From assembly GCA_949358305.1 (NCBI GenBank), contig OX442321.1:2567605-2631604 (forward strand): a DNA stretch of 64,000 bases, written 5' to 3'. The position numbers and the translations under genes were made by a program. The notes below the pieces were generated by a model, which made no database searches, had not been told where the DNA came from, and was given only the letters and a program-made list of their open reading frames with translations. Source of the DNA: Strigamia acuminata (lineage: Eukaryota > Arthropoda > Chilopoda > Geophilomorpha > Linotaeniidae). Shown one piece after another: positions 1-64,000 of this stretch; within the stretch, counting starts at the first letter, position 1; every line of letters starts with the position of its first letter.

Positions 1-660
1 AAAATACACAAGTATTAAATGTGGGATAAAAATACAAAATAACGAGTAAAAATCAACACATTAAAGGGAATGTGAACCGTAAAACGCCAGTTTTCACACA
101 TTGTGATCGATTTCCAACATTGTCAAAGGTACAGAACTACTTTTCCGCGTAGTAGAACACAGTACACAGTTAGGCGTAAACCGGCTGGCATAGGTCAACG
201 TTGGAGTGGTTTTGAGTATAGTAAATTAATTTTCATAACTTAAAAAGTGTATTTTAGTGTGATAGATATTTTGTTAGATCATTTTATATGTTTAAAATAC
301 AAGTAGAATTCGTTTATATCTTTGACCGTGTTGTGTTGATTGTAATTTAAAACTGATTTATTGATGCTGATGGGTTTTGTTTGTTGTTTGTTTTTGTGTA
401 TTACCAGTATTATTATTTGGAATCGTGACATCTTTATCGCAGAAGTTCATAAAGTTGTCACAACGGTTATTACTACCACTTCCTGGTGTGCGTACAATAG
501 TTTAATTTGATTTCTTTCCTACCAAAAGTTGCAACAAAGATTATTAATAGAAACCACTTGCTAGTGTGCATTTAATTGCTCAATTTTATCGTTTTCCCCC
601 AAATGTTGCAACTACAATCATTATAGTGGTTGAGTCATGCTAATTGCCGTTATTGTTACT
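1..660. repeat. AT-rich 5' flank of peptide gene 1, repeated elsewhere
   Basis: No gene is visible here. Positions 221-370 closely match 21731-21890, and 391-470 match 19186-19240, which lies upstream of the second intact peptide gene. The segment 479-627 holds two degenerate ~75-bp units with the core GTGTGCATTTAATTG followed by TTGCAACTACAATCATTAT. The same unit recurs upstream of every member of the peptide gene family. It is therefore the shared 5' flank of a locally duplicated gene unit. Confidence 0.6.
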
Positions 661-665
661 TGTTT

Positions 666-674
666 AATATAAAG
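666..674 (+). promoter_or_regulatory. TATA-like box of peptide gene 1
   Basis: AATATAAAG lies about 110 bp before the 5' splice donor. The leader after it (around 675-781) is conserved in the paralogues at about 20450-20552, 2985-3101 and 37375-37475, which fits a transcribed first exon. The exact start of transcription is not known. Confidence 0.5.
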
Positions 675-892
675 CAGCAAAAAACTGAAACTGTTCACAC
701 GGTATAGTTCCCAACAACTGACCAACAACTAAACCAACTAAACGGCATATTCGTATATCCAGTATCCAAGTGTGCACCTAGGTAAGCTCTTTTGGCAAAC
801 AAAAACCTTTTTTTCAATTTCAAACTATGAGTATTTTGCCGTTTCTAGCCGACATAGCTTTTACATTATCTTCTTCTGTTTTTGTCAGCAGT

Positions 893-1105
893 ATGAAGCC
901 GTACCAGATCCTTTTTGTTTTTCTAATTGTTTTGGGGCTAAATGAAGTGATGGCTGCATATTGTTATTGGGCTGGAACTGCCCCGATATGTGAAGGCGTT
1001 TGCGCTGTCGGTTTCGCCCGTTGCAGACGTGACAAATCCGGTGATGGTTCAAGGTGTTGGACGGGAGAAAAGCAGTACTGTTGTGTTGAACGACATGATT
1101 GTTAA
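893..1105 (+). CDS. Secreted eight-cysteine small peptide, copy 1 (intact)
   Basis: The product is 70 residues. It has a hydrophobic signal peptide (MKPYQILFVFLIVLGL, likely cut near residue 21) and a ~49-residue mature part with eight cysteines, including a CC pair, suggesting four disulfides. I chose the ATG at 893 rather than the in-frame ATG at 827. The stretch 782-888 is a good intron (GGTAAGC donor, TTTGTCAG acceptor) conserved in all paralogues, so 827 is intronic. A poly(A) signal AATAAA is at 1204-1209. Function is unknown. The fold class (short, secreted, cysteine-rich, locally amplified) is typical of defence or antimicrobial peptides, but similar architecture occurs in other secreted peptides, and no known family motif is certain. 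Confidence 0.8.
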   Translation: MKPYQILFVFLIVLGLNEVMAAYCYWAGTAPICEGVCAVGFARCRRDKSGDGSRCWTGEKQYCCVERHDC

Positions 1106-1559
1106 TTATATTTGCCGATGAAAAATACTGGACTACTTGGCTAAAAATGTACTCCAAACTATATATTTTAATTTCCGAATTATGTAGCTCAAAACGATTG
1201 GCAAATAAAATTTAAAAGATTAATTTAGTGTCTTTTGAACTCTCTTGTCTTTACATTTTACGACTGATTTAGATAACAAGAAACAAATAAAAACACTAAT
1301 TTTATTGAGTTCATGATTGAAAACGAATCTTAACTCGATTGCGGAAGCAGTTTTTAAAAAATAAAAAAGCAAAAATCAAAAAAAAAAAACCTGTATTATA
1401 AGTGTGGCCCACAACAACCGATCTTCTTCCAAGATGTTGGACACCCTTGTCCTAGACATATACGTTCCCTACAAACTCCTGAGAAAGGTAAGTATTTTAA
1501 CAACTATTTTCAATTTATAGCATAAACGATTGAATTTAACATTTGTTGGCCTTTAATCC
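1106..1559. other. 3' UTR of peptide gene 1 and AT-rich spacer
   Basis: The 3' UTR reaches about 1230. The rest is AT-rich with an A-run near 1370-1390. A short open stretch at 1392-1495 ends in an AAAG/GTAAGT donor-like site and could be an exon relic, but I cannot assign it. Confidence 0.35.
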
Positions 1560-2035
1560 GTTGTCTAGGGGTCGAAAACCCCATCACCCGTGTTGCTGTG
1601 CCATGAAGACACGCTACACCCGCAACTGACCCGTCACACACAGGGCGGATGCCCCATGGGTGACGTGGTCGGTCACAAACGAACATTCTGTCGTACATAC
1701 CTGTACGACCCATGTGACCACTCATGGAAGCTGCAACAGAGACATCTCTTCCGTGTTACTGAGCGTTACTATGGTGAATGGTGAGGAGAGCAGAGCTACT
1801 CGGGGCATGGCTGCCCTTTCTGCTTGATCGTCCTTGCACTCATCTCACCCGTGCTACCAGCTGCTCGGATCTGTCAACCTCCTTAGCCGACAGCCACAGC
1901 TCTTCTTTCTCTCTCTCACCACACCACTCGGCTCACTCCTTCCCCGGCTGGGTCAGTCCACCCGCAAAGGAGGATGACTTTGCGGCCAGAGAGCAGTGTG
2001 TGGAGTGACGCGGGTCACCGTGGGTGGCCAGACGG
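1560..2035. other. GC-rich island of unknown origin
   Basis: The base composition is clearly different from the AT-rich surroundings. Short open frames exist on both strands (64-76 codons), but none resembles a known protein. Short inverted segments are visible around 1650-1730. The sequence just after it, 2039-2090, is repeated at about 37545-37600, which suggests an inserted repeat, but no termini or target duplication were found. Confidence 0.35.
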
Positions 2036-2507
2036 TCACATATAGATCAAAACAATTGGTGGATGTAGCCATGGTTTATTTCACATTTTGAGGGTGAGTT
2101 TATAATTTTGACCAGCAGTGTACGTAACAAAACTGAAATCACCCCCCTAAAATTTTCAAAAGTCATGTAAAAAATGCATACATTTTCAATATTAAAACAT
2201 TTAAATTTCTTTTAAAATGGAACGTAACTAAATTTGAAACCCCCCCACTCTCCCTAAGTAATAACCGTAATAAAATTGGAAAACCTCCCCCCCCCTTGGA
2301 GCATTATGTATTTTATGGACGGTCCCTTCTTTGCAGGAGATCAGTATAGTGGCAATGGCTACGTTGCCATAAAACGGGGATAGGGAAATTTGTAGCTGAA
2401 ATTTGTAGCTAAAAATAAAAGACCTAAATAGGTCGTTTAAATATCTGTTTACAAATTTTCTCATTCAAATGACCGCCATCTTGGATCTCTGTTAGATCAA
2501 TCAAAAT
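2036..2507. other. AT-rich spacer, no gene seen
   Basis: The first ~50 bases match 37545-37600. The remainder has homopolymer C runs near 2242 and 2288 and no supportable gene. Confidence 0.3.
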
Positions 2508-2653
2508 GCTGAAGGCAGGATTAATTTAGACCTACATTATTTTTAACTTCCGGACAAACGGCTTTCCTTTCGACCAGGATTTCAGTCAATCCGGATTTTT
2601 TTATTCCTTTTTTTCGACCAAGAATATTTTTGACCTCAACCAGATAATTTTCG

Positions 2654-3000
2654 ACCATTTGCTGGTGCATATTTAATTGCTTCGTTTGTGTTCTTTAAAG
2701 GAAATCCTGCAACTACAATCATTATTGCGACACAGTGTGGATTTAGTCCTTGCGCTGTCAAACCGGTTTGTTTATGAGTTTCCACGTAAGCAAATAAATA
2801 ATCGACCGTGAAAAGATTAATTACTTAATTAGAGTGCTTTTCAGGAAATTTTGCAACTGTGATCATTAATACCAGACTTCCTGGTGTGCATTTAATTGCC
2901 TAGTTTGTCATTTTCCTCCAAATGTTGCACTTCAACATCATTTTCACATTTCCTGTTGTGCCGCTATTGTCTTTTGATCTATATAATGCAGCATAAACTA
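2654..3000. repeat. Degenerate ~75-bp units upstream of pseudogene 3211
   Basis: At least three units with the pattern CTGGTG(T)GCAT, TTTAATTGC, TTTCC, AAATGTTGCAACT, ATCATTA occur at about 2660-2730, 2820-2870 and 2880-2945. They match units before the other peptide genes. A TATA-like stretch ATATAATG follows at about 2982. Confidence 0.5.
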
Positions 3001-3210
3001 GAACTCTTCAGAAGTGTCATTTCCCAGAACTAACAAACTGTCTCCAAGTAAACGCTAATTCCGCCAGCATATTTGTAGTCAGTATCCAAGTGAGCATCTA
3101 GGTAAGCTCTTTTTGGTTCAACTTATTGAAACCGAAAAACTTTTTTTTCAACTTCAAACTACCTAGCTCTTACATTTAAATTTTTTTCTTCTTTTTTATT
3201 TCTCAGCATT

Positions 3211-3425
3211 ATGAAGTCGTACCAGTTTCTTGTTGTTTTCTAATCGTTTTGGGGCTGAATCAAGCGGCTGCAATATGTTATTGGGTAGGAACAGCACCTT
3301 TTTGCGCTGGGAAGTGCGATAGCGAGTCTTACCAGTGCAAAACTGACAAGAGAGGTGATGGTAAGGTGTGCTATACAGGAACCAAGTCTTACTGTTGTTC
3401 CTCACAGAGTGAATGTCCCTCTTAA
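3211..3425 (+). pseudogene. Eight-cysteine peptide pseudogene, copy 3
   Basis: It keeps the family gene structure, with a 5' UTR intron at 3102-3206 (GTAAGC donor, TTTCTCAG acceptor) and an ATG at 3211. The T-run near 3235-3241 is one base shorter than in the intact genes, so the signal-peptide frame hits TAA within eleven codons. The cysteine-rich mature part downstream (about 3265-3425) is otherwise open, with all eight cysteines and a stop at 3423-3425. The same lesion is present in the duplicate at 42574. Poly(A) signal AATAAA is near 3550. Confidence 0.8.
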
Positions 3426-3715
3426 ACGTTTGAATAAAAATGTTTGTCAATTACAAATACTGGACTACGCTTGTAAATGTTAAAAATTATATAAAAATTA
3501 TATAAAGTTTAGTATTTGCATTATGTATTGTAGCTCAAAATAAGTGACAAATAAAAATTCAAAGATTAATTTTGTACCGTATTTTGAAATCACACATATC
3601 ACACCGTACATAAGTGTACATAACACACTGTACACACAAGCTTATCATGATTATCGTTTCAACTTCAATTTAAGCTGCGAGTTCCCGTCATGTGATTTGA
3701 TTTACACCAATGCTA

Positions 3716-3850
3716 TACTCTGGCCATGGATAAGTTGGGCCTATTTTCCATAGGATGAGCCTTTTCACTGGTGTAGTGATACCAAAAATAGATCAATAAT
3801 TGGCCAAAACCAGGCGCCATTTTTTTAGCGATAGATCGCCTCGTCAAAGC
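3716..3850 (+). repeat. Left end of a TACTCT-family inverted-repeat element
   Basis: After a TA at 3714-3715 the sequence begins TACTCTGG and contains GAGCCTTTTCACTGGTGTAG near 3757-3777. The inverse of these features occurs at 18625-18688, ending CAGAGTA then TA. The complete element at 21093-21517 has the same terminal plan. The interval 3716-18688 may be one old element swollen by nested insertions. Confidence 0.4.
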
Positions 3851-4115
3851 GATGTTTGGACGCATTTGTGCGATTGAATGTGGCCGAACATCGCCCGCAT
3901 TCGATCGCACAAATGCGGGTGATGTTCAGTCGAATTCGATCGCACAAATGCGGGCGATGTTCGGCCGCATTCGATCGCTCAAATGCGACTGAACATCGCC
4001 CGCATTTGTGCAATCGAATGCGGTCGAATATCGTCCGCATTTGAACGATCGAATGCGGGCGATGTTCAGCCGCATTCAATCGCACAAATGCGGCTAAACA
4101 TAGCTTTGACGAGGC
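3838..4115. repeat. Foldback minisatellite (long form)
   Basis: The 13-bp terminal inverted repeats GCCTCGTCAAAGC and GCTTTGACGAGGC flank an array of alternating direct and inverted ~30-40-bp units built from GCGATGTTCGGCCGCATTCG and TCGCACAAATGCGG. The paralogous locus at 43200-43307 has the same ends but only about one palindromic unit. Confidence 0.75.
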
Positions 4116-4342
4116 GTGCGTGGAGGTAGAAAAAACACACAATAATTTTCATAAGGAATAAAAATAAATAAAGGAATAAATAAAAGAAAAGAAAATAAAT
4201 AAAAATTTAAGAACACTTTAACAAATATCACTTTTAGTTTTTATATGTAAAAGTTACATGTTCCAAAAAAGTTCAATCGCAAAATGAATGAACTTATAAC
4301 TTAAAAGTCATAAATCTATAAGTTACAAGCGTAGCACGACAC

Positions 4343-4450
4343 CACCGCCAATGCAAAACCGCCAAGACTTTAACCGCCAAGTCACAACCGCCAAAACAAT
4401 ACCGCCAAACCATTACCGCCAAAACAATACCGCCAATACCGCCAAAACAA
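4343..4450 (+). repeat. Minisatellite, unit about ACCGCCAAAACAAT
   Basis: About nine imperfect copies of a 10-15-bp ACCGCCAA-based unit occur here. The array is missing from the paralogous site near 43590. Confidence 0.7.
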
Positions 4451-5453
4451 AGTTTGCATTCACAATCATTGTCAAACAAACGGCTCTGCAAAGAATTACA
4501 CTTGCGGAAATAGAAACCGTCATCTTGGTTAATTCAATTTGAAGGGGAATACAATAAACAAATTTTATTTCAAATTATTTTCATCATACACAAAGAATTA
4601 ATCTATCATTATTTGTTCATGGAAAAACTATTAACTTATCCCACCAAATTCCTAACAACTTGGTTCAAACGCTGTATTAAAATATACAGCTCTACATCAC
4701 AACACATTTCTCATTTTGTCTCCTGAGACTCACAGACTAAGTTCAATGGAACTCAGGCTAAATTTCCAATTATAAATGAACATTAACATGCCTGACAATT
4801 TTTGACTGACACTCTTCATCACAATACGCTTCGGATACAGGGGACAATTTAGTTTATTATGTTAATTCTGTTGATTGTCACATTATCGGTCAGCCATTGA
4901 AAAACGAATAATGAAAAGAATGAAACGGGTTCTGCTGCACTATTGTCTGCAAACTAAAAAGGAAATAATTGACTCACGCCTCCACGGGGAGAAACGAGTA
5001 ATTTTTCGTGTGAATTTTTCAAATTATAGATGGTTGCGTCATCTGGTTGCACCCTGAATAAACAAAAAGATAAATTTTACTGAGGTGACTCTCTTCAAGT
5101 TTACTCTGATTAACTAAAATTTTATCATAAAATAAACATCCATCTACAAAATATTGTATCTGATAAGGAATTTAACGGCAAAAATAATTTTTTAGTTAGA
5201 TCGATCAATGATAAAAAAATAAGAAATTTTAATTTTAAATAATTACCATCAACAATGAGCCCAATTTTTTTCAGTTGTAATGAGCCAAGAATAATTCTCT
5301 AGCTCACTGATGCTTAGACAAGACTTATCATAAAAAATACTTCTCAATTAACTTAACTTACTAATTATTTATTCTGGCTTAGAATAAGAAGAAATTACAG
5401 TGATAGAAATTATACAGGTTAAAATAAAGATAGAATGAGTTGGAAAAAATAAT
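4451..5453. repeat. AT-rich non-coding block shared by three loci
   Basis: It matches 43610-44620 almost exactly and 21925-22560 more distantly. A short piece also recurs at 37190-37330. It contains a 60-codon open frame at 4875-5057, but the diverged 22-kb copy does not preserve that frame, so I do not call a gene. In each case the block lies downstream of a peptide gene or pseudogene. Confidence 0.6.
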
Positions 5454-5731
5454 GAAATGTTTCGGATCACGGCGAAAACGTTGATTCGACGTTCTCGGCG
5501 TCCGGGCGACGATAACAACTCGTTCTCGTCGAGTTTCGGCTAACTCTTCGACGCTCGTCTCGATTTTTGTCTCGGCGTCGCTCCACGGTGAAAACGGACT
5601 TATTCCGTTGCACTAAACCTCTACGAACTCGTCTGGTACGAATCGGCTCACGTCGACTCGCTTGATCAACCGGACTCGTTCCGTCACTTCAAACTCGCTA
5701 CTTCGCAACTCCGTCGTCGTGGCGACGTATT
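5454..5731. other. Left part of an unassigned GC-rich block (split by copia)
   Basis: The composition switches sharply at about 5455. The block continues at 12857 after the copia insertion, and the uninterrupted version is at 44625-46260. No protein family is recognised. Confidence 0.45.
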
Positions 5732-6218
5732 TGTTGGTCTAAAGACCGTGTTTTTATCGATGAATATGTTTATTCTCTATTGATTTCGATGTTACCTTTT
5801 ATTTAGAGATGTCTCATATGTAATTCCATACTCTTGTCTTGTTCTTATATGATTTATTCTATCACCAAGTGATTTGTTCTCAATTAATGCTAATTTCCGG
5901 CACCAGGGTGCCACCACCACTGTTATCTGAATTCAACATGGCGGAACACACAGGTGTGTGTCTTCTAGCTATTTCTCCAATGTGTAATGTATATTTTCGT
6001 TTTATTAAAGTGTATATTTTGTTTAAGCTTTGTGTTTATGTTTAAGCACCTCCTGTGCAAGTTTTCCAGCGCATATAAGCGGCATTAGGCCGCGCGCTTT
6101 TACGAAACGAATCGCGAACGTTCGTGCGCGAAGCACGACGCCATTTTGCGTTGCTTCGCACTTCGCAAACACGCTTCCCGTCAGTTATTCAACTGATTTC
6201 GCGCACTCCTCTGCTACA
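5732..6218 (+). repeat. 5' LTR of the copia element
   Basis: This 487-bp repeat begins TGTTGGTC and ends CTCTGCTACA. Its last ten bases imitate the 3' acceptor end of initiator tRNA-Met and form an inverted repeat with the adjacent PBS. Confidence 0.95.
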
Positions 6219-6219
6219 T

Positions 6220-6237
6220 TGGTAGCAGAGGATGGTT
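6220..6237 (+). promoter_or_regulatory. Primer binding site, initiator tRNA-Met
   Basis: TGGTAGCAGAGGATGGTT starts one base after the LTR and is the exact complement of the last 18 bases of animal initiator tRNA-Met (from established tRNA sequence). It would prime minus-strand DNA synthesis. Confidence 0.9.
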
Positions 6238-7097
6238 CCTTGCTATTTTCGAATTATTTCCGCTAATTTTCGACGTGAAATTCGCGAAATTTCGCGAGTG
6301 CCGCGCCGAAATTTTATTTTTGCAGATTTTCGACGATTTCCGGCCGATTTTCGTCCTGTGCACGTTCGCCACGACGCCCGAGACGTTCCATCGACGTTTC
6401 AAGCGATCTGCATCGTTGATTTGTTTAATTTTGCCCGATTTTCCGCGTCTTTCGCGATTTTCGAGGCAAATTTTCATTTATTTACAGTTTTTCACACCGG
6501 TTTCGTCGTTCGACACTGCTTAGCGAAGAGCGGCAGTTGCAACGAGAAACGAATAGACATTATTCGCGGCTTAGTTCCCCGGAGAACGGTCGTTATACGC
6601 CGATCTGATCAAGAGGAAGAAGAGCCTCGAATTTTCGAGAAGAATTCGGACATTAACGTCCGAATTGCGCTTTTTCCGGTTTTTCGAGAAAACCGTGCCG
6701 TGCCTTCATTTGCACGAGGACTGCAACCGCAGTTGATTCACCTATTTCTCCTATTTTCGCAATTACCTTTGTTAATTTTAAGAGGGGATTTTGGTGGGTT
6801 TATTAGAATCCTTGGCGCCCTACGCTCGATTCCGAGCACCGCGTCATTGTATTCTGTGGTGAGGCTGAGCCCTGCGCCACCTGACATTCCCGTGACCCCA
6901 GGTGGTCGTAAAGGACGTCAGGGGGACACTCACCACAGGTTATCAGGCAATTGTAGCATTGCCTCCCAATTCGTGGTTTTCCGCCTTGAAAGTGCTAGTG
7001 ACGTGCTTCAGTGCAGTGCTCCGATCAAGTGTACCACATCAGTGCCATTCTCTGAGCCTTTGTGTTCTCCGCGTTGTGTTTTGTCTAGCGATTCACG

Positions 7098-10000
7098 ATG
7101 CAAAAAGCAGCAGCTTCGAGTGCTCTAGTTCCGGTCCTCGGTGTCGGAAATTACGAGGACTGGCGGATGGCGATGCAGTTCTTGTTAAAATCCGAGGGGC
7201 TCTGGAGACACGTGACAGAGGCCAAGGAGGCGGAACACATTGCAACCTTGACGCCCAAGGAACTCGATCGTTACATGATAAAAAAGGACAAAGCATTAGG
7301 GCACATTTACATCCACGTGAGCCCCAGCAAGCGCACAGTTCTTGAGACTTGCAACACGCCAAAGGAGGCGTGGGAGACACTCGCTAAGATCTACGCGCCA
7401 AGTTCCAGGGCCCGTCAAGCGGCCATGCGCTGGGACTTCTTAAATCTGCAGCTTCAACCCAATGAGGACATGCCAGATTTTATTGCCCGCGTGGACAATT
7501 ACGTGCGACAATTAAGGGATGTTAATGAAATTATTAGCCCAATTCATCACGCGTATCAATACTTAAAGTGTTTGCCGCCTGAATACGCGCAGGCTACCTT
7601 CGCGATCTACCATTGGCCAGATCCCCAGTTTACGCCGAAGGATGTCGCCGAACAGTTAATTTCCGAACATATGCGTCTTAAATCAACTGGGCTGCTCGGA
7701 TCATCTCAATCGTCAGCTCATGCTTCTAAAGGACAATTTCGGCCGCGTAATAAATCTGGTCCACGCGATTTATCAACCGTGAAGTGTTTTAATTGTGATC
7801 AATTCGGACATTATGCGAACCGATGTCCACGTCCACCTCGACAAAATCAGAATCAACCCACGGTCACGCTGCAACGTAATTCTCGCAGCAAGAGTCGCAG
7901 GCGTAACAAAAACGCTGCCGCGAAGGTCAATAATACCAGACCCCGTGAAAACTCTCTTCCACATCGAGAGGGGACATTCTTTGTCAATGCGCCGCAAGTT
8001 GTCCAACGTCCAGTAGCCCATTTCATGCAATCCAATGAATGGATACTGGATTGCGGCGCCACAGACCATGTGTCTCACGTGCGTGCAGGATTCACCAAAT
8101 TCACCGATGTGATCCCATTTGACATTGAGTTAGGACAGGGCAAGTCCCAAGTAACGGGCAAAGGAACGGTTCGACTTCTCCTAGCGATTGACAAGACGCG
8201 ATGCACCGTTAATTTGACCAATGTCTTATATGCGCCGAATTTCGAGGCAAACTTGATCTCCGTGTCCAAGATTGATAAAGCTCGACATCATATCCACATT
8301 TTCAATAGTGAGATTCATGTTTACCAATCGGACATTCGCAGCCCTCTCATCCGTGCAAAGGAGAGAGGTGGTCTTTACTATGTGGACGGTTTATGTTCGA
8401 ATCCGACATTTGCGACGACGGTCTCTCCTACGACACAACCGACGATTCCCGCGTCGCCAGCGCAAATGTACGTGACAACCGAAGAAGATTTCCCGAACAT
8501 TCCGAAGCATAGACAGGGAAAAGGGTCGAAACAACGGGAAATAACGGATTTCCGGATTGAGATGCCAGCTATTGAACATGTAAAGCAAATTTCTGTACAA
8601 CAAGCTCCTCAAACCAATCCGATTCCTCCTCCCATTCCCACGCAAATCCATAATAACCTGACCACTCCTCCATCCTATGCGGGTGCCTTGCAGTCAATCC
8701 CAATGGCAAATCCAACCGCAATTCAAAACGCAAATTCCTTTCCTCCCCTCGGCAATCCGTCTCAATCGAAAAAGAAGGTCATTGCCAATCCAGCTTCCGT
8801 CAAGGACGCCACCGGCTTATGGCACAGCCGACTCGGCCACCTTCACACCAAGGGAATGAAGTTGTTGGCCGCAAACGACCAAGTCTACGGAATGCAACCA
8901 GGGGAAGTCAACAGGGAATTGGCCTGCAACGATTGTCGGATCGCCAAATCGATTAGAGCCTCTCACAAGCCCGATCCGAACCCCTCGACAACGAAGCCTT
9001 TGGACCTCCTCCACATGGATATTTGGGGGCCCGCCCCTATCCCATCGTTTGGAGGAGCGCGTTTCGTCCTTACTGTCATCGACGACGCGACACGCTATTG
9101 CTGGATTATACCGCTAGCGCAGAAATCACAAGTTTTCGCAACCTTCAAGGACTTTGTTGCTCGAGTGGAAAGAATTCAAGACTCTCGAGTAAAAGCGATT
9201 CGGACGGATCGAGGCGGAGAGTTCATGTCAAACGAATTTCTCCGATATCTTCAGGATAAAGGCATTCAAGGGCAACGGACGAACCCGTCATCGCCACAGA
9301 TGAATGGCACGGCCGAGCGCATAAACAGGACAATGCTCGACAACGTCCGCGCGATCATTTCGGAAACCAAACTTCCGGATGCGCTCTGGGCCGAGCTCGC
9401 AGTTAAATTCGGATACATCAAGAACCGGTGCCCTCATTCTCGACTTAATAATCAGGTCCCATACATCCTTTGGCGACAGAGAGCCCTATCGTTACGACAC
9501 CTCCGCAAAGTCGGCTCAAAGTGCTGGGTGCACTACACCGCACCAGGCCGGAAGAAGCTGGATCCGCGGGCCTGGGAGGGGTATTTAGTCGGCTACGCCA
9601 CAGGGACCCGTGGATTCAGAATTTGGAACCCAACTGACAACAAAGTCTACGAGTCGATTCATGTCAAAGTCGATGAACGCCAATCCTATCGGAAATCGAT
9701 TAAAATTTCGTCTCAACGACCTCAAGAATCGTTCACCGGCCCTGGACAGCAATCCGTCACATTCGATGATAATCTCCAATACCATCAATGGCCGAGGGGA
9801 TCCGACTCCGAGGCGTCGGAACATTCTGCGAACGATTCCGAATGTGTGTCAACGGCATCTGCATCGATGCACACACCTCCTGCGTTTCCGCATATCCAGA
9901 TTCCACCTCCGACGACTCCAGAACGAGTCTTGCTGGATTTATGTGCGACATTACCTCCGGGTTCCGCATCCCTTCGACAATCTCATCACATTTCATATGA

Positions 10001-12155
10001 AGAGGAACGTGATACTGATCACGACATACGAGAAATGGATGAATTATCGGTTTATCCCGAGACGTCCGAACTCATAGACGCGTCAGCGGAACCATCGTCG
10101 CATCAATTACCTCCGTCGACACCTCGTCAATCTGCCCCACCATCGCCTCGCCCATCAGCACCACCCTCACCTCAACGTTCGACCGCGCCTCCTCTCCCAC
10201 GTGAGACGCCGATACCGACACCGAGATTTATCACAACACGTCGTCAACAACGTGCTGGTGATCCTGCAACGCATACGTTGCAGATATTCGACCCCGATCC
10301 CATGTCACCAGCTCCGGTATTGGGAACCGAAGTCGCTGCGGCAACCGCTCGCCACACAACTCACATGTGGCGATTTGTCGGTGGAGATGGAGAGTGTCGT
10401 GAATGGGTACGCGAAGAGCATCTCCGGAAGGATCAAAAACCCGGATCAATCGCAATCGACGTTTATTATTTTCCAACTCCGAAGATCCGGCTCCGATCTT
10501 ATAAGGACGTCGAGGACTATTGCTTATTGAATAACATTGATTACGACCCCGGACTGTTTTTCTTCGGTAATCTCAAACACAAATTGCCAACACTTCCGGG
10601 CGTTCGTCACGCGGCTCATCTGTGCCGAACCGAACCGGCTTCATTCGCCGAAATACCGAAATTCACTGATGCTCCGAAATGGCGTGAAGCAATTGGGGAG
10701 GAGCTCGATATGTTCAAAGAGCGAGAGATCTATGAAGAAGTTCCCCGACCACCCGACACCACTATTCTTGGCTGCAAGTGGATTTTTAAACTCAAAACCG
10801 ATGCAGCCGGAACCGTCACTCGATACCGAGCACGCTTAGTAGCGCAAGGTTTTTATCAAACCCTCGGCGTCGATTTTGATGAGGTGTTTAGCCCAGTCGT
10901 GAACTTCATATTGATTCGTCTGTTTTTCTGTCTTCTCGTCGTATTACGTGGTTGGAAGGACGCCCACCTCAACGTGAAAGGTGCGTACCTATACGGGGAA
11001 TTAAAGCACAAAGTCTACATGCGAATCCCCGCGGGTGCCACATGCTCCGATCCAAACAACGTGTGGCTGCTCCTCAAGTCACTTTACGGCCTCCACCAGT
11101 CGGGGAGACAATGGTTCGAGAAACTCGACGAAACATTACGGGCCCTCGGATTTCGAAGAATGCCGGCATGCAACTGTGTATACGTTTTCGGAAGCACAGC
11201 TGTTATGCTGGTCTACGTGGACGATATTGTTATATTTTACGCATCCGACAATGTCTTCACTCAACTGATTCGACTAATCAGCTCGAAATTCGACATCGTG
11301 AACCTCGGCCCGATCACCAAACTCCTAGGCGTCGAATTCATCCGTGATGCCGGGCGCACGTTCATAACCCAACGTGCATACATCGCCAAAATGGTTAAGA
11401 AGTTCGGGACATCAACGAATAACCTAGTCAAGGTGCCAGTGACCCCAGGAACGACACTCGTCAGAGGGTCCACCGAAAATCTTGAAGATTTTCCCTATCG
11501 ATCATTAATCGGGTCACTACTGTTTTTGGCATCGAGAACTCGTCCCGACATCTTATACTCCGTGATCGCCTTAGCACAATACAACACGTGCTACAACCGA
11601 ACCCACATCCGCGCTCTTCTCCAGGTTCTGCAGTACGTGGCAAATACTGCAGACCTTTGCATCGAGTTATCTGGCTGCACATCGAGCCAGTTATCGGCTT
11701 TCACCGACGCATCGTGGGCGAGCGACCCGGAAACCTCCTTGAGTTTCGGAGGATACATCGTGTACATCGGCAACGTCCCTATCGGCTGGTCCTGTCGAAA
11801 ACAGTCGACCGTTGCATGCTCTACTATGGAAGCGGAATTTATCGCCCTGGTAGAGTGTGTAAAGGAGCTTTTCTGGTTGGACTCCGTGTACACCGATTTC
11901 CCGATTCTCAATCGATTGGCTCGACCTGTTGTTTACTCCGATGCCCTGGCCGCTATCCAATTCACGTCTAACGACATTGAGAACGCGAAGACTCGACACA
12001 TTCGCGTGAAGTATCATTGGCTCAGGGAGTGGTATACGACAGGAGTCTTCGATCTTCGAAAAGTTGCATCCGAAGTGAATATCGCAGACATTTTTACGAA
12101 ATGGCTCTCATCCGAACGTTTGCGGTCACTCATTTCGAAGATCTTCCGAGCATAA
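7098..12155 (+). CDS. Copia Gag-Pol polyprotein (two catalytic substitutions)
   Basis: The product is 1,685 residues with no stop. Gag carries a CX2CX4HX4C zinc knuckle (CFNCDQFGHYANRC, about residues 230-243). The protease site reads LDCGATDH (D318-C319) where copia proteins have D-S/T-G. The integrase follows, with the HHCC motif and the D, D, E catalytic residues near 640, 703 and 738. In RT, motif A reads AHLNVKGAYL with Asn1292 (AAC at 10971) in place of the catalytic Asp, while YVDD (1373-1376) is normal. RNase H has FTDAS, MEAE and YSDA. The C-terminal ADIFTKW is typical. By family knowledge the Asn should abolish polymerase activity, so this copy may be non-autonomous although full length and recent. 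Confidence 0.95.
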   Translation: MQKAAASSALVPVLGVGNYEDWRMAMQFLLKSEGLWRHVTEAKEAEHIATLTPKELDRYMIKKDKALGHIYIHVSPSKRTVLETCNTPKEAWETLAKIYAPSSRARQAAMRWDFLNLQLQPNEDMPDFIARVDNYVRQLRDVNEIISPIHHAYQYLKCLPPEYAQATFAIYHWPDPQFTPKDVAEQLISEHMRLKSTGLLGSSQSSAHASKGQFRPRNKSGPRDLSTVKCFNCDQFGHYANRCPRPPRQNQNQPTVTLQRNSRSKSRRRNKNAAAKVNNTRPRENSLPHREGTFFVNAPQVVQRPVAHFMQSNEWILDCGATDHVSHVRAGFTKFTDVIPFDIELGQGKSQVTGKGTVRLLLAIDKTRCTVNLTNVLYAPNFEANLISVSKIDKARHHIHIFNSEIHVYQSDIRSPLIRAKERGGLYYVDGLCSNPTFATTVSPTTQPTIPASPAQMYVTTEEDFPNIPKHRQGKGSKQREITDFRIEMPAIEHVKQISVQQAPQTNPIPPPIPTQIHNNLTTPPSYAGALQSIPMANPTAIQNANSFPPLGNPSQSKKKVIANPASVKDATGLWHSRLGHLHTKGMKLLAANDQVYGMQPGEVNRELACNDCRIAKSIRASHKPDPNPSTTKPLDLLHMDIWGPAPIPSFGGARFVLTVIDDATRYCWIIPLAQKSQVFATFKDFVARVERIQDSRVKAIRTDRGGEFMSNEFLRYLQDKGIQGQRTNPSSPQMNGTAERINRTMLDNVRAIISETKLPDALWAELAVKFGYIKNRCPHSRLNNQVPYILWRQRALSLRHLRKVGSKCWVHYTAPGRKKLDPRAWEGYLVGYATGTRGFRIWNPTDNKVYESIHVKVDERQSYRKSIKISSQRPQESFTGPGQQSVTFDDNLQYHQWPRGSDSEASEHSANDSECVSTASASMHTPPAFPHIQIPPPTTPERVLLDLCATLPPGSASLRQSHHISYEEERDTDHDIREMDELSVYPETSELIDASAEPSSHQLPPSTPRQSAPPSPRPSAPPSPQRSTAPPLPRETPIPTPRFITTRRQQRAGDPATHTLQIFDPDPMSPAPVLGTEVAAATARHTTHMWRFVGGDGECREWVREEHLRKDQKPGSIAIDVYYFPTPKIRLRSYKDVEDYCLLNNIDYDPGLFFFGNLKHKLPTLPGVRHAAHLCRTEPASFAEIPKFTDAPKWREAIGEELDMFKEREIYEEVPRPPDTTILGCKWIFKLKTDAAGTVTRYRARLVAQGFYQTLGVDFDEVFSPVVNFILIRLFFCLLVVLRGWKDAHLNVKGAYLYGELKHKVYMRIPAGATCSDPNNVWLLLKSLYGLHQSGRQWFEKLDETLRALGFRRMPACNCVYVFGSTAVMLVYVDDIVIFYASDNVFTQLIRLISSKFDIVNLGPITKLLGVEFIRDAGRTFITQRAYIAKMVKKFGTSTNNLVKVPVTPGTTLVRGSTENLEDFPYRSLIGSLLFLASRTRPDILYSVIALAQYNTCYNRTHIRALLQVLQYVANTADLCIELSGCTSSQLSAFTDASWASDPETSLSFGGYIVYIGNVPIGWSCRKQSTVACSTMEAEFIALVECVKELFWLDSVYTDFPILNRLARPVVYSDALAAIQFTSNDIENAKTRHIRVKYHWLREWYTTGVFDLRKVASEVNIADIFTKWLSSERLRSLISKIFRA

Positions 12156-12352
12156 CTTTATCGTGACATTCCTGATTTAGTTTTACCCGATTTCGAGGAT
12201 CATCGAGTTTCTGTGGGAATTCCGAGCTTAGTTAAGTGATAACCACGACAGTACCCGGCTCGATGATCCGAATTTATTATTTTCTTTTCTCGCCAATGAT
12301 CATCTGTAATTCCAGTATACGTTTGTCTTGTCCCCTGATAAATATTTTCATC

Positions 12353-12361
12353 GAAGAGGGG
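12353..12361 (+). promoter_or_regulatory. Polypurine tract of the copia element
   Basis: GAAGAGGGGA ends just before TTT and the 3' LTR. It is the expected primer for plus-strand synthesis. Confidence 0.8.
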
Positions 12362-12364
12362 ATT

Positions 12365-12851
12365 TGTTTGTCTAAAGACCGTGTTTTTATCGATGAATAT
12401 GTTTATTCTCTATTGATTTCGATGTTACCTTTTATTTAGAGATGTCTCATATGTAATTCCATACTCTTGTCTTGTTCTTATATGATTTATTCTATCACCA
12501 AGTGATTTGTTCTCAATTAATGCTAATTTCCGGCACCAGGGTGCCACCACCACTGTTATCTGAATTCAACATGGCGGAACACACAGGTGTGTGTCTTCTA
12601 GCTATTTCTCCAATGTGTAATGTATATTTTCGTTTTATTAAAGTGTATATTTTGTTTAAGCTTTGTGTTTATGTTTAAGCACCTCCTGTGCAAGTTTTCC
12701 AGCGCATATAAGCGGCATTAGGCCGCGCGCTTTTACGAAACGAATCGCGAACGTTCGTGCGCGAAGCACGACGCCATTTTGCGTTGCTTCGCACTTCGCA
12801 AACACGCTTCCCGTCAGTTATTCAACTGATTTCGCGCACTCCTCTGCTACA
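12365..12851 (+). repeat. 3' LTR of the copia element
   Basis: This 487-bp repeat is identical to the 5' LTR except for the base at 12369, as far as I could compare. It is followed by the target duplication GTATT. Confidence 0.95.
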
Positions 12852-12856
12852 GTATT

Positions 12857-14367
12857 TGCGACTCTTTCGCTCAGCGTCTAGCCGGATTCCTTTCACGGCA
12901 AGGCGAAATCTCAAGCCAACAATGAGCAGGCTCAAGAATAGGAAAAATCCCACCGCACGTGAAATGCGGCAAGACCGAAATCCCGCTGTTGTCTGTTACA
13001 ACTCTTTGGGATTTCCTTTGGCTCCCGCCGACACCGTATGCTTATTGGCCATTGACGCAGATCTATGACGAAACGCTGTGCTCGCTCGAACTGTGCCCGC
13101 AGAAGGTTCCGCACATAATGAAGACGTCTGTCAAACACTTCCCTGCCGACCATGTGAGGTCTGACAACCCTCAGAACGTACAGATCCTGGAGAATGCACG
13201 GAAGGTTACGCTAGAATGCTTTTCCTACAATCCCTTAAAAACTGTTGGAATTCTGTTCGCAAACCGACAAAAAATGAAGCTTGAGAATTTATTTCTTCTC
13301 CATTTCCAATTGGCAGCGTTGACGAATCACTGACCATTTCTGTCGGTGTCATTCATGTCGCTGTTGTATTCACTACAATTGGCTGCACCATCGTGTTAAT
13401 TGGACTCGCGACTGTTGTTAATATGTCGGTTGAAAATGTCACTAACGGTGAAGTCGTAACATTCACAACCGTCGTCGTCCTCCCTTGCCTTTTATTGTCG
13501 CGCATTACTTCCATTAATTCCAACTCGTTTATATCAAAAGGATTCATGGGTAGATATAAAATACCATTGCCTTCTAACGGCGACGCCATGATGAAATAAC
13601 GTGAAATAAAATTACAATAATTAATGTAATGAGGAAAATACTAACTATCTCGCTGGTTCCCTCGATAAAGCGGAATCCTGTCTAGCTCGCCAAGTTTGTA
13701 ACAATTCCGGGTTTTAATTTGAAACTATTAACTAATCTACGCGCCGTCAAAGCTCGTGTGTGCTGGTTCGTGGAATCTCACTTAAAAATGACCTTCAGCG
13801 AGGGTGTCGGTCATTCGGAAAATCCCAATTCGCGCGCAATTATATCGTTTGTATCGATTCCTAAATATCGTGTGGTTTAAAGTAAATAAATCCCGTTTGT
13901 TTCCAAGACGCTGAGGGCGTTGGTCATCACCGGGTGAATAAAAGATTGGAAAGTAAGCGAGCGCGGTTAGAAATTATAGATAGGAAAATAATAAGACTTG
14001 TGGTCCGGTTTGGCATCGGTCGCGAAGTGTCGGAGAATCGACACAGCGCGATATTTATAACAATCGGTCAGCTGATCGATTGTCACAAGACCGAAATGGA
14101 ATAATAAGGTCGAAAATGAAATCGCGACAAGGTCGCGTGCATAAATTAAAAATACAGGAAAATGGGGAATAGAATGAAAATTATAAACTGAAAAGCTCAC
14201 CGTGACAAATTTAAAAAATAAAATGTTCACGAAATTCCTTTGTTAACACACCACTTCTAACTTCAGACATAATTATATTTGTCATACTCTTTTGACAAAT
14301 AACAAATTGTTTAAATTTCAACATAAACATAAATAGTAAAAGAGTGGAGAGTCTGTTGCATACCAAC
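12857..14367. other. Unassigned GC-rich block, right part
   Basis: It continues 5454-5731 across the copia insertion and is duplicated at 44885-46397. It holds several open frames on both strands, for example 12959-13333 (+, 124 codons) and 13353-13589 (-, 78 codons beginning MASPLEGNG). None is recognisable, and both copies are too similar for selection to be judged. AATAAATCCCGTTTG near 13886 resembles the AATAAACCCGTTTG of element D's LTR, hinting at an old LTR fragment. Confidence 0.4.
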
Positions 14368-16776
14368 CTAGGGTGGTCCGAAAGCTGCTGTAATCTGGGT
14401 TCCCCCCACTTCTGTCACTACCAACGGCTCAGGGTCAACCGGTGTTGAGAATTTATTTATTTTGGGTTGTTTTACAAGCACACGATCCCCTATCTCCAAG
14501 CCATGATCTTTGGCGTTACGCCGTTCGTCCGCATCTTCCTTCATCTTACTCTTTCCTTGTAGATCCTTATCTCGCAAGTCTACATCATCCACTGCACTCC
14601 AAATTGAAGGTAAATGCGTGTGCATTTCTCGACTGTATAATAACTCCGCTGGCGGCCTCCCAGTTGTGCAATGCGGGGTTGCCCGATAATTTAGAAGAAA
14701 CTCCTGCATTTCCCGGACCCAATCACGCCCCTCCACCACCGCTGCTCGAATCGACTTATTCAGCATACGCATAAAGCGTTCCGCTTCACCACTTCGGGCC
14801 ACAGGGGCGTAACCTATCGATGCACAACACCAAACTCCCGCAAAAATTCCGCAAACTCACGAGACGTGAAGGGTGGACCATTATCTGACTTTTACATCTG
14901 CGGGAGACCCAACTCCCAAAATCGTCTCTCCAAATTCGCGCACACAGGGCCCGCCGCTGTCAATGAAATCTTGTCGACGAATGGGAATCTAGAATATTCG
15001 TCGATCAAGACAAATAATAAGGCCCCGTCCGGAAATGGGCCCAAAAATCCACCGCCAAATGCTGCCATGGCTGAGCCGGCAGTACAGTCATTCTCAACGG
15101 GTCTCTCACTGTCCTCGAAATATTTGCTTGACACGACAAGCACCCTGCGATCTTCATTTCCACTCGCCTATCTATACCTGGAAACCAGACTTTCTGCCGA
15201 AGCAGTCTTGGTCTTAACGACACCTTGGTGGCCTCGATGAGCCAGGTCCACCACTCTGGATTGCAGGCTCCTCAGGATCACAATACGATCGCCCCGCAAA
15301 ACAATCCGCCCTCTTCTGCCACCGCCAACTCGTCCTTAACCATCGCAAAAGGGCGCAACGCCTCCTCCTTCCACATTTTCTGTGCTTCACCACCCACGCA
15401 ACCCAGCGCCTGTCGCACTTTACACAATCCCGCATCTTGATCGGTCTCCGGTTGTACCTCTTCTTTCGTCATTGTAGTCGGCATCCTAGTCTGTACAACA
15501 AAATTTACATGTTCCTCCAACGTACCAACTCCTACTGTTTTCACGTTTGCTGACGGGTGACGTGACATGTAGTCACTCGGATTGGTAGACCCCTTTGTGT
15601 GTATCCCTTCAAAGTCAAACTGTTGGACACGTACGCACAATCGTTCCAATCTGACCGATGGTCTAGCTCGTCTGTTATTCAGTATGCTAATTAAAGGCTG
15701 GTGATCTGTAAACAACACAAAATGAGTCCCGAACAAATACATATAAAATGCCTCCATGGCCCAGACCACAGCCAACATTTCCCGCTCTATCTGGGAATAT
15801 CGTCCTTCTACAACCGTCAACGATCGACTTGCGTACGAAACGACCTCCACCACCGCTTGACCTTTTTGCAGCTGGGCCAAAATCGCTCCCAATCCTCCTG
15901 GGCTCGCGTCCACCTCAAGATGCAACTCTGCTTTGAAATCAAAATACGCTAATGTCCCTGCATCGCCAACTCCTTCTTAATCCTTCCCCATGCTTCCTGA
16001 TGCAAAGACATCCACATAAAATCGGCGTTAGCTTTCTTGGTCAACTCACGCAAAGGTCCCGTTAATCCCGCCAAATTCGGTATAAACCGACCGCAATAAA
16101 TCACCATACCCAGCAAACTTTTAACTTCGGACACGCTGGCCGGCTACTTCATCTCTCTTATGGCCTCCACTCTCTTGGGATCGATTGAAATTCCCAACGC
16201 CGAGAACACATGACCGAAAAACACCACACTCCTCTTCCTAAACTCACACTTCCTTCCATTCACGGTAAGTCCCTTCTCCTGCAAACGGTCCAACACTTGA
16301 TACATAACCACATCATGGCTCTGAGTCTGTTTGCCAACTAAAAATATATCGTCAGTTATATTGATTGTGCTCAAAATACCTTCCAACGCTTGACGAATCT
16401 CATCCCGGAAACTCTCTGGCGCCGAACACAGGCCGAAAAACAACCGCTTAAAGCGGAACAAAACAACATGCGTAGCGAACGTCGTAATTTTCCTCGACTC
16501 TTCGTCTAGCTCTACCTGATGGAAACCGTTGTTTAAGTCCAGCTTCGAGAACCAAACTGCCCCCTCCGCCAGAGCGACCACATCATCCAGCCTCGGCGAG
16601 GCATGTCGAAGGCGCTCGATGGCGAAATTCACTTCCCGCGCATCTATGCAAATTCTAATTGCCTCCAGATCCGGATCCTTTAATTTTCGCACGCAATGGA
16701 TGGGGGAAACCCATGGCGTGGGCCCCATGCTATCAACAACTCGTTCAATAATGTCCTCAGCCACCATCCTTTCCAA
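14368..16776 (-). pseudogene. Broken pol of the Mag-like gypsy element, copy 1
   Basis: Reading leftwards, RT (16776-16144) contains LDLNNGFHQVEL and ITDDIFL and ends at an in-frame TAG (16146-16144). The frame resumes (SVKSLLGMV-type connection region), then shifts near 15950 into RNase H (15925-15278, with VDASPGGLGA, EREMLAV and FTDHQPL). Integrase is in pieces: a zinc-binding part with CLSCQ near 15150, catalytic D in AVDFW, SDNGPPF, and GEAERF at 14790. An upstream TAG (16785-16783) separates it from gag-protease. Several lesions make this copy non-functional. Confidence 0.85.
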
Positions 16777-16782
16777 TTCGGC

Positions 16783-18219
16783 CTACACCTTTTTTCGTAA
16801 ACTAAAAGGAATGGGCCGATAACGTTGCGCCACCGGAACGACTTCCTTCTTCATGTGAATATGCACTTGCCGCCCCTTCAGCTTGCCCACCCCATTAAAT
16901 AACCTCGGGTATTTCGCTTTAATTTCACTATCCAAACTCTCCCCACCAACCGTACGCACCACCTGCACAAGACCCAATCTCACCGACGCCTCATAACTAA
17001 GAAGTGACTCACCATCCACATCCGCCACGTATAATTCCACTTCCTCGCGCCGGCCTTCGTATTCTAACACTGTCCTCATTATTCCCAACAAAGGTAACGG
17101 TTCCCGATGACCATATGGCATTAAACGAGCCTGGCTCGGGCGCAAAAACGGTGGGGGTCGGATGGACCTATAAATCTCCCTACTTAACAAACTAACTTGG
17201 GCCCCTGAATCAATTCCGAACAAAACTGGCATTTTACACCGTCCCATAACGACCTTCACTCTCGGCATTTTTCGAGTCTCTTCTACCGATCCCACAGTTA
17301 ATCCAAAAATATACTCATCTTCCTCACTTCCACCGGCCATTTCCACCTTAACCGCTCGCACCCTTTGTCCTCCCGCCATCGGATGTCCTCCACTCGACTT
17401 CGAGCGGCAAAATTTCACAAAATGTCCTCCTTTTCCGCAATTATGGCACTTTATATTCTTTGCCGGGCAAGGAGTTCCTTCTAGATGCGGCCACGCCCTC
17501 CCGCAATTAAAACATGAACGTGTACCTTCGCCTCTACTTGGTGACCTTGAAGAATCCTCACTCCTACCACTCCTTCGCACGGCATTCACCTCCAAACCAC
17601 GCGATTCCACCACTGTAACCTTCTCCATGCGTTTTGCTTGCCATTCTGATGCCTCGTGACTTCTTCCAAAATCCAACACGTCCTTCAGCACCCACGAACT
17701 CTCCCGCAGCGCTTGACGACGCAGCTTAGCCATGGCTGTACCGAAAATAATTTGTGACTTTAATTCTCGGTCCCGATCCGCAAAATCACACCCGACTGCC
17801 AAATTTCGGAGTCGTGCACAAAACTGATCCGTTGTTTCCTCTGCTTCCGGCCTACTTGACCGGAACGAATACACGCAAAAATCCAAGCTCTTCTTTGGAG
17901 CAAAATATCCCGTTAAAGCAGTCTTTGCTGCTTCATATCCCGCCATAACTCCGGTCAACGTCGCAAAAATATCGTAAGCACTTTCTCCCACATAGTGCAA
18001 TAACATGGCCCGCTTACGCTCGTCCTCACTAATCGCCGCCGCGGTCAAGAATACTTCAAATCTAACTAACCATTTAGTCAATCTCTGGTTCTGGGTGGCT
18101 GGTTCTTCATAAACATCAAATGGGATGACTCCCGATGCATGAATGGCTCCCGACGATAACGCTGCCATCGGAAATTGCCCTTCCTCCAACTTAGGCTTAG
18201 AAACTATGGGAAGCGCCAT
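16783..18219 (-). CDS. Gag-protease ORF of the Mag-like gypsy, copy 1
   Basis: The product is 478 residues, open from MALPIVSKPKLEEG to a TAG at 16785-16783. The N-terminal 220 residues are capsid-like (KWLVRFEVFL, MLLHYVG, STFRS-type helical pattern). Two zinc knuckles follow near residues 237-275 (CFNCGRAW...C and CHNCGKGGHFVKFC). A retroviral-type aspartic protease site FGIDSGAQVSLLS is near residue 340. The reading frame is the same as the RT segment beyond the TAG, so it once formed a single Gag-Pol. It is probably a relic whose 5' half has escaped lesions. Confidence 0.8.
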   Translation of the reverse strand: MALPIVSKPKLEEGQFPMAALSSGAIHASGVIPFDVYEEPATQNQRLTKWLVRFEVFLTAAAISEDERKRAMLLHYVGESAYDIFATLTGVMAGYEAAKTALTGYFAPKKSLDFCVYSFRSSRPEAEETTDQFCARLRNLAVGCDFADRDRELKSQIIFGTAMAKLRRQALRESSWVLKDVLDFGRSHEASEWQAKRMEKVTVVESRGLEVNAVRRSGRSEDSSRSPSRGEGTRSCFNCGRAWPHLEGTPCPAKNIKCHNCGKGGHFVKFCRSKSSGGHPMAGGQRVRAVKVEMAGGSEEDEYIFGLTVGSVEETRKMPRVKVVMGRCKMPVLFGIDSGAQVSLLSREIYRSIRPPPFLRPSQARLMPYGHREPLPLLGIMRTVLEYEGRREEVELYVADVDGESLLSYEASVRLGLVQVVRTVGGESLDSEIKAKYPRLFNGVGKLKGRQVHIHMKKEVVPVAQRYRPIPFSLRKKV

Positions 18220-18338
18220 CTTGAATTCTCAAGCAAACGACCTTGCCAAGCAAACGACCTTGCCAGCCCAATCCAATAAAACGACAAATTCCACAAAACT
18301 CACAGCATTAATGTCCATTCTGCATACTAAAATCCGCG

Positions 18339-18351
18339 ATCCTCGTCGCCA
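18339..18351 (-). promoter_or_regulatory. PBS of the Mag-like gypsy (tRNA-Ser type)
   Basis: On the minus strand TGGCGACGAGGAT lies one base after the LTR end TATTACA. It is complementary to the 3' end of animal tRNA-Ser(GCU) over 13 bases, from established tRNA sequence. Confidence 0.7.
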
Positions 18352-18352
18352 A

Positions 18353-18532
18353 TGTAATAGTCAAATAAAGACCTTCACCTTTAAATCGCACTCTGGCTAA
18401 AAGAGGCTTTGTTTTATTCATTCACTCGTGGACAAGTGCCTTCTCATCATTACGCATCGCTATAAGTAACCTTTCGACAAGTAACGCCATCTGGCGACTA
18501 ATTAGTACATTAGCAATAATAACAACACTACA
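18353..18532 (-). repeat. 5' LTR of the Mag-like gypsy element
   Basis: On the minus strand it runs TGTAGTGTTG to CTATTACA, about 180 bp, directly upstream of the PBS. The outer limit is inferred from the TG...CA ends, as there is no partner LTR to prove it. Confidence 0.55.
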
Positions 18533-19460
18533 CCTTGTATAAGAATATGTGTTATTTCTGTGTAACCTGCCCAATCAATTCAAATGTATTCACATCCATT
18601 GCATTTATGGAATGTTGGCCTACTTTTATGTAGCCCTACACCAGTGAACAGGCTCGAAGAGGTCATACTCTTGTAGTGAGTCAGAGTATAGAAGTAGTAT
18701 TCCTCACTGTCACCACACAGCGAAGTAAGTATAGTTTTTTTTAATACTTTTATTCAGTAAAATTATTTTATATGTTAAAAAGTCTAGTTTTAGTTACTTG
18801 TTTCATTACAAGAGGGCTTTTCTCACTGCTTTTGTGGCACCCATAATTTGAAAATGTAACCAAAAGAAATAATTATTTCTTAAAGTTCAAATATGTTTTT
18901 TATATACATATATTTGATAATTGATATTTTTCAAAACATTTTTTTTGTTGAAAAATAATCAGCTTGATTTATAAAAAGTTTAATTAGAAGACATTATAAA
19001 AAACTTGCCAAAACTCTTATAATAATACATCAACTTCAAGTGTACTTTGAAAGCAACTTTTTCGCACCAAGCCTCGTAAGAATTTATGTATACTTTCAGG
19101 GTGCGTAAGAAGCAGCGAGCAAAGTGGCAAAAATAACTACTGAATGCCTTTAAATAACAAATGTTTTTTATTTTTTTCTATTACCAGTATTATTATTAAG
19201 AATCCTGACTTCTTTATCGCACAAGTTCATAAAGTTGTCACAACAGTTAATTAAAATAACTTGATTTAATGTGCTTTTGTTATGAACGTCAGGTAATTTT
19301 AATTTGAATATCAATTTCAGGTAAAATTAAAATGTTTAAATCTGTAATAATAAACTTGAATACTAGTATTGTAATAGCTGATCATTAATAAGACAATGCC
19401 CATTTAAATTTTTTCTTGATATCCTGAATGAAATTACATTAGGAATTGATAGTTAAATAA
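18533..19460. other. AT-rich spacer with TACTCT-family right end at 18625-18688
   Basis: No gene is seen. 18625-18688 holds CTACACCAGTGAACAGGCTC and ends CAGAGTA followed by TA, the inverse of the left end at 3716. From about 19170 the sequence matches the 5' flank of peptide gene 1. Confidence 0.4.
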
Positions 19461-19462
19461 TA

Positions 19463-19631
19463 CCGTACTGCCTCGATTTAACCCCGGGGCGTTTATTAAT
19501 TTTTCCGAGCCGACCCCCTCCCGGGCGGGTCAGCTTTCGGAAACATTTAGTGCACGACACGCCGCCTAGCCCCGGCGTTTAATCGAGGCCTGGCGTTTAG
19601 ATACATCCGGCGTTAAATCGAGGCAGTACGG
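19463..19631. mobile_element. TA-flanked MITE, CCGTACTGCCTC family
   Basis: The terminal inverted repeats CCGTACTGCCTCGATTTAA and TTAAATCGAGGCAGTACGG flank 169 bp, with TA on both sides. It has no coding capacity. A longer relative is at 19776-20237. Confidence 0.8.
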
Positions 19632-19775
19632 TAATAATAATCACATTATAATAACATTAGTTTCATTCGTTATGAACAAAATAGACTGCAGATCTTGAAT
19701 AAAGTATTAAATTGAACGACATAACTGAATAACAACTTGCTCAATTTTATCGTTTTTCCCCTAATGTTGCAACTA

Positions 19776-20237
19776 CCGTACTGCCTCATTTAAACGCCCG
19801 GATTCATTCGGACGCCGGGCCCGTTTTAACGCCGGGCAGGCGTACACACAAAAGTTTATAGACGCCGGCCCCGTATTAACGCCGGGTTTCAATTTGGCGC
19901 CGGGCAAACGGGGAATGGCCAATTACGTCTACAAAACGTTTCTGAAGTGCCGCACAAAAATTGACTCTGCTGCAATTGTTGGCACTTTCCGGATGCCTTT
20001 GCTGTTTCTGATCACTTATTAACTAAATGGGATGTGTAGAGGATTGCAAAATATAAAATTATAAATTTATTTCCAAAAAAAATTTTTTTTTTGCTACTTT
20101 GTTTTCCCAAAAATTTATTTTGGACTATTTTTCTGGTTAAACGCCTGGTTCAAATAAACGCCTGGTTTCAAATTACCGCCTGGCGGGTCGGCTCAAAAAA
20201 AATTTAAACGCCTGGGCGTTTAAATGAGGCAGTACGG
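19776..20237. mobile_element. TA-flanked MITE, CCGTACTGCCTC family, larger
   Basis: This 462-bp element has inverted termini CCGTACTGCCTCATTTAAAC and GTTTAAATGAGGCAGTACGG. The interior repeats ACGCC(C/T)GG and GCCGGG motifs. It splits the conserved flank TTGCAACTA/CAATCATTAT of the peptide gene family at TA. Confidence 0.85.
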
Positions 20238-20239
20238 TA

Positions 20240-20385
20240 TACTCTTTCCGAACTCAAGAAGAGCCCTGGAAGCTGGGCTCCCATTGGCCTACTTGGAACT
20301 GCAATGCAACTACTGCTACACTAGTGAGATAGCTCGGCCAATGGGAGCCCAGCTTCCAGGGCTCTTCTTGAGTTCGGAAAGAGTA
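20240..20385. mobile_element. Near-perfect hairpin MITE inserted next to another MITE
   Basis: Two ~50-bp arms that are perfect inverted copies (from TACTCTTTCCGAACTC, ending GAGTTCGGAAAGAGTA) surround a ~46-bp loop. TA lies at both sides (20238-20239 and 20386-20387). The left TA is also the right TA of the element ending at 20237. Confidence 0.85.
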
Positions 20386-20387
20386 TA

Positions 20388-20552
20388 CAATCATTATAGT
20401 GGTTGAGTCATGCTAATTGCAGTTATTGTTACTCGCTCTATACAGAGCAGCAAAAAACTGAAACTGTTCACACGGTATAGTACCCAACAACTGACCACCA
20501 ACAACCAACTAAGCGGCATATTCGTATATCCAGTATCCAAGTGTGCATCTAG
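20388..20552 (+). promoter_or_regulatory. Promoter and first exon of peptide gene 2
   Basis: The conserved family leader resumes after the MITEs, with CTATACAG at about 20443 in the TATA position and AAACTGTTCACACGGTATAG near the presumed start site. The exon ends at 20552 before GTAAGC. Confidence 0.5.
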
Positions 20553-20642
20553 GTAAGCTCTTTTGGAAAACGAAAACTTTTCGTTTTGCCGTTTCTAGCC
20601 GACATAGCTTTTAATTTATCTTCTTCTGTTTTTGTCAGCAGT

Positions 20643-20858
20643 ATGAAGCCGTACCACATCCTTTTTGTTTTTGTCATTGTTTTGGGGCTGAATGAAGCGG
20701 CTGCAAAATGTTCTTGGTATGGAACACCACCAATTTGCGCTGGTAAGTGCGATGGCAAGTCCTACCAGTGCAAAACTAACAAAAAAAGTGATGGTGCCAG
20801 TTGCATGACAGGAACCAAGGTTTACTGTTGTTCCTCAAAAGATGAATGTCCCTCTTAA
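20643..20858 (+). CDS. Secreted eight-cysteine small peptide, copy 2 (intact)
   Basis: The product is 71 residues, with signal peptide MKPYHILFVFVIVLGLNEAAA and a ~50-residue mature part carrying eight cysteines in the same spacing as the gene at 893. The upstream in-frame ATG at 20586 is inside the 86-bp 5' UTR intron (20553-20638, GTAAGC...TTTGTCAG), so 20643 is the start. Poly(A) signal AATAAA is at 20968-20973. Compared with copy 1 the signal peptide is almost unchanged, while many mature residues differ (for example CSWYGTPPIC against CYWAGTAPIC). That would fit fast-evolving secreted effectors. Function is unknown. Confidence 0.8.
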   Translation: MKPYHILFVFVIVLGLNEAAAKCSWYGTPPICAGKCDGKSYQCKTNKKSDGASCMTGTKVYCCSSKDECPS

Positions 20859-21092
20859 ACGTTTTAATAAAAATGTTTGTCAATTACAAATACTGGACTA
20901 CGCTTGTAAATTTTTAAAAATTACATAAAGTTTAGTATTTGCATTATGTAGCTCAAAATAAGTGACAAATAAAAATTCAAAGCTTAATTTAGTGCCGTAT
21001 TTTGAAATCACACACATCACACAGTACGTAAATGTACATACACACATAAGCTTATCATGGTTATGGTTTCAAAATAAATCATTTTGCTGCTA

Positions 21093-21517
21093 TACTCTAG
21101 TTGCAGTCAAAAAGGCAAATTACAAGGTATACTCCCATTGGTCGAGCCAGTTTACTGGTGTAGTGATCCGGAAAAGTAGAGCCAAACACCAGAATAACAA
21201 GCAATGTACAGACATTGTGATCGATTGCTTAGGCAACAGCCAAAAATTCAAAATTCCAGACAAAGTAACCAATAAACATAACAAACATGAGTTTGACATT
21301 TTTATATGTGTAAAACTTCATTTCAATGATGGAAATAGCATTTTATAATAAGAAAAATCAAAATTAAATTAACTAAACTAATCATAACAATCACAACAAT
21401 AAATAAAAATCAAAACTACTTCTCCTAGTAGTAGTATACAGTCTGGAGTTAGTAGTAAACTGGCTCGACCAATGGGAGTACAGCTTGTAATTTGCCTTTT
21501 TGACTGCAACTAGAGTA
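21093..21517. mobile_element. TACTCT-family foldback MITE
   Basis: This 425-bp element has TA on both sides. Long inverted ends start TACTCTAGTTGCAGTC and end GACTGCAACTAGAGTA, and the arms extend about 70 bp to GAGCCAGTTTACTGG. An ORF of 128 codons spans the left half (20962-21348) but crosses the boundary with the peptide gene 3' UTR, so it is not real. Confidence 0.75.
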
Positions 21518-22898
21518 TACAGTACACAGATTGGAAATCCCACAGATCACTTAGTGCAATGGTTGAATGTTAATTTCAATAGGATACAATGTGAAAATAT
21601 GACTAAAAACTAGACTTTTGTTTACGCATCAGCCGATCTCGTACACAAAAGCGCCGCCACAGTATTGGGTTCCCTGTATAAAAGAAGTAACGAAGTAAAA
21701 ACAAACTAAATAGTGCTCATGTATTAAATTAATTTTCATTACTTAAATAGTGTTATTTTAGTGTGATAGATATTTTGTTAGATCATTTTATGTTTAAAAT
21801 AGAATTTGTTTATATCTTTTACCATGTTGTGTTGATTGTAATTTAAAAATGATGGGGTGTAAACCTCATAAATGATTTATTGATGCTTAAGAGATCAGTG
21901 TTTGTGGGGGTTTGTTGTGTTTAGGCTGAGGTGACTCCCTTCAGAAACAAGAAATTAATCTATCATTATTTGTTCATGGAAAAACTATTAACTTGTCCCA
22001 CCAAAGGCCTAACTACTTGGTTCAAACTCTGTATTAAAATATACTCCTGAGACTCACAGGCTGAGTTCAATAGAACTCAGGCTAAATTTCCAAGTATAAA
22101 TGAACATAAACATGCCTGACTATTTGACTCACACTCTTCGTCACAATACGCTTCGGATACAAGGGACCAATTAGTTTATTATGTTAATTCTGTTGATTGT
22201 CATATTATCAGTCAGCCATTGAAAAACGAATAATGAAAAGAATGAAACGGGTTCTGCAAACTAAAAATGAAATAACTGATGAAAAATCAAGACTCGCGCC
22301 TCCACGGGGAGAAACCGAGTTATTTTTCGTGTGAATTTTTCAAATTACAGATGGTTGCGCCATCTGGTTGCACCCTAAATAAACAAAAAGATAAATTTTA
22401 CTGAGGTGACTCCCTTCAAGTTTACTCTAATTAAATGAATTTTATCATAAAATAAACAACAACCTACAAAATATTGTATCTGAATTTAACAGCAAAAATA
22501 ATTTTTTAGTTAGATTGATCCGAGAGAAAAAAAAATAAAAATTTTTAATTTAAAATAATTACCATCAGGCAATAAGCCCAATTTTTTACGGTGCACAAAC
22601 TGACTGTCGATTCAAAATTCAATTCGCAGTTTTTTTTAAAGATTTACAATGGTTCAAAAGAGAAATTCAGAAAAAAAAAAATTAAAAAAACCTACCATGA
22701 ACCAGTATTTGATAAACCAATTTTAGCGCCACTTTGTGCATGGAAAAGAAATTAAATTAATACATATTTAATAATTTCTTTTTTATCAATAACCGACGTA
22801 ACGTCCGTTTTAACCGATAAGGAAACTCGCCATTTTCTCACCATTCCCAATAACTTGACAACGCTTAGTTTACATTACTTGTACAACGACTCAAGCAG
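21518..22898. repeat. AT-rich flank blocks, no gene
   Basis: 21731-21890 matches 221-370. 21925-22560 is a diverged copy of the block at 4560-5250. This looks like the remains of a peptide-gene repeat unit without its gene. 22780-22898 is the 5' region of the TIR gene. Confidence 0.5.
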
Positions 22899-25800
22899 AT
22901 GGCGGTGCGTATATTACTTACTAGAAATACAACCACCGAGTTAATAACACAAAATATTTTCACAGGATCATATATTCATAAGTTACCGTCGATCCACTGG
23001 AAGTACCTTGGCCCGGTAGAATTAGGATTTCTACACACCACACTCCATCTTATACCAACTTTTTACTTGACATTTCAGTTTGCTCGAGGAAAAGTTGAAA
23101 GGCCGAAACTATACAGTTTTTATCGATCTTGAGGGACTCACGTCGGGTCGGTGGGACGAACAACTCTTGACGAAAATTAAAGAAGCTAAAATTTTTCTTC
23201 TCGTTCTCACACCCAATGCGCTTGACAGATGCTTCAATGATAAAACCTGCCAAGATTGGTTACACAGAGTAAGAAAATTCTCTTTTTCCATACACAGTGT
23301 GGTGACCCCGCGGGTGGTCGTCCCTCCAGTGGACGCCATCCGCATGAGTCACTAGGAAAGGTCAGTTCCCTCGCGTTGGCTCCGCCTTCCCCCCCTGGGA
23401 AGCGCGTGCCCCGAGGGGGTGAGGTGATGCGTGGACGGCCCCCATTGGCCGAGCCAGGCCCCTCACCCTGGCCTATATCAGGTAGAGTTTCGCGCCCTAC
23501 AAACAGAACTTACACAAACGACACCAAGAACACAGCAACTACCTCACCGTCAGGCCAACTCCACCAAAAGTTAGGATTGATCGAGGACCGCTGATTCCAG
23601 TGCAACTGTAACTCTCACGAATTTACACTGTGTGTTATTTCCCCGCGAAAGCAGGAAAATAACCCTTGTGGATTCACACGAAATAATCGACCCACGATTA
23701 TTTCCATTGCGAAGTGTCCGAGTGCCCTGTAAGAAACTCCCCGTTTCTGGACGGAGCCTTGCGACGCTAAAAACCAACCCTAGACAACAGGCACGGATAG
23801 AAGACTCGAAAGAGCATTCCACCGCGTCCGTGAACGACGAATCCGTGACGAATTAACGACAACTCGAGACGCCGCCTTTGTTCCGCCGACCACGCGGAAC
23901 CGACGACGCCATCTTGAGAAATCCTTTGTTCGACTCTGACCAAGTCGACTCGAGTTTTATACTGAGTGTATTTTAAGGCTTACGCCTATTGAATAAACCC
24001 GTTTGTTCATTTACATATACTTAGTATTCATTTGGGTAATTTACATATTTAGTAGAATCACAGGTAAAGTAATACACGTTAGCTCATTAAACCTATCACC
24101 AGGTAGGACGCGACACGTGGGGGCCTGGCCGGGATTTAGAAATAAATCTCAACTGAACTTGTGATCTCTCATTTAATATAATAACCCAAATCGAAGAATT
24201 ACTCAAAGAAATGTCAGACCAAGATGAACAATCCGCGTCTGATAACGAGCGACCTACGCTCGAAAAGGGAAAACGGACCTCCGACTATAACTTAAGGTCG
24301 GGCGGCCCAGCCCCCGAACAATCCGCGAAGGCGAAAGCCCGAGCGAATCGGAGGAAAGCAAAGGCGCAGAAAGAGGAAACAGCTGCTTCGCTCGAGGCCC
24401 TAACCGAGCCCGAGCGAGAGCCGCTCTCCTCAGATATGCCCTTTGTCGAAGACACCGATACGGAAGTCCTAGAAAATCAAGAAGAAATTCGCGATACAAC
24501 AACAGGACGAGTGCCGATACTGGTAGCCGAAGAGAAGACGGAAACTCCGAGGCGAACAACCACAGTCGACAACAACCCATCACCAGCACAAAGCCACCAT
24601 TCGGCCCCCCTAAATGAAACTCCGGCGAGAAACACGAGCGGGACCCCGATGGCCTCCCGTGCCTCGGCGAGACCTGCCCCTGTTTCCCCCGAGGTAGCCC
24701 ATTTAATTCACCTATCGCAACAGGCAGCCCGACTGAAAGCAGTAACCGATATTCCGCCGGGAACGTCAGTTTGGGACTCGATTACTATACTCACTAAAGC
24801 GATTTGCGCAGCACAGGCCCCGACGCCAGTCGCAAGACCAGCGGCGGAGACGCCTGTAGCGCAAGAAACGCCGAGTGACGTAGGTAACTTCGTGCCCAAT
24901 CCTCACAAAGCCCTTCACGAATCTCGGGAGAAAGCCCGAGAAGAATCGAGGCAGGAAACGATAAATCGTCAGCGTAGAGTGAGCGCTGAAAGGAGAGAAC
25001 TTTGGAACGAGGAAGAGGAACGACTACAGCGGGAAAAAAGAACCATGGAGAGAACGGAAGAAATGGTGCAAGAAATAAGAGAAGAGCAGGAAGCAAAAAT
25101 ACGAAGAGAATGGAATAATACCGTAGAAGGAAGGCACAGAGAGGCCCAAGACTACGAAGACCAATTCCGAGCCCTCCTAGCCCAACGAAAAGCCGAGAAA
25201 TTGCAGAAACTAAGAGAAGAAGCTCAGCGGCAACACCAGAAGTGGGAAGAGCAATACCACGAAAGGATGAAAGCCGCAAGAGCAAGGAGAGAAAAGGAGC
25301 AACTTCTTGAACAGCACGAAGAATGGGAGCGGTACAGATGGACCGACGAGTACCAAGCTAAGAAAAAAGCGATAATTGACGAGCAAAAACGATGGGAAGC
25401 CGAAAACTGGGAAAAGGAAGCGGAGAAATTCCAAAGAGAGTACGAGCAGGACGTTTCAGAGAGGAATAAAAAGGAGGATCCAAAGACGGACAAAGAGCCC
25501 ACCGGTGGCTCCGAAGCCGAAACAAAAAAGAGGAAGTCGCAGGATGACGACCAACCGGATAAAAAATCCAGAAACCGTAACCCCTCGAAACGATCCGAAA
25601 GAAGCGCCGCAATCGACGCGTTGCTTAACAAAAAGAACGCGAATAAGGACCGCGAGCGCCCAGGAAGCGAAGAGAATAAATGGTATTCTTTTTGCGGGAG
25701 CAGCGACGAAAAGGAGCCGCCGCCCTCCGGAGGTTCGAAGAAATCACGGGATGGCGAAGAAGTCCCCCCGAAGGGACCAAGAGATCACCCACAAGGCGAC

Positions 25801-28800
25801 CCTTCCGACCCCTCTGATTCATCGGACGACGACGACCAAAGTCGACCGTCATCCGGACCGCACCGAGAGAGCCGCGGCAGCAACCAGCACCATTCGGACC
25901 GACCGAATGCCTCCAACCGATCTTCGCACAGCTCTCGCCCTTCCATGCAGGAGGGGAATTTCCAGGACTCTGCCGGCCGACAATATACAATGGCTGAACT
26001 GGGTCGTGCCTTGTTGAACTCTTTCCGAAAGGAAGGAATCGACTTGGGCCACCCCGGAGATGAACATAACCGCGCCGGTGAAAGGGTCAAACGCAAATAT
26101 GGCGTGCGTAACGAGCCAGCGGCCGAAGCCACGGGCAACATCCGCTGGCAGCACTACGTACAAACGCGATTCGACGGTTCGTGGAAAGCGGGAGACCGCT
26201 TCCTCGACGAAGTCATGAGAATCAAGAAAGCTACAAAGGCGACCGTCGCCGATATGCTTACGCACGGTCTAGTGGAACTAACCACTGGATCAGCCCGCGA
26301 GTGGTACCAAGGGCTGAAAAATCCGACCTGGGACGACTTTCTCGTCCGTTTCGACCTTCGATACGGCGAGACACCAGACGAGATCAGCAACAAATTGCGC
26401 GGCCTCCGTCAAGCCCCAGGTGAAACGCTCGCCGACTACGACGCCCGAGCGAAATTACTCTTCGCCCGGGCACCGTACGAAATTAACCCTGCCGGGTTTA
26501 CGATGATTTTCTATGGGGGATTGTCAGCACATTCACAACGAATATTGCTGGACATGCGTGCTCCCCGCACTGGCAACTATCGGGATGTCAGTAATTATCT
26601 CCTAACCAATACGCTGGAGATAGAACAAAGGTATTACGCCTCACTGCCACCCGAAGAGGCGGAAGCCCACGAAAAGCGACTGATAACCAGCGCCGAACGC
26701 CATAAAGCTTCCGAGAAACTAATGAGACCGAGCGAATACCTCAGCGGCATAATGAGCCTCACTGAGGCGTCTTCGGGACGGACGTTGACACCAAAAACCG
26801 GTATAACGCTCCCAAGCAACCCGATTGCTGCCCCAAAGAAAGCTCCGACGACTACAGCGATGCAGGTGACCTCGACTGACTTAGCCACCTCGGCAAAAGC
26901 AGAAGAAGCGTCACCTCCCGCGGCGGTCGCCGAGCCGACAGAGGAATCAAGCGATGAAGACGACCTGCACGAACACCTCGAAAACTTATCGACGGGGTGC
27001 GACGACCAAGGCCCGTACCTTCATCACGCGCACCGAGCGCTAGCCATCACCCAATTCAGAGCCCACGCCCGAGCCACCAAGGAAAAAGGGGCGCCGGGCC
27101 TAAAAAGACGGTTCCCAACAGCATTCGTCCCGAAAAAACCGGGTTTCACACCCACGGGCGACAAAAGCAATATTAAATGCTACAGCTGTGGGGAATACGG
27201 CCATTATTCCGACAAATGCGAAAAAAAGGCCAAAGTCACTAGCGAGACACAAACTATGATGAAGATGATGGCAGAGTTAAATATCGCCCTGGCAAAAAAC
27301 TGCCAAGCGCAGGCGTCGTCGAAGAAATAGAATCGACTTCGTCTGCGAAAGCCGAGGAAATAACAAGGAAAAAGAAATTCCATACCGGACCTGCCGGTCA
27401 CGCCATACTTGATGCGCAGGTCAAAGACCGAGCCCAATCCGCACCAGAAAAGGAAGAAAAAGTGATACTGAGGGGCATGCAAGTGAGAACTGAGGCCAAG
27501 ACAGACGATAGTTGGGCCGAACTCCCGTTTGACTTGGAAGTCGTACCGCAGAAATTGCGAGTATTCCACTGCAACGTCTCAAAGTCACATTGCGAGACAC
27601 TCTGTATGTTACCAGTGACCATTGAAAACCAAAAGTTACTGGGACTACTGGATTCCGGAGCGGATCGTTCTTTCATATCCGAAGATCTAGTCGAGAGCCT
27701 AGACATCGAAGACAAAATGATGAAAGTCAATGAGAATGTGGAATTACTCACGGCTAATGGCTATGTAAAGCCAAGGGGCGTAATAAAAATCACCATCGAT
27801 TGGAGGGGAGGGAACCTATCCCACCCCTTCTTGGTGCTGCCATCCCACGACAAGGTATTCCTCCTCGGAATCGACATCATGGCTAAATTAAAAATACAGC
27901 CAAATCCGATAACGAGATCGTGGAATTGGATAAGCCCCGAAGGTGAAAGGCCCATTCCAGTAGTACCCCAAAAATTACTGGACGAGGCCCAAGAGAAGGA
28001 GGAATACGAGAGAGGACTGCGAAAATTCGTACAGGACTATGATTTCGTAGCCTTCGCTCTGGAATTACAAAGAAGTAACATGGTGGACACGTTGGTCGAG
28101 GAAGCCGCTCTGCAAGTCAACGAAGCATCATTGCTGAGACGAATACTTCGTAAGCACGAGCGGATCCTCACCAAAACGCCCGGAAGGACGACCGAAGCCG
28201 TACACGAGATCGAACTGACGACGGACAAACCAATTCGCGTGCCATACAAGGGGATGAATCCCCAAAAACGGGATATAGTGACCCAGATGTGTCAAGACAT
28301 GCTCGACAAAGGCATCGTCACAGAAGCATTGGGCGAATACGCGATGAGGATCGTCCTAGTAATGCGACCCGGCTCCGAGCCTCGCTTGTGTATCGACTAC
28401 CGCCCGCTCAATGCTATAACGGTGATAGATCCGATACAGATGCCCTCCATCGAAGCGATTCTCCGTGAGCTGGCTCCATTTAATTGGGTAACCACCATGG
28501 ACCTGTCAAAAGGGTACTGGCAGGTCGAACTCCGACCAGAAGATAAGCTAAAGACGGCGTTTTACTCGCCTATAGGGCGATTAATGTTCAACGTAATGCC
28601 ATTCGGACTAGTGAACGCACCAAGCACATTTCAAAAGTTAATCGAAAGCGTCCTCGGAGACATGTTACATGATTTCGTATGGGCTTATCTCGACGATATC
28701 ATTATTGCGTCAGACACTTTTGAGGAACACATAGAGCACATAGACCGAGTGGTCTCCCGTTTAGCCAAAGCTGGACTCCATGTCCACCCCGGAAAGAGCA

Positions 28801-31800
28801 AGTTCTGTAGAAAAGAACTTGCCTTCCTAGGCTATCGAATCGGAGTTGAAGGGATCGCCATTGATCCCGAAAAAGTACGAGCAATAAACGGATTCCCGGC
28901 CCCAGAAGATATAAAGGGAGTCCAGAGATTCATGGGAATGATTAATTTTTTCGGCAGGCTGCTCCCCAATTTGGCAGAAGTAGCCGCGCCCGTGACGGAC
29001 CTCCTGCGAACCGACCGCGAGTTCGCTTGGACGGCCGAATGCGAGGCCGCCTTCAACGCCATAAAACAAATGCTGGCCGACGTCGACAAAATGCCGCTAC
29101 CCGATCTAAACCGACCGTTCGTACTGCATACCGACGCCAGCCGAGTTGGCTTGGGAGCAGCCCTCTTGCAAAAACACACGTATAACGGAGTAGAGCAAGA
29201 AGTACCCTGTATGTTCATAAGCCGAAAAATACAGGGAGCCGAGAAAAACTACACGGCTACAGAACTGGAGTGCTTAGCCGTAATATGGGCTGTTCGGAAA
29301 TTTCGTGACTACCTAGAGTATACGAATTTCGAAGTGCAGACCGATCATCAAGCATTAAGTTGGTTGATGAAGTTAAAAGAACCATCCGGCAGACTCGCCA
29401 GATGGCAACTCGAACTCATGGCGTGCGACATAACAATAACATATCGCCCCGGAAAATTCAATCAGGTAGCCGACGCTTTATCGCGAGCCCCGGCGTCCGA
29501 CCCCCATGGTCCGGACGACGACGGCGAAGACGATTCGCGTCTACTTTATTGTCCGACGCCCAGACGGATTTGGCGCCTTCGTAAAGCGAACGAATTGCCC
29601 GTGATGGAGCCCGCTGATAAAACTTTCTGTGGTTTCTGGACTCGAACGTACCAGCCAGCTGGAACAACCGACACAAAGACGGAGGCAGCCCCTCCAGTCG
29701 TCCAAGAGACCCCAAAAACTCCGCTGCGTGCCTTCACGGCCACAATAGAAAAGAAAACGCAATACGCACCGCCAACAAGACTCGAGTTTATCGAACATCA
29801 AGCGACCGACGCCAAATGTCAAATAATGACTCGATTCCTAGAAAAAGGGGAGTATCCGATCGACATGACGAATCCTCATCGCAGGAAGCAATTTGCTAAG
29901 GAAGCCACCAGCTACCTGATAGACGACGGGTTACTACTGAAATACCACCCGACGTTTCAGGACGACCTTAGCGGAGCGGGAAACGCAATAAAAGTGGTGG
30001 TGCCTGTCTCGCTACACACCCGATTGCTGTGGCTGATGCACGGGCACCCACTCGCTAGCCACGCCGGCATAGCAAGAACATTGTACCGCGTGAAGCAGAT
30101 ATTTTTTTGGCCCGGAGCCCGCCAGAAAATAACGAAATTTATTCGTCACTGCTCCCGGTGCCAAGCATGTCGACCTCGCGACAAAGTAGCCAGAAACACA
30201 ATGTCTCTTGGTCCCTATGCTCCCTTCGACTGTTGGAGTGTTGACTTGATGGGCCCCAAGCCCACAACAAGCAACCGCAACATGTATATACTTGTAATTA
30301 TGGACGTAGCGACCCGTTGGCCCGAGTTGTACGCCCTCGCGAAGCCCTCGGCGGAAAATATCGCCGAGTGTCTTTACGACGTGGCGTTGCGATTTGGGTT
30401 TCCTCGGAAGCTCATTTCCGATAACGGGCCCCAATTCAGGTCCAAAATATACAAAGAGTTCTGCAAGAAATTTAAGATGGAAATTTCAAACACCTCCACT
30501 TATAATCCTCAAACGAACCCCGTGGAAAGGCTAAACAAAGACGTGAAATACGCTTTGACGGTGTTCACCGACGTACACAATCGGTGGGATGAATATCTAC
30601 GTGAGATAGCGTTCAGCATTCGCTCCACCGTATCACGAACACGCGACTTCTCACCGGCGTTTCTTAATTTCGCCCGCGAACTAAGAATGCCGTGGGACCC
30701 ACGAGTTGCGGAGGCAGTGAATGTACTGGACCCCGCTAACCCACACGAGTACGTATGTCGTTTGGAACAGACAATTTCCGACACATATCAGCACCTAATG
30801 ACTCACATCTTTGACCTACGGGAAAGAGTCGCAGAAAAAGAAGGAGATTTAGATTTTACGAATTTCAAGGTCAACGACCTGGTGTGGAAGGAAACACACA
30901 TATTATCGAATGCTGCGAGGGGCATTGCCGCGGGTCTGGCCGACAAAAGGGACGGACCCTATGTAATTGTGGCAGAACACGGCGGCAACGCCTACCAATT
31001 GCGCAGATTAACAGATAATAAAAATTTCCAGTCGATCAACGGCCGGGAATTAAAACCATATCTACCGGAATTTCGCCAAGAAATATGGCTGGAAGGTCAG
31101 ACACACAGCGGCCAAGGTGGCACAGTGGTTGACACATTCCAAAATAACAACGAAATCGGCGAAGGAGCAGACGAAGATGACGAATTTTTCGACGCCGAAT
31201 CCCAACCCGCAGATGCTCCCGATCCAGCGGGGCAAACAATCTCGGAGAGGGAGGAAGCAGAAGAAAATACTTCTGAAAAAGAAAAAACAAAATTAAAAGA
31301 AGTAAACAATACCGCAACATCGGAGATGAGCGACCAAGTGGGAGCCGATACCACTCGCGAGCAAAAACGCAACCTTCGACCACGAAAATCGAAGAATCCG
31401 TTCATCCAAGACGGAAAAATCACCGGGAGAAACTAGAAAGAAATAAAAAGGTCAAAACATGTGATTGCGGCGTCGTAAAATTGAAGAAATTCACTTACGA
31501 GAGCTGCAACGCATGTCGAGACATAAAAATTCGGCTAAGTCCGAACTTCGTCGTCAGTTATCACCGTCAATATCAAAAAGCGAGATTGCATGACGTATCG
31601 GTCGAAACCCCGTAGCGTAACATGCGCACGGCTCGATCGCATGCGTCGGCCCCGTAGCTCCACGCTCGCACGGACAAATCTCGTACCGTACGAGACGCGT
31701 CCGTGACCCACAATCCTCCGCGCCGATCAGTTCCGTTTCCGATTGTTCGCTGACACGAAAAGCACGCGTTCCTGACGATTTCCCCGTGAAATCGTTTTCA

Positions 31801-34800
31801 GAACCTCTTTTCTTCTCGAATAATTGGATTTTTTCTTGATGGCTGATCGACGCAACCCGAGAATTGACCCCGACGCCTCGTCCTCCAGAGACGAGAGCGA
31901 AGGATTGGTCATCGAGGCGGAGGAAGAAGATTGGGATGAGCCGGAGCAACTGCAGGTAACATAAGATCTTCCCGTAAGATCAAAAAATGTAATCCGCCGA
32001 CATCCGACACCGTGTCGGATTGTGGCGCGTGATAACTTGACTGATGAATTCTTTTTGTATTTATTTTGTTGATTTTTCGGTAGAATCAGAGCTCGGGCGC
32101 GGAAACCTTTTTCGTGCTCGAAGATCTCCGATCTCCAAACCCAGACAAAGGAATTGTTTGCCAAGATGGCGTCGCTAAAAAATTAGAAAAAATGGAGAAC
32201 TGAAAGTAACGTTGAAACTTCGTAATAAATTAAAATACGAGTAGAAAGGCTTAAATAAAAACAACCGATTCTTTTATATTACGCGACGTTGTTTTGAGCG
32301 GACCTCCTGAATCTAAAAAAAAGGTAGCAAGAGAAAGACTGAGCTACACCAGCGGCCAACCACCGCGGACCTGCGAATAATCAGGACAGAGAGGAGCGGC
32401 CACAACCGAAAGAAATTTTGGTGCCACCGCCGATCTCACAATTTTTATTCCAAATATTTATAAAAAGAGTATCGAAATTAAAATGTATTTAATGCTTCAG
32501 ATCGACCCGCTACAATCATGGGACGCCCTGCCGTCTACAGTGCCCACCAAGGGCAACATCTTCCGGCTAGCGATGCCAGAATTTATCCGGCTAGCCTATC
32601 CAGAGGAAGACACTGATGTCTGGGCCCTGAGATTACGCTACTCCCGAGCGATCGAAGAATTCTTTGACCGACCCAGGACGCTGGTCGAATGTTTGCCCAG
32701 GCAAATACGAGAAAGGGTGGGGCCACGGATCGATCCCGACTTCGATCCGTCGAGCCCTATTTTTTCAGAGCTACTGCGAGCTCGGTACGGCGGTACCGAG
32801 GCGGACGAGCGCACCGGCCTTCGGTGGCGCAACGCCGCAACGCCGGAAGAGCGGAGACGAATCGTCCGCGAAGAGATCGCTCACCTAGAGCGAACGGCAA
32901 CCAGTGCCGTAATACGAGTTTTGGAGCGGAATGGTTTCTCGACGGGAGAAATCAAAGAATGGTTACGAGAGGCCCGCGAAGACCGCCAAGGAACACCGTG
33001 GGTGCCGCCCGTCGGCTTTATCGCCACTCAAGCCGAAATGTGGCAACTGCATCAAGTCGGCATCCTTCAGAGCGGCACACGAGTCAGGAGGCTGAAGAGA
33101 CAGGCCTCAAGCTCAAACGGCGGCCCCGCTCAGATTAGGCAGGCCCTCTCCACCGAGGAGAGCGGCCCGTCGACGAGTGGGACGCAACCCGGCCATTCGA
33201 ACAGTTGCGACTCGAGAACTCAAACGGCCGTCCAGTCGGGAGGCCTGCGCTCAGTTGTGATTGTACCCGCCTCATCCAAGGAATTGCGGCTGGATCCAGA
33301 GCCCGGACCGTCCAACTCGTGGAGCGACCGGGTCGACGAACAGGAGAGACAAGCGGCTGCCACAGCCGCGCCCTCTCTCTTCCTAGTGCGTACCGTCCGG
33401 CCGTCGGACGAAGAGTCGACCATGTTCGACCAAGCGGAACCTCCGTACAAAATCCGAAGAGACTCGGTAACCTCTTCGCACGTCGCAACCGCCAACACCA
33501 GGCGCAACCGGAAGAGCAGAGCCCGCCGCAGGCAAAGAATGCAAACCCTGCTAGCAAAACTCGCCGCCGCCGAGAAGAGGCCGACCGCCGCCGGTAGTTC
33601 GGACTCGCTCAGAGCCGAACCCACAGCCGTGTCGTCCTCCAATCGGAAGAAGGGACCCGAAGGATGGTGCGAAACCATTGAAGAAAAAATGGATTTGGAC
33701 GAAGGGCCAAAAACGGAACAGCCCATGTCACGAAGAGAACTGGCCGAAGTGCTCACCAACGCCTTTCGCGGATTCTCCGCGAACCGGCCGACGCCCTCTA
33801 CGGACCAAACCGCGCTCGCACCACCCACACAAACCTTCCATCCGGTCCAACCAAGCTGGCCGCCTCTCCTCGAGGCCCCACCACCAGCCATAACTCGATG
33901 GACGCCCCCTGGAAACATGCGACCAGGCGAGGCGTTCCTAGAATACGTCCCGCACCGACCACCAGGACTGGCTCCCCCGCCAGTTCCTCCGCCGACTCAG
34001 GCACCGAGGCCGGCTCGTGACGCCATGTGGTACGAAGAGAAGGAGCGGGATGCCCGAAACCGACGAGAGGCAGCGAATCCCACCTTGGGAGAACTACAGG
34101 CCCACCAGGCTGAATGTGAGCACCCCGCTACCGCCGAACGGGCCTTGACGCAGGCTGACGCCGCTCAAACGGAGCACATCAATTGGGCGATAGCCCAAAT
34201 GCGCAAACTATCCGCCACTTTTTCGGCAGATCCAAACCGCGCCCTGCCGCTCAGCCGGAGCAGCTTAAACGCCGAGGTAACACGCGTGATGTCCGAAATC
34301 CTGTCTCCCGCCCTCTTCCTGGACGGCCGACAGTCGATGGCCGCCTGGACCATAATCGACAGAGAGGGCGTATTCCTGAACAGGGCCCTCTACCAACTTT
34401 GGGCCGAGTTTACACCAGCCGCGGCCGACCTCCGATTCGAGTTGGCCCGCTCCATGGAAAACCCGAATTTCCAGTTCGCGAAGATGCGTTCGATGGCATT
34501 CCGCTACCAAAACCCAGGGGTCCACCCGACGTTGCTACGAAAGGTCGCCGAAGAGGCGTCCGCCAGGGAAGAGGCGTCCGCTAAGGAGGAGGCCGTCCGC
34601 CCCATCGTGGTGGCCGAGACGGTTCCTCCCGAGCCTGTCGCCCGGAGTTATATCCCGACCCCAAAGCCGGTATTCCCGAAGGAACGAAGGACGAGTCAGC
34701 GACCGAAGCTGGTCCCGAAGCGATCGCGCAGGGGGCCTCGAACTCCACCGCTGCCTTCGCCCTCGCCGCCTTCTACGAGCATGGACGCCCTGTCCATAGA

Positions 34801-36805
34801 GGAGAACACTCCACCACTGGAGATTCCACTACCGCCGTCTCCCCCACCACTGCCTACACCGGCGACTGCGCCGACCCAGCTCTATCTACGACTGGAAGTA
34901 GAATATCCGAATTTACAGATGTCGGAGACAACGCGCCGAGCGTTATTGGCCACTCACCGCCAAGGTGAATCGTTCCTGCAATGGATGGCGAAGGAAATCA
35001 GGTTGACCAACGACCCGATCCTCCATCAACGGCTCCAGCGGGCTCACCGAGAGCCCCTCACACCGCCGGAATCGCATCGGATGCGTCGATGTCCCGACCG
35101 CTTCCCCACTTCGACCCAAATCTGGGTACATGAAAGAAGAAGCAGCACGGACGGACCTCCCGGCCACGCTCAATTCTTCATTAACGAATCGGAGAATCCA
35201 GCGAATCTGACCACATCGCTGCCCGATGGCCTTCCTCCGCCTCCGCCAGCCGTTAATCTCCCAATCCTACGTCCCCGCGGAGGGAAGTTGCCCGCTATTG
35301 CGCTGAGGGACCAGATAGGGTAATCGCCCCGATCGATGATCGAAGCTGGGGGAGGGACGTGTGGTGACCCCGCGGGTGGTCGTCCCTCCAGTGGACGCCA
35401 TCCGCATGAGTCACTAGGAAAGGTCAGTTCCCTCGCGTTGGCTCCGCCTTCCCCCCCTGGGAAGCGCGTGCCCCGAGGGGGTGAGGTGATGCGTGGACGG
35501 CCCCCATTGGCTGAGCCAGGCCCCTCACCCTGGCCTATATCAGGTAGAGTTTCGCGCCCTACAAACAGAACTTACACAAACGACACCAAGAACACAGCAA
35601 CTACCTCACCGTCAGGCCAACTCCACCAAAAGTTAGGATTGATCGAGGACCGCTGATTCCAGTGCAACTGTAACTCTCACGAATTTACACTGTGTGTTAT
35701 TTCCCCGCGAAAGCAGGAAAATAACCCTTGTGGATTCACACGAAATAATCGACCCACGATTATTTCCATTGCGAAGTGTCCGAGTGCCCTGTAAGAAACT
35801 CCCCGTTTCTGGACGGAGCCTTGCGACGCTAAAAACCAACCCTAGACAACAGGCACGGATAGAAGACTCGAAAGAGCATTCCACCGCGTCCGTGAACGAC
35901 GAATCCGTGACGAATTAACGACAACTCGAGACGCCGCCTTTGTTCCGCCGACCACGCGGAACCGACGACGCCATCTTGAGAAATCCTTTGTTCGACTCTG
36001 ACCAAGTCGACTCGAGTTTTATACTGAGTGTATTTTAAGGCTTACGCCTATTGAATAAACCCGTTTGTTCATTTACATATACTTAGTATTCATTTGGGTA
36101 ATTTACATATTTAGTAGAATCACAGGTAAAGTAATACACGTTAGCTCATTAAACCTATCACCAGGTAGGACGCGACAACAGTACATATCTTGACTGTGGT
36201 TTTGCAACCGACAGGAAATAGCAGCCGCAATCACCAACAAGTGCAATATTATTCCAATTACACACCCAGATTTCAGATTCCTGCTGGAGCTCAATACGAC
36301 TCGTTACCTCAGACGGTTAAAGAAGCTTGTGGACAGCAAGGAATCCCGTAAAAATTATTTTAAATTTCTCCTTTTGCGTGGTACATCGGTAAGGGCTTTC
36401 AAGTGAATGTGAATACTCTGCCGAAAGCAGAAAATCCAACTCCAGGTATACATTTTAGCTTATGTTAATCACACATTTCACTAATAATTTTTCTTCAGCG
36501 GGAATTGCAGTTAAAGTCTATGTTATTGGTCGTGAGAGACCAATAAGGGTGCCATTGCTTGCCGGTCAATCCACAATCAAGGATTCAAAAAAGCAAATCA
36601 AGATCGACAAATGCTTCAAGAACGCAAACAACGCAATTTATCACGTAAATTACTTTCGTATTGATTACTATCTAATGAATAGTAAATACCGGTAATTCCA
36701 ATTTCTTTCCAGCAAAAAAATGAGGATGACCAATTAGAGCAATTAATTGATATTCACCAATTAAGCAACGGGGATCAAATTCATGTTACCTTTGAAGCAG
36801 AATAA
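22899..36805 (+). CDS. TIR-domain protein gene, split by element D
   Basis: Predicted exons are 22899-22904, 22966-23015, 23079-23268, 36215-36347, ~36404-36445, 36499-36644 and 36713-36805. The product starts MADHIFISYRRSTGS, a TIR box 1. Exon 3 has VFIDLEGLTSGRWDEQLL and LVLTPNALDRC, both very like the SARM1 TIR. Exon 4 starts E-I-A-A-A-I, and its Glu aligns with the SARM1 NADase glutamate. Junction phases agree for introns 1-3 and 5-6. Introns are 61, 63, 62 (without element D), 56, 53 and 68 bp. The C-terminal ~80 residues (VKVYVIGRERPIRV ... GDQIHVTFEAE) look like a beta-grasp fold. There is no SAM or ARM region, so it is a TIR-only type. Exon 4 may contain a frameshift near 36283. Poly(A) signal is at 36825-36830. 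A role in innate immunity or NAD cleavage is inference. Confidence 0.7.
23298..24115 (+). repeat. 5' LTR of element D
   Basis: It runs TGTGGTGACC to ACGCGACA. CTATATC at 23473-23479 is a possible TATA box and AATAAA at 23992-23997 a poly(A) signal. That signal could end TIR gene transcripts early. Confidence 0.95.
24118..24135 (+). promoter_or_regulatory. PBS of element D (tRNA-Pro-like)
   Basis: TGGGGGCCTGGCCGGGAT lies two bases after the LTR. It matches the complement of the tRNA-Pro 3' end except for a few bases in the middle (positions 8-11). Confidence 0.65.
24211..27330 (+). CDS. Gag of element D
   Basis: The product is 1,039 residues. The first ~600 residues are charged and low in complexity, with a long Glu/Arg-rich predicted coiled coil (about 235-410) and Ser/Pro-rich tracts. 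A capsid-like core sits near 643-810 (GNIRWQHYVQTRFDGSWKAG, ending near IEQRYYASL). It shares long stretches with element E Gag. One CX2CX4HX4C knuckle, CYSCGEYGHYSDKC, is near 990-1003. It ends TAG at 27328. A slippery A_AAA_AAC 28 bases before the stop feeds pol. Gag is unusually long for gypsy elements, mainly through its N-terminal extension. The motif LRSGGP near the N terminus is also shared with E. Confidence 0.93.
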   Translation: MSDQDEQSASDNERPTLEKGKRTSDYNLRSGGPAPEQSAKAKARANRRKAKAQKEETAASLEALTEPEREPLSSDMPFVEDTDTEVLENQEEIRDTTTGRVPILVAEEKTETPRRTTTVDNNPSPAQSHHSAPLNETPARNTSGTPMASRASARPAPVSPEVAHLIHLSQQAARLKAVTDIPPGTSVWDSITILTKAICAAQAPTPVARPAAETPVAQETPSDVGNFVPNPHKALHESREKAREESRQETINRQRRVSAERRELWNEEEERLQREKRTMERTEEMVQEIREEQEAKIRREWNNTVEGRHREAQDYEDQFRALLAQRKAEKLQKLREEAQRQHQKWEEQYHERMKAARARREKEQLLEQHEEWERYRWTDEYQAKKKAIIDEQKRWEAENWEKEAEKFQREYEQDVSERNKKEDPKTDKEPTGGSEAETKKRKSQDDDQPDKKSRNRNPSKRSERSAAIDALLNKKNANKDRERPGSEENKWYSFCGSSDEKEPPPSGGSKKSRDGEEVPPKGPRDHPQGDPSDPSDSSDDDDQSRPSSGPHRESRGSNQHHSDRPNASNRSSHSSRPSMQEGNFQDSAGRQYTMAELGRALLNSFRKEGIDLGHPGDEHNRAGERVKRKYGVRNEPAAEATGNIRWQHYVQTRFDGSWKAGDRFLDEVMRIKKATKATVADMLTHGLVELTTGSAREWYQGLKNPTWDDFLVRFDLRYGETPDEISNKLRGLRQAPGETLADYDARAKLLFARAPYEINPAGFTMIFYGGLSAHSQRILLDMRAPRTGNYRDVSNYLLTNTLEIEQRYYASLPPEEAEAHEKRLITSAERHKASEKLMRPSEYLSGIMSLTEASSGRTLTPKTGITLPSNPIAAPKKAPTTTAMQVTSTDLATSAKAEEASPPAAVAEPTEESSDEDDLHEHLENLSTGCDDQGPYLHHAHRALAITQFRAHARATKEKGAPGLKRRFPTAFVPKKPGFTPTGDKSNIKCYSCGEYGHYSDKCEKKAKVTSETQTMMKMMAELNIALAKNCQAQASSKK
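27294..27300 (+). promoter_or_regulatory. -1 ribosomal frameshift heptamer, gag/pol of D
   Basis: A AAA AAC in the gag frame (GCA AAA AAC). After a -1 slip the next codon is CTG at 27300, and the pol frame is open from there through its first ATG at 27462. The same heptamer sits at the same place in element E. Confidence 0.85.
27300..31436 (+). CDS. Pol of element D (PR-RT-RNase H-integrase)
   Basis: It is expressed by -1 frameshift; the first ATG is at 27462, giving 1,324 residues from there. Numbering from that Met, protease LDSGADRSF is near 64, RT has LCIDYRPLN near 309, MDLSKGYWQV and YLDD at 409-412, and RNase H has HTDASRVGLGAALLQ near 555. Integrase has the HHCC region (HGHPLASHAG, CSRCQAC), SVDLMG near 925, SDNGPQF near 985 and PVERLN near 1018. 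A GPYVIV (GPY/F) motif is near the end, followed by an acidic tail with no chromodomain. All catalytic residues are present, so the element could be autonomous. Confidence 0.95.
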   Translation: MPSAGVVEEIESTSSAKAEEITRKKKFHTGPAGHAILDAQVKDRAQSAPEKEEKVILRGMQVRTEAKTDDSWAELPFDLEVVPQKLRVFHCNVSKSHCETLCMLPVTIENQKLLGLLDSGADRSFISEDLVESLDIEDKMMKVNENVELLTANGYVKPRGVIKITIDWRGGNLSHPFLVLPSHDKVFLLGIDIMAKLKIQPNPITRSWNWISPEGERPIPVVPQKLLDEAQEKEEYERGLRKFVQDYDFVAFALELQRSNMVDTLVEEAALQVNEASLLRRILRKHERILTKTPGRTTEAVHEIELTTDKPIRVPYKGMNPQKRDIVTQMCQDMLDKGIVTEALGEYAMRIVLVMRPGSEPRLCIDYRPLNAITVIDPIQMPSIEAILRELAPFNWVTTMDLSKGYWQVELRPEDKLKTAFYSPIGRLMFNVMPFGLVNAPSTFQKLIESVLGDMLHDFVWAYLDDIIIASDTFEEHIEHIDRVVSRLAKAGLHVHPGKSKFCRKELAFLGYRIGVEGIAIDPEKVRAINGFPAPEDIKGVQRFMGMINFFGRLLPNLAEVAAPVTDLLRTDREFAWTAECEAAFNAIKQMLADVDKMPLPDLNRPFVLHTDASRVGLGAALLQKHTYNGVEQEVPCMFISRKIQGAEKNYTATELECLAVIWAVRKFRDYLEYTNFEVQTDHQALSWLMKLKEPSGRLARWQLELMACDITITYRPGKFNQVADALSRAPASDPHGPDDDGEDDSRLLYCPTPRRIWRLRKANELPVMEPADKTFCGFWTRTYQPAGTTDTKTEAAPPVVQETPKTPLRAFTATIEKKTQYAPPTRLEFIEHQATDAKCQIMTRFLEKGEYPIDMTNPHRRKQFAKEATSYLIDDGLLLKYHPTFQDDLSGAGNAIKVVVPVSLHTRLLWLMHGHPLASHAGIARTLYRVKQIFFWPGARQKITKFIRHCSRCQACRPRDKVARNTMSLGPYAPFDCWSVDLMGPKPTTSNRNMYILVIMDVATRWPELYALAKPSAENIAECLYDVALRFGFPRKLISDNGPQFRSKIYKEFCKKFKMEISNTSTYNPQTNPVERLNKDVKYALTVFTDVHNRWDEYLREIAFSIRSTVSRTRDFSPAFLNFARELRMPWDPRVAEAVNVLDPANPHEYVCRLEQTISDTYQHLMTHIFDLRERVAEKEGDLDFTNFKVNDLVWKETHILSNAARGIAAGLADKRDGPYVIVAEHGGNAYQLRRLTDNKNFQSINGRELKPYLPEFRQEIWLEGQTHSGQGGTVVDTFQNNNEIGEGADEDDEFFDAESQPADAPDPAGQTISEREEAEENTSEKEKTKLKEVNNTATSEMSDQVGADTTREQKRNLRPRKSKNPFIQDGKITGRN
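31608..31673 (+). promoter_or_regulatory. Hairpin repeats after pol in element D
   Basis: Two imperfect copies of CCCCGTAGC...GCACGG occur, at about 31608-31632 and 31650-31673. The first has the core CGTAGCGTAACATGCGCACG, which is identical in element E (minus strand, 54198-54219). Each can fold as CCGT/ACGG stems. The role is unknown; control of splicing or export of unspliced RNA is a hypothesis. Confidence 0.6.
31839..31964 (+). CDS. Small acidic exon/ORF of element D
   Basis: A 41-codon ORF (MADRRNP...) rich in Asp and Glu, containing VIEAEEEDWDEPEQLQ. After residue 39 the sequence is CAG/GTAACA, a donor in phase 0. The matching acceptor is ATGCTTCAG/ATC at 32500, so exon 31839-31955 would join in frame to the third ORF through a 545-bp intron. 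Element E has an equivalent acidic exon (with LAIEHEDEENWD) and the same phase. A possible acceptor TTTTCAG before this exon at 31795-31801 suggests a further upstream splice. It was found by comparing the two elements. Confidence 0.65.
   Translation: MADRRNPRIDPDASSSRDESEGLVIEAEEEDWDEPEQLQVT
32483..35323 (+). CDS. Third ORF of element D, unknown function (not an envelope)
   Basis: The open frame is 946 residues. The mature exon probably begins at 32501, after the acceptor, so the first six residues would be intronic. No signal peptide or transmembrane segment is visible. Three modules are conserved with element E: N-terminal 1-200 (TQAEMWQLH near 182), central 510-680 (REAANPT, GRQSMAAWTIIDREGV) and C-terminal 805-890 (HQRLQRAHR, WVHER). 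They are linked by Pro/Ser/Arg-rich linkers. A basic stretch follows the first module (RVRRLKRQ). It sits where retroviruses carry env but looks cytoplasmic or nuclear. I recognise no family. Confidence 0.85.
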   Translation: MYLMLQIDPLQSWDALPSTVPTKGNIFRLAMPEFIRLAYPEEDTDVWALRLRYSRAIEEFFDRPRTLVECLPRQIRERVGPRIDPDFDPSSPIFSELLRARYGGTEADERTGLRWRNAATPEERRRIVREEIAHLERTATSAVIRVLERNGFSTGEIKEWLREAREDRQGTPWVPPVGFIATQAEMWQLHQVGILQSGTRVRRLKRQASSSNGGPAQIRQALSTEESGPSTSGTQPGHSNSCDSRTQTAVQSGGLRSVVIVPASSKELRLDPEPGPSNSWSDRVDEQERQAAATAAPSLFLVRTVRPSDEESTMFDQAEPPYKIRRDSVTSSHVATANTRRNRKSRARRRQRMQTLLAKLAAAEKRPTAAGSSDSLRAEPTAVSSSNRKKGPEGWCETIEEKMDLDEGPKTEQPMSRRELAEVLTNAFRGFSANRPTPSTDQTALAPPTQTFHPVQPSWPPLLEAPPPAITRWTPPGNMRPGEAFLEYVPHRPPGLAPPPVPPPTQAPRPARDAMWYEEKERDARNRREAANPTLGELQAHQAECEHPATAERALTQADAAQTEHINWAIAQMRKLSATFSADPNRALPLSRSSLNAEVTRVMSEILSPALFLDGRQSMAAWTIIDREGVFLNRALYQLWAEFTPAAADLRFELARSMENPNFQFAKMRSMAFRYQNPGVHPTLLRKVAEEASAREEASAKEEAVRPIVVAETVPPEPVARSYIPTPKPVFPKERRTSQRPKLVPKRSRRGPRTPPLPSPSPPSTSMDALSIEENTPPLEIPLPPSPPPLPTPATAPTQLYLRLEVEYPNLQMSETTRRALLATHRQGESFLQWMAKEIRLTNDPILHQRLQRAHREPLTPPESHRMRRCPDRFPTSTQIWVHERRSSTDGPPGHAQFFINESENPANLTTSLPDGLPPPPPAVNLPILRPRGGKLPAIALRDQIG
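35345..35358 (+). promoter_or_regulatory. Polypurine tract of element D
   Basis: GCTGGGGGAGGGAC stands immediately before the 3' LTR. Confidence 0.8.
35360..36177 (+). repeat. 3' LTR of element D
   Basis: It is 818 bp, practically identical to the 5' LTR, and followed by the target duplication ACAG. Confidence 0.95.
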
Positions 36806-37331
36806 TTAACAACATTCATCACACAATAAAATAATTGGAAAAAATTAAATTTTTTTAAACTTTTGAAATATTGTTTTCAAACTATTATTAGTTTTAATGT
36901 TTTCTTGTATTTTATTTAATGATGATAGACAATATACAGGGCGTTTCAATAAAGTGTTTGCAGTCACATATATCAGCAACTAATACTATGTTTACATGCA
37001 CGGAATATTTCGAGTGAGACGAAATATTTCGTTTCCACGTAATTTACATTATCATTTCAGTGATGTAAATTACATCATTTCCTGTGGCTGGTAAAACATT
37101 TCAGTCACATCAGCCAATGACTTGCATGAATTGTTGATAATTCAGATTATAATAAGTCAAATAATTCATTTGACTTTGAATGCACCTAATGTTTATCAAA
37201 CAAAGAATTATACTCCTGCAAATAGAAACCGTCATCTTGGTTAATTCAATTTGAAGAGGAATACAATAAACAATTTTTATTTAAAATTATTTTCATCATA
37301 AACAAGAAATTTATCTATCATTATTTGTTCG
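36806..37331. other. TIR gene 3' flank and repeat fragments
   Basis: Poly(A) signal AATAAA at 36825-36830 belongs to the TIR gene. 37190-37330 is a short copy of the AT-rich block at 4470-4625. No gene is seen in the rest. Confidence 0.5.
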
Positions 37332-37475
37332 TGGTTGAGTTGTGCTAATTACAGTTATTATTACTTGTTCTATACAGTATAAAGCAGCAAAAACTGAAAC
37401 TGTTCAGACGGTATAGTTCCCAAAACTGACCAACTACAACCAAATAGACGCCTTATTTCTATATCCAGTATCCAA
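37332..37475 (+). pseudogene. Promoter and leader relic of the peptide gene family
   Basis: GTGGTTGAGTTGTGCTAATT, CAGTATAAAGCAGCAAAAAC and ATATCCAGTATCCAA match the promoter and first exon of the genes at 893 and 20643. The match stops just before the splice donor and no coding exon follows. Confidence 0.7.
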
Positions 37476-38099
37476 CATTTTTGTTACTAATGAAACAACC
37501 AGTTGATGAGAAATGTGACTATTGTGTGCATTAATAACAATATGTACAGATCAAAACAATTGGTGGCTGTGGTCATGGTTTATTTCACATTCTGCTGCGA
37601 TCCAGGTTATTTCAAACAAATTACTACTTAATATGCTTGAATACCGCAGTTGAATGCCACGAAGGACTTATATCAGCGGCCTAAAATTATCTAGGGTTAA
37701 TTTGTAGGAAAATAAAAAGACACAGTTTTATCAATAAAAAGCACACTTTATATTTATTCGTTTAATTACAAAGACTAGGTTGTGAAAATCGGGTGATTTT
37801 ACGTGTTAAATAAACTATTATTTAAATTACTATTTGTATTTCTATTTTTCTACTTTGATTTGTTATTGCTTTTATATTGATGATTTAGCGTTTTGTGAAT
37901 TATTGTTGAGTAATTATATTGTTGCTTTGATGTTTCCATTTGATTTGTGAATTTGATATTGATATTATATTTTCATATTTGTACTTCAATATGTTTTATT
38001 TTCTACTTGAGTGTATTGACCTGTTCTTCTTTCAACTAGAGTCTTGACCTATTAATCCGAAAATTGGTATGGTTTTCCCCTACCTTGTGAGCGCTGTCT
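37476..38099. other. AT-rich spacer
   Basis: 37545-37600 repeats the sequence at 2039-2090. Otherwise no gene or repeat is evident. Confidence 0.4.
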
Positions 38100-38610
38100 C
38101 AATAGTGAGTTTGCGGTTGCCAATTGTTCCTTATAATTATGAGTTACAAGCTCATAATTATAAAAATGGACTTATAACATAACGTAACTCCTCAACTTTT
38201 ACACTAATTTTTAACATAAGGGAGCCAATCAGATCGCTTAACACTATTTGAAGCTCCTCCCACTATTGCAAATGGCGCTGAAGGTGCTAATGGAAATTCA
38301 AAATGGCTGCCTGACCTGTTTCAACATTCAGCCTCAATCACAATTTCTCTCTGCCATCGAAGGATAGAAACAACTAAAATCATTCCAGGTATGCAAATAA
38401 ATAAACTGGAAGACAATTTCATGTCTGAAAACTGTCAAATTTTCTTTTGCATAGGGATTTGTTCTACCATTACATGGTATTTATAAGTATAATTTATAAA
38501 ATATATTTATTGCACCGCAAGTGCCTATTTCAAGATGGAATTATAATTATAATTATGAGCTTGTAACTCATAATTATAAGGAACAATTGGCAACCGCAAA
38601 CTCACTATTG
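38100..38610. mobile_element. Long-TIR foldback MITE, CAATAGTGAG family
   Basis: This 511-bp element has ~60-bp inverted ends, starting CAATAGTGAGTTTGCGG and ending CCGCAAACTCACTATTG. Each arm contains its own AT-rich palindrome around ATTATGAGTTACAAGCTCAT. Flanks GCTGTCT and GCTCTCT may be an imperfect target duplication. It has no coding capacity. Confidence 0.8.
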
Positions 38611-39884
38611 GCTCTCTGAACATGTTACTTACATCCCTTTACCCCCTTTTTCCTTTGTGATTAAAATAGAATAAATCACTGTACTTTTTTACCTCAAAAC
38701 GTGTGGTCGTGCCTTTTCTTTGCTCCGACACCATCTTAGATTTTCAACATATTTCAACAAAATATCTCAACTTTACCCATCATTTGTAACCAAGGACTTT
38801 GGAATTTGTTTGATAGATTCGTATTATTTTATTTTATGCAAATTTAACATAGGTAAAAATAATACGATTGATATACGAGAATGAAAGCGACAAGTCGCGA
38901 AATAATGTGTGAAAGAACAATGGAAATTCTCGCAACGACTGTTGCGAGACAAAAGCGTCGTAATGGCGCTTTACAACTCAAAGTTGTTAGGAAGACGGTT
39001 GCCTTCCTCTAACTCACGAACGATGGTCCTACGACGATGGTTCTCGTGAGCTCTTCTGCTCGGCGTACGACGGCGCGATGGCGGTGGTTCACGGCGGGCA
39101 GGCGTCCGTTCGGCGTACGATGGCGATGGCAAGTGTTCGCGCACTTGCGATGGCGATGGTTCACGTCGATCGGGAACTTCTCAATACGATACGTAAATCA
39201 ACGACGGTTGATCCAGGCGGATAAGCTGGCCTTGTACGGTGCTGCACAAGGAAAGCTTGGTAAAACTTAAATTACTCATGGTCCTCTGTCAATACTTTTC
39301 GCGGAGAATAAGCAGTGATGTTGAGGGTTGTGATGTTTGTTTAAGAGTCCCGATTGAAGCTAAGGCGTGAGCCCGGCACGCTTCAATATTGCTCAGATAA
39401 TCTGCACAATTAGCTAAAACTGGTGCAACAAAGAATTATTGCACCATAAATATATTTAACTGTACATTTCTATTATGCTGTTACATTTAAATACAAAGTA
39501 TGAAGATTTTTGTACCACGTGCAAGCTGGTATGAGGATATATGAATCAAATGTTATTTTTAAATACGCTTCTATTTTTATTATTTCGAGCCAGGTTGGCA
39601 TAAGATTTTGTTTATACTTTCTTCAGATATATCTATTTATCTTCTTGAAATTTCAAGATGATCAAAAATGAGACTCAACTACATTGCGACGCATTCTTAA
39701 TACAAAATTTCTAACACGAGGCATGACTACTGCTTCTAACAGAATTGTGAACGCATGGTGGTACCTTATACCAAAACGAGCACATTTTGCCCTTATACAT
39801 CAAATGGTTCAAAGATTGATTTACTGTCTTTTGTATTCACACATGATATTTGAACTCATTTCAGCATCAGAGTTTAGCATTTTA
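38611..39884. other. Unassigned spacer with a GC-richer patch at 38880-39420
   Basis: The patch contains repeated GGCGATGG/GGCGTACGA motifs and short inverted repeats (for example TCTCGCAAC.. ..GTTGCGAGA near 38930). A 77-codon frame at 39037-39270 is explained by these repeats. 39770-39845 recurs at 40660-40730. It may be the remains of an LTR but no ends were found. Confidence 0.35.
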
Positions 39885-40240
39885 CACTTGCTGGTGTGCA
39901 TTTAATTGCATAATTTGAGCGTTTTTCCTCCAAATCCTGCAACTGATCATTCTTAACAAACTTACGGGTGTGCTTTAAATTGCTTAGTTTGAGTGCTTTT
40001 CCACCAAAAAGGAAAAATATAACCATTGTTACAATAGTTGATAGTGTAACATTCAAACTAATTTCAGCACCTCTCAGTTCAGCATTTCAGTCACGCCCTC
40101 TGCTGGTGAGCATATCTGAACTTGAGTAGTTGTCCATCAAATCTCGCACCTACAATAATTGCTGCATTACCTCACTTTCTGGTGTGCATTTAATTGTCTC
40201 GGTTTTCTCGTATTTCAATCTAAATATTGCTGAATATTTC
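39885..40240. repeat. Array of ~75-bp peptide-gene upstream units
   Basis: About four degenerate units (TGGTGTGCATTTAATTGC, TTTGAGCGTTTTTCCTCC, TGCAACT) lie at about 39889, 39965, 40098 and 40172. They match the 5' flanks of the peptide genes, but no coding exon is nearby, so this is probably a dead gene unit. Confidence 0.55.
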
Positions 40241-40410
40241 AAATATTGCAAAACTCTCTTTGCTGCAGTGCAATTTGTCGCGGTAAAACATGTCAACACA
40301 TGTTTTATGCTCACAGCGTACGCAATATCCGGTCGAGTACAGACGGCGAGTTACATTAACGATCCAATTAAATTCTGATAAGGATACTCATTTGGGTCCA
40401 GCTTTTCTTT

Positions 40411-40683
40411 CTACGTTCCGCCCTCGTTTTTCTTATTCTTATTCTTTTGTAGCTTCTTGTTTGTGTCAAGTGGCGTCGTGTTCATGGAACAGTCTGGCAT
40501 CCCAAATCGGTCCAAAACATCTTTTACGTACTTCTTCTGCATCATTTCGATCGATTTCGATTTTTCTTTCATCTTGAATTCGTTTTTCAAGTTTGATTTT
40601 AACTGGTTCATGTTTTTCATACAGTTTGTCGCAATAATGATGTCATCCACGTAAATTGCGATCATTTTGCCCTTATGCATCAA
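40411..40683 (-). pseudogene. Fragment of copia reverse transcriptase
   Basis: The 90-codon frame contains KMIAIYVDDIIIAT, the copia RT YVDD motif. Further on it has KKYVKDVLDRFGMPDC followed by NTTPLDTNKK, the conserved region before the RNase H connection. The usual segment between (the DLGELKYFLG-type region) is deleted. The family differs from the full-length copia at 7098. Flanking sequence (39781-39845 against 40663-40730) is locally repeated. Confidence 0.8.
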
Positions 40684-40689
40684 AAAAGT

Positions 40690-41404
40690 TCAAAGATTGA
40701 TTTAGTGTCTTTTGTATTCACACATTTCAGCATCAGAGTTCAGCATTTATTGAAGAAATTCAGTACTTTTGCAGTAGAAATTTAAGTTTGGCCACAATCG
40801 CTGACTTTAAATCAGCTAATTTGTTTTCTTTTTAAAAAGAAAACATTTAACTTAAGGTGACTAAGATAATTTGGATAGTACTTGTACTAATTTGATGGTG
40901 CTCTAAAACTTTTTAATTGGAAATTTTTCTGTATCTTAAACGGTTTAAAAGTTAGAAAGTGAATGACCTAAAAGATGGCTTTCAAGGTCAAATTTGATGG
41001 CATCATTGGATTGCTCTCACCAGACTTCCTATACGGTCGCTTCATCAAGTTGGCCGAGATGCAATTGCTCACGAAATATTGGGAGGGGACCAGACTTTTA
41101 GGACACCCTGTATATTAAAACACAAAAACTGATTTTTCATGTATTTACAGTAATAAATGGATGCGTCATCTGCCTGCAGTCTCTGAATATTTGTCTTTGC
41201 TCTCTAGTGCAGAGACAAACAGAATCACAAATTTTATCGAGTTGATGATTGAAAACAAGAACCAACTTCATGCAGTTAAAAATATAAAAAGTAAAACATT
41301 TGTTGCTACACTAATTTAAAAAAAATAAAAATTATTTATCTGTAAATGTATTTCCGTTATTTTACAAAATTGTAAAGTTAGCTGAAGGCAGGATTAATTT
41401 AGAC
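40690..41404. other. AT-rich spacer, no gene
   Basis: The interval includes CACCCTGTATATT near 41103, a common transposon-end motif. Duplication copy 2 begins at about 41381. Confidence 0.35.
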
Positions 41405-41838
41405 CAGGGGTTGGCAAGTAATTTTAAGTGGGATCCGGATGCTATTAAAATTTTTTTATTGAGGTCCAGAAAAAAAAACTTTTAATAGTTACTAGTTTTA
41501 AATTTTTTTTTTTTACTCATTTATGTAATTATACAAAACACAAAAAACAAAAAAACAAAAAAAAATTACTAAAAATTTAAGAAAATAGAAAAAAAAAACA
41601 CTTAAAAACCTTACTAAAAACCTAAGAAAACGATAAAAACACTTAATAGCGAAATAAACCCCTCAATAAACACACAACCCAAAAAATAACTGTAAAACCT
41701 AAAAAACACGAAAATAAACAGGAAAAAAATTGAAAAACCAAAGAAACCGAGGGGAAAACATCGCTAAGACTACAGTCGCTAAAATGTCACCGCGGTCCAA
41801 GTTTCGACCTTCCGCGGTCCGCCAGTTGCCGACCGCTG
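41405..41838. mobile_element. Non-autonomous hAT-type MITE
   Basis: The element is 434 bp. It starts CAGGGGTTGGCAA and ends TTGCCGACCGCTG, so the termini are inverted repeats with 11 of 13 matches and the hAT CAGGGG start. The 8-bp target duplication ATTTAGAC lies at 41397-41404 and 41839-41846. The empty site is present in copy 1 at about 2524-2531. The interior is A-rich and non-coding. Confidence 0.9.
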
Positions 41839-41846
41839 ATTTAGAC

Positions 41847-42573
41847 CTACATTATTTTCAACTTATGGACAAACAGCTTTCTTTTTGACCAGGATTTCAG
41901 TCAATGCGAATTTTTTTATTCCTTTTTTTCGACCAAGAATATTTTCGACCTCAACCAGATAATTTTCGACCATTTGCTGGCGTGTATTTAATTGCTTCGT
42001 TTGTGTTCTTTCCAGGAAATCCTGCAACTACAATCATTATTGCTACACTCTGTGCATTTAGTCCTAGCGCTGTCAAACCGGTTTGTTTATGACTTTCCAC
42101 CTAAGCAAATAAATACTCGACAGTGAAAAGACTAATTACTTAATTTGAGTGCTTTTCAGGAAATACGGCAACTAATTCATTGCTTTAGTTTGTCTTTTCC
42201 TCCAAATGTTGCAACATCGATCATCCTTTTCACATTTCCTGCTGTGCATTTCAATACTTAATTTGAGCGTTTCCCGACAAATGTTTCAACTACAATAATT
42301 ATCATGAGTTATGCTAATTGCAGATAATTTTGTCATTTGATCTATATAATGCAGCATAAACTGGTACTCTTCAGAAGTGTCATTTCCCAGAACAGAGAAA
42401 CTGTCTCCAAGTAAACGCTAATTCCACCAGCATATTTGTAGTCAGTATCCAAGTGAGCATCTAGGTAAGCTCTTTTTGATTCAACTTATTGAAAACGAAA
42501 AACTTTTTTTTCAACTTCAAACTACCTAGCTCTTACATTTAAATTTTTTTCTTCTTTTTTATTTCTCAGCATT
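41847..42573. repeat. Peptide-gene 5' flank, duplication copy 2
   Basis: It holds units of the ~75-bp upstream repeat at about 41970-42035, 42140-42235 and 42240-42305, then the leader and the 5' UTR intron of the pseudogene at 42574 (about 42465-42569). Confidence 0.55.
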
Positions 42574-42788
42574 ATGAAGTCGTACCAGTTTCTTGTTGTT
42601 TTCTAATCGTTTTGGGGCTGAATCAAGCGGCTGCAATATGTTATTGGGTAGGAACAGCACCTTTTTGCGCTGGGAAGTGCGATAGCGAGTCTTACCAGTG
42701 CAAAACTGACAAGAGAGGTGATGGTAAGGTGTGCTATACAGGAACCAAGTCTTACTGTTGTTCCTCACAGAGTGAATGTCCCTCTTAA
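42574..42788 (+). pseudogene. Eight-cysteine peptide pseudogene, copy 4
   Basis: It appears identical to the pseudogene at 3211, including the missing T in the signal-peptide T-run. The eight-cysteine part is open but has no start in its frame. The shared lesion shows the break came before the segmental duplication. Confidence 0.8.
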
Positions 42789-43199
42789 ACGTTTGAATAA
42801 AAATGTTTGTCAATTACAAATACTGGACTACGCTTGTAAATGTTAAAAATTATATAAAAATTATATAAAGTTTAGTATTTGCATTATGTATTGTAGCTCA
42901 AAATAAGTGACAAATAAAAATTCAAAGATTAATTTTGTGCCGTATTTTGAAATCACACATATCACACCGTACATAAGTGTACATACACACTGTACACACA
43001 AGCTTATTATGATTATCGTTTCAACTTCAATTAAAGCTGCGGGTTCCCGTCATGTGATTTGATTTACACCAATGCTACACTCTGGCCATGGATAAGTTGG
43101 GCCTATTTTCCATAGGATGAGCCTTTTCACTGGTGTAGTGATACCAAAAATAGATCAATAATTGGCCAAAACCAGGCGCCATTTTTTTAGCGATAGATC

Positions 43200-43307
43200 G
43201 CCTCGTCAAAGCGATGTTTGGACACATTTGTGCGATTGAATGTGGCCGAACATCGCCCGCATTCGATCGCACAAATGCGGCTAAACATTTCGTAGCTTTG
43301 ACGAGGC
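43200..43307. repeat. Foldback minisatellite (short form)
   Basis: It has the same terminal inverted repeats (GCCTCGTCAAAGC and GCTTTGACGAGGC) as 3838-4115, with a contracted core of about one palindrome. It is 108 bp against 278 bp. Confidence 0.75.
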
Positions 43308-43609
43308 GTGCAGGGAGGTAGAAAAAACACACAAACACACACACACACAATAATTTTCCTAAGAAATAAAAATAAATAAATGAATAAATAAAAGAAAAGA
43401 AAAGAAAAGAAATAAAAATTTAAGAACACTTTAACAAATATCACTTTTAGTTTTTATACGTAAAAGTTACATGTTCCAAAAAAGTTCAATCGCAAAATGA
43501 ATGAACTTATAACTTATAACTTAAAGGTCATAAATCTATAAGTAACTTATAAAAAGTGCAATCGCAAAACTTCTATTGTATCCGGATTTAATTAGAATAA
43601 AACAAAGTT

Positions 43610-44624
43610 TGCATTCACAATCATTGTCAAACAAACGGCTCTGCAAAGAATTACACTCGCGGAAATAGAAACCGTCATCTTGGTTAATTCAATTTAAAGA
43701 GGAATACAATAAACAAAATTTAGTTCAAATTATTTTCATCATACACAAAGAATTAATCTATCATTATTTGTTCATGGAAAAACTATTAACTTATCCCACC
43801 AAATTCCTCACAACTTGGTTCAAACGCTGTATTAAAATACACTACTCTACATCACAACACATTTCTCATTTTGTCTCCTGAGACTCACAGACTAAGTTCA
43901 ATGGAACTCAGGCTAAATTTCCAATTATAAATGAACATTAACATGCCTGACAATTTTTGACTGACACTCTTCATCACAATACGCTTCGGATACAGGGGAC
44001 AATTTAGTTTATTATGTTAATTCTGTTGATTGTCACATTATCGGTCAGCCATTGAAAAACGAATAATGAAAAGAATGAAACGGGTTCTGCTGCACTATTG
44101 TCTGCAAACTAAAAAGGAAATAATTGACTCACGCCTCCACGGGGAGAAACGAGTAATTTTTCGTGTGAATTTTTCAAATTATAGATGGTTGCGTCATCTG
44201 GTTGCATCCTGAATAAACAAAAAGATAAATTTTACTGAGGTGACTCTCTTCAAGTTTACTCTGATTAACTAAAATTTTATCATAAAATAAACATCCATCT
44301 ACAAAATATTGTATCTGATAAGGAATTTAACGGCAAAAATAATTTTTTAGTTAGATCGATCAATGATAAAAAAATAAGAAATTTTAATTTTAAATAATTA
44401 CCATCAACAATGAGCCCAATTTTTTACAGTTGTAATGAGCCAAGAATAATTCTCTAGCTCACTGATGCTTAGACAAGACTTATCATAAAAAATACTTCTC
44501 AATTAACTTAACTTACTAATTATTTATTCTGGCTTAGAATAAGAAGAAATTACAGTGATAGAAATTATACAGGTTAAAATAAAGATAGAATGAGTTGGAA
44601 AAAATAATGAAATGTTTCGGATCA
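43610..44624. repeat. AT-rich non-coding block, duplication copy 2
   Basis: It is nearly identical to 4451-5453. No gene is supported. Confidence 0.6.
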
Positions 44625-46397
44625 CGGCGAAAACGTTGATTCGACGTTCTCGGCGTCCGGGCGACGATAACAACTCGTTCTCGTCGAGTTTCGGCTAACT
44701 CTTCGACGCTCGTCTCGATTTTTGTCTCGGCGTCGCTCCACGGTGAAAACGGACTTATTCCGTTGCACTAAACCTCTACGAACTCGTCTGGTACGAATCG
44801 GCTCACGTCGACTCGCTTGATCAACCGGACTCGTTCCGTCACTTCAAACTCGCTACTTCGCAACTCCGTCGTCGTGGCGACGTATTTGCGACTCTTTCGC
44901 TCAGCGTCTAGCCGGATTCCTTTCACGGCAAGGCGAAATCTCAAGCCAACAATGAGCAGGCTCAAGAATAGGAAAAATCCCACCGCACGTGAAATGCGGC
45001 AAGACCGAAATCCCGCTGTTGTCTGTTACAACTCTTTGGGATTTCCTTTGGCTCCCGCCGACACCGTATGCTTATTGGCCATTGACGCAGATCTATGACG
45101 AAACGCTGTGCTCGCTCGAACTGTGCCCGCAGAAGGTTCCGCACATAATGAAGACGTCTGTCAAACACTTCCCTGCCGACCATGTGAGGTCTGACAACCC
45201 TCAGAACGTACAGATCCTGGAGAATGCACGGAAGGTTACGCTAGAATGCTTTTCCTACAATCCCTTAAAAACTGTTGGAATTCTGTTCGCAAACCGACAA
45301 AAAATGAAGCTTGAGAATTTATTTCTTCTCCATTTCCAATTGGCAGCGTTGACGAATCACTGACCATTTCTGTCGGTGTCATTCATGTCGCTGTTGTATT
45401 CACTACAATTGGCTGCACCATCGTGTTAATTGGACTCGCGACTGTTGTTAATATGTCGGTTGAAAATGTCACTAACGGTGAAGTCGTAACATTCACAACC
45501 GTCGTCGTCCTCCCTTGCCTTTTATTGTCGCGCATTACTTCCATTAATTCCAACTCGTTTATATCAAAAGGATTCATGGGTAGATATAAAATACCATTTC
45601 CTTCTAACGGCGACGCCATGATGAAATAACGTGAAATAAAATTACAATAATTAATGTAATGAGGAAAATACTAACTATCTCGCTGGTTCCCTCGATAAAG
45701 CGGAATCCTGTCTAGCTCGCCAAGTTTGTAACAATTCCGGGTTTTAATTTGAAACTATTAACTAATCTACGCGCCGTCAAAGCTCGTGTGTGCTGGTTCG
45801 TGGAATCTCACTTAAAAATGACCTTCAGCGTGGGTGTCGGTCATTCGGAAAATCCCAATTCGCGCGCAATTATATCGTTTGTATCGATTCCTAAATATCG
45901 TGTGGTTTAAAGTAAATAAATCCCATTTGTTTCCAAGACGCTGAGGGCGTTGGTCATCACCGGGTGAATAAAAGATTGGAAAGTAAGCGAGCGCGGTTAG
46001 AAATTATAGATAGGAAAATAATAAGACTTGTGGTCCGGTTTGGCATCGGTCGCGAAGTGTCGGAGAATCGACACAGCGCGATATTTATAACAATCGGTCA
46101 GCTGATCGATTGTCACAAGACCGAAATGGAATAATAAGGTCGAAAATGAAATCGCGACAAGGTCGCGTGCATAAATTAAAAATACAGGAAAATGGGGAAT
46201 AGAATGAAAATTATAAACTGAAAAGCTCACCGTGACAAATTTAAAAAAGAAAATGTTCACAAAATTCCTTTGTTAACACACCACTTCTAACTTCAGACAT
46301 AATTATATTTGTCATACTCTTTTGACAAATAACAAATTGTTTAAATTTCAACATAAACATAAATAGTAAAAGAGTGGAGAGTCTGTTGCATACCAAC
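44625..46397. other. Unassigned GC-rich block, uninterrupted copy
   Basis: It corresponds to 5454-5731 plus 12857-14367 and shows the copia empty site (GACGTATTTGCGAC) near 44880. The open frames are the same as in copy 1 and are unrecognised. Confidence 0.45.
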
Positions 46398-49228
46398 CTA
46401 GGGTGGTCCGAAAGCTGCTGTAATCTGGGTTCCCCCCACTTCTGTCACTACCAACGGCTCAGGGTCAACCGGTGTTGAGAATTTATTTATTTTGGGTTGT
46501 TTTACAAGCACACGATCCCCTATCTCCAAGCCATGATCTTTGGCGTTACGCCGTTCGTCCGCATCTTCCTTCATCTTACTCTTTCCTTGTAGATCCTTAT
46601 CTCGCAAGTCTACATCATCCACTGCACTCCAAATTGAAGGTAAATGCGTGTGCATTTCTCGACTGTATAATAACTCCGCTGGCGGCCTCCCAGTTGTGCA
46701 ATGCGGGGTTGCCCGATAATTTAGAAGAAACTCCTGCATTTCCCGGACCCAATCACGCCCCTCCACCACCGCTGCTCGAATCGACTTATTCAGCATACGC
46801 ATAAAGCGTTCCGCTTCACCACTTTGGGCCACAGGGGCGTAACCTATCGATGCACAACACCAAACTCCCGCAAAAATTCCGCAAACTCACGAGACGTGAA
46901 GGGTGGACCATTATCTGACTTTTACATCTGCGGGAGACCCAACTCCCAAAATCGTCTCTCCAAATTCGCGCACACAGGGCCTGCCGCTGTCGATGAAATC
47001 TTGTCGACGAATGGGAATCTAGAATATTCGTCGATCAAGACAAATAATAAGGCCCCGTCCGGAAATGGGCCCAAAAATCCACCGCCAAATGCTGCCACGG
47101 CTGAGCCGGCAGTACAGTCATTCTCAACGGGTCTCTCACTGTCCTCGAAATATTTGCTTGACACGACAAGCACCCTGCGATCTTCATTTCCACTCGCCTA
47201 TCTATACCTGGAAACCAGACTTTCTGCCGAAGCAGTCTTGGTCTTAACGACACCTTGGTGGCCTCGATGAGCTAGGTCCACCACTCTGGATTGCAGGCTC
47301 CTCAGGATCACAATACGATCGCCCCGCAAAACAATCCGCCCTCTTCTGCCACCGCCAACTCGTCCTTAACCATCGCAAAAGGGCGCAACGCCTCCTCCTT
47401 CCACATTTTCTGTGCTTCACCACCCACGCAACCCAGCGCCTGTCGCACTTTACACAATCCCGCATCTTGATCGGTCTCCGGTTGTACCTCTTCTTTCGTC
47501 ATTGTAGTCGGCATCCTAGTCTGTACAACAAAATTTACATGTTCCTCCAACGTACCAACTCCTACTGTTTTCACGTTTGCTGACGGGTGACGTGACATGT
47601 AGTCACTCGGATTGGTAGACCCCTTTGTGTGTATCACTTCAAAGTCAAACTGTTGGACACGTACGCACAATCGTTCCAATCTGACCGATGGTCTAGCTCG
47701 TCTGTTATTCAGTATGCTAATTAAAGGCTGGTGATCTGTAAACAACACAAAATGAGTCCCGAACAAATACATATAAAATGCCTCCATGGCCCAGACCACA
47801 GCCAACATTTCCCGCTCTATCTGGGAATATCGTCCTTCTACAACCGTCAACGATTGACTTGCGTACGAAACGACCTCCACCACCGCTTGACCTTTTTGCA
47901 GCTGGGCCAAAATCGCTCCCAATCCTCCTGGGCTTGCGTCCACCTCAAGATGCAACTCTGCTTTGAAATCAAAATACGCTAATGTCCCTGCATCGCCAAC
48001 TCCTTCTTAATCCTTCCCCATGCTTCCTGATGCAAAGACATCCACATAAAATCGGCGTTAGCTTTCTTGGTCAACTCACGCAAAGGTCCCGTTAATCCCG
48101 CCAAATTCGGTATAAACCGACCGCAATAAATCACCATACCCAGCAAACTTTTAACTTCGGACACGCTGGCCGGCTACTTCATCTCTCTTATGGCCTCCAC
48201 TCTCTTGGGATCGATTGAAATTCCCAACGCCGAGAACACATGACCGAAAAACACCACACTCCTCTTCCTAAACTCACACTTCCTTCCATTCACGGTAAGT
48301 CCCTTCTCCTGCAAACGGTCCAACACTTGATACATAACCACATCATGGCTCTGAGTCTGTTTGCCAACTAAAAATATATCGTCAGTTATATTGATTGTGC
48401 TCAAAATACCTTCCAACGCTTGACGAATCTCATCCCGGAAACTCTCTGGCGCCGAACACAGGCCGAAAAACAACCGCTTAAAGCGGAACAAAACAACATG
48501 CGTAGCGAACGTCGTAATTTTCCTCGACTCTTCGTCTAGCTCTACCTGATGGAAACCGTTGTTTAAGTCCAGCTTCGAGAACCAAACTGCCCCCTCCGCC
48601 AGAGCGACCACATCATCCAGCCTCGGCGAGGCATGTCGAAGGCGCTCGATGGCGAAATTCACTTCCCGCGCATCTATGCAAATTCTAATTGCCTCCAGAT
48701 CCGGATCCTTTAATTTTCGCACGCAATGGATGGGGGAAACCCATGGCGTGGGCCCCATGCTATCAACAACTCGTTCAATAATGTCCTCAGCCACCATCCT
48801 TTCCAATTCGGCCTACACCTTTTTTCGTAAACTAAAAGGAATGGGCCGATAACGTTGCGCCACCGGAACGACTTCCTTCTTCATGTGAATATGCACTTGC
48901 CGCCCCTTCAGCTTGCCCACCCCATTAAATAACCTCGGGTATTTCGCTTTAATTTCACTATCCAAACTCTCCCCACCAACCGTACGCACCACCTGCACAA
49001 GACCCAATCTCACCGACGCCTCATAACTAAGAAGTGACTCACCATCCACATCCGCCACGTATAATTCCACTTCCTCGCGCCGGCCTTCGTATTCTAACAC
49101 TGTCCTCATTATTCCCAACAAAGGTAACGGTTCCCGATGACCATATGGCATTAAACGAGCCTGGCTCGGGCGCAAAAACGGTGGGGGTCGGATGGACCTA
49201 TAAATCTCCCTACTTAACAAACTAACTT
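46398..49228 (-). pseudogene. Mag-like gypsy copy 2, pol and protease part
   Basis: It carries the same in-frame TAGs and frameshift as copy 1: RT 48806-48174, RNase H 47955-47308, integrase pieces to 46398. The protease frame 49220-48813 is cut by element E at 49228, and its 5' half lies at 62729-63753. About seven substitutions from copy 1 were seen in roughly 2.8 kb. Confidence 0.85.
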
Positions 49229-50245
49229 TGTCGCGCTCAACTCTAACCGTCGCTAACTCGTGGGTTGATTACTTAATTCGACTAACTCACTACCGCTTTG
49301 CTCAAGCGGTTTACCCAAAGAAATGATTACACAGATATAAAAGGTAAAATATAATATAGATTTATTCTGCGGGGCAATGTACAGATATATCTTATATATA
49401 TATATAAAAAGGGTAAGTAAAAGGTAAATCGGAATGGGTGATGGGAAATGGAAAGGTAAAGGTAAGATGAAAGCTGGCTGGAATCGGCGAGGTCGTCTGT
49501 TGTCTCGTGCGTGTCCAAGATGGCGTCCTCGTTGTAGCAACGTGATGTCGTCTTGGGCCGGCGTGGCAATATGGCGTCCTCGGCTCGTCTCTGGCTGGTC
49601 CTTCGGGCTCACGCTGGTCGGGCGCGAGTGAATGCTTAGTTAAAAGGCTTACTTCAGTCTGTTGTCTAGGTTTTTGTGTGGTGTCCGGCGATCACACAGC
49701 GGCGGACTCTTCTGGCTCCCGGCGGTCACACAGCGGCGGGAACGCTCGTCGTGGTTTTACTGCAGTTTAGGCTTGTGCGACCGTTTGTCTGCACAACTCG
49801 CTAAACTGGAGTGGTTTTTACTATTTCTAGCTGGTGTGCTAAAATAGTGTGGTAATCTTATCTCGCAGGTTACTCTGCGGAGTTTGACACTGACCAAACG
49901 TACTCACGGTAAATTGTCCTTTGTCCTTGGTCAATCCCAGTATATTTACTTGGGCCTGATCTTGTAGGACGACGGGTTTACGTGTGTTTCTCGTTTGATG
50001 GTTGTGTTGGTTCTGCCCGCTCAGTGCAAGGCACATTCCTTTGCACAAAGCGGGGTTGACAGGTGACCGGAATCACCCAATGGTGGGGTGGACGAGCCAT
50101 CCCCACTCCCTCAGGGCAGACGCCTGTCCATTGACTAGATGTCAATGCACTGAGGGAAGGGAGACGCGCTTGCGGCTCCCCTTACACCCGAAACGAGGTC
50201 ACGAGAGAAACTCTTCGTTGACCCCGGTCCAGTCGGGTCACAACA
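49229..50245 (-). repeat. 3' LTR of element E
   Basis: On the minus strand it runs TGTTGTGACCC to GCGCGACA. It includes a TATATATATATAAG stretch (about 49393-49406) and AATAAA about 35 bases further on (49360-49365). Confidence 0.93.
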
Positions 50246-50258
50246 CTTCCCCCTCCGA
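50246..50258 (-). promoter_or_regulatory. Polypurine tract of element E
   Basis: On the minus strand CGGAGGGGGAAG directly precedes the 3' LTR. Confidence 0.8.
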
Positions 50259-50281
50259 GCTCAGACCGTGGGGCTGAGCGA

Positions 50282-53071
50282 TCACTTCTTTCCTGGGGGA
50301 CCCGACACTGAGTCCGTCACCTGGGCGTAACTCACTCCAGGGACAGGCGGTTGAGTGCCGGGTGGCGCGGGTAGATCGCCTACTAGCGCCGAGGACCGAT
50401 CTCGGGGGTCCTCATGCTCCGTAATGAAGCATAATGCATGGCCGTCAACTGGCTCATGCGGGGCACGCGTCCTCTCGTGTAACCAAACGCTCGGGATGTA
50501 GGCGGAGAAGCCGGTGTTCGTATGCCGGATGGCATTGGCTTCCGCTGTCGTCACTGGCGCACGGTGGGCTCTCAACAACCTCTGGTGGAAGATGAGGTCT
50601 TTAGTCTTCCGTATCTGGTTGTGGAGCCAGATGAAGACCGATTTGCCTTTGTCCCGCTGCGCGAGGATAAACCTCCTGGTCGCCGTCGTCATCGACAGGT
50701 GGGGAAACTCGTCGATGATTCGCCCATAATAGTCTGGTGGAGGCGGTGCCGGCTTCGGCTTCTGGGTGGCCGCGGGAATCACGGCTTGCGTCGTTGTCGC
50801 CGCTCGGGCCAGTGAGGTCCCGGGCGGTGTCGGCTTCGTTTGCTCGACGGACCTGACGGGTGGCGTTCGGCACAGCAAGCGCTTTGGTTTACCCGCCACT
50901 TCGAACAGGGCGGGTCCTTGCGGGGATATCTCCGCAGGCATCGGTGGCGGAATCGGAACTTCGCTCGTCGGCGAGATCACCATGTCTACATCCTCTGCCG
51001 ATTCTTCCGTCTGGATGGTCAAGGCGCGCAGTTGTTGGGTAGGCGCCGCTGTCCAGGTGGCGGAGGTGTAACGAAACGCCGTGCTTCGCAACTTGTACCC
51101 CTCAAATTCGGGGTTTACCACATCCCTGGTTAGCTCGTACCGAGTCAACACAGGGTCGGGCAGAATGGAGCTCCACTCTGCGAGGAGTGCACGGGGAACC
51201 TGTACACCCTCTCTGTCCACGACAGACCATGCGGCCATCGCCTGACGCCCTTCTCCGAAGAGTGCTGGGGTTAGCAGCTGCATCATGACCTTGGTCAATG
51301 ATAGCTGTAGGCTGCGACGATTCACTGGATTCGATCGCTCTGAATCCGCAGTGAAGGCGCACGAGAGCTTACTCATCATCGCCGTTGCCCATTCGACGAA
51401 ATATCGCTGGGCTTGATCCACACCTCGCAAGGCGGGTGCGGAAACTCTTGGGTCTTCCATCACGAAGCGAAACGCTGAGAGCTCGGAGATAGTCGGGTTG
51501 GCGGCTTCTCTCGCGAGTCGCGCTTCTTCGTCTCGCCTCTCGAAGAACAGGGCCGAGGAACCGGGTCGGGGTCGGCTCGGCCTGTAAATGTCGGTCAAAT
51601 TGGCTCGACATTCCTGCATAATGCTCTGTCCAACGGGGAGAGGGACTGAGCGGTCGGTGGGTAAATCCGGCGGATCGCTCGAATTCAACAACGACGGTGG
51701 CGGCAGGTCCGGAGGCGGCTGCGTCTTGGTCGGCAGCGTCGGCGTCGGCAGCGGCGGTGGCGGCTGCGTCGGCGGTGGTGGCGTCTCCGTCGTCTGCACC
51801 CCAGTCATTGCGACTTGGGGCGCCGGGAGATGTTGTCCGGAGCCTGAGGGCTGTACGATGGCGGTTGGCATGCCATCGGGTCGCGGTCGCGAATTTATGT
51901 AGTCTGCGAGCCACCTTGCCACCTCGTGTGGGGTCACCTTTCCGTCGGTGACAACACCCATCTTCCTGGCGTGTTTCATCGCGGGATCGAAACGTGTCAG
52001 TTTCGTCCGCTTCATCTGAGTCAGAATCTCGCGAAGGTCCCGCGTATCTGCCGCTGGGACGTTTCGCTCACCTGACTGGCTACCACTTCGTCGACCCGCT
52101 CTCTTGGAGATGTAGGCGGGTTCGGGGATGGGACGGCCCCGAGCTTCGCACCTCGCGAAGTATCGCTCCTTGCGATCTTTTTTCCGCTGCTCGCGATGAG
52201 TCAGCGGACGTCTAGAAGTGCTGGGACGAGAGACTCGCTCTTCGTCACCAGACATCCAAACCTCCTTGCACTCCTTACCGTCTTTAATCTGACGGTTTAC
52301 GAAAATTCGCGGTCGGGAATACTGCGAAGGGTCACGCACCGTACTAGTGGATGGCCCAGCTTCGTTGCCTTCAGTCGTGTTTTGAGTGACACGCTGCTTC
52401 TTGGCTGTCACCGGGGAACGCGACTGGCTGTTCCCGGCGCCTTTGGAGCGCTTGCGCTTCCGCGGGTAGCTGCTTTTGGGCCCCAAAATCCCCAGGTGGT
52501 GGAGCTGCCACATCTCGGCTTGGGACGTTAAAATTCCCATCCGAGGTCTCCACTGGGGCGTACTCTCTCCCAATCGCAGCCTCTCAAACCACAGATGAAT
52601 ATCATCCGCGGTCATCCCCTCGTTTTGGAGGATGCGCTCGGCCACTGCCGCAGCGGTATCCACCAGCTGTTGTCTATACTGCTGATAGATGGCCTCACGG
52701 GCCTCTTCTGTCTCGGCTGCTCGCCACGCATGCAGCACGTGTTCCTCCGCCGGAGTGCCAGTGTACTGACTTGACAATCCGGGGTGGAAAATTGGCGATT
52801 TCGGGTCCTCGTCACGAGCTAACTCTGTGGCGATACCTTCGCGCATCCCCTCCGGGAACGTGTCCAGGAGCGTACAGTCTCGTACCCAACGTCGGGCGAT
52901 GCATCGGGAATGTAGTATTCGCAGGCGCCAAGGGTCGGCGTCTTCGCCGAAACATCGTCGGTAAAATTCGGGCAGCGCGCCTCGAAATATCCCGCCACGA
53001 GCGATGCAAGCGGGGTCTAATGGTCCCCATGTTTTACGTAGTGCCATCTGGAAGGATGGAGAAATAAACAA
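50282..53071 (-). CDS. Third ORF of element E, unknown function
   Basis: The open frame is 929 residues. A strong acceptor (CATCCTTCCAG) ends at 53048, so the spliced exon probably starts at 53047 with MALRKTWG. It matches element D's third ORF in three modules: N-terminal (SQAEMWQLHHLGIL near 180), central (REAANPT, GRQAMAAWSVVDREGV near 505-670) and C-terminal (FHQRLLRAHRAPVT, VWLHER near 790-865). The linkers differ greatly. A basic cluster PRKRKRSKG near 203 resembles a nuclear localisation signal. There is no signal peptide, membrane span or zinc finger. The conserved islands despite linker divergence suggest selection on the protein. Confidence 0.85.
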   Translation of the reverse strand: MFISPSFQMALRKTWGPLDPACIARGGIFRGALPEFYRRCFGEDADPWRLRILHSRCIARRWVRDCTLLDTFPEGMREGIATELARDEDPKSPIFHPGLSSQYTGTPAEEHVLHAWRAAETEEAREAIYQQYRQQLVDTAAAVAERILQNEGMTADDIHLWFERLRLGESTPQWRPRMGILTSQAEMWQLHHLGILGPKSSYPRKRKRSKGAGNSQSRSPVTAKKQRVTQNTTEGNEAGPSTSTVRDPSQYSRPRIFVNRQIKDGKECKEVWMSGDEERVSRPSTSRRPLTHREQRKKDRKERYFARCEARGRPIPEPAYISKRAGRRSGSQSGERNVPAADTRDLREILTQMKRTKLTRFDPAMKHARKMGVVTDGKVTPHEVARWLADYINSRPRPDGMPTAIVQPSGSGQHLPAPQVAMTGVQTTETPPPPTQPPPPLPTPTLPTKTQPPPDLPPPSLLNSSDPPDLPTDRSVPLPVGQSIMQECRANLTDIYRPSRPRPGSSALFFERRDEEARLAREAANPTISELSAFRFVMEDPRVSAPALRGVDQAQRYFVEWATAMMSKLSCAFTADSERSNPVNRRSLQLSLTKVMMQLLTPALFGEGRQAMAAWSVVDREGVQVPRALLAEWSSILPDPVLTRYELTRDVVNPEFEGYKLRSTAFRYTSATWTAAPTQQLRALTIQTEESAEDVDMVISPTSEVPIPPPMPAEISPQGPALFEVAGKPKRLLCRTPPVRSVEQTKPTPPGTSLARAATTTQAVIPAATQKPKPAPPPPDYYGRIIDEFPHLSMTTATRRFILAQRDKGKSVFIWLHNQIRKTKDLIFHQRLLRAHRAPVTTAEANAIRHTNTGFSAYIPSVWLHERTRAPHEPVDGHALCFITEHEDPRDRSSALVGDLPAPPGTQPPVPGVSYAQVTDSVSGPPGKK

Positions 53072-53869
53072 TTAATAAAAAGTTAATATTTAAATACGTA
53101 GATAAATGGTTGGTTTCGAGGGACGTTGCCGATACGTGCAGCCGTCCGTCGAGACCGATTCCTGTCTATCGGTGCAAACGTAGGACGAATTGTCCCTCGT
53201 CGGATAGAAAAAAAAGAAGTCATCACGTAAAAAATCTGTCTCATGTCCAAAACGCACAGCGAGACGGAATCGAGCCTTTAATCCGGATTTTTATCATCAG
53301 ATTTTACTTTAAATTAATTCTAACGTTAATTAGAACATTACTAATAATTAAATTAATAATTATCAGTCATTCGTAAAAAGAATTCGTCGGGTGTAAATTA
53401 TTACTAAAATTGCACAATAAATGTGCTTGTCGAAATTTTATTAAATAAATAAATCTAATAAAGAATTATTCCGAAGTCGGACTTTGTCTAATCTTTAAAA
53501 AAGTTAAAGTCAAATTAAATTTATCCAACACACCGAAAAATTCATCGTACGAATGTTAAGTTGCATCAATTCGATGCGTCAAATTACTTGTGGAGAAAAA
53601 TATTCTTTTACAGAATATTCTCCCCTTGTCATAAAATTATTTATGGCTCGAGCCCATTGTCTCGCTCGTGACTCAAGTCATGAGGAATTTTCGAGACGCG
53701 AGGCGACGTGAAGTCTGCGCTCGCACCCCGAAAACAAATTAACAAGGAAAAAAATACGATCGTGTGAGCGATCGCGGTTAATAATTAATTATATGCTATT
53801 GTGAGTGCAAAGCACTCATGTCAGGTATTAGTCAACAAAATTTCTTCTTCAGCAGCACGGAACTAGTTC
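53072..53869 (-). other. Intron region before the third ORF of element E
   Basis: It is AT-rich and non-coding. Together with its ends it forms the predicted 846-bp intron 53893-53048 (GTAGAA donor, TTCCAG acceptor). Confidence 0.55.
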
Positions 53870-53983
53870 TCATGTGCCGATGCCGACTTCTACCTGATCG
53901 GGATGGACTTGGTTTACATCGCGGTCCCAGTTTTCCTCGTCCTCGTGCTCTATGGCCAGCACGTCGTTCTCTTCCTCGTCCAT
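53870..53983 (-). CDS. Small acidic exon/ORF of element E
   Basis: A 37-codon ORF (MDEEENDVLAIEHEDEENWD...) with a donor CAG/GTAGAA after residue 30, at 53894/53893, in phase 0. Its Asp/Glu-rich core with a conserved D/N-W-D and nearby Gln resembles the exon at 31839 in element D. Splicing to 53047 would give one ~951-residue protein. Confidence 0.65.
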   Translation of the reverse strand: MDEEENDVLAIEHEDEENWDRDVNQVHPDQVEVGIGT

Positions 53984-54196
53984 GGCGAGGAGCGCGCACA
54001 AAAAGCTCAATCACGATTGAAAAAAAGGATGATAAAACTATCTCAAAAAACTCGATAAAAACGTTAAAAACGAGGATCACGCACGAATGCAGCGATCAGC
54101 TGTGAAAAGCGGAAGTTCGTGTGAACACGAGGTAATCGCGATGGATTCTGGGTAATATACTCCAGAACCCGGGTGTTTGAGACTAGTGCGCACCTA

Positions 54197-54309
54197 CCCG
54201 TGCGCATGTTACGCTACGGGTCTCCTTTGTTTTCACTCCCGTGCGCGATTGCTGCTACGGGGTCTTTTGCACGCGGTATCCGACCCGTGCCGATAATTTT
54301 GCTACGGGT
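54197..54309 (-). promoter_or_regulatory. Three hairpin repeats after pol in element E
   Basis: Three copies of CCCGTAGC...GCACGGG (minus strand) occur at 54221-54197, 54263-54238 and 54309-54284. The first shares the 20-base core CGTAGCGTAACATGCGCACG with element D. Stems are perfect at the ends while loops vary, as expected of a structured RNA. Confidence 0.65.
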
Positions 54310-54461
54310 CCCGCGCTTCCACGCCATCTTGTGACGTGAATTCGACCGATATCCGCTTTGTTGGACTTAGCGGAATTTTCTTCGAGTCTCGCAACGTGAT
54401 GGCTTGCACTATCGGTCGATTAGAATTTATTTTTAGTGCCGCCATCGACTCGTAATTTATT

Positions 54462-57400
54462 TTACTTCTTTCCTACGACCTTTCCGCCTTTTATAAACGG
54501 ATTATCTCTTTTTGGTCGCAGGTTACGGATCGAGGCAGGTACGATATTTTTTGTTGTTTTTTGTGTCTGTACCTCCTCATTATTGTTTTCTTTTTTATCC
54601 GTGTTTTTTGTGTTTGTTTCAGGAGTTTCTCCTGTTTCCCCCCCGACCAAAATTGGATCCGGAACGGATTCAACGATCTCGTTGACCGGAGGTGAAGGGG
54701 CGTCGAAATACTCCTCGTTGTCACTTGGCGGTGCTTTTTCCGACTCGCCAGCGAACATATCGACGATTTGGCCGTCAGTTTTAGACTTGACTTGGCCCTT
54801 GGCCCACATTTCTTGCGGGAATTCCGGAATGTACGGAGTTAACTCTCGTACCTGGATCGACTTTTGCTCGGTGTTGTCCTCGAGCTTGCGTAATTTATAC
54901 GCGTTACCGCCATGCTTGCCGATGATTACATACGGACCATCTCTCTTGTCGGCCAAGCTGGCGGTGATCCCTCTCGCTGCATTTGAGAGGGTGTGTGCAT
55001 CTTTCCACACCAAATCATTGATCTCGAAATTCACGAATTTTCCACCGCTTTTATCTTGTAAAATGCGGTCGCGCATGTTAAAAATGTGCGCCATCATATG
55101 CTTGTATGTGTTCGAAATTGTTTGCTCCAATTTATACACATACTCATGTGGTTTCTCTGGGTCCACCACATTTACCGACTCTGCCACTCGTGGGTCCCAA
55201 GGCACTCGTAGCTCTCGGGCGAAGTTGAGGTAGGCCGGAGAAAAATCTCTCGTCCTTGAGACTGTTGTTCGTATGCTGAACGCGATCTCCCTCAAGTATT
55301 CATCCCACCTATTGTGGATGTCAGTGAATATGCTTAGTGCATATTTAATGTCCCTGTTGAGTCGCTCAACGGGATTTGTTCTGGGATTGTAGGTCGAAGT
55401 ATGTGACGCCACAATCCCGAATTTCTCACAAAACTTACCCCAAATTTTCGAGATAAATTGGGGTCCGTTATCGGATATTATTTTACGTGGAAATCCGTAA
55501 CGTAACGCCACGTCGTAGATACATTCAACGATTTTCTCTGCTGAAGGTCTAGCGACGGCGTACAACTCGGGCCAACGAGTTGCCACGTCCATTATAACGA
55601 TAATGTACGCATTTTTATTTCCCGTAACGGGTTTTGGGCCCATCACATCGACACTTAAACAATCAAAAGGCGCGTAAGGCCCTAAGAAAATAGTTTCGAA
55701 TGGTGATTTACTCCTCGGCTTGCACGCTTGACATCGCTGACATTGGTGGACAAAAAGAGCAATATCTTTTTTCATCCCTGTCCAGTGAAAAAGCTGTGTA
55801 GCACGATAGAGTGTTCTGCTTACTCCCGCATGGCTCGCAAGCGGGTGCCCGTGTAACAACCACAGCACGCGACCGATTAAGGAAGCAGGTATTACTACCT
55901 TTACTGCGGTGTCTGATTCACTCAAGTCATCTTGGTGATTTGGGTGATGTTTCACCAAAAGGCCGTCATCCAATAGGTAATCTATGGATTCGTGTGCATA
56001 ACGACGCTTCTGCCTTCTGGTTAAGTTGGGCGGATATTTTCCTGTCAGTACGAATCTAGCTCTGTCCTGACATTTTTTGTCTAATTTTTGTTGCACAATT
56101 ATTTCCTCCCTTGTTGGGGGATTGCTTTTCATTTGCTTGCTGACACGAGCGTGGAAGGCGCTTAGAAGCGGGTCATTTATTCTCCGCTCTAGCTTAAATT
56201 CCTTCTTTGCATTTGGGTAATTGTCAGCAGCTGGTTGGTATAACCGCGTCCAAAATCCACAGAATTTTACGTCTGCCGGAGACGCGGTGGGAATTTCATT
56301 CATCTTCCTTAAATCCCAACGGTGACAACTCGTAGGGCAATAAATGATGCGGGAGTCATCCTCGCCATCATCGTCAGCGTCGATTGGATCTGACACTGGT
56401 GCCCGTGACAGAGCGTCAGCCACGACGTTATATTTGCCGGGCTTGTATTGAATGGTCAAGTCGCATGCCATCAGTTCTAACTGCCATCTGGCTAGTCGAC
56501 CGGCTGGCTCCTTTAATTTCATCAGCCATTGTAACGCTTGATGATCTGTGTGGACTACAAATTTGGTATATTCGAGATAATCTCTAAATTTCCTTATAGC
56601 CCACACAACTGCCAAACACTCCAACTCTGTGGCGTTGTAATTTTTTTCAGCGCCTTGGAGTTTGCGACTTATAAACATGCACGGCAGGTCTTGTTCGACT
56701 CCGTCGCGCACGTGTGTTTGAAGCAACGCGGCTCCCAACCCAACTCTGCTGGCGTCCGTATGTAATATGAACGGCCGGTTTAGGTCGGGTAGAGGCATTA
56801 CGCCGACTTCCGTCAGCATCCTCTTTATCGCATTAAATGCGATGTTGCACTCATTTGACCATACAAATTCGTTTTCATTCTTCAGGAGGTCGGTAACTGG
56901 GGCTGCCACTTCAGCTAGACCCGGTAGCAACCTGCCGAAGAAGTTTATCATTCCCATAAACCGTTGGACACCTTTAACGTCCTCGGGTGGTGGGAAACGA
57001 TTAATCGCATCGATTTTTTCGGGGCCGATAGCTAAACCATTGACTCCAATGCGATAACCCAGGAAGGCAAGCTCCTTTCGACAGAACTTGCTCTTGCCCG
57101 GATGCACGTGTAACCCAGCTTTCGCCAGCCGGGTGAGCACTTGGTCGATATGCTCAATGTGCTCTTCGAATGTTTTGGAGGCGATAACTATGTCATCTAG
57201 GTATGCCCACACAAACTGATGCAGGATATCACCCAATACGTTTTCGATTAGTCTCTGAAAGGTACTGGGAGCGTTCACTAAACCAAATGGCATGACGTTG
57301 AACATCAACCGTCCAATTGGCGAGTAAAATGCTGTTTTTAGCTTATCCTCTGGCCTCATCTCAACCTGCCAGTATCCCTTCGACAGATCCATCGTCGTAA

Positions 57401-58595
57401 CCCAAGAAAAGGGGCTAAGCTCTCTCAAAATGGATTCGATAGACGGCATCTGTATGGGATCTATCTCTGTCACCGCGTTTAATGGGCGGTAATCAATGCA
57501 TAGGCGTGGGTCCGAGCCCGGGCGCATCACGAGCACAACTCGCGTCGCGTATTCTCCCTGGGCCTCGGAGACAATGCCACTGTCTAGCATTTCTTGGCAC
57601 ATTTTTTGCACTATTTCACGTTTTTGCGGGTTCATTCCCTTATACGCAACTCGTATAGGTTTATTATCCGTCAATTTAATTTCGTGAATAGCCCTATTCG
57701 TTCGGCCCGGTTTTTTCGACAGGATCCCCTCATATTTAAGTAGGACCCTTCGTAGGGCTGCCGCTTCGTTTAATTCTAAAGCGGCGTCGGCGACAAGCGT
57801 TTCCACTACATTGTCCCGTTGCAATTCTGTTACGAATGCTTTAAAATCGTAGTCTTGAACGAATTTCTTTAGGCCTTTCTCCCACTGTGTCTTGTCGGCC
57901 GCTTCTTTTACAAGAGCTGGTGGCACGACAATTGCGGGTCTTTCCTTATCATTTCTGATATAATTCCAAGATTTCGTTATTGGATTTGGTTGTATTTCCA
58001 TTGACGCCATGAGGTCTAAGCCCAACAGAAAAATTCTGTCGCATGTGGGCAGGACCAGGAAAGGGTGCTGTTCTACCCCTCCGAGCCACTCCATGGTCAA
58101 TAATATAACTCCTTTTGGACGCGCCATTCCGTTGGCGGTTTTTAGACGTATATTTTTATTAACGCCTTTTATCTTATCGGTGAGACCCAATGATGCTACT
58201 ATGTCTTCGGAAACGAACGAGCGATCTGCTCCCGAGTCTAGCAGTCCCATAATTTTTTCACGTTCTATTGTCATGGGCAACATGCATAGGCGGTTGGTGT
58301 ATTCGACCGCCACGTTGCACAAGAAAACACGAAATTCTTCTGTGTCTTCGACTACTTGAGGTAATTCTTCAAGCAGTAGGTTCGGTTCTTCCGCCTCAGC
58401 CTCAGCGTTTGCGGTAATTACCTGCAAAGCGTTGTTGGCCCTGTCTTGAATTTGGGCGTTAGCTATGTCACTACCCATTTCCTTGACTGGTGGCGGCTTA
58501 TCGAACCCTTTGTTAAACCCCTTCTTCTTCATGAATGGCGCAGACGGTCGAGAAGTTATTTCTTCGCCGCCTGCGCTGACTCGTTTTTTGACTCG
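54462..58595 (-). CDS. Pol of element E (PR-RT-RNase H-integrase)
   Basis: The frame is -1 relative to gag and open from the slippery site; the first ATG is at 58532 (1,356 residues from there). Visible in order are protease LLDSGADRSF, RT LCIDYRPLN, MDLSKGYWQV and YLDD, RNase H HTDASRVGLGAALLQ and TDHQAL, integrase HGHPLASHAGVSR with CQRCQAC, SVDVMG, SDNGPQF and PVERLN, then GPYVII and an acidic tail. All catalytic residues are present. It is strongly similar to element D Pol throughout, and divergence is greatest between RNase H and integrase and in the tail. Confidence 0.95.
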   Translation of the reverse strand, partial: RVKKRVSAGGEEITSRPSAPFMKKKGFNKGFDKPPPVKEMGSDIANAQIQDRANNALQVITANAEAEAEEPNLLLEELPQVVEDTEEFRVFLCNVAVEYTNRLCMLPMTIEREKIMGLLDSGADRSFVSEDIVASLGLTDKIKGVNKNIRLKTANGMARPKGVILLTMEWLGGVEQHPFLVLPTCDRIFLLGLDLMASMEIQPNPITKSWNYIRNDKERPAIVVPPALVKEAADKTQWEKGLKKFVQDYDFKAFVTELQRDNVVETLVADAALELNEAAALRRVLLKYEGILSKKPGRTNRAIHEIKLTDNKPIRVAYKGMNPQKREIVQKMCQEMLDSGIVSEAQGEYATRVVLVMRPGSDPRLCIDYRPLNAVTEIDPIQMPSIESILRELSPFSWVTTMDLSKGYWQVEMRPEDKLKTAFYSPIGRLMFNVMPFGLVNAPSTFQRLIENVLGDILHQFVWAYLDDIVIASKTFEEHIEHIDQVLTRLAKAGLHVHPGKSKFCRKELAFLGYRIGVNGLAIGPEKIDAINRFPPPEDVKGVQRFMGMINFFGRLLPGLAEVAAPVTDLLKNENEFVWSNECNIAFNAIKRMLTEVGVMPLPDLNRPFILHTDASRVGLGAALLQTHVRDGVEQDLPCMFISRKLQGAEKNYNATELECLAVVWAIRKFRDYLEYTKFVVHTDHQALQWLMKLKEPAGRLARWQLELMACDLTIQYKPGKYNVVADALSRAPVSDPIDADDDGEDDSRIIYCPTSCHRWDLRKMNEIPTASPADVKFCGFWTRLYQPAADNYPNAKKEFKLERRINDPLLSAFHARVSKQMKSNPPTREEIIVQQKLDKKCQDRARFVLTGKYPPNLTRRQKRRYAHESIDYLLDDGLLVKHHPNHQDDLSESDTAVKVVIPASLIGRVLWLLHGHPLASHAGVSRTLYRATQLFHWTGMKKDIALFVHQCQRCQACKPRSKSPFETIFLGPYAPFDCLSVDVMGPKPVTGNKNAYIIVIMDVATRWPELYAVARPSAEKIVECIYDVALRYGFPRKIISDNGPQFISKIWGKFCEKFGIVASHTSTYNPRTNPVERLNRDIKYALSIFTDIHNRWDEYLREIAFSIRTTVSRTRDFSPAYLNFARELRVPWDPRVAESVNVVDPEKPHEYVYKLEQTISNTYKHMMAHIFNMRDRILQDKSGGKFVNFEINDLVWKDAHTLSNAARGITASLADKRDGPYVIIGKHGGNAYKLRKLEDNTEQKSIQVRELTPYIPEFPQEMWAKGQVKSKTDGQIVDMFAGESEKAPPSDNEEYFDAPSPPVNEIVESVPDPILVGGETGETPETNTKNTDKKENNNEEVQTQKTTKNIVPASIRNLRPKRDNPFIKGGKVVGKK

Positions 58596-61500
58596 TTTTT
58601 TGCCATGGCGAGTTTAATCTCTGCCATCTGCTTCATTATTGCGTCAAATTTAGCGTCTTCTTTCGCTGTTCTTGGGCACTCATTGGAATAGTGACCCGGT
58701 TGGTTACACTTGAAACAACGAATATTTGATTTGTCTCTTGGGGCTTCAGTCGATTTTTTCTTTTCAGGGTCTGCTTTCGACGGTGGCGTGTAATTTTTCC
58801 GAAAATACTTCGGAATTCGGCCGGCATTTGGTTTTAACCTGGCGCGAAATTCTTCTACCGCTCTATCTCGATGGATGAGATGTACTAGCGGTCCTTCCTC
58901 ATCGCAACCCGTTGATAAGGTATCGCGATAGCTTCGTATTTCTTCGTCCGTCGAATAATCGTCTTTTTCTTCTTTTTCGTCTGATTTTCCGGCATCTTGT
59001 CCGGCTTCCTCCCCCTCCTTGACCTCCTCCAGTGTCGCTTGCATGGCTGACGCTGTCGGTGCCTTTTTAGGGGCGGCCAAAGGGTTGGAAGGCAGCGTGG
59101 ATGTCAGTTTATTTTTTATTTGTAAACCAACGCTAGCTTCTGCCAGCTCCATTATACCGCTAAGATATTCAGTAGGGCGCATAATTTTATCTGTCGCCCC
59201 ATATCTTTCCGCACTCAACTTGAGACGTTTAGCGGTTGCTGCTTTCTCCGCTTCTGGTAAAGCGGAATAATATCTTTTCTCGATATCTATCGTGTTCTCA
59301 AACAGGAAGGCGCTCATCTCCTCGTAGCTGCCTCCTGTCGGTGCCCTTTCTTCAAGTAGCACCCGTTGCGAGTACTCCGACAAACCGCCGAGAAAGAAAA
59401 GGTTGAATCCCGTGGCATGAAATTCCATCGGGGCCTTTTCGAACAACAATCTGGCGCGAATGTCGTAATCCATTATGGTTTCACCAGGCATCTGGCGAAG
59501 ACCTCGCATCTTTCGGCTCACCTCTTCGGGTGTCTCGCCGTAGCGTAGGTCGAATCTCATTAAAAAGTCGTCCCAATTGACGCCTTTCAATCCTTGGTAC
59601 CACTCACGTGCCGAGCCTGTCATTAGCTCGACAATACCGTGGGTGAGCATGTCTCCTACGGTGGCTTTAGTGGCAGTCTTAATTCGAATTACTTCGTCAA
59701 GGAAGCGATCTCCCGCTTTCCATGACCCGTCGAAACGGTTCTGAATATAAAATTGCCACCTAATATTCCCGGTAACACTCATGGTGTCACGTCGGGAGAC
59801 AGCGTATTTTTTCTTTACGCGGTCACCAGTGCTACGATTACGATCGTTTCGTTTGCTCAGATCGATTCCCTCGGCCTTCAACGAGCCAAGCAGGGCTCTT
59901 CCAAGCTCTCCCATCGTATACTGTCGACCCGTCGAATCGGTAAACGCGCTTTGTCGGGGAAGGTCCTGAAACTCCTCCCGTCGGTGGTCGCTATTTTCCG
60001 ATCGACGTCGTTTCTCTCTATCGCGCGGAGAGTTGAATCTCTTCCGGCGATTACTTGATTTCTCCTTTCGTCTGTCGTCGTTGGATGAGGGGTCGGAGCT
60101 GGGGTCGGGAGACGGTGAGCGGCGTGGCGGGTTGCGCCGTGAAGAGTTTGACTCTTTCCGGCCCCTACGACGGTCGTCACGTTCCCTTTCCCTGCGTTCA
60201 TCGCGTTCTCTTTCCCTTCGTTTTTCTCCGGAACCTCTCTCCGAATCGTGATGACTGGGTGCATTTGACTCCAGTCCATCTGACGACGAATCACTATTTC
60301 CGTAGCGATAATATTTCGTTCTTTCATCGCGTTTGCCTTCTTCTCGCGAAGAGGTGCGATCATGCGATTGTCTCCTTGACGACTCGTCGTCTTTAAGGAT
60401 GGACACTGGTTGTTGCCACTCAGTCCCTTGCGGATTATCTTGCTGTTGGCTTGTGAGAGCTTGCTCTTCATTTCGCCTAGCATTATTAGCGTTGATTAAC
60501 CGCGTTATCGCATTATTTGTGGCTGAATCGAGAGCTTGCATGCGGGGCCGAGTTTGTTGTTCTCTGGCCGACGCATCTCTCTTGCGCGGAGTAGCTGGTG
60601 TTGCCCTCTCCGGCTGGGGTTTGGGTTTGGCCTTCGGCGTGCGCTTTGGGTCTCCCTCTAGGCTCTCGTCGGACAGCTCGGATGAACTGACCTCTGGTTT
60701 GCGAACGGATTTCGGGTCATCTCGTCGCAATCTGGCCATAAATGCTCGCTCTGCTTCTTGTTGCGAGTGGAAAGCATATCGATGTGCTCTCAGGGCTCGG
60801 TCAACTATTTCTACCTCCTCGGGAGTAGTCGGATTGGGCTGGGTTCTGCCGTACTCGAGAGCTTGCGCTTCTCTTTCCGCCAGCTTCCTCCGTCTCTCGC
60901 GAATGGCTTGTCGAGCCTCATTCTCTGCATCCGCTTCAAATTGAGCGGAATCAACCAATTGTTGAGCGTGTGCACCTTCAACAATGGTGATTTGTGGAGA
61001 TACACTGTGCGCTTTTAAAGCTGCACGTACGATTTGTAACGTTTCGTACACTGTAATCTTCCCCGTCGGAAGGGTGTATCTCACTCCCTCCGCTTGTGCC
61101 AACTGCATCGCATCAATCAAGGTGCCCGAGACGCTGTAAGGCTGGCTCGAAACACGCTTGACAGAGGACGAGTTGGACTTGTGCCCTTCAGACACTACCG
61201 AGGCTGGTCGACTGTGCGTAACTGGCGTGTCTAGTGCCGAATTAGCGGTCGTATTTGAGGCCGTCTTTTGTATCGGAGACGCTGCTTTCGGACTGCCCAC
61301 CTCGGTGTCGTGCGTTAGACGAGGCGATTGGTTACGGGATAAAACCTCGTTTCCGCTCGTCTCGCCGTCACGGTTAGAACGCGGCAGTTTGGAGTGAGAT
61401 TGCTCTTCACCCCGCTCTGTCTCGTCCAATCGCTGCCTCGTCTCGGCGCGAGACGGGTGCGATGCCTCTGATGCGCTTCTACGATCGGGTTTAGGCTTAC

Positions 61501-61666
61501 GCCGTTTTTGCCTCGCTTCGTGCGCTGAGGCTTTGGGTAAGGGACCTCCAGATCGCAAGTGATAGTCGGCGCCTTTACGACTGCCGGCTCTCTTGTTTGC
61601 GTCGGAGTCGGAATCTGTTACTCGGGTATTATCTGCCATTTCTTGCTTTGGGTATGGTGTAATCAC
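58556..61666 (-). CDS. Gag of element E
   Basis: The product is 1,036 residues. The N-terminal ~550 residues are highly charged and disordered-looking, with Arg/Asp/Glu/Ser repeats (RRERERDERRERERDDRR region). The capsid-like core near 637-798 starts GNIRWQFYIQNRFDGSWKAG and ends near YYSAL. One knuckle, CFKCNQPGHYSNEC, is near residue 984. The C terminus repeats KNES, encoded by two slippery heptamers. LRSGGP near the N terminus is shared with D. There is no stop or shift in the ORF. Confidence 0.93.
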   Translation of the reverse strand: MITPYPKQEMADNTRVTDSDSDANKRAGSRKGADYHLRSGGPLPKASAHEARQKRRKPKPDRRSASEASHPSRAETRQRLDETERGEEQSHSKLPRSNRDGETSGNEVLSRNQSPRLTHDTEVGSPKAASPIQKTASNTTANSALDTPVTHSRPASVVSEGHKSNSSSVKRVSSQPYSVSGTLIDAMQLAQAEGVRYTLPTGKITVYETLQIVRAALKAHSVSPQITIVEGAHAQQLVDSAQFEADAENEARQAIRERRRKLAEREAQALEYGRTQPNPTTPEEVEIVDRALRAHRYAFHSQQEAERAFMARLRRDDPKSVRKPEVSSSELSDESLEGDPKRTPKAKPKPQPERATPATPRKRDASAREQQTRPRMQALDSATNNAITRLINANNARRNEEQALTSQQQDNPQGTEWQQPVSILKDDESSRRQSHDRTSSREEGKRDERTKYYRYGNSDSSSDGLESNAPSHHDSERGSGEKRRERERDERRERERDDRRRGRKESNSSRRNPPRRSPSPDPSSDPSSNDDRRKEKSSNRRKRFNSPRDREKRRRSENSDHRREEFQDLPRQSAFTDSTGRQYTMGELGRALLGSLKAEGIDLSKRNDRNRSTGDRVKKKYAVSRRDTMSVTGNIRWQFYIQNRFDGSWKAGDRFLDEVIRIKTATKATVGDMLTHGIVELMTGSAREWYQGLKGVNWDDFLMRFDLRYGETPEEVSRKMRGLRQMPGETIMDYDIRARLLFEKAPMEFHATGFNLFFLGGLSEYSQRVLLEERAPTGGSYEEMSAFLFENTIDIEKRYYSALPEAEKAATAKRLKLSAERYGATDKIMRPTEYLSGIMELAEASVGLQIKNKLTSTLPSNPLAAPKKAPTASAMQATLEEVKEGEEAGQDAGKSDEKEEKDDYSTDEEIRSYRDTLSTGCDEEGPLVHLIHRDRAVEEFRARLKPNAGRIPKYFRKNYTPPSKADPEKKKSTEAPRDKSNIRCFKCNQPGHYSNECPRTAKEDAKFDAIMKQMAEIKLAMAKNESKNESAQAAKK
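58583..58601 (-). promoter_or_regulatory. Tandem -1 frameshift heptamers of element E
   Basis: On the minus strand two A_AAA_AAC heptamers, 58601-58595 and 58589-58583, are both in the gag frame and 12 bases apart. The pol (-1) frame is open from either one. Confidence 0.8.
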
Positions 61667-61691
61667 AGGTTAGAATCAGTTATTCAACTTG

Positions 61692-61709
61692 ATCCCGGAC
61701 AGGCCCCCA
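61692..61709 (-). promoter_or_regulatory. PBS of element E (tRNA-Pro-like)
   Basis: TGGGGGCCTGTCCGGGAT lies two bases after the LTR on the minus strand. It differs from the complement of the tRNA-Pro 3' end at two adjacent positions. Confidence 0.7.
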
Positions 61710-61711
61710 CG

Positions 61712-62728
61712 TGTCGCGCTCAACTCTAACCGTCGCTAACTCGTGGGTTGATTACTTAATTCGACTAACTCACTACCGCTTTGCTCAAGCGGTTTACCCA
61801 AAGAAATGATTACACAGATATAAAAGGTAAAATATAATATAGATTTATTCTGCGGGGCAATGTACAGATATATCTTATATATATATATAAAAAGGGTAAG
61901 TAAAAGGTAAATCGGAATGGGTGATGGGAAATGGAAAGGTAAAGGTAAGATGAAAGCTGGCTGGAATCGGCGAGGTCGTCTGTTGTCTCGTGCGTGTCCA
62001 AGATGGCGTCCTCGTTGTAGCAACGTGATGTCGTCTTGGGCCGGCGTGGCAATATGGCGTCCTCGGCTCGTCTCTGGCTGGTCCTTCGGGCTCACGCTGG
62101 TCGGGCGCGAGTGAATGCTTAGTTAAAAGGCTTACTTCAGTCTGTTGTCTAGGTTTTTGTGTGGTGTCCGGCGATCACACAGCGGCGGACTCTTCTGGCT
62201 CCCGGCGGTCACACAGCGGCGGGAACGCTCGTCGTGGTTTTACTGCAGTTTAGGCTTGTGCGACCGTTTGTCTGCACAACTCGCTAAACTGGAGTGGTTT
62301 TTACTATTTCTAGCTGGTGTGCTAAAATAGTGTGGTAATCTTATCTCGCAGGTTACTCTGCGGAGTTTGACACTGACCAAACGTACTCACGGTAAATTGT
62401 CCTTTGTCCTTGGTCAATCCCAGTATATTTACTTGGGCCTGATCTTGTAGGACGACGGGTTTACGTGTGTTTCTCGTTTGATGGTTGTGTTGGTTCTGCC
62501 CGCTCAGTGCAAGGCACATTCCTTTGCACAAAGCGGAGTTGACAGGTGACCGGAATCACCCAATGGTGGGGTGGACGAGCCATCCCCACTCCCTCAGGGC
62601 AGACGCCTGTCCATTGACTAGATGTCAATGCACTGAGGGAAGGGAGACGCGCTTGCGGCTCCCCTTACACCCGAAACGAGGTCACGAGAGAAACTCTTCG
62701 TTGACCCCGGTCCAGTCGGGTCACAACA
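61712..62728 (-). repeat. 5' LTR of element E
   Basis: It is 1,017 bp, practically identical to 49229-50245. It should carry the promoter for all E transcripts. Confidence 0.93.
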
Positions 62729-63753
62729 ACTTGAGCCCCTGAATCAATTCCGAACAAAACTGGCATTTTACACCGTCCCATAACGACCTTCACTCTCGGC
62801 ATTTTTCGAGTCTCTTCTACCGATCCCACAGTTAATCCAAAAATATACTCATCTTCCTCACTTCCACCGGCCATTTCCACCTTAACCGCTCGCACCCTTT
62901 GTCCTCCCGCCATCGGATGTCCTCCACTCGACTTCGAGCGGCAAAATTTCACAAAATGTCCTCCTTTTCCGCAATTATGGCACTTTATATTCTTTGCCGG
63001 GCAAGGAGTTCCTTCTAGATGCGGCCACGCCCTCCCGCAATTAAAACATGAACGTGTACCTTCGCCTCTACTTGGTGACCTTGAAGAATCCTCACTCCTA
63101 CCACTCCTTCGCACGGCATTCACCTCCAAACCACGCGATTCCACCACTGTAACCTTCTCCATGCGTTTTGCTTGCCATTCTGATGCCTCGTGACTTCTTC
63201 CAAAATCCAACACGTCCTTCAGCACCCACGAACTCTCCCGCAGCGCTTGACGACGCAGCTTAGCCATGGCTGTACCGAAAATAATTTGTGACTTTAATTC
63301 TCGGTCCCGATCCGCAAAATCACACCCGACTGCCAAATTTCGGAGTCGTGCACAAAACTGATCCGTTGTTTCCTCTGCTTCCGGCCTACTTGACCGGAAC
63401 GAATACACGCAAAAATCCAAGCTCTTCTTTGGAGCAAAATATCCCGTTAAAGCAGTCTTTGCTGCTTCATATCCCGCCATAACTCCGGTCAACGTCGCAA
63501 AAATATCGTAAGCACTTTCTCCCACATAGTGCAATAACATGGCCCGCTTACGCTCGTCCTCACTAATCGCCGCCGCGGTCAAGAATACTTCAAATCTAAC
63601 TAACCATTTAGTCAATCTCTGGTTCTGGGTGGCTGGTTCTTCATAAACATCAAATGGGATGACTCCCGATGCATGAATGGCTCCCGACGATAACGCTGCC
63701 ATCGGAAATTGCCCTTCCTCCAACTTAGGCTTAGAAACTATGGGAAGCGCCAT
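62729..63753 (-). pseudogene. Mag-like gypsy copy 2, gag part cut by element E
   Basis: It has the same start (MALPIVSKPKLEEG) and zinc knuckles as copy 1. The frame is interrupted within the protease site just after GIDSGAQV by the E insertion. The remainder is at 46398-49228. Confidence 0.85.
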
Positions 63754-63872
63754 CTTGAATTCTCAAGCAAACGACCTTGCCAAGCAAACGACCTTGCCAG
63801 CCCAATCCAATAAAACGACAAATTCCACAAAACTCACAGCATTAATGTCCATTCTGCATACTAAAATCCGCG

Positions 63873-63885
63873 ATCCTCGTCGCCA
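63873..63885 (-). promoter_or_regulatory. PBS of Mag-like gypsy copy 2
   Basis: The same TGGCGACGAGGAT as at 18339-18351, followed by the LTR (from about 63887), which runs off the window. Confidence 0.65.
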
Positions 63886-64000
63886 ATGTAATAGTCAAAT
63901 AAAGACCTTCACCTTTAAATCGCACTCTGGCTAAAAGAGGCTTTGTTTTATTCATTCACTCGTGGACAAGTGCCTTCTCATCATTACGCATCGCTATAAG

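Follow-up and report, generated by a model that had tools for sequence, protein, structure and literature searches.

A conserved gene of predicted two-exon structure between pol and the 3' LTR of Ty3/gypsy elements in Strigamia acuminata, and the motif array beside it

Background

A third gene in an animal gypsy element is usually interpreted as env or as a remnant of env. RNA export regulators of the Rev and Rex type, known from complex retroviruses, combine a multi-exon gene, an arginine-rich stretch and a cis element in RNA.

In the sections of PMC12992720 drawn upon here, the Env-F of insect endogenous retroviruses (ZAM, Beagle, springer and idefix subclades) is spliced, its upstream exon being either placed ahead of or within gag or made up of an AU dinucleotide, and the protein carries a signal peptide, a furin site, a fusion peptide, conserved cysteines and a membrane span. 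The sORF1 and sORF2 genes of MDG1-group retrotransposons, in the portion used of a preprint (PMC11952523), encode about 70-110 residues and their transcripts are unspliced, sORF2 being a membrane protein. In plants, the VANC proteins of Arabidopsis VANDAL transposons act against silencing and have tandem target motifs; according to the part of PMC5735166 consulted, both binding and demethylation have been shown.

In this study, we report the analysis of a third gene, ORF3, in two elements (D and E) found in a 64,000-nucleotide stretch of the Strigamia acuminata genome, hereafter the window, to which all positions given without a contig name refer. Hundreds of copies in this one genome keep this large gene, which resembles neither env nor its remains, together with a predicted intron and an element-specific signal. 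The upstream exon with its predicted intron, the array of motifs, the additional families and the evidence of recombination described below go beyond an initial annotation of the same DNA. In the literature searched, which covered few subscription papers, a large two-exon gene of non-env type that follows pol and has an array of its own was not described.

Results and discussion

Structure and age of elements D and E

Element D occupies positions 23298-36177 on the forward strand, with LTRs at 23298-24115 and 35360-36177, a gag ORF at 24211-27330, a pol ORF at 27462-31436 and a predicted two-exon ORF3 gene. Element E, which belongs to family E1, lies on the reverse strand (49229-62728) and has its LTRs at 62728-61712 and 50245-49229, its gag ORF at 61666-58556, its pol ORF at 58532-54462 and likewise a predicted two-exon ORF3 gene. 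The LTRs of D are 99.88% identical and those of E 99.8%; target duplications of ACAG for D and AAGT for E, and the TG..CA ends of D, were read by eye. E was inserted into one copy of a repeat (44882-49228 plus 62725-64000), and a near-identical copy (12852-18466) keeps the empty site, also identified by eye. These repeat copies are 99.7-99.8% identical and have broken RT/RNase H frames. Both D and E look complete and young, in agreement with the initial annotation, which had described them as diverged, intact and recently inserted.

In both elements the gag ORF encodes about 1040 residues with a zinc knuckle (just under the Pfam cut-off in D, at 18.4 versus 20.8 bits), and pol encodes protease, RT, RNase H and integrase. 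The features of Ty3/gypsy (Metaviridae) elements were found in D and E, namely LTRs, a target duplication, a zinc-knuckle gag and the order PR-RT-RNaseH-IN. A search with pol returned 364 proteins, the best at 38% across the whole query stretch; the sources named include Prorops, Trichogramma, Nasonia and Lasius as well as plants, spiders and a moth, which shows that some insect elements are present in the protein database. At its N-terminal end each gag ORF carries a very long extension of about 540 aligned codons (24211-25970 in D, 61666-59930 in E), in which D and E are 25% identical, as against 53% in the capsid and zinc-knuckle part.

Elsewhere in the window, a young copia-type element (5729-12851) has LTRs that are 99.8% identical, and a 298-codon ORF without a Pfam match precedes its 1685-codon gag-pol ORF. 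Further dispersed repeat blocks are located at 2524-5733, 20386-22589 and 41839-44888, the first containing a large inverted repeat of a satellite-like unit of about 35 nt (3837-4116).

ORF3 and its conserved modules

The ORF3 frame of D is open over 946 codons (32483-35323, forward strand) and that of E over 929 codons (50282-53071, reverse strand). BLASTP aligned the two proteins at 33% identity over 445 columns (197 bits, 3e-56) and, in a second stretch, at 34% identity over 240 columns (120 bits, 9e-32), a similarity far above chance by which they are judged homologous. The earlier statement that both elements carry an ORF of about 930 residues between pol and the 3' LTR was borne out.

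Short shared islands, such as QAEMWQLH, REAANPT and HQRL.RAHR, had also been pointed out; they are present in D and E and belong to longer conserved modules, here called N, M and C (residues 1-200, 501-672 and 793-905 of exon 2, as predicted below). On the forward strand of D, the N module (32501-33112) holds the QAEMWQLH motif and is modelled as an all-helical domain, the M module (34001-34516) holds REAANPT and GRQ.MAAW...DREGV, and the C module (34877-35215) holds HQRL.RAHR and W.HER; their dN/dS values within family D are 0.138, 0.096 and 0.063, respectively.

A predicted two-exon gene

The ORF3 frames of D and E are predicted to be exon 2 of a two-exon gene. On the forward strand of D, the predicted exon 1 (31839-31955; 39 codons, acidic) ends CAG|GTAACA and is followed by a phase 0 intron of 545 nt (31956-32500) and by exon 2 (32501-35323; 940 codons and a stop), which is the reported ORF minus its first 18 nt. 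On the reverse strand of E, the predicted exon 1 (53894-53983; 30 codons, also acidic) ends CAG|GTAGAA, the predicted intron (53048-53893) has 846 nt and is again in phase 0, and exon 2 (50282-53047) has 921 codons and a stop. Exon 1 joins ORF3 in phase 0 at CAG|ATC in D and at CAG|ATG in E. Two further families, E2 and F, have the same arrangement, in which a short ATG exon with a CAG|GTA donor lies between pol and ORF3 in phase 0, and the phases of donor and acceptor agree in all four families (D, E1, E2 and F). The four exon-1 peptides are related, sharing an acidic stretch around a common W-D.

Exon 1 with an ATG, an open frame and a GT donor was present at 35 of 37 loci (L002-L038) in a search that did not require the donor. 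It was kept in 10 of the 11 D loci tested and in all 17 of the E1 loci identified, and every one of its lengths (87, 90, 93, 96, 117 and 120 nt) is a multiple of three. The exon is missing from a D copy, L006 (G000:C10:7187212-7193031), in which a 460-nt deletion also took parts of the gap and the intron while exon 2 is open; this is expected of a recent deletion, yet it is also compatible with a dispensable exon 1. At L035, which is the same copy as L084 and has foreign DNA in the intron, exon 1 was not found. Directly before exon 2, CAG was present in 44 of 44 copies (the script sought a Gln codon there). Values of pN and pS in exon 1 were 0.20 and 0.71 between E1 and E2, and 0.16 and 0.82 between D and F; by these values, which come from few codons, exon 1 evolves as coding sequence. 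The D acceptor has a poor pyrimidine tract.

Alternatively, no splicing may take place, exon 1 being a separate small ORF and ORF3 having its own start codon on or close to the proposed acceptor. ATGs do occur at or just upstream of the acceptor in D, E1 and E2, and in D, E and F the exon-1 frame runs into a stop shortly past the proposed donor. However, the in-frame ATG of D at 32483 is gone in 4 of 27 D copies (L051 and L056-L058), and in the one F copy examined the conserved domain is preceded by no in-frame ATG, with a stop codon ending 15 nt upstream of the acceptor, so that the F domain needs an upstream start. Together with donor and acceptor phases that are consistent across all four families, this makes an unspliced gene very improbable, and conservation argues strongly for the two-exon structure. 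The frame previously reported from 32483 is real and open, but the ATG at that position is probably not the start, since it is absent from the four copies and the gene is predicted to begin in the upstream exon; the first 18 nt of the frame fall outside exon 2.

Copies, families and retention with pol

The genome searched was that of the window itself (237.5 Mb, 157 contigs). With D ORF3 as query, at least 42 full-length matches, 38 of them without an internal stop, were found among the 48 scored of 2166 candidates, and with E ORF3 at least 49, 45 of them without a stop, among the 49 scored of 2436; both lists favour good copies, and the counts are lower bounds. Back-translated motifs matched at 519 (ORF3 N motif), 528 (M motif) and 531 (integrase motif) sites in the whole genome, with 0 matches for each reversed-pattern control. 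The initial annotation had described two elements, and both are real, but they are members of families with hundreds of copies. The copies examined form four families, D, E1 (that of E in the window), E2 and F, the last represented by one copy.

ORF3 accompanies pol about one to one. Among the first 100 integrase sites listed, all on contig C1, 94 were followed on the same strand, at a distance of at most 20 kb, by the ORF3 N motif, and for 90 of these 94 it lay within 3.2 kb, at two sharp distances of about 2.5 and 2.8 kb. In three of the other six the M motif followed after 1.3-1.9 kb, a shorter distance than usual, which apparently reflects an ORF3 shortened by deletion. The final three had neither motif; one of them, at C1:31751743, carries a variant integrase motif and may be a relative that lacks ORF3 or has a divergent form of it. 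Among the first 100 ORF3 sites listed, six were without an integrase motif upstream.

A second ORF3 with a score equal to that of E in the window is located 41.5 kb away (G000:C10:2659436-2662222), and three broken D copies also have equal scores (G000:C1:42405967, C1:42432349 and C115:124928). Such equal-score copies are either young duplications or assembly duplicates.

Selection on ORF3

Over exon 2, dN/dS (Nei-Gojobori) was 0.164 in D (27 copies, 351 pairs), 0.246 in E1 (7 copies) and 0.133 in E2 (9 copies), the pairs being not independent, as copies are related, and the exclusion of broken-frame copies lowering the ratio. Within families the values were 0.11-0.17 for the N module, 0.05-0.11 for M and 0.04-0.10 for C, against 0.19-0.54 for the linkers, a contrast which the exclusion of broken frames does not explain. 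For comparison, the end of pol gave 0.08 between D and F and 0.15 between E1 and E2. By these ratios the ORF3 gene is under purifying selection.

A dN/dS between D and E had been suggested earlier, with a value near 1 in the islands as evidence against a function. That comparison is unusable because synonymous changes have come close to saturation (pS of 0.74 for exon 2), and the ratio was instead measured within families and between closer ones; no value near 1 was found in the modules, which gave 0.04-0.17 within families. The linkers, which had been called unalignable, do diverge but are still constrained, and with their ratios also below 1 no positive selection was seen.

The motif array upstream of exon 1

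The region just upstream of exon 1 contains between one and four copies of the unit CCCGTAGC-N9/10-GCACGG. D has two copies of CCCGTAGC-N9-GCACGG (31609-31631 and 31651-31673; array 31609-31673, forward strand), E has three (54308-54285, 54261-54239 and 54220-54198; array 54198-54308, reverse strand), the F copy examined has one and some copies in the genome have four. All five motif copies of the window are upstream of exon 1, and none occurs elsewhere in it at up to one mismatch; when two mismatches were allowed, one extra match appeared, in the gag of D. Genome-wide, the motif was found at 1080 sites and the reversed pattern at 0. All of the first 100 motif sites were upstream of a same-strand ORF3 within 20 kb, 96 of them within 2.2 kb, and in the stretch of those 100 sites an exact motif copy was present at most 2.5 kb upstream of 51 of the 53 ORF3 sites. 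D and E share one 23-nt copy letter for letter, though synonymous sites between the two are near saturation.

Folded singly, most of the motifs, but not all, form a hairpin that has a bulged A (z -4.3 to 0.0, n=6), which is mixed evidence, and no compensatory change was seen in the motif arms. RNA structure of the array was dropped as evidence: z was about -3 to -6 at first, but gag, pol, ORF3 and intron score alike, and the tool's own shuffles agree. Twelve D and E RNA stretches (gag, pol, gap, intron and ORF3) fold better than dinucleotide shuffles (z about -2.6 to -5.7), coding and noncoding stretches equally, and the excess is often present on the complementary strand too. Rfam and tRNA searches of the array region were empty or gave chance matches.

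Near the pol stop, a GCTAAGTCC stretch is common to the four families (31530-31545 in D; about 1420-1435 in L085). Its context is TTCGGCTAAGTCCGAA in D and TTTGGCTAAGTCCAAA in F, with a possible stem that shows one compensatory change.

Exchange of ORF3 in family E2

Comparison of E1, represented by E of the window, with the E2 copy L081 showed 86-99% identity at the end of pol and 81-95% in the adjoining gap as far as the array; past the array, identity fell to 39-74% across the remaining gap, exon 1 and the intron. Against three E2 copies, E1 was 51-83% identical along exon 2 and the beginning of the LTR. The place at which E2 switches from E1-like to divergent sequence lies at 54145-54196 on the reverse strand in three E2 loci, the likelihood switch point being about 54196 for L081 and L082 and 54145 for L083; a fourth E2 locus, L084, was not informative. 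In L081, mismatches numbered 77/1202 before and 105/298 after the switch (Fisher p 2e-34, for a place chosen post hoc).

Because the intron diverges too, selection on the protein alone cannot explain the drop: recombination between the lineages, most simply through template switching, brought in ORF3 together with its 3' LTR. The pattern is evidence of one event, common to related copies. No comparable jump in identity was seen between D and F, but there both parts are near saturation. The E2 copies suggest that ORF3, with its LTR, can be replaced by a divergent version through recombination while pol stays similar.

A gene that is exchangeable between lineages, as in this mosaic family, is what would be expected of a gene in host conflict. 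ORF3 might accordingly be imagined as an antagonist that binds a host defence protein directly, for example in the piRNA pathway, with no contact to the array. Fast-changing linkers beside conserved modules would suit such a conflict, as would the exchange itself, but positive selection was not seen even in the linkers (0.19-0.54) and the motif array would be left unexplained, and we consider this quite improbable.

The predicted ORF3 protein

The predicted spliced product has 979 (D), 951 (E1), 986 (E2) and 967 (F) residues in the reference copies, with a pI of 8.5-9.9 and a composition of 10.5-11.7% Pro, 9-12% Arg and 0.5-1.1% Cys. It includes arginine-rich basic stretches, such as RRNRKSRARRRQRMQ in D. 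Maximal 19-residue hydropathy was 0.92 in D, 1.07 in E1, 1.39 in E2 and 1.65 in F, in the same M-module helix in all four, compared with 1.03 for D gag and 1.32 for D pol. This helix carries charged residues in the D and E versions, and the F value is near the usual membrane cut-offs; by hydropathy, no convincing membrane span was found in the four reference products. RX(R/K)R sites are present in D and F ORF3, with none in E1 or E2, and Pfam gave no env match. The lack of a convincing membrane span, of similarity to gag and of any Pfam, NCBIfam or PDB relative above cut-off, together with purifying selection and the nearly one-to-one retention with pol, supports the original description of a conserved non-env third gene with a real function, for which four possible roles had been listed with no preference among them. 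A clear match to an env or to a captured host gene, which would have spoken against it, was not found, the test of a host-gene origin being weak because genome searches list element copies first.

A replacement for env is conceivable in the form of a factor for transmission or cell-to-cell transfer without a classical envelope. According to the part of PMC11952523 used, insect elements that lack env can transfer via another protein, and the exchange of ORF3 together with the LTR resembles the swapping of infectivity genes. Against this, ORF3 has no convincing membrane segment and no Pfam env match, and sORF2 has 63-107 residues with a membrane span in the same source, whereas ORF3 has about 950 without one. 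We regard this role as improbable. A transfer protein of the sORF2/FAST-like kind, which is short with a membrane span and an N-myristoylation motif, was rejected for a product of 951-986 residues lacking a convincing span.

The N module gave a compact helical domain model (pLDDT 83.3, pTM 0.79) with no fold match in the PDB or among viral models. For the M and C modules the structure model was poor, and a capsid fold without sequence similarity in one of them is possible. Pfam, NCBIfam and the PDB gave no ORF3 relative above cut-off, and domain searches recognised no nucleic-acid-binding domain. In viral contigs, two peptide patterns gave 33 pattern matches, of which none was confirmed as a relative. 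A protein search with ORF3 found no relative among 7988 candidates, probably flooded by the low-complexity linkers, and one with the N module of E none among 1613. Profile comparison showed no similarity between the N module and the C half.

An origin of ORF3 from gag was also rejected, as D and E ORF3 are each without BLASTP similarity to their own gag, and a second Gag protein found no support from BLASTP (no gag similarity) or Pfam (no capsid or CCHC domain). ORF3 could still be an assembly or structural factor, a partner of Gag in particle assembly, packaging or nuclear import, with the array as a packaging or regulatory signal. Helical modules on Pro-rich linkers and a high basic content suit a structural or RNA-coating protein, ORF3 goes with pol nearly 1:1, and the motif in unspliced RNA could serve packaging. 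The missing gag similarity and zinc knuckle weigh against such a factor, and a major particle protein would not usually be expressed from a spliced message of its own. An assembly or packaging role seems rather unlikely, yet it is the strongest competing reading, ahead of both an envelope substitute and direct antagonism to a host defence.

A possible regulator of its own element

Since ORF3 is under selection in reverse-transcribing elements, it would serve the element. We tentatively propose, with somewhat less than even confidence, that it is a nuclear regulator of its own element that binds element DNA or RNA, most plausibly at the array. The spliced product, with an acidic leader exon, a helical N domain, basic stretches and two further modules on Pro/Ser/Arg linkers, would work inside the cell, probably in the nucleus. 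It would bind most plausibly at the CCCGTAGC...GCACGG array, and would promote transcription against host silencing or the export of unspliced RNA. A nucleic-acid-linked nuclear role is favoured because of the basic stretches, the long linkers, the lack of a convincing membrane segment and the adjacent element-specific signal. What ties the protein to the array is solely proximity and co-occurrence, and the array could instead serve as a promoter, as a signal read by host factors or in packaging. The absence of a recognised nucleic-acid-binding domain, the mixed hairpin evidence, the F helix with its hydropathy of 1.65 and the L006 copy that has lost exon 1 also weigh against the proposal.

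The wider proposition is of a clade of animal LTR retrotransposons with a sequence-specific regulator, in which a spliced orphan protein recognises the array, frees the element from silencing or exports unspliced RNA, and is swapped between lineages beside the array; taken as a whole, this is possible but doubtful. Such a clade would parallel plant VANC in its manner of action, with no kinship implied, or would amount to a Rev-like system in elements other than retroviruses. If ORF3 acts on the array, these elements would provide an animal retrotransposon with a dedicated regulator against host control; if it is an assembly factor, it would still be a new gene class for Ty3/gypsy elements. The conserved motif offers a direct handle for a binding test.

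Comparison with known systems

The arginine-rich stretches and the predicted multi-exon gene of ORF3 would fit a Rev or Rex regulator, as would a cis element in the RNA, but ORF3 is many times larger.

Like Env-F in the sections of PMC12992720 drawn upon, ORF3 is a third gene between pol and the 3' LTR, with a main exon that is predicted to join a short upstream exon, and recombination that exchanges internal sequences is likewise reported for Env-F elements. Unlike Env-F as described there, ORF3 has its predicted upstream exon after pol rather than before or in gag, no convincing membrane span, few cysteines and no Pfam relation; its predicted splice sites are conserved, but they join an exon located after pol. 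The MDG1 sORFs, in the part of the preprint used (PMC11952523), are also non-env accessory genes, found in insect LTR elements, some of them downstream of pol in Lepidoptera; they differ in having about 70-110 residues and unspliced transcripts, with sORF2 membrane-bound, whereas ORF3 has 951-986 residues and is predicted to be spliced. Position and orientation are shared with env-like third genes including that of Bagy2, some of which are spliced (Bagy2). In contrast to ORF3, those third genes are discussed as env-like in the portions of the sources consulted, several with membrane domains, and no motif array is described in those portions.

In manner, ORF3 appears closest to the plant VANC, with no kinship claimed. 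As a comparison of how the two may work only, and from the part of PMC5735166 consulted, both have conserved domains together with variable regions, an intron-bearing gene (predicted for ORF3) and short tandem motifs in the noncoding DNA of the element. Differences are that VANDAL elements are plant DNA transposons and that VANC has DUF1985/DUF287, to which ORF3 has no match. Tandem motifs in noncoding DNA, as expected of a VANC-type system, are found in the array, its targeting by ORF3 being putative. A Rev-like role in export would be the RNA version of this VANC-like idea.
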